A stretch of DNA of 18,786 bases from Promethearchaeota archaeon (GTDB taxonomy: Archaea > Asgardarchaeota > Lokiarchaeia > Sigynarchaeales > SOKP01), in assembly GCA_016839905.1 (NCBI GenBank), contig JAEOTJ010000224.1, positions 1-18,786 of the forward strand, given 5' to 3'. The translations under genes and the position numbers were made by a program. Below the pieces are notes generated by a model that made no database searches, was not told where the DNA came from, and saw nothing but the letters and a program-made list of their open reading frames with translations. Shown here in pieces: positions 1 to 18,786 of this stretch. The first letter of the stretch is position 1; each line of letters starts with the position of its first letter.

Positions 1-1
1 A

Positions 2-1033
2 ATGATGTACATGTCTACTATAGGTTTTGGCCTTGCTCTTGGAAATGCTTTCATTGCTTTATCTCGAATTAAAGACCTGAATAAATTTACCACCTTAGAA
101 AGAAGTGCCCATAAACTTAACGGACGTATTGCGGCTATGATTTTTTATATATTATCCGCCATGTGTATTTATTTTGCTTTGTTGCCTCGGATAAATCCTG
201 AGCGATATGGTGAATTATTATCGCCTACTGTATTTACTCATACTTTTATTGGTGGATTTATAGCTTTTATATTATTTACTATAAAGATTTTCTTCGCAAG
301 ATTTAAAAAAGATACAATTTACGCTAAAGGAAAAGTTCTTGGACCCATCGGAATTACGGGATGGTTTATTGCTTATTTTACAAGCAATATTGATTTCTAT
401 TTCTTCGCAAGTACAGCACAGGGTGCTCACCTACCACTCCCAGAATTAATGCCTAATTATTTAATCTCCTTGATTTATTCTTTTTCTATAGGATTTTTCA
501 TATATTTTTCAGTAAAAGCAATAAGTTATAAAAAATCCGGCGGATCTACACAAAAACAGACTTTACACGGTGTTGCAATGATTCTACATGGAATTACATT
601 TGGATATGAAGGTAGTGCAAAAGAATTAATTGGAACACCCGTCCTCTATAAATATGTTTTTCCTAAAACATATCAATTTTTAGAACGATTCGCCCAAAAA
701 ATAGGTCTCGATCTTGAAGAATTGAAAAAACATAATTTAAATGAAGCGATGGATATTGTAATGAAAAAGTTTGCAGAAATAGGTATGGCTGAAAAGATCA
801 AAATAGATTGGGTCTCCGATAGCGAATTTACTGTTGAATCAATCAATTGTTCCACCGCAGTTGTTAGATCCTATATGAATGAAGATGAATTAACGAATTC
901 AATTTGTCCTTGGGCGATTTTAGCCGCAACAATCGTGAATTCCTTGACAGGAAAGGATTTAGAGATTAATCCAAGCGAATTCAATAAGATAGGGTCCAAA
1001 AGTAAGTTAAAAATCTTGGATAAAGAAAAGTAG
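2..1033 (+). CDS. Membrane protein with soluble C-terminal domain (5' end probably cut by window edge)
   Basis: I do not recognise a named family for the whole protein. The first ~175 residues carry about five hydrophobic segments (roughly residues 1-20, 44-62, 79-97, 113-130 and 151-172). Two histidines sit next to membrane segments, H37 in AHKLNGR and H80 in FTHTFIGG, a pattern seen in cytochrome b561-like haem proteins, so haem binding is possible but unproven. Residues ~188-343 are soluble, with a Cys at INCST and a CPWA motif (residues ~279 and ~303), which may be a ligand- or metal-binding domain. The reading frame is open to base 1, with three Met codons in the first 13 bases, so the true start may lie outside the window. 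It ends in TAG, followed by ~200 bases of AT-rich non-coding DNA. Confidence 0.75.
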   Translation: MMYMSTIGFGLALGNAFIALSRIKDLNKFTTLERSAHKLNGRIAAMIFYILSAMCIYFALLPRINPERYGELLSPTVFTHTFIGGFIAFILFTIKIFFARFKKDTIYAKGKVLGPIGITGWFIAYFTSNIDFYFFASTAQGAHLPLPELMPNYLISLIYSFSIGFFIYFSVKAISYKKSGGSTQKQTLHGVAMILHGITFGYEGSAKELIGTPVLYKYVFPKTYQFLERFAQKIGLDLEELKKHNLNEAMDIVMKKFAEIGMAEKIKIDWVSDSEFTVESINCSTAVVRSYMNEDELTNSICPWAILAATIVNSLTGKDLEINPSEFNKIGSKSKLKILDKEK

Positions 1034-1176
1034 AAATAATTTTTGTATTTTTATTGAATATTTATTAAAATCTTTCATACTTTTTCCTAAGATTATCATA
1101 CTCAAGATTGCTCATTTTTTACCCATTTTTCATATTAGTTTAAGAAATTTTCATATTATAATGTAAAACAGCAGAC

Positions 1177-1184
1177 TTTAAATA
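1177..1184 (+). promoter_or_regulatory. TATA-like box of the small 1236-1331 unit
   Basis: The octamer TTTAAATA is preceded by gcagac and lies about 50 bases before an ATG at 1236. The same CTTTAAATATT string recurs at 1458-1468 before the GyrI-like gene, which suggests a shared local promoter type. Confidence 0.4.
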
Positions 1185-1235
1185 TTGGAATAATAATTAT
1201 ATTATTATAAAAATAAAACTTTGGGTTGTAAAAAT

Positions 1236-1331
1236 ATGAAAATAGTAAAAAAGAAAACAAAAACTACCTCCACCTCCTGCAAAAGTTGATCTGATATCCA
1301 GATTAGCGGTGACTGTGGGACAAGCTGTTAA
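1236..1331 (+). pseudogene. Small G+C-rich mini-gene, apparently frameshifted in an A-rich run
   Basis: This island of about 50% G+C sits between a TATA-like box and a T11 run, in DNA that is otherwise very AT-rich. From ATG 1236 the frame begins MKIVKKKTKTTSTSCKS and meets TGA at 1287-1289. Continuing past it gives SDIQISGDCGTSC and then TAA at 1329. One base over, codons 1264-1331 read LPPPPAKVDLISRLAVTVG, then QAVK, and end at TAA 1332-1334. That second frame has mostly A/T third positions, as the neighbours do, while the first is rich in C/G third positions. Removing one A from the run at 1247-1263 would join the ATG to the second frame and give a 32-aa Lys-rich protein. It could be a decayed gene, an assembly indel, a frameshifted gene or a structured RNA. 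No function can be given. Confidence 0.4.
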
Positions 1332-1350
1332 ATAAACCTAAACTTATTTC

Positions 1351-1361
1351 TTTTTTTTTTT
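1351..1361 (+). terminator. T11 terminator after the mini-gene
   Basis: Eleven consecutive T lie 20 bases after the last stop codon of the 1236-1334 island, preceded by the weak inverted repeat AATAA...TTATT. This is typical of archaeal intrinsic termination and marks the island as its own short transcript. Confidence 0.55.
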
Positions 1362-1458
1362 ACTTTCTCAAAAATTCATTTCCAATCATCTAATGAATCT
1401 TTATTCAACTTCTTCAATATAAGTTAAAAATAGAGATATAAATTTAAGACTCTTTACC

Positions 1459-1466
1459 TTTAAATA
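1459..1466 (+). promoter_or_regulatory. TATA-like box of the GyrI-like gene
   Basis: TTTAAATA in the context CCTTTAAATATTCG lies 75 bases before the ATG at 1541. The rest of 1362-1540 is AT-rich and shows no other gene; I see only a weak TGAAT/ATTCA hairpin near 1393. Confidence 0.4.
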
Positions 1467-1540
1467 TTCGACAAAATTAAAATTATTATCTTTAAATTTT
1501 AATAATAATATCTAAACTATAAAAAATTAGAGAGATCTTT

Positions 1541-1999
1541 ATGAAATACGATTGTAAAGTTATTGAACAACTCGCTCAACCTGCTTTATCTGTCCGAACA
1601 CGGTCATCTGTAGAAAAAATACCCCAAATATTAGGAGAAACCTTTAATATGATAATGCAATATATAACTAGTTTAGGAGAACAGATGACAGGGGCACCCT
1701 ATGTTGCATATTATAATCTAAATATGCAAGATTTGGACATTGAAATTGGAATCCCCGTATCTAAAAAATTACCAGATAAGGAAAATATTAAAGCAAGTGA
1801 GATGCATGCAGGAAAATGTGCCACAGTTTTACATATTGGACCTTTTAGTGAGATGGAATCCACCTATAATGCCCTTAATAAATGGATTGAAGAAAATGGA
1901 TACGAAGCAACGGGAGTCGCATATGAAATTTATATAGATGATCCAAAAGAAACGCCCATAGAAGAATTAAAGACCCAAATAATGTTACCTCTAAAATGA
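1541..1999 (+). CDS. GyrI-like / AraC effector-binding domain protein
   Basis: This stand-alone small-molecule-binding domain (152 aa) belongs to the GyrI-like fold, also called the SOUL/BacR effector-binding fold. Family hallmarks are the opening pattern of a strand followed by ALSVRTRSSVEKIP, the middle stretch APYVAYYN...DIEIGIPV, the strand CATVLHIGPFSEMESTYNALNKW, and the ending YEIYIDDP...I.LPLK. Members bind hydrophobic or amphipathic ligands; some inhibit DNA gyrase or serve as drug sensors in regulators. There is no DNA-binding domain here, so it probably acts alone as a ligand binder or hydrolase-like protein. A weak purine-rich GAGAGAT lies before the ATG. The gene is monocistronic and ends in a T10 run. 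Confidence 0.8.
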   Translation: MKYDCKVIEQLAQPALSVRTRSSVEKIPQILGETFNMIMQYITSLGEQMTGAPYVAYYNLNMQDLDIEIGIPVSKKLPDKENIKASEMHAGKCATVLHIGPFSEMESTYNALNKWIEENGYEATGVAYEIYIDDPKETPIEELKTQIMLPLK

Positions 2000-2025
2000 G
2001 TAAATTATTAATCATTTTAGTAAAA

Positions 2026-2035
2026 TTTTTTTTTT
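2026..2035 (+). terminator. T10 terminator of the GyrI-like gene
   Basis: Ten T residues start 27 bases after the TGA of the GyrI-like gene. The next ~165 bases up to alba are AT-rich and show no gene. Confidence 0.5.
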
Positions 2036-2202
2036 ATATTGCTCCTTTAAAAACCTTAAGTATTTTTTTGTATTGTCGTTCTAATTATTCCATAATTCTT
2101 CTTAAATTAAACTTAATTAAACAATATTTTATTATGAGTTAAAAAGCAGTATAAAACTAAAAAAATATAAATAAAAAAATCCTTCAAAAAAGCGATTTCT
2201 TC

Positions 2203-2502
2203 TTATTTAGGAGGCGAAAGAACTATCTCCATTGAGCTTACATTATTTTCGCGGTCATCCTCGCCCTTAAGTTGCTCCGTAGTAATTTGAATATCTTTAT
2301 ATTCGACTCCTTTCAAAAAATTGTTTTTTAAAATCTCGCATATATCGACTGCGTGTGAAATCGCTCTGCCGCGAGCCTTTACAGTACAATCTTCTCCTTT
2401 ATTCAAGACCATCATCACCGCCATTACATAATTCATCGTAGGACGACGTCCAATAAAGACAGCGTTCTCTTGACCAGGTTCCTTTTTTCCTTTTTTAGAC
2501 AT
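2203..2502 (-). CDS. albA: DNA/RNA-binding protein Alba
   Basis: Alba is a small dimeric nucleic-acid-binding protein that coats archaeal chromosomes and also binds RNA; acetylation of a Lys in the N-terminal loop tunes its affinity in some species. The 99-aa protein has the family pattern: a basic N-terminus, then NAVFIGRRPTMNYVMAVMM (residues ~13-31), then VKARGRAISHAVDICEIL (residues ~41-58), then a hydrophobic ITTEQL strand and a closing MEIVLSPP strand. In most Albas the position after IG is K, often a KK pair; here it is R19-R20, which keeps the charge but would not be acetylated the same way. The gene is monocistronic with its own TATA box. Identification is firm. Confidence 0.93.
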   Translation of the reverse strand: MSKKGKKEPGQENAVFIGRRPTMNYVMAVMMVLNKGEDCTVKARGRAISHAVDICEILKNNFLKGVEYKDIQITTEQLKGEDDRENNVSSMEIVLSPPK

Positions 2503-2539
2503 TTTCTATTTTCTCTGAATTGTTTTTTTTTTAATTCAC

Positions 2540-2545
2540 TATATA
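2540..2545 (-). promoter_or_regulatory. TATA box of alba
   Basis: TATATA on the minus strand lies ~38 bases before the alba ATG, at a spacing that gives a very short leader. An A10 run (plus-strand T 2523-2532) lies between it and the start. Confidence 0.45.
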
Positions 2546-2571
2546 GGTTATAAGAAAGGAAAAAGGAAAAG

Positions 2572-2579
2572 AAAAAAAA
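2572..2579 (-). terminator. T8 run ending the flavodoxin/phosphatidyltransferase unit
   Basis: The minus strand reads eight T about 19 bases after the stop of the phosphatidyltransferase gene, and T-rich DNA also covers its last codons. Confidence 0.4.
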
Positions 2580-2597
2580 CTTTATCTTTTTTTTATA

Positions 2598-3125
2598 CTA
2601 TTTTTTTTTTATCCCATATAAAGCTAATATTCGACTAGCTATTGATATTAAAGTAAATATTAAAAAACAAGTTAAAATATGAAATGTAAAATGTGCTTCA
2701 ATATCAATTAAAGTTATCACTAGCATGCCAAATAAGAAGGTTCCATAATATTTTCCTACAGGATCATAAATAGGGCCATCAATTTTAGAAGTAATAAGAA
2801 ATTGTACAAATAAAAGAATTACAGCAATTAATACCCATAAGGGATAGATTTCCTTTATTGTAAAAGCGACAATTGTAAAAAAAATACAAGAAAAATCTCC
2901 AAAAATATCAAGATGACAGCCTAATTTAGAAGAAACATCTAATTTACGAGCTAAATTGCCATCTAATATATCTGAAAGGATATCCAATATAAAAAATGTA
3001 AGAGCTAAATAGAATTGTTCAATTAGAATTAAAATGAAAAGAAATAGAGAAGTTATTATCCTATAGAGACTAAGAAGGTTAGGTAAGTAATTTTTTAATT
3101 GAAAATCCTTAGAATCTTGAAGCAT
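2598..3125 (-). CDS. CDP-alcohol phosphatidyltransferase family membrane enzyme
   Basis: The protein joins a CDP-activated lipid to a small alcohol (or the reverse) to make a phospholipid head group in the membrane. The complete signature D52xxD55G56xxA59R60...G69xxxD73xxxD77 is visible, so the metal and CDP site is intact. At 175 aa it has about six hydrophobic helices (around residues 22-40, 40-58, 78-95, 95-112, 130-145 and 148-168), the usual size for the family. In archaea such enzymes make archaetidyl-serine, -glycerol or -inositol-phosphate; the sequence does not tell me which. Its ATG follows directly on the stop of the membrane-anchored flavodoxin-like gene (one base between), so the two are co-transcribed. 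Confidence 0.85.
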   Translation of the reverse strand: MLQDSKDFQLKNYLPNLLSLYRIITSLFLFILILIEQFYLALTFFILDILSDILDGNLARKLDVSSKLGCHLDIFGDFSCIFFTIVAFTIKEIYPLWVLIAVILLFVQFLITSKIDGPIYDPVGKYYGTFLFGMLVITLIDIEAHFTFHILTCFLIFTLISIASRILALYGIKKK

Positions 3126-3126
3126 A

Positions 3127-3711
3127 TTAAACTATATCCTTTCCTGCTTGATAACTGATTTGGGAGGCATCTCCACCTTCATTATTTATCATGAATAACA
3201 CCAAGGAGCTAACCACTGTTCCATTTACATCATTTACCATACTTTCCATTGAATTTAGAGCCTTATTCGATTGTCCAGAAGTTACTATTACTGTAATGTT
3301 CTTTTTTTCTAAATTACCCAATTTTTTAAAATAAGTTGTTACTGAAGGATGAGGTTTTCCTCCGTATGTTGGACTCCCAAATACTAACAAATCATAACTA
3401 GATAAATCTGTTGGCGTTTGAGAGCTTATAGTCGTAACATCAATTCTCCAATCATCATCCTTAAGTCCTTCTATGAAAGCGTAAGTCATATCTTTTTGAA
3501 ATGAACTAATTCCTGGCCTATAGGCAACAAAGGCTTTTCCAGTAGCACCATCAGGATTTATTGTTTCAACATCGCTTACAATATCCGAACTTAAGAATAA
3601 AAATGAATAAACCCCAGCTATAGTCATGGAAATAATTGAAAGTAACAGAAGAGATAATGCGATTTTTTTCTTGGTTGAGTAAGTAGAAATTTTTCTTTTT
3701 ATTCTTTTCAT
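3127..3711 (-). CDS. Membrane-anchored flavodoxin-like protein
   Basis: A Lys/Arg-rich start (MKRIKRK) is followed by one hydrophobic helix (about residues 18-41), which should anchor the protein with a flavodoxin-like domain from residue ~58. The domain has the first strand GKAFVAYRPG, a LLVFGSPTYGGKPHPSV stretch matching the flavodoxin loop that covers the flavin, and a late ITVIVTSG strand. The phosphate-binding loop YRPGISSF departs from the canonical T/S-x-T-G-x-T, so FMN binding is likely but not certain. Charge distribution does not clearly settle which side of the membrane carries the domain. It is the first gene of a pair with the CDP-alcohol phosphatidyltransferase. The gene ends a little early for a full flavodoxin, in GKDIV. 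Confidence 0.75.
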   Translation of the reverse strand: MKRIKRKISTYSTKKKIALSLLLLSIISMTIAGVYSFLFLSSDIVSDVETINPDGATGKAFVAYRPGISSFQKDMTYAFIEGLKDDDWRIDVTTISSQTPTDLSSYDLLVFGSPTYGGKPHPSVTTYFKKLGNLEKKNITVIVTSGQSNKALNSMESMVNDVNGTVVSSLVLFMINNEGGDASQISYQAGKDIV

Positions 3712-3864
3712 ATCAATAATGAATATAGATTTGTTTTATTACTAATTATAAATTAATCTAATAATTAAAAAAATACGGAGTCCAATTTTTAGAGATTGAC
3801 ATAAAAAAAAAATAAAATTTGTATAATCTTAATCTTTTTATTCTTATGAATTATTTATCTTATT
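3712..3864. promoter_or_regulatory. Divergent promoter region, flavodoxin-like gene versus radical SAM gene
   Basis: These 153 bases are nearly all A/T and hold both start regions. TATA-like strings include TATAAATTA near 3747 and GTATAATC near 3821. An ATG at 3846 is out of frame with the radical SAM gene, which supports 3865 as its start. Confidence 0.4.
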
Positions 3865-5130
3865 ATGAATACAAACTTCTATCCGTATCTTCCAAGGCAT
3901 ATAACTCTTAGAAGGTATGAAGAAGTACATATTTATGATTTAAAAATCGATGAGTCTTATATAATTGATGAGGAAGCATATTCGGTTTTGAAACTCGTTG
4001 ATGGTCATACATCTTATCAAGACATTACGGATAAATATCCTAAAGAAAAACAAGGAGAAGTTATTGAAGCTTTAGAAACTTTTCAAGAATTAGGGGTTAT
4101 CTTAGATAATTTAGAAGAGGTTGAGAATGTTAACATAATAAACTTGACATATCAAAATTTACCTGAAATCAATCCATTTAATCCCCCTTATTTAAAATTT
4201 TTAATGATTAATCTTACTGAAAAGTGTAATCTGGCATGTAAGCACTGTTATATTACAGATAAGAATCTAATTGACTTTCCACTCGAAGAATTGAAAAAAA
4301 TCATTCAAGAATTTAATGAACTACAAGGGATAAAGCTTGTTTTAACCGGAGGGGAGCCTTTTCTATACTCAAAATTAAAAGAATTGCTGGAATTTTTAAT
4401 AGATATTCCATTGCAGAAGATTTTCTTATCTAATGGAGTCTTAATAAAAGATTATATGGATACTTTAAATTTAATTAAAGAAAATAATATTGAAGTTTAT
4501 ATAAGTATTGATGGTTTAAAAGAGTCACATAATGATTTTAGAGATGCGAATTGCTTTGATGACTCAATTGAGGGCATTAAACTGCTATTAGATAATGGGA
4601 TTGATGTTTCCATTAACACGATGGTCCATAAACAAAATTTAAAAGATTTCGACGGTATATTAAAGTTAATAAAATCATTAGGAACTATTAAAAATTGGGC
4701 AGTTGATATACCTACTTTTGACGATAACACGCCTCAAGAGATTTTAGATAAATACAAGATTATTCCTGAAGAAGGGGGTCAATTTTTAAAAGATTATGGA
4801 TGGGGGGTAATTTATGAATCAGAAGGAGAACCCGTAGATTATGCTTGTGGACCTTATTTAATGGCTATAGATGTCACGGGGGTAATTACTAAATGTGGAT
4901 TTTTTACAGAAGAAAGTCCGGGTAATATCTTCAAGCTTGGTTTAAAGAAAAGTTGGGAAGCTATACAAAAAAGATGTAGTTGGAACATTTATGAGTTAGC
5001 TTGTGAAGAGAAAGATTGTGAATATCTCAAAGAATGTCGAGGGGGATGTAGATATAGGGCATTTAAAGATACAAGAAATATTATGGGAATAGATTTATAT
5101 AAGTGCTGGCAATTTGGAAAGTTAAAATAA
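3865..5130 (+). CDS. Radical SAM/SPASM peptide maturase with fused PqqD-like recognition domain
   Basis: The 421-aa protein has three parts. Residues ~10-85 form a PqqD-like domain (HITLRRYEEV...YIIDEEAYSVLKLVDG), the RiPP recognition element that binds a leader peptide. Residues ~110-320 form the radical SAM core with C121xxxC125xxC128 and a TGGEP motif (161-165), which cleaves S-adenosylmethionine to make a radical. Residues ~328-414 form a SPASM/twitch region with cysteines at 328, 344, 371, 380, 385, 391, 395 and 414, enough for auxiliary [4Fe-4S] clusters. Such enzymes (PqqE, mycofactocin and sactipeptide maturases) form carbon-carbon or thioether links in ribosomally made peptides. The spacing C380-x4-C385 differs slightly from the usual CxxC. 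The partner peptide is not certain; see the 53-aa gene at 5436-5597. An 84-aa gene follows on the same strand. Confidence 0.88.
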   Translation: MNTNFYPYLPRHITLRRYEEVHIYDLKIDESYIIDEEAYSVLKLVDGHTSYQDITDKYPKEKQGEVIEALETFQELGVILDNLEEVENVNIINLTYQNLPEINPFNPPYLKFLMINLTEKCNLACKHCYITDKNLIDFPLEELKKIIQEFNELQGIKLVLTGGEPFLYSKLKELLEFLIDIPLQKIFLSNGVLIKDYMDTLNLIKENNIEVYISIDGLKESHNDFRDANCFDDSIEGIKLLLDNGIDVSINTMVHKQNLKDFDGILKLIKSLGTIKNWAVDIPTFDDNTPQEILDKYKIIPEEGGQFLKDYGWGVIYESEGEPVDYACGPYLMAIDVTGVITKCGFFTEESPGNIFKLGLKKSWEAIQKRCSWNIYELACEEKDCEYLKECRGGCRYRAFKDTRNIMGIDLYKCWQFGKLK

Positions 5131-5163
5131 TAAAATGAAAGATAGATTTTAAAAATAATATTA

Positions 5164-5168
5164 GAGGT
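5164..5168 (+). promoter_or_regulatory. Ribosome binding site of the 84-aa gene
   Basis: GAGGT ends 7 bases before the ATG at 5176. Clear Shine-Dalgarno sites are uncommon in this window, so it supports the start and translation from the radical SAM transcript. Confidence 0.5.
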
Positions 5169-5175
5169 TATATTA

Positions 5176-5430
5176 ATGGATAAAAAACATGAGATAATCC
5201 GCACAGAAGACGATATTAGTCAATTAGATAGGCAAATAATTAACGCGGTCTGTCAAAAATGTAACTTTTACGCTGAAGATCAAGAATATTGGGAAAAAGA
5301 ATATGAATGTGGCGCATATAAATTTATTCGCCAACTCCTTGAGGATAAAGTAATTATTATTGATGAAATCGAAGATGTTTTTAAAAAAATTGATCTTAAT
5401 CCAGATAGAGATTTAAAAAAAAAAAAATAA
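5176..5430 (+). CDS. Small three-cysteine protein downstream of the radical SAM maturase
   Basis: I do not recognise the family. The 84-aa protein is acidic and mostly helical by composition, with C26-QK-C29 and a third Cys in ECGAY (C45), a set that could bind a metal or cluster. It ends in four lysines coded by an A13 run, so the exact C-terminus is sensitive to indels. It starts 45 bases after the radical SAM stop with a good ribosome site, so the two are very likely one transcript and may work together, for example as accessory protein or partner of the maturase. A role as substrate is less likely because the Cys residues lie in the middle and no leader/core division shows. Confidence 0.7.
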   Translation: MDKKHEIIRTEDDISQLDRQIINAVCQKCNFYAEDQEYWEKEYECGAYKFIRQLLEDKVIIIDEIEDVFKKIDLNPDRDLKKKK

Positions 5431-5443
5431 ATAAGTTATTTAT
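5427..5443. terminator. Bidirectional terminator between convergent small genes
   Basis: The 17-base string ATAAATAAGTTATTTAT is a perfect inverted repeat about G5435. It is flanked by A13 on the left (T13 on the minus strand) and by T6 on the right. It contains the stop codons of both converging genes (TAA 5428-5430 plus, TAA 5438-5436 minus), so it can end both transcripts. Confidence 0.6.
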
Positions 5444-5597
5444 CCTTTTTTAGCTTTACATCAGATCTTTGAATGCCTACTTCTTTACTACCAGGTATCG
5501 CTGTACCACATTGATCTTTTTTAGCCTCATTTGCTTTAAGAGCTTTATCTAATTCAGCTTCCAACTCATCATCTGATATATCTTTTTTATCTACCAT
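5436..5597 (-). CDS. 53-aa peptide, candidate RiPP precursor or small conserved protein
   Basis: The frame starts at ATG 5597 and ends at TAA 5436. The first half is an acidic amphipathic helix (MVDKKDISDDELEAELDKAL), followed by KANEAKK. Then the character changes to DQCGTAIPGSKEVGIQRSDV and a Lys-rich tail. A charged helical leader followed by a core with a single Cys, Gly and Pro is how many radical-SAM-modified precursor peptides look. The gene converges on the radical SAM operon with only five bases between stop codons, sharing a palindromic terminator. It also follows the FTR gene on the same strand after 81 bases. Codon third positions match the neighbours, so it looks like a real gene. 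Its assignment as the maturase substrate is inference; a plain small protein remains possible. Confidence 0.6.
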   Translation of the reverse strand: MVDKKDISDDELEAELDKALKANEAKKDQCGTAIPGSKEVGIQRSDVKLKKDK

Positions 5598-5622
5598 AAT
5601 AAATAATGAGAAAAGGGAATAT

Positions 5623-5657
5623 AAAAAAATTTTTATAATAAAACATAAATTATGTTT
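5623..5657 (-). terminator. Hairpin plus T-run after the FTR gene
   Basis: The inverted repeat AAACATAA-A-TTATGTTT (5641-5657) lies 21 bases after the FTR stop. It is followed on the minus strand by a T7 run (plus A 5623-5629). It probably ends the HEAT/Grx/FTR transcript, though the same stretch must also hold the promoter of the 53-aa gene if that gene has its own. Confidence 0.4.
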
Positions 5658-5678
5658 CTTTAAAGGGATTATAATTAT

Positions 5679-6050
5679 TTATGAATTTTCTTTGATAAAA
5701 TCATAAACCGCTTGTTCCTTCCCAATGGGCCTTCTTTCAGGAACTATAATGTACTCCCTTTCTCCATCATAAAAATCAGGCTTTAAATATAAGTTACAAA
5801 AGCAAGCACCATACTCTTTTATGTCATCCGGAGCGTAATCACAGGGACATATGAGATCTCTATCTAATTCCCTCTTGCCACTCGTTAGTCGGCAAGGACA
5901 GGATTGATATCCAAGTGTTTTTTTATTCGAAACTAATCCTTCAATTAAGTTATTTAAAGTTTCATCATCTTTATTTAAAATCCAGTCGTTTTTTCCAAGG
6001 ACCAACTTAATATATTCAATCATTCCTTCTTGCGTTTCCATATTCATCAT
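5679..6050 (-). CDS. Ferredoxin:thioredoxin reductase catalytic (beta) chain family protein
   Basis: The protein belongs to the family that passes electrons from ferredoxin through a [4Fe-4S] cluster to a disulfide on a thioredoxin or glutaredoxin. The three paired-Cys motifs are all present: CPC (residues ~52-54), CPC (~69-71) and CFC (~84-86). In plant-type chains the spacing is CPC-x16-CPC-x8-CHC; here it is x14 and x12 and the His of CHC is Phe, so the cluster environment differs. The 123-aa length is normal. Its ATG overlaps the stop of the glutaredoxin gene by four bases, which points to coupled translation and to that glutaredoxin being its partner. Similar ferredoxin:disulfide reductases are known in methanogens, without the variable chain, and none is seen here. 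Confidence 0.88.
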   Translation of the reverse strand: MMNMETQEGMIEYIKLVLGKNDWILNKDDETLNNLIEGLVSNKKTLGYQSCPCRLTSGKRELDRDLICPCDYAPDDIKEYGACFCNLYLKPDFYDGEREYIIVPERRPIGKEQAVYDFIKENS

Positions 6051-6364
6051 GCTACACCTCTATCTAATAATTGTTGGAATTTATTAAGGTCATAACCAAC
6101 TACATAATCTCCATTACCGATCATGAAAGGATATGAAATTCGCTCTTGATAATTTTTTCTTAATAAATCTAAGATAGCTGATTTTTGAGAATAAGATATT
6201 TTATCTAAATCTACATATCGATATTTAACATTCTGTTCATTCAACCAACGTTTACATTTCTTACACCACATACAAGTACTGAGAGTAAATATTATAATAT
6301 CCCCGCTATCCTTTTTTCCATCTACTTTTATTGTTAAACCATCTATTAATTCTTCAATTGTCAT
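6047..6364 (-). CDS. Glutaredoxin/thioredoxin-like protein, partner of the FTR chain
   Basis: The 105-aa thioredoxin-fold protein has the active site TC31-MW-C34-KKC37 after the strand IIIFTLS. A cis-Pro (ISYP79F) precedes the second half of the fold, and GDYVVGYD follows, as in glutaredoxins. It begins with an extra ~20-residue acidic segment. The third Cys at 37, three residues past the CxxC, is an extra thiol or metal ligand. The overlap with the FTR gene implies that ferredoxin reduces this protein directly, supplying a thiol route independent of NADPH. Substrates are unknown. Confidence 0.85.
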   Translation of the reverse strand: MTIEELIDGLTIKVDGKKDSGDIIIFTLSTCMWCKKCKRWLNEQNVKYRYVDLDKISYSQKSAILDLLRKNYQERISYPFMIGNGDYVVGYDLNKFQQLLDRGVA

Positions 6365-6411
6365 TGTTATTCATTTTTTTAAAGAATTAGTAAAATTTAT
6401 TCTTATGTTTT

Positions 6412-6858
6412 TTATTCTTGTTTTTTTATTTTAAATTTCCAATTAGGATCGATGCATTTTAAGGCTTCTTCAGTTAATATTTTTAAATTATCTTCGCAGG
6501 ATTCGTATAAAATTCCCAATTGAGTCAGAGTACGTTTATCTCCGATCTTCATTAGACTTTCAACAATTAAAAATAAGCGCTGTTTATCTTGTTTTTCTTT
6601 ATGTAATTCCCTTTTAAGAAACTCTACGATAGGAAGAGTAGCTTTAGCGTTTTTAATCCTCCCCATTGCTTCAATAATTCGATTAATTACAACATCATCT
6701 TTCTCTTTATTAAGAGCTTTATATAAGAGATTTATAGCCCTCCCATCACTGATGATACCAATCTGACGAGCAGCTTCTGCTCTAACTTCCCATTTTTCAT
6801 CATTAAAAAGTTGAGAAATATATTTATTATATAATTGAGTTTGAGTATCTTGTTTCAT
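6412..6858 (-). CDS. HEAT-repeat protein (PBS-lyase-like repeats)
   Basis: This 148-aa, all-helical protein is built of three to four HEAT-like repeats. Two typical units are visible: WEVRAEAARQIGIISDGRAI (residues ~23-42) and DVVINRIIEAMGRIKNAKA (~55-73). Less regular repeats run to residue ~140. Such proteins act as binding scaffolds, often attached to redox or regulatory proteins; no catalytic motif is visible. It starts a minus-strand run with the glutaredoxin-like and FTR genes 47 bases downstream, so it is probably in the same operon. Upstream, a 19-base perfect palindrome (6900-6918) covers the likely promoter. Confidence 0.75.
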   Translation of the reverse strand: MKQDTQTQLYNKYISQLFNDEKWEVRAEAARQIGIISDGRAINLLYKALNKEKDDVVINRIIEAMGRIKNAKATLPIVEFLKRELHKEKQDKQRLFLIVESLMKIGDKRTLTQLGILYESCEDNLKILTEEALKCIDPNWKFKIKKQE

Positions 6859-6899
6859 CTTATTATCTAAAAGATCCTTCTTAAATTAGAATTTGATGG

Positions 6900-6918
6900 T
6901 TATATTTTAAAAATATAA
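6900..6918 (-). promoter_or_regulatory. Palindrome at the HEAT-gene promoter
   Basis: TTATATTTT-A-AAAATATAA is a perfect inverted repeat 42-60 bases before the HEAT-protein ATG. It includes a TATA-like core, so it could be the promoter, an operator, or chance in AT-rich DNA. Confidence 0.35.
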
Positions 6919-7033
6919 GAGATGTCTATTTTATCAGAAATATCTGCATTTATGTTTTTTTATTTTAAATATGTTCTATTTTTTTCTTTATAATATAACA
7001 AATAATTTGATATTATACTGATTCTTCTTTTTT

Positions 7034-7044
7034 TATATTATATA
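7034..7044 (+). promoter_or_regulatory. TATA box of the longin-GTPase gene
   Basis: TATATTATATA lies 30-40 bases before the ATG at 7075, which would give a leader of only about ten bases or fewer. Confidence 0.45.
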
Positions 7045-7074
7045 AGAAAATTTGAATAGATTTCTTAATTTATC

Positions 7075-8106
7075 ATGGTTGAACAATTACTCTGTATTAC
7101 ATATTTCGACTCAATTATTGGTCCAAACACGTTTTATTGTAGCAATCCTATTAATAAAACTGAGCATCCTAATTTAAAGAGAGTCCTTGAGTTTAATGAA
7201 GAAGAAGGGACTTTTATATTCAGTTATAGGCGGTGGCAAACTATTAATCACATATTTTATGTAGATTCAGAGTTAGCACGTGGAGGCAAGGAATTTGTAA
7301 TGATATCATATTTATTAAGATCCTCATATTTCCGTAATGAGATTGTTGACGTCTTTAAATATTTAGAATCAAAAACTCCAATTTTAGAAGAGTATGCTTC
7401 AAAATTGAAAGGAGATAAAGATTTTTCTAAAATTTTACATCCGAGTAAAGATAGGTCAGTATCTTCAAAGTTAACTGATGAAGGTTCGGAAGAATTTCAA
7501 AATAATTTCAAAAAATTATTTTATAATTATTTTAAAAAATTATCTCCAGTTTCAGAAATTAATGCTTTATTAAAAACTAAAAGTAGTTTAAAAAAAATAT
7601 TCATACTTGGCTCTCGGTATGCAGGAAAATCCACTTTTTTGAAAAATATTGAACAAGTACAATTTCTTAATCAAACGAATAATGATTTACCTACAAGGGT
7701 ATATGATGTAATTATTGATAATATTGATATTTTAACATTTGATTGTATTGATAGAGACTTAGAGTGTGAAAAGTGTAAAAATTATGGAGGATGTGCTGAG
7801 AATGCTCAAGCATACATTGTAATGCTTGACGTATCAAATGAAGACACTTTTGATGAAACAAAAAATAAATTTCAAAAGATTATAAAAAGATATTCCACTC
7901 ATGAAAAAAAAATTAATCCAATATTAATAATTGGGAATAAAATTAATAGTAAAGAGACAATTAATGTACATACGATTCATAAAGCATTTAATGTGAAGGA
8001 TTTAAAAGACTCTGGTATTAAAATCAAATATTATCCCATAAATATTTTAAAGGATAAAAAAGGTATAATGACTGCGCTTCGCTGGTTAGTCAAGCACATG
8101 ATATAA
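7075..8106 (+). CDS. Longin-like domain fused to Ras/Arf-superfamily GTPase with cysteine cluster
   Basis: Residues ~1-115 resemble a longin/uDENN-type domain: a first strand with FDSIIGPNTFY, paired strands around FIFSYRRWQTINHIFYV and EFVMISYLLRSS, then a helix. Residues ~172-343 are a small GTPase: P-loop G179SRYAGKST187, switch I near LPTR (T207), a switch II entry FD223CID, strand AYIVMLDVSN, and base-recognition IIGN288KIN291. Three departures stand out: the DxxG motif is DCID, NKxD is NKIN, and C224, C231, C234 and C240 sit in or after switch II where no small GTPase needs them. They could bind zinc or act as a redox switch. Asgard genomes are rich in such GTPases, and fusions to longin or roadblock domains are the archaeal counterparts of trafficking and Rag regulators. 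A glutaredoxin-like gene follows 53 bases on. Confidence 0.85.
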   Translation: MVEQLLCITYFDSIIGPNTFYCSNPINKTEHPNLKRVLEFNEEEGTFIFSYRRWQTINHIFYVDSELARGGKEFVMISYLLRSSYFRNEIVDVFKYLESKTPILEEYASKLKGDKDFSKILHPSKDRSVSSKLTDEGSEEFQNNFKKLFYNYFKKLSPVSEINALLKTKSSLKKIFILGSRYAGKSTFLKNIEQVQFLNQTNNDLPTRVYDVIIDNIDILTFDCIDRDLECEKCKNYGGCAENAQAYIVMLDVSNEDTFDETKNKFQKIIKRYSTHEKKINPILIIGNKINSKETINVHTIHKAFNVKDLKDSGIKIKYYPINILKDKKGIMTALRWLVKHMI

Positions 8107-8159
8107 TTTTTTTATCTTTTAATAGAATTCTATAAATTTTTTATTCAAATATCATAATT

Positions 8160-8456
8160 ATGACAGAAATACAAATTCCGATTGTTATAACGAAAATAGG
8201 TTGTTCGAGATGTGTTGAATTTAAAGAGTGGATGAAAGAAAATGATATACCTTATGTAGAAAGAGATATCGAAGATCAATCTTTCGTAGAGCAATTAGTA
8301 AAAGATAAAAACTTTATTTCAACTTTTTGCGATTCTGATGGCTGCTTTGTTAATACTCCTGCTGTGCTTTACAAAGGAAAATATTGGTTTAAGGAATTAT
8401 GGGGGATATCTGGTTTAAATAAAAGAAAAGCTAAAAAATTATTTAAGAAGAAATAG
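8160..8456 (+). CDS. Glutaredoxin-like thioredoxin-fold protein
   Basis: The 98-aa protein has a glutaredoxin pattern: strand IPIVITKIG, active site C15-SR-C18, a helix FKEWMKEND, strand PYVERDIED, and cis-Pro in NTP67AVLYKGKYW. Two further cysteines (C57, C62) precede the cis-Pro, and a Lys-rich tail closes the protein. It follows the cysteine-bearing GTPase on the same strand after 53 bases, which makes shared transcription plausible and suggests that the GTPase thiols could be a target. Its stop is eight bases from the end of the convergent flavoprotein gene. Confidence 0.82.
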   Translation: MTEIQIPIVITKIGCSRCVEFKEWMKENDIPYVERDIEDQSFVEQLVKDKNFISTFCDSDGCFVNTPAVLYKGKYWFKELWGISGLNKRKAKKLFKKK

Positions 8457-8464
8457 ACTTTTAT

Positions 8465-9061
8465 TTATTTGAATTCTGCCATCCTTTTTATTATCTTTTG
8501 GATTGATCGGAGACCCTCGTCGTCTTGCTCGACACCTTTTTTACCTAAATCTTTAGTCCATAAACAAGCCCCAAGATTTGTTCCAAATGCTCCTCCTGAA
8601 ATAGAGATTATATGATTTTGTTGGTAAAAATCTAAAATTGTTCTAATTGCAATTTCTTGACCGCCACTTCTATCACCCCCTACAGCAATCGCTGCCCCAA
8701 TCTTATCTTTAAATACGTTAGGATTCTTAGCAACTAATGCTCGACAACGGTCCATTACAGTTTTTAATTGTCCAGAGATATTTCCTTGAAAAATCGGGGT
8801 TCCAAATAACAAAAATCTAGTATTTTCTAATTTTGGATAGAGATCTTTTAGATTATCCACGTGCATGCATCCTTTCTTTTCCCGAATGCAATAATCACAA
8901 TGCAAGCAAAATTTAATGGTCTTACCTTTAACCGTCCAAAACTCTGTCTCAAATCCAAATTTTTCCGCAGCATGATCTAATGCATATTTAATGGCATATT
9001 CAGTTCCTTGATTTCTTGGACTTCCACATATTCCTATAATAAGATTTTTATTTTCGACCAT
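8465..9061 (-). CDS. Iron-sulfur flavoprotein (Isf family, NADPH-dependent FMN reductase fold)
   Basis: Residues ~7-50 start the flavodoxin-like fold with ICGSPRNQGTEYA, the FMN phosphate loop. The compact cluster motif C52-x2-C55-x2-C58-x6-C65 follows, as in the Isf proteins of methanogens, which carry one [4Fe-4S] cluster and FMN and pass electrons from ferredoxin to acceptors such as oxygen species. GTPIFQGNISGQLKTVMDR and a GGDRSGGQE loop complete the flavin site. The length of 198 aa is normal. A decayed copy of the first ~48 codons lies beyond the adjacent toxin-antitoxin pair at 9959-10098. The electron partner is unknown; the ferredoxin at 13850 is a candidate. Confidence 0.88.
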   Translation of the reverse strand: MVENKNLIIGICGSPRNQGTEYAIKYALDHAAEKFGFETEFWTVKGKTIKFCLHCDYCIREKKGCMHVDNLKDLYPKLENTRFLLFGTPIFQGNISGQLKTVMDRCRALVAKNPNVFKDKIGAAIAVGGDRSGGQEIAIRTILDFYQQNHIISISGGAFGTNLGACLWTKDLGKKGVEQDDEGLRSIQKIIKRMAEFK

Positions 9062-9080
9062 AATTAATTTAAAATATTTT

Positions 9081-9614
9081 TTATTTTTTCAATTCTTTTG
9101 CTTTTTCTAATATAAAATTATAATACTTCTTTTCCATCCATAATCCCAGTTCTATCATTTTATTTAGAATATTATAAAATTCATTATAAGATGTAAGAAT
9201 ATTATTTTCTAATGCATCAAGAAGGATTTCAGTACTCCATTTTGTACTAATACCTTTTGATTGAGCAATTTCTCTTGCCATTTTATCATTAATTAATAGA
9301 ATATCAGCTTTTAATTCAAGATATAGAGCAATAGCATATGCCTCACCCCTACCTAGATCTCGTGTTAATTTTAGAGCAATTTCTTGATATTCTTCTTGTT
9401 GGGGATCTTTTATAATCAACCATCCTTCTTCTTTAGCACGTACTTCATATTTTATATCGATAGGTATTTCTTTTTTAGGCTTAGAAAGTGGATCTGTTAA
9501 TTCCTCCCAAACTGCATTAGGTATAAAAACTTGAGAGTATAAATCTTTTAAAATTGAAATATTGCCTGTCTTGGCAAAATATATGATAGGAGATGTATCA
9601 GAAATTACAATCAT
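9081..9614 (-). CDS. PIN-domain protein (DUF3368 type), probable toxin
   Basis: PIN domains are metal-dependent RNases. The 177-aa protein shows the acidic residues expected: D6 in ISDTSPIIYFAK, E37/E38 in AVWEELTDP, D86...E91 in DLGRGEAYAIAL, and D110 in LLINDKMAREIA. The pattern is that of the DUF3368 branch, which pairs with UPF0175 proteins as here. It follows the UPF0175 gene by ten bases on the same strand, so this is a toxin-antitoxin cassette, by analogy with VapBC. The C-terminal ~40 residues extend beyond a minimal PIN domain. Activity as a toxin is inferred from context. Confidence 0.85.
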   Translation of the reverse strand: MIVISDTSPIIYFAKTGNISILKDLYSQVFIPNAVWEELTDPLSKPKKEIPIDIKYEVRAKEEGWLIIKDPQQEEYQEIALKLTRDLGRGEAYAIALYLELKADILLINDKMAREIAQSKGISTKWSTEILLDALENNILTSYNEFYNILNKMIELGLWMEKKYYNFILEKAKELKK

Positions 9615-9624
9615 TTTTAAAATT

Positions 9625-9849
9625 TTAAATATGGATTGGAATCCGAGCTTTTGAACGAATCATATCAAAATCACGAAAAGATAAGCGAGCAATTTCAGTA
9701 GCTTTACCAATTGAGATTTTACCTCTCATATATAATTCCAATGCATCTTGAATTACTTTCGGTAAAGAATTAATATATTCCCAATCAATTGGTTTCATTA
9801 AATCCTCATTATCAAACCAATACTTCCTCAAATCGCTTTTTTGAACCAT
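9625..9849 (-). CDS. UPF0175 family protein, probable antitoxin
   Basis: The 74-aa protein has the UPF0175 pattern: a short N-terminus, LPKVIQDALELYMRGKISIGKA, then a helix-turn-helix-like TEIARLSFRDFDMIRSKARIPIHI. The family is the usual cognate of DUF3368 PIN proteins and probably binds its own promoter. It sits ten bases ahead of the PIN gene. The ATG follows a purine-poor leader, so the start is chosen by family alignment and position. Confidence 0.85.
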   Translation of the reverse strand: MVQKSDLRKYWFDNEDLMKPIDWEYINSLPKVIQDALELYMRGKISIGKATEIARLSFRDFDMIRSKARIPIHI

Positions 9850-9958
9850 AGTAATTCACTTACTTTCTATCAATTATTAATAATCAAATTAGGTATTTAT
9901 TATTATGTAGGGCTTTTTATCTTATCAATATAAAAAAGATTTTAAAAAATAATAAAAA

Positions 9959-10098
9959 GTCTTACTTTTAATAGGCTAAAACTCTATCTGAAATCCAACC
10001 TTTTCGGTAGCATTATCTAATGCATATCTAATCGTATATTCAGTTCCTTAATTTCTTGGACTTCCACATATTCCCAGAAGTAAGTTATTTTTTCTCAT
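9959..10098 (-). pseudogene. Decayed duplicate of the iron-sulfur flavoprotein start
   Basis: Read from ATG 10098 on the minus strand this gives MRKNNLLLGICGSPRN, a TAA, then GTEYTIRYALDNATEKVGFQIEF, a TAG, and PIKSKT. Codon by codon it matches the first ~48 residues of the intact flavoprotein at 8465-9061 (roughly 80% at DNA level by eye). One stop replaces Gln (CAA to TAA) and the other replaces Trp (TGG to TAG). The match ends at about 9959, before the cluster cysteines. It is a truncated dead copy, on the far side of the toxin-antitoxin pair from the intact gene and in the same orientation. Confidence 0.85.
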
Positions 10099-10138
10099 TC
10101 ATTCTTACTCAAGTTAAATTATGTGGATCTGTTTTCTA

Positions 10139-10146
10139 TTATAAAT
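10139..10146 (+). promoter_or_regulatory. TATA box of cooS
   Basis: TTATAAAT lies 86-93 bases before the cooS ATG, which gives a leader of about 60 bases. The flanking bases 9850-9958 and 10099-10138 are AT-rich and show nothing else. Confidence 0.4.
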
Positions 10147-10169
10147 AATTATACAAAGAATTAAATAGA

Positions 10170-10193
10170 AATCAACCTTGAAATCAACTTGAT
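10170..10193 (+). repeat. Tandem inverted repeats ATCAA-n-TTGA in the cooS leader
   Basis: AATCAACCTTGA (10170-10181) is followed at once by AATCAACTTGA (10182-10192), then T. Each copy is itself an inverted repeat, ATCAA-CC-TTGA and ATCAA-C-TTGAT. They lie between the TATA-like box and the start codon, near the expected transcription start, so they could be a repressor or regulator site for cooS. Confidence 0.45.
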
Positions 10194-10231
10194 AATAAAA
10201 TTGAATTTCTAATATTTAGAGTGAATAAAAA

Positions 10232-12136
10232 ATGGAAAAAAACAGAATGTCATACTATGAATCTGTTCAAAAAGTATATGAAAGGATAAAAAAAGATGGG
10301 ATGACTAATATATGGGATCGTTTCGAAGCACAAGGTTTTGGTGGAGATCCAGATAAGAGATGTCCCTTCTGCCTAAAAGGCGCTCGCTGTGACCTATGCT
10401 CAAATGGACCATGCCGTTCTGATGCGTCAATAGATAAAAGAGGCGTGTGCGGGATGACTGCTGATGGAATGGCAATGAGAATGATGTTGCTTAGAAATGT
10501 GATGGGAGCATCAACTTATCATTATCATACTGAAACAACAATAAAAACTCTTAGGGCAACAGTAGAAGGAAAAACACCCTTCAAAATCTCAGAATCCGAA
10601 AAATTAAAGAGTTTTTCGGAACGTCTTGGATTAGATACTTCAGGATCTGAGAAAGATATTGCAATTCGTTTATGTAATTTTGTAAAGGAAGATTTTAATC
10701 GCCCCTACAACGAGCCAAGCATAATAGTTAAAGCACTTGCTCCAAAAGAAAGACTTGAAATATGGGAGAAATTGGATATTCTTCCGGGAGGTATTTATGG
10801 AGAAATGATGCTTGCAACAAGTTCTTGCTTGACAAATATCGATGGATATTATGTAAGTTTAGCACTTAAAGCCATGCGTTTAGGAATCTCAATGGCTTAT
10901 CAAAGCCAAATAGTAAATGAATTCTGTCAAGATATCTTATTTAATATTCCAAGACCTCATAAAATGAGAGTTGATCTTGGTGTATTAGACCCTGACTATG
11001 TAAATGTTCTTCCAAATGGACATGAACCATTTTTAGGCTTTGCAATGGTTCAAGTAGCCCGAAAATCAGAGTGGCAAGAAAAAGCTAAAGAAGTTGGTGC
11101 AAAGGGAATAAGAATAATCGCAAATATTGAAACTGGACAGGAAATGATACAGAGATGGGAAATGGATGATGTTTTTTATGGATTTACAGGGAATTGGATT
11201 GCTCAAGAAGCCATATTAGCAAGTGGATGTGTAGATATCTTTGTTGCTGATATGAATTGTTGCATGCCGATTGATCCAATTTATGCTGAAAAATATAAAT
11301 TTAAACTGATACCCGTGAGTGAAGTTGTAGCATTCGAAGGAATTACTGATAGATTAAATTATATCCCCGAAGAGGCGGAACAACAAGCAGAAAAGTTGTT
11401 ACAAATGGCTATAGATAATTTTAAAGAGAGAAAAGCGAATATTGAACCTGTAAAAGGATTAAATATGGGGGAAGCGATCGTTGGATTCTCTACTGAAAGC
11501 ATTCTTGAAGCACTTGGAGGTACGTTAGACCCATTATTAGATGCCATTAAAGATGGGGCAATTAGAGGAGTTGCAGGACTAGTTTCATGTACTTCTCTAA
11601 GAGATTATGGTCAAGATGTACACACAATCGAGATCGCTAAAGAATTGATTAAAAGAGATATACTAGTATTGTCGATGGGGTGTGGAAGCGCCGCCGTGCA
11701 GGTTGGAGGACTTTGCATACCAGAAGCTAAAGAACAGGCAGGACCTGGATTAAAGGCAGTATGTGAAAAACTAGGAACGCCCCCAATTCTAAGTTTTGGA
11801 ACATGTACAGATACAGGGAGGATTGCAGATTTAGTTGCTGCGGTTTCAGATGCTTTAGGAGGTGTCCCCATACCAGACCTTCCAGTAGTAGCAGCAGCTC
11901 CTGAATACATGGAACAGAAAGCTACGATAGATGCAGTTTTTGCTTTAGCGTTTGGTTTATATACATATGTTAATCCAGTACCCACAGTTACCGGCGGTCC
12001 TAATCTTGTAAAGCTGTTAACGGAAGATTGTAAAGATGTAACAGGGGGAATACTTCATTTAGAGACAGATTCAAAAGAAGCTGCTGATGCAATGTTGGAA
12101 CATATAGAAAACAATCGAAAAAAACTTGGAATTTAA
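10232..12136 (+). CDS. cooS: Anaerobic Ni-carbon monoxide dehydrogenase catalytic subunit, variant C-cluster
   Basis: CooS interconverts CO and CO2 at a Ni-Fe-S C-cluster; B and D clusters pass the electrons on. Full length, 634 aa. D-cluster ligands are C44-PF-C47 (CX2C, not CX7C). B-cluster ligands are C53, C56, C61 and C73. For the C-cluster, numbered against the Carboxydothermus hydrogenoformans CODH-II enzyme from memory, I see H264 (GHEP), C343 (MNCCMP), C453 (SCTS), C484 (MGCGSA), C525 (GTCTD) and the catalytic Lys K563 (APEYMEQK). The ligand of the pendant iron, normally the second Cys of CCTGNE, is replaced: here it reads NIE300TGQE. A transport histidine pair is visible (YHYH, 97-99). 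No cooF, cooC or acetyl-CoA synthase gene is adjacent. The family is certain; CO oxidation is not. Confidence 0.9.
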   Translation: MEKNRMSYYESVQKVYERIKKDGMTNIWDRFEAQGFGGDPDKRCPFCLKGARCDLCSNGPCRSDASIDKRGVCGMTADGMAMRMMLLRNVMGASTYHYHTETTIKTLRATVEGKTPFKISESEKLKSFSERLGLDTSGSEKDIAIRLCNFVKEDFNRPYNEPSIIVKALAPKERLEIWEKLDILPGGIYGEMMLATSSCLTNIDGYYVSLALKAMRLGISMAYQSQIVNEFCQDILFNIPRPHKMRVDLGVLDPDYVNVLPNGHEPFLGFAMVQVARKSEWQEKAKEVGAKGIRIIANIETGQEMIQRWEMDDVFYGFTGNWIAQEAILASGCVDIFVADMNCCMPIDPIYAEKYKFKLIPVSEVVAFEGITDRLNYIPEEAEQQAEKLLQMAIDNFKERKANIEPVKGLNMGEAIVGFSTESILEALGGTLDPLLDAIKDGAIRGVAGLVSCTSLRDYGQDVHTIEIAKELIKRDILVLSMGCGSAAVQVGGLCIPEAKEQAGPGLKAVCEKLGTPPILSFGTCTDTGRIADLVAAVSDALGGVPIPDLPVVAAAPEYMEQKATIDAVFALAFGLYTYVNPVPTVTGGPNLVKLLTEDCKDVTGGILHLETDSKEAADAMLEHIENNRKKLGI

Positions 12137-12223
12137 ATTATTAACACTATTTTTTTATTAAATATTTCTTATTTTTATATTAAAAAGAAAGAATATAAGT
12201 TCTATATTATCTAATTAAATTTT

Positions 12224-13189
12224 ATGGAAACACATCAATTAAAACCTAAAGTCTCCATCATTGGATCTGGCAATGTTGGAACGAGATATGCATATTCGCT
12301 AATTATAAAAGGATTAGCACGTCAAATTGTCATGATTGATATTAATAAAAAGCGATTAGAAGGAGATGTAATGGATCTCTCTCATGGCGCTCCTTACGTT
12401 CCACCAGTGGAGATTGTGTCAGGTGATTATCCTGATATTAAAGATTCGGATCTAATTGTCATAACTGCTGGTCGAAACCAGACACCACAAGAAACGAGAT
12501 TAGATCTCATTAAAGATAACATTCAAATATTTCAAAAGATCATTCCGGAGATTGTAAGAATAGCTCCTTCAGCACTTCTTTTAATAGCTACAAATCCTGT
12601 GGACATTCTATCTTATGCCGCTTATAAGATCTCGGGAAAGCCTTCAAATCAAGTGATTGGCTCAGGTACAGTATTGGATACTGCTAGGTTTAGGTACTTA
12701 CTTGGCAAGTGTTGTAATTTAGATGCTCGAAACGTACATGCATATATTCTTGGGGAGCATGGAGATACCGAGTTTGCAGTTTGGAGCAGTGCGATGATAG
12801 GTGGGACGGCAATAAAAAAATATTGTTCAATATGTGAAATTGCTAATGAATGCGATCCCGAAAGAAAATTAAATGGGATTTTCGAGGAGGTTAGAGATTC
12901 CGGCTATAAGATCGTTGAAAGAAAAGGAGAAACATCCTATGGGATAGGACTGGCACTTGCTCGAATAACGCAAGCAATCCTTCATGATGAACATACGATA
13001 TTACCTGTTTCGATATTAATAGAAGATTATTTAGGGATAAATGATGTTTATTTAAGCTTGCCCGCAGTATTATGCAAGAATGGAATAAAAAAGATCCTTC
13101 AGATTGAATTTAATTCTGAAGAACAAGAAAAATTCAAGAAGTCAGCGCAAAAAATGAAAGAAATGATTAAAGAGATAGATTTAAACTAA
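12224..13189 (+). CDS. ldh: L-lactate dehydrogenase (NAD-dependent)
   Basis: This member of the lactate/malate dehydrogenase family has 321 aa. The NAD-binding loop GSGNVG (residues 14-19) and D39 at the end of the second strand favour NAD over NADP. The substrate loop reads GRNQ86TPQETR92: Gln at the discriminating position indicates lactate, where Arg would mean malate. The other catalytic residues are N124 (TNP), D152 and R155 (LDTARFR) and H179 (GEHGD). A short Cys-rich insert (C201, C204, C210) follows the catalytic His region. The enzyme interconverts pyruvate and lactate with NADH in the cytoplasm. It is followed by a regulator gene ten bases later, so it is probably under that regulator's own operon control. 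Confidence 0.88.
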   Translation: METHQLKPKVSIIGSGNVGTRYAYSLIIKGLARQIVMIDINKKRLEGDVMDLSHGAPYVPPVEIVSGDYPDIKDSDLIVITAGRNQTPQETRLDLIKDNIQIFQKIIPEIVRIAPSALLLIATNPVDILSYAAYKISGKPSNQVIGSGTVLDTARFRYLLGKCCNLDARNVHAYILGEHGDTEFAVWSSAMIGGTAIKKYCSICEIANECDPERKLNGIFEEVRDSGYKIVERKGETSYGIGLALARITQAILHDEHTILPVSILIEDYLGINDVYLSLPAVLCKNGIKKILQIEFNSEEQEKFKKSAQKMKEMIKEIDLN

Positions 13190-13199
13190 AGGATTATCA

Positions 13200-13853
13200 A
13201 TGCACGTAAATAGATCGAGCTTAGCCAGGGTTAAAATAAAATTTCCGGATAAATTATGGCTTTCTGAAATTTTTAAGAAGTTTCCTGATATAAAAATTGA
13301 GATTTTAAATTTCCTACCCTATGATTTAGAGAAATCCATCGGAAATGCAATAATTGAAGTTAAGCATTATAATATAGGCTCCGTAATCACAGAAATAAAA
13401 AACCATGCATCTATATTTGAATTTAGCGTTTTAGAGCAAGAAGAAAATCAGATTAAAATCAATGTAAAAACGAAAGATCCATATTTATTATATGGAATTA
13501 TTAGATGTGGGGTTCTCGTTGATTTTCCCGTGAATGTTCGGGAGGGTCATGCCTTCTGGAGATTAATTTCATCAAGAGAAAGAATAGATAGACTTTTAAC
13601 CTTATTTGAGGAAAAAAATATTACTTTTGAACTCCTTAGAATCGGAAATTCCCTTTATAATCTTGAGGAGGATAAAAATAAATTGAGTTTAGATGAAATA
13701 AAAACCTTGGAAAAAGCAATTCAATCAGGATTCTTTGAAGTTCCGAGGAAGATATCCTTAGAAGAATTAGCAAAAATGCTTGGGAAATCTAAATCTGGTC
13801 TATCCGTCATGTTAAGAAAAATAATTAAAAAAAAAATAATGATCGAACCTTAA
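13200..13853 (+). CDS. HTH_10 (bacterio-opsin activator type) transcription regulator
   Basis: The 217-aa protein has a C-terminal helix-turn-helix of the HTH_10 type. The run LEKAIQSGFFEVPRKISLEE (residues ~167-186) is the family hallmark, normally the pattern A...GYF..PR.i.l.ela. It is followed by the recognition region LGKSKSGLSVMLRKI. The N-terminal ~150 residues form a ligand- or signal-sensing part with mixed strands and helices and only one obvious Cys (C103). It is common in archaea and controls redox or energy genes. The gene starts ten bases after ldh, so the two form an operon. It overlaps the convergent ferredoxin-like gene by four bases at the stop codons. Targets are not known; ldh and cooS are candidates by position. 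Confidence 0.82.
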   Translation: MHVNRSSLARVKIKFPDKLWLSEIFKKFPDIKIEILNFLPYDLEKSIGNAIIEVKHYNIGSVITEIKNHASIFEFSVLEQEENQIKINVKTKDPYLLYGIIRCGVLVDFPVNVREGHAFWRLISSRERIDRLLTLFEEKNITFELLRIGNSLYNLEEDKNKLSLDEIKTLEKAIQSGFFEVPRKISLEELAKMLGKSKSGLSVMLRKIIKKKIMIEP

Positions 13854-14644
13854 ATTTTTCCGGTTCTTAAAATTTCGCCATCTCGACTGACTATAGTTTC
13901 ATGCAATTCAATAGGCTTGCCTACTGCGTCTATTATGGGCTTCATGAAAAACTTTATTTTTTGGCAGCAAGGTACTTCCATCAGAACCATATTGATGCTT
14001 TCTATAGGATTTACTTTTAAAATATGTGCCAATTTCTCTAATTCTGGATCTCCTAAGCTTAGCATCGGACAGAGTGTGACAATTGGCTTTCCTTTTAAGA
14101 TTTTTCTATGGAAATCACCATAAGCTAATGGAGCACAATCCGAAACAATGATTAATTCTTTGGTATTGAAGTATGGAGCTTCTGGACTTACTAATGCGAG
14201 TTTCGTTGGCCATTGCCTCAGAGCAGAAGGGATCTCCCCTGTGATCTTGGACTCTTCCCAAGTTTCATCATATACAATAGTTTTTGCTGATGGACAACTG
14301 CATTGATGAGAATGAGATTGCTCCCCCAAACTTGTATGTTTGAGAGTCTTTTCCAAATGTTCTTGTTCTTTCTTCTTTAATTCTTCTAAATGTTTTTCAA
14401 CAGCTTCTTCATCAAACTCAGGCACTTCCCGCTCTTCAATAAGTAGGGCCCCTTCAGGACATTCACCAATACAAGCACCTAATCCGTCACAAAAAACATC
14501 ATTGATAACTTTAGCCTTTCCATCTATTATGGTAAGAGCTCCTTCTGCGCAGGCTACAACACATTGTCCGCAACCGGTACAGCGATCTTCATCAATCTTA
14601 ATTATTTTCCTTTTAACGGTATTTTTTTGTTCTACTTCAGTCAT
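13850..14644 (-). CDS. 4Fe-4S ferredoxin-domain protein with C-terminal domain
   Basis: The start at 14644 (MTEVEQKN) is chosen because upstream codons code a hydrophobic, T-rich string unlike the family. The 264-aa protein begins with two cluster motifs. The first is complete, C22xxC25xxC28xxxC32. The second is C52DGLGAC58IGEC62P, where Leu stands at the second Cys position, a variant common in this family that may hold a [3Fe-4S] cluster. A charged helix (~77-105) and a Cys/His stretch HSHQCSC (C115, C117) lead to a C-terminal domain with conserved Cys in IVSDCAP, TLCPML and VPCCQK. Such proteins occur near hydroxylamine reductase and CODH genes in anaerobes and are likely electron carriers. 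It converges on the regulator gene. Confidence 0.82.
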   Translation of the reverse strand: MTEVEQKNTVKRKIIKIDEDRCTGCGQCVVACAEGALTIIDGKAKVINDVFCDGLGACIGECPEGALLIEEREVPEFDEEAVEKHLEELKKKEQEHLEKTLKHTSLGEQSHSHQCSCPSAKTIVYDETWEESKITGEIPSALRQWPTKLALVSPEAPYFNTKELIIVSDCAPLAYGDFHRKILKGKPIVTLCPMLSLGDPELEKLAHILKVNPIESINMVLMEVPCCQKIKFFMKPIIDAVGKPIELHETIVSRDGEILRTGKI

Positions 14645-14745
14645 AATTATAATATATAAAAAATAATTGATAATTCTTATTCCGAACATGTTCAAATATT
14701 TAATCTTGGTGTTTATGGTGAGAAATTGTAAAATTTTAAAGTTCA

Positions 14746-15174
14746 CTAGTTCTTAATTTGGTTTAAACTTTTAACATTTTTCTTTAAATCCTTTGGAAGT
14801 TTGTTAATTATTTTTTGATCTGCAGTAAATAAAACACTTCCCATTTCTATGCTTAATCCAACATAGGAAGCATCATATATTGACATATTATGCTCAACGG
14901 CTATCTTAACGGTGCTTTCTCGCACTTTTTTTTTTAATGTTACTATAGTAAAACCATAGTTTTCTAAACTTTCACCTGCATCATTTAGTTCTGTTTGGGT
15001 GAATAATTTACTATATTTCAATGCATTTAAAACTTCAAAGAATAATAAAGAAGGAACAACTAATTCGATTTCACCTTCAATATATTTATCTCGGAGAATT
15101 CTTGCTTTATCAGAACCTTCTTCCTCAATAAACCACTTTACAATAATATTTGCATCTACAATTACTTGTTTCAT
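14746..15174 (-). CDS. vapC: PIN-domain RNase toxin VapC
   Basis: The 142-aa PIN protein has the four acidic residues of VapC in place: D7 in VIVDANIIVKWF, E47 in LLFFEVLNAL, D101 in IYDASYVGLSI and D119 in LFTADQKI. VapC toxins cut tRNA or rRNA and are held inactive by VapB. It follows its antitoxin gene on the same strand with a 25-base gap. A hydrophobic stretch of codons downstream towards the ferredoxin gene is non-coding. Confidence 0.9.
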   Translation of the reverse strand: MKQVIVDANIIVKWFIEEEGSDKARILRDKYIEGEIELVVPSLLFFEVLNALKYSKLFTQTELNDAGESLENYGFTIVTLKKKVRESTVKIAVEHNMSIYDASYVGLSIEMGSVLFTADQKIINKLPKDLKKNVKSLNQIKN

Positions 15175-15199
15175 TGTTCTATTTACGATTAATAATTTT

Positions 15200-15430
15200 C
15201 TAATGCCTTTCTTCTCTAAAACTACGTATTATCTCTACACTATTAAAATTTTCAGGAGCTTTTTTACGAATCTTTTCATTGATCAGGATTGCCTTAGCAA
15301 CATTTCTTTCCCTTTCATTTTTAATTCTTTTAATAATTGCTTCTCGTAAGACTTCGCTCCAATTTAGATGCTTATTTTTTTCCATCTCTTTTTTTAATTC
15401 AGGATCAATTCTTATACTAATATTTACCAT
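15200..15430 (-). CDS. vapB: Ribbon-helix-helix antitoxin VapB
   Basis: The 76-aa protein has an N-terminal ribbon-helix-helix DNA-binding domain (VNISIRIDPELKKEMEKN, then LNWSEVLREAIIKRIKNE). A C-terminal tail (ENFNSVEIIRSFREERH) likely wraps the toxin. It precedes the VapC gene. The start ATG lies about 30 bases from a TATA-like box, giving an almost leaderless message. Confidence 0.87.
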   Translation of the reverse strand: MVNISIRIDPELKKEMEKNKHLNWSEVLREAIIKRIKNERERNVAKAILINEKIRKKAPENFNSVEIIRSFREERH

Positions 15431-15451
15431 TTTTAATCACAAATAATAAAT

Positions 15452-15475
15452 GTAATACGTATATAAAAATATTAC
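15452..15475 (-). promoter_or_regulatory. vapBC promoter and candidate operator
   Basis: The minus-strand TATA box TTTATATA (plus 15460-15467) is flanked by the inverted half-sites GTAATA (15452-15457) and TATTAC (15470-15475). A further GTAAT lies at 15483. This arrangement fits autorepression by the ribbon-helix-helix antitoxin. Confidence 0.45.
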
Positions 15476-15582
15476 TATGATGTAATCCAAAATTCCAATA
15501 GACCAATTGAGTATGGAAATTATTTTTTCAGTTCTTTTACTATATAATAAAAATCTTAAAATATAAAGAAAAATCATTTAGA

Positions 15583-16950
15583 ATGATGAAGGTTTCAATT
15601 ATAGGAAATGGCGTTGCGGGAATATTTTCTGCCCAAAATATTAGAAGCTTAAATAAAGATGTCGAAATTGAGATTTTTTCTCAAGAAAAATATCCTTATT
15701 ATTCAAGAATTAAATTACCCGAATTAATATCTGAGAAGCTAAAGATTGAAGATCTCATTGTTTTTAAAGGAGAATGGTATGAAAAGAATGAAATAAAAAC
15801 AAAATTGGGTAAAAAAATTAATAGAATTCATCCAGAACATAAACATATCTTTATAGAAGGTGAGAGTGACCCAATATCCTATGATAAACTAATTTTGGCC
15901 ACAGGTAGTATGCCAAATATCCCTCCTATTAAAAATGCTCATAATTTATTAGGTAAAGGTGTGTTTACCTTGCGAAATATAGACAATGCTTTACAAATAA
16001 AAAATTATATTATAGAAAATGATATTAAAAAAGCTATAATCATTGGTGGAGGGCTTTTAGGGTTAGAGCTTGCGAAGCAGATTAATAATCGGGATTTAGA
16101 TACAACTGTAATAGAGTTTTTTCCCAGGTTACTACCAAAACAATTAGATTTAGATTGTGGAAATATGCTCAAGGAAGTTATTGAGGAGATGGGAATAAAA
16201 GTTATTGTAGGAGCGGCTACAGAACAAATTCTTGGGGATGGAAAAGTCTCAGGAATAAAATTAAAAAATGGGCGGATTTATGACGCAAATTTGGTATTAA
16301 TTCAAGCAGGAATTCGGCCGAGTATTGATATAGTAATACAAACTAAAATCAAAACAAGTAAAGGTATTATTGTAAATCAATATTTAGAAACTAATCTTAA
16401 AGATATCTACGCTGTTGGAGATTGCATTGAATATAAGGGTTATACTTGGGGAATCATTCCTGCCTGCATAGAACAATCTAAGATCATCTCTGCCACTATT
16501 TTAGGAAAGAAACACGTACAATATAGGGGTACAATTCCTAAAAATACGCTGAAGATCGTGGGGATTGACTTAACTACCATCGGAATGTTTGATCTTGAAG
16601 ATATCGAGCAAGTTGGTGCAGGTTGGGAGATAATCAGAGCGGCAGATAAAAAGGGAAAATGTTATAAAAAAATTGTTTTAAAAGATAATAAACTTAAAGG
16701 AGCAATACTATTTGGTGAAAAGAAAGCGGTTTCTTATGTTAATAAGAATATTGACTTAGAAGTTGATGAAATAGAATTACGTACAGCTCTAGAAATTTTT
16801 AAATGGAAATGTAACAGCTGTAAAAATATTTATGATGAAGCAAGAAGGGAATTATTATTTAAGGACTTGCCTGATGGATGGAAATGTGACTGTGGAGCTC
16901 CAAAGGAGGATTTTGAAAGATTTCCTCCCATTAAAAATAAAATAATTTAA
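15583..16950 (+). CDS. FAD/NAD oxidoreductase with fused C-terminal rubredoxin domain (rubredoxin reductase-like)
   Basis: The 455-aa protein has an N-terminal FAD loop G8NGVAG13, the ATG motif in LILATGSMP (residues ~104-112), an NAD loop GGGLLGLE (155-162) and the FAD-binding motif DIYAVGD280. This is the pattern of NADH:rubredoxin oxidoreductase and nitrite reductase-type flavoproteins. From residue ~405 a rubredoxin domain is fused (C410NSC413, FKDLPDGWK, C435DC437GAPK). The second Cys pair is C-x-C instead of the CPxC of rubredoxins, one residue short. The fusion suggests electrons pass from NADH through FAD to the iron site and on to a separate rubredoxin (two candidates follow). These systems feed superoxide and oxygen reduction in anaerobes; no terminal reductase is in this window. 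Confidence 0.88.
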   Translation: MMKVSIIGNGVAGIFSAQNIRSLNKDVEIEIFSQEKYPYYSRIKLPELISEKLKIEDLIVFKGEWYEKNEIKTKLGKKINRIHPEHKHIFIEGESDPISYDKLILATGSMPNIPPIKNAHNLLGKGVFTLRNIDNALQIKNYIIENDIKKAIIIGGGLLGLELAKQINNRDLDTTVIEFFPRLLPKQLDLDCGNMLKEVIEEMGIKVIVGAATEQILGDGKVSGIKLKNGRIYDANLVLIQAGIRPSIDIVIQTKIKTSKGIIVNQYLETNLKDIYAVGDCIEYKGYTWGIIPACIEQSKIISATILGKKHVQYRGTIPKNTLKIVGIDLTTIGMFDLEDIEQVGAGWEIIRAADKKGKCYKKIVLKDNKLKGAILFGEKKAVSYVNKNIDLEVDEIELRTALEIFKWKCNSCKNIYDEARRELLFKDLPDGWKCDCGAPKEDFERFPPIKNKII

Positions 16951-16966
16951 AAATTATGATATAAGT

Positions 16967-17122
16967 GTGATTAAAATAGCAGCATATCGTTGTAAAAGAT
17001 GTGGTTATATTTACATTGATGATAAACAAGATAAACCATTTGAAAGTTGTGATGAAATAAACTTTAAATGTCCTCGCTGTAGGTGTTCAAAAAAACTATT
17101 TGAAAAATTACCAAATTCATGA
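16967..17122 (+). CDS. Rubredoxin-like small protein, GTG start
   Basis: This 51-aa frame begins at GTG 16967, 16 bases after the oxidoreductase stop. The first Cys pair is YRC9KRC12GYIYID, the rubredoxin opening. The second is FKC35PRC38 followed by RC40SKKLFEKL, in place of CPxCGxxK. The usual middle Asp/Pro loop is replaced by an insertion with a further Cys (ESC28). With six Cys it exceeds the four needed for one iron. It is likely co-transcribed with the flavoprotein and may be its electron acceptor, though it departs enough from rubredoxin that its metal could differ. GTG is the only start giving the full first motif. Confidence 0.7.
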   Translation: MIKIAAYRCKRCGYIYIDDKQDKPFESCDEINFKCPRCRCSKKLFEKLPNS

Positions 17123-17203
17123 AATAGAAATAAGAAATTTTTTTATATAATAAGTAATTAAACCATATTAATTCTATTTTAATCTTAAAGGTAAAGAAAA
17201 ATA

Positions 17204-18085
17204 ATGAAAATAAAAAAATACATTAAAACGTCAATTCCTTTTATAATTCTTTTTGTAATAATTATAGTTTCTATGATTACTGGTAGTGATCAAACACAAA
17301 CGAAATTAACAAATATCTTTCCTGTTGTAAGAATGGGGACCGAGTTAGGTTTAGTTTTTATATTAATTATGCTCTTTTCCATAATAGGAGTATTATTCAC
17401 GGGATATATATTGGGGCCTCTTTTTTTAATTGTTCATAAAAATATTACTGGGAGAAAGTTAGATTATGGGATACAAGTGAAACCTACACCCAAAACATAT
17501 AAAGGGATTTCAAAAGGATTATTTCCCGCTCTGATGGCAGTAAATATGTCTTTAATGATTGCATTTAATCCCGTTTTAATTGATATTATTGTACATGAAG
17601 AATATCTTACAAGACATTTGGGCACAGAATTAGGATTCGCAGTAGTTTTTTTTGTTTCCCTCATAGTGACAACATGTATTGCAATGGCCATATTTTCACC
17701 CGTATGGTTTTTACAGAGTGCTGGAATTATATTCACAAACAAGGAAAAAGTGAAAGATACAATTGATCCCTTGGAAGTACGGAGTGTGGGGGGAACATTT
17801 TTTAATCTCTTAAAAGGTTATGCAGGTATTGGAGTAATAATCGCATATATCGGTTTCTTCATACAAATAATTGTATTGTTGGAAGGGGATATTGGGGGAG
17901 TAATTTCGGTATCCTTGTTAATCCCATTAATGCCAATTATCATTTCAGTTCTTTGTATTCCAGCATTCATTTTACTTGATATGACTACAGAACATAGGAA
18001 AAAATTCATATTGGATTTCGCTAAAAAAATAGGAATAACAGAATTTTATGAAATTGATATAAGAAAAGTATCAAATATAGAGTAA
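17204..18085 (+). CDS. Polytopic membrane protein of unknown function
   Basis: I do not recognise the family. The 293-aa protein has about six or seven membrane helices: residues ~11-27, 48-80 (long, possibly two), 107-130, 144-172, 206-227 and 233-260. The loop after the second (KPTPKTYKGISKG) and the C-terminal ~35 residues are polar. No catalytic motif or signal peptide cleavage pattern is visible. It sits between two rubredoxin genes in a same-strand run, but with gaps of 81 and 62 bases, so a shared job is only a suggestion. Confidence 0.7.
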   Translation: MKIKKYIKTSIPFIILFVIIIVSMITGSDQTQTKLTNIFPVVRMGTELGLVFILIMLFSIIGVLFTGYILGPLFLIVHKNITGRKLDYGIQVKPTPKTYKGISKGLFPALMAVNMSLMIAFNPVLIDIIVHEEYLTRHLGTELGFAVVFFVSLIVTTCIAMAIFSPVWFLQSAGIIFTNKEKVKDTIDPLEVRSVGGTFFNLLKGYAGIGVIIAYIGFFIQIIVLLEGDIGGVISVSLLIPLMPIIISVLCIPAFILLDMTTEHRKKFILDFAKKIGITEFYEIDIRKVSNIE

Positions 18086-18147
18086 GGTTATAAGGTTAAG
18101 CGAAATTTAAAATATATAAAGAATTTAAGGGTATAATCTTTTTTAAA

Positions 18148-18405
18148 ATGGACCGTATAGGATCTCGGTCTGAAGGTCCAGAATATTTTCTTAAATTATC
18201 TACTCCAAATGAATTTGGTCAACTCGATTTACCAATAGTAAAGAAAGTGAAATCATGGGAAGAAGATCCAAATTTACACCAATTTATTAATAAAATGGTG
18301 GTAATATCAGGTGAGTCTGTAAAAATTAAACACACTTCTCTCGATGGAACGAAGAAGGCTGAAAGGATAGAATACAATGAAATAAAAGAAATAATAAATC
18401 TATGA
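18148..18405 (+). CDS. Hypothetical 85-aa protein
   Basis: No family recognised. The 85-aa protein has no Cys, no membrane segment and a mixed strand/helix look, ending in KIKHTSLDGTKKAERIEYNEIKEI. It begins with MDRIGSRSEGPEYFLKL, where an ATG at 18148 follows a T-rich leader. Codon third positions are A/T as in the neighbours. It is downstream of the membrane protein by 62 bases. Confidence 0.55.
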   Translation: MDRIGSRSEGPEYFLKLSTPNEFGQLDLPIVKKVKSWEEDPNLHQFINKMVVISGESVKIKHTSLDGTKKAERIEYNEIKEIINL

Positions 18406-18499
18406 GGATGAAATTACCTTTTTATAAAATATTAAATTAACATTTTTATACATGTTCAATTTAATTACAATATAATTTTGATTAATTATTTTAACAAAT

Positions 18500-18503
18500 G
18501 GAG
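18500..18503 (+). promoter_or_regulatory. Ribosome binding site of rubredoxin
   Basis: GGAG lies 7 bases before the ATG at 18511 and fixes this start. Confidence 0.55.
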
Positions 18504-18510
18504 ATAAAAA

Positions 18511-18645
18511 ATGGCAAAATGGGAATGTACGGCATGTGGATATGTCTATGATGAAGATGCTGAAGGTAAGAAATTTGAAGATTTACCTGATGATTATACT
18601 TGTCCAATATGTGGCGTAAGTAAAGATATGTTCGAAAAACTATAA
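18511..18645 (+). CDS. Rubredoxin
   Basis: Rubredoxins carry one iron bound by four Cys and move single electrons in the cytoplasm. This 44-aa protein is short but canonical: WEC6TAC9[17 protein letters not shown], then YTC31PIC34[10 protein letters not shown]. The middle loop is about eight residues shorter than in classical rubredoxins of ~52 aa. It follows a cluster that encodes a rubredoxin reductase-like flavoprotein (15583) and is a plausible electron acceptor of it. It has a good ribosome site and its own T8 terminator. Confidence 0.93.
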
Positions 18646-18651
18646 TCTATC

Positions 18652-18668
18652 TTTTTTTTATTTTTTTT
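18652..18668 (+). terminator. Double T8 terminator after rubredoxin
   Basis: Two T8 runs separated by one A start seven bases after the rubredoxin stop. The remaining bases to 18786 are AT-rich. No gene can be supported there, though a minus-strand reading frame reaching the window edge could be the end of a gene beyond it. Confidence 0.5.
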
Positions 18669-18786
18669 ATTTTCGATCCGTTTTTAACTTAAATCTCACA
18701 TCCATTGTTTTAAAACCTAATAATCACATAAACCATAACCTCCTATTCATTTCATAACCCACTAAAAGATAATTTATTACGACCAA

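Follow-up and report, generated by a model that had tools for sequence, protein, structure and literature searches.

SPASM enzymes that bear an RRE use this domain to hold a small protein, from which the 5′-deoxyadenosyl radical originating from the radical SAM cluster abstracts a hydrogen. The precursors modified by SuiB, CteB, SkfB, and TigE are short peptides, and anSME acts on a protein. QhpD is reported to form three Cys-to-Asp/Glu thioethers in QhpC, the leader of which is held by the enzyme (PMC7876137). A genome-mining study published in 2025 reported predicted RiPP clusters for the most part in Euryarchaeota, but also across Asgard, TACK, and DPANN, the abundant classes including ranthipeptides and sactipeptides (PMC12144867). 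The accessible part of that survey does not describe the pair analyzed here, which consists of a radical SAM/SPASM enzyme and an 84-aa protein, and the accessible literature that we searched afforded no description of such an enzyme-partner system. The original prediction made from this DNA considered that RiPPs are poorly described in Asgard archaea, which holds broadly, although the same survey does report predicted clusters in this group.

The window, i.e., the whole stretch of 18,786 nucleotides that was analyzed, originates from an Asgard (Lokiarchaeota-like) genome. Three ORFs had been singled out, encoding a maturase of 421 residues, a protein of 84 residues containing three Cys, and a protein of 53 residues containing a CGTAIPG motif. 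The coordinates of the ORFs and both sequence features were exact, and each ORF is a conserved gene (Table 1). The gene encoding the 84-aa protein is located 45 bp downstream from the enzyme gene on the same strand.

Table 1. Position of the features of the enzyme-partner locus and of the adjacent redox genes in the window
Feature	Position	Strand	Evidence
Radical SAM/SPASM enzyme with N-terminal RRE (PqqD-like) domain, 421 aa	3865..5130	+	PF04055 E 1.7e-23; predicted fold; profile
RRE/PqqD-like domain, residues about 5-85	3877..4119	+	Predicted model and fold alignment
Radical SAM cluster motif CNLACKHC (C-x3-C-x2-C)	4225..4248	+	C121, C125, C128 invariant in 40/40 aligned sequences
SPASM region, 7 invariant Cys (C328, C344, C380, C385, C391, C395, C414)	4846..5106	+	Invariant in 40/40 aligned sequences
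84-aa three-Cys (C26, C29, C45) partner protein, proposed substrate	5176..5430	+	Co-occurrence, adjacency, conservation; helical model pLDDT 88.4
Partner N-terminal segment (MxKxHxIxRTExDIS), possible leader, close (Loki-type) clade only	5176..5220	+	H5, I7, R9, E11, D13 almost invariant across the 31 close rows
Three-Cys core C26-C29-C45 (CxxCNFYxExQEYWExEYECGAYK)	5251..5310	+	Invariant Cys in 43 rows
53-aa gene, contains CGTAIPG, final gene in the redox cluster lying on its right	5436..5597	-	57/227 genomes; FTR-beta beside it at 58/67 places
Ferredoxin-thioredoxin reductase catalytic beta chain (FTR-beta), neighbor, separate unit	5679..6050	-	PF02943 E 2.6e-21
Glutaredoxin-like protein, neighbor, separate unit	6047..6364	-	PF00462 E 3e-9

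The enzyme contains the CX3CX2C radical SAM motif and the SPASM auxiliary-cluster Cys residues of the RRE-dependent radical SAM/SPASM maturases, all of which were invariant in an alignment of 40 rows comprising 31 of 120 listed homologue rows (that of the window included) and 9 rows obtained from loci. The SPASM motif C-x(2-4)-C-x5-C-[RK]GGC was present in 21 of the 21 enzyme loci scanned, and the Pfam SPASM model did not match the enzyme of the window. Seven SPASM Cys residues have also been reported in AlbA, ThnB, QhpD, MftC, and KW cyclase (PMC5491770). The third element of this class of maturases, an N-terminal RRE, was recovered by profile comparison, since the enzyme aligned from about residue 20 with TigE, CteB, and SuiB and covered the N-terminal part of these proteins. 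It was also recovered by fold alignment of the enzyme model, which extended over residues 7 to 420 with SuiB and over residues 11 to 407 with SkfB, most of the other rows covering only residues 100 to 422. In the model, the domain is composed of four strands (residues 6-8, 13-17, 21-25, and 30-34), three helices (36-42, 51-56, and 60-75), and a last strand (80-82). Assignment of a PqqD-like domain to residues 10 to 85 in the original prediction was therefore borne out by the profile and the fold alignment but not by the Pfam PqqD model, which did not match the N terminus of the enzyme.

The closest solved structures retrieved by a fold search with the predicted enzyme structure included SuiB, anSME, SkfB, and CteB, and identity to the SuiB, CteB, SkfB, and TigE-type neighbors obtained in fold searches was 15 to 22%. 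anSME has the SPASM fold in common with the enzyme, but the alignment begins only at residue 109 of the model, indicating that anSME lacks the RRE. The score obtained with TIGR03942 was 68.6 bits for a cut-off of 349.45, and Pfam did not reveal any sulfatase among the 20 window proteins scanned. Together, sequence comparison and structure prediction indicate that the enzyme has the RRE-radical SAM-SPASM layout and is of the peptide-modifying kind.

In agreement with the earlier remark that no known RiPP family was obvious, the 25 best of the 80 NCBIfam matches all remained below their respective cut-offs. By these curated cut-offs, the enzyme does not belong to the named AlbA (61.5 bits versus 850), StsB (65.8 versus 625), or WgkB (68.7 versus 650) families, and the SkfB model was absent among the 25 matches listed of 80. 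The best NCBIfam match was AhbD heme b synthase, and MoaA, viperin, and BlsE were among the structural neighbors, as might be expected for an enzyme that makes a small molecule of the heme or cofactor type, like AhbD or NirJ, with the 84-aa protein acting as an accessory. We consider this explanation improbable. The AhbD score (TIGR04545; 104.2 bits) is far below the cut-off of 500, the best-matching stretch is restricted to the radical SAM core, and both the RRE and the top structural neighbors point to peptides.

Ninety-two homologues of the enzyme were found at 51 to 67% identity (fragments included), beyond which identity dropped to 33 to 40%. The named close relatives belong to Lokiarchaeota and Promethearchaeota/Promethearchaeia, with one Hodarchaeota record. 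Bacterial relatives display 33 to 40% identity and the same three-domain layout by alignment, and they group apart from two Asgard clades in an unrooted tree. The search of plasmids and viral contigs retrieved nothing new, nor did that of 97 relatives of G088, all of which belong to the 227 genomes considered below.

The co-occurrence of the enzyme with the two small proteins, the 84-aa protein having been named second in the original prediction, was investigated in 227 Asgard-phylum genomes. The maturase was detected in 21 genomes (E 1e-50), and the 84-aa protein was found, by a single-sequence search, in 21 genomes as well. A clear homologue of the partner was present in 20 of the 21 maturase genomes versus 1 of the 206 others (Fisher p = 1.9e-26), the latter being genomes in which no maturase was detected, since scoring was limited to seven candidates in each genome and most of the assemblies are drafts whose completeness is not stated. 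Of the 20 genomes harboring both genes, 17 have them on the same strand with no more than 73 bp in between, three of these pairs being called as overlapping. The two genes were separated by 674 bp and one ORF in G003, by 11 kb in G178, and by about 20 kb in G177. The partner genes of the latter two genomes comprise two units (L087:16021-16446 in G178 and L089:5411-5839 in G177) and are flanked by what we take, by eye, to be a DJ-1/PfpI-type gene upstream and a ZIP-type transporter gene downstream.

G179 is the one maturase genome devoid of a clear partner homologue, and the partner profile gave a weak match there (E 1.7e-4), which was counted as doubtful because the frame is devoid of the first two Cys. 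In G157, the one genome with the partner and no detected maturase, stop codons are located nine residues ahead of the ITPLNRK segment of a partner-like stretch, the usual N terminus is gone, and the first codon resembling a start codes for leucine and is located two places ahead of the first Cys. No match to the enzyme was detected within the 18 kb examined around this copy, the sequence of which suggests a remnant that persisted once the enzyme had been lost. No other gene of the window recurred beside the pair in all the neighborhoods fetched, the relatives having been compared with the genes of the window only. The 84-aa protein is the dedicated and adjacent partner of the enzyme, a pairing that the 53-aa gene does not display. 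Since it is the constant companion found for the enzyme, the 84-aa protein is probably its substrate.

The 84-aa protein has 92 homologues with 64 to 85% identity. Alignment of 31 close rows, drawn from 93 homologue rows, revealed 21 invariant residues, mostly within CxxCNFYxExQEYWExEYECxAYK. In a second alignment of 43 rows, combining 26 of these homologue rows with 17 stretches obtained from loci, residues C26, C29, F31, and C45 were invariant and residues Y32, E37, A47, and Y48 were conserved in at least 90% of the rows. The three Cys were present in 29 of the 29 domain copies extracted, which were chosen by a pattern containing the first two Cys, the third not being preselected. All 25 ORFs retrieved by BLAST contained one or more copies with this pattern, but a copy devoid of the first two Cys within a longer ORF would escape such a selection. 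In diverged Asgard genomes, the unit is present as a single copy, as a pair of adjacent genes, or twice within the same ORF. The spacing of the first two Cys is C-x3-C in these genomes versus C-x2-C in the close clade, and the leader-like N terminus is missing from the diverged copies and from the G157 remnant. The sole Pfam match of the 84-aa protein of the window was below the cut-off (15 versus 24.9 bits), the best Pfam E-value over 31 members of the family was 0.0067, and neither the sequence search nor the fold search of the PDB retrieved a relative. The description of the locus as a peptide-modifying RRE radical SAM/SPASM enzyme associated with a small protein outside the described families was upheld. 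Separately, a likeness between the C..C..C core of the partner and the SPASM tail of its own enzyme was considered (profile comparison P 0.0012, 20% probability). It was treated as a chance resemblance, the best hhalign match being located elsewhere with a score of 19.5, whereas column shuffling (150 shuffles) gave scores of up to 25.4.

Comparison of 11 close loci (55 pairs) led to mean identities of 0.76 for the partner versus 0.59 for the enzyme. The two sets of distances correlate (r = 0.58), a result that shared descent could give by itself, and dN was well below dS for both genes in the pairs L004/L100, L004/L005, and L005/L100. Based on these 11 loci, the partner evolves more slowly than the enzyme within the clade of the window. 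This order does not hold across clades, since identity to the proteins of the window is 24 to 38% for the diverged partner copies and 34 to 37% for their enzymes. Unlike the SuiB, CteB, SkfB, and TigE systems, the enzyme is associated here with an 84-aa protein that is, in its clade, more conserved than the enzyme itself. This is unusual for radical SAM peptide systems and points to a modified protein that has a function of its own. A small partner adjoining an RRE-bearing maturase would also be compatible with a classical RiPP precursor that is cut after modification and exported as a peptide. This explanation seems improbable, as the close rows are conserved along their full length, beyond the conservation of the enzyme, and as Pfam revealed neither a protease nor an exporter among the 20 window proteins scanned (the neighbors of the relatives having been compared only with the genes of the window). 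Full-length conservation, slower evolution in the close clade, and the absence of a protease or exporter in this set thus lead us to expect that the modified protein would stay in the cell.

Since the partner is predicted, on its own, to adopt a well-ordered helical fold, it could equally be a metal-binding protein. According to this alternative, the principal one, the partner would be a three-Cys Fe-S or zinc metalloprotein acting as an electron donor, a scaffold, or a specificity subunit, and the substrate of the enzyme would have to be sought elsewhere. The location of Cys26, Cys29, and Cys45 at, or next to, helix ends in the confident model suits metal binding, full-length conservation in the close rows suits a folded working protein, and the domain is found in tandem and two-unit copies. 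However, there is no invariant fourth ligand (E37 is conserved in at least 90% of the rows), the spacing of the first two Cys alternates between C-x2-C and C-x3-C, and RRE-bearing enzymes usually act on a small protein encoded adjacently. We therefore regard a metalloprotein partner as unlikely, albeit far from negligible.

The account that we favor, with moderate confidence, is a two-gene post-translational modification module in which the enzyme modifies the 84-aa partner at the three-Cys core. It is based on what is observed, namely, an enzyme of this domain architecture, a partner that is dedicated to it and encoded adjacently, and the invariant Cys and SPASM residues. The RRE would bind the 84-aa protein, and the enzyme would cleave SAM at the radical cluster, the SPASM clusters handling electrons. 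The partner would then be modified at its core, likely through crosslinking of Cys26, Cys29, or Cys45 to a conserved residue in the vicinity, such as Glu37. That the Cys core is the site of modification is a claim that we place slightly short of probable, and a thioether is a possible but rather doubtful product. The modified partner would probably be a small folded intracellular protein with a built-in modification, with no trimming to a secreted peptide.

By analogy, the nearest precedent for the enzyme-partner pair would be QhpD and QhpC (the gamma subunit of quinohemoprotein amine dehydrogenase), which likewise associate a SPASM enzyme with a single small protein that contains Cys, is encoded together with the enzyme, and ends up as a working protein. 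In the 84-aa partner, the three invariant Cys and the highly conserved E37 offer residues for a putative thioether. The locus does not have the composition of a qhp operon, as Pfam did not reveal QHNDH subunits, a leader protease, an ABC transporter/exporter, or an FAD monooxygenase among the 20 window proteins scanned. It also differs from QhpD/QhpC by its archaeal host, by a partner that has no PDB relative by sequence or fold, and by the fact that export is not indicated.

Several observations do not favor modification of the partner by the enzyme. In a model of a read-through fusion of the two proteins, the partner part was mostly of low confidence (10-residue means of 41 to 87), and no N-terminal strand of the partner on the RRE and no confident contact were predicted. 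The Pfam PqqD model, as mentioned above, does not recognize the N terminus of the enzyme, and the leader-like N terminus of the partner is absent in the diverged clades. Across clades, the partner is no more conserved than the enzyme, the two genes are 20 and 11 kb apart in G177 and G178, and G179 has the enzyme with only a weak partner match.

The 53-aa protein, the precursor favored by the original prediction, is small, acidic, and encoded 5 bp from the 84-aa gene. The stop codons of the two genes face each other across these five bases (5431-5435), indicating that the 53-aa gene is convergent, on the opposite strand. A word search retrieved 15 homologues, and a profile of 16 homologues detected the gene in 57 of the 227 genomes. 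These comprise 10 of the 21 maturase genomes versus 47 of the 206 in which no maturase was detected (p = 0.018), a weak association that common ancestry could give. The relatives of the 53-aa gene were located at 67 places, of which 30 were examined with 3 kb each, while the remaining 37 were read upstream over at most 1.7 kb. The FTR-beta gene adjoined the 53-aa gene at 30 of 30 and 28 of 37 places, respectively (58 of 67), the glutaredoxin gene was found at 57 of 67 places, and a HEAT-repeat gene was near at 23 of the first 30. At the nine places devoid of FTR-beta, the 53-aa gene is a second copy that scores lower than the best copy of the same genome, which does adjoin FTR-beta, indicating that an FTR-beta-linked copy is present in all 57 genomes. 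The maturase and the 84-aa gene were absent from all 67 stretches. Thus, the linkage to FTR-beta and glutaredoxin, in the absence of the maturase nearby, indicates that the 53-aa gene is the end of a conserved redox cluster.

Of the 10 maturase genomes that have the 53-aa gene, 9 carry it on another contig than the 84-aa gene, contig ends leaving the distances open. In the remaining genome, G003, the 53-aa and 84-aa genes are close together and separated by a gene encoding 503 aa. Adjacency of the 53-aa and 84-aa genes is, as judged from these genomes, a feature of the lineage of the window. It is extremely improbable that the 53-aa protein is the precursor. Forty-seven of its 57 carriers have no detected maturase, wide conservation of this kind being the observation that the original prediction had itself named as decisive against the proposal, and 11 of the 21 maturase genomes do not have the 53-aa gene.

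The Asgard redox cluster (5436-6858, minus strand) comprises, in order, genes for a HEAT-repeat protein, the glutaredoxin, the FTR beta chain, and the 53-aa protein. The single Cys of the latter (D-x-C-G) is kept in the window and in 30 of 30 aligned relatives, and the 53-aa protein may be a partner or a substrate of the FTR/glutaredoxin pair. The window also encodes a conserved protein of 343 residues (2-1033, plus strand) that has no Pfam match at E 0.001. The corresponding gene adjoins the 53-aa gene in 7 of 30 loci (L034, L036, L038, L050, L052, L056, and L060), and the maturase region sits between these two genes in the window and in G003.

Other genes of the window are listed here for completeness. 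The gene at 7075-8106 (plus strand) encodes an Asgard eukaryote-signature type protein in which an Arf/Ras-type GTPase domain (PF00025) at the C terminus is preceded by about 160 residues that are perhaps longin/roadblock-like by eye. A PIN-domain protein (PF01850; 14746-15174, minus strand) is encoded after a small gene that has no Pfam match (15200-15430, minus strand), forming a toxin-antitoxin-like pair. A second toxin-antitoxin pair is possible, consisting of a 177-aa protein that has no Pfam match and is PIN-like by eye (9081-9614, minus strand) and a UPF0175-like protein (9625-9849, minus strand; 24.3 bits for a cut-off of 27.9). The region 10232-18645 is rich in redox genes, including those for a CO dehydrogenase (Prismane/CODH family) and a rubredoxin-type reductase (15583-16950), and contains ORFs that are rubredoxin-like by eye (16967-17122 and 18511-18645).

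In summary, an incorrect guess of the precursor is replaced by a well-supported enzyme-partner pair that is directly testable and whose partner matched no described family or fold. We tentatively suggest that Asgard archaea could possess a conserved, protein-derived intracellular crosslink or cofactor, installed by radical SAM chemistry on a new family of 84-aa, three-Cys helical proteins, sometimes in tandem, by a dedicated RRE-SPASM enzyme. The pair might then be a housekeeping counterpart of QhpC/QhpD rather than a source of secreted peptide. If this is true, such a protein modification would occur in the archaea that are closest to eukaryotes.
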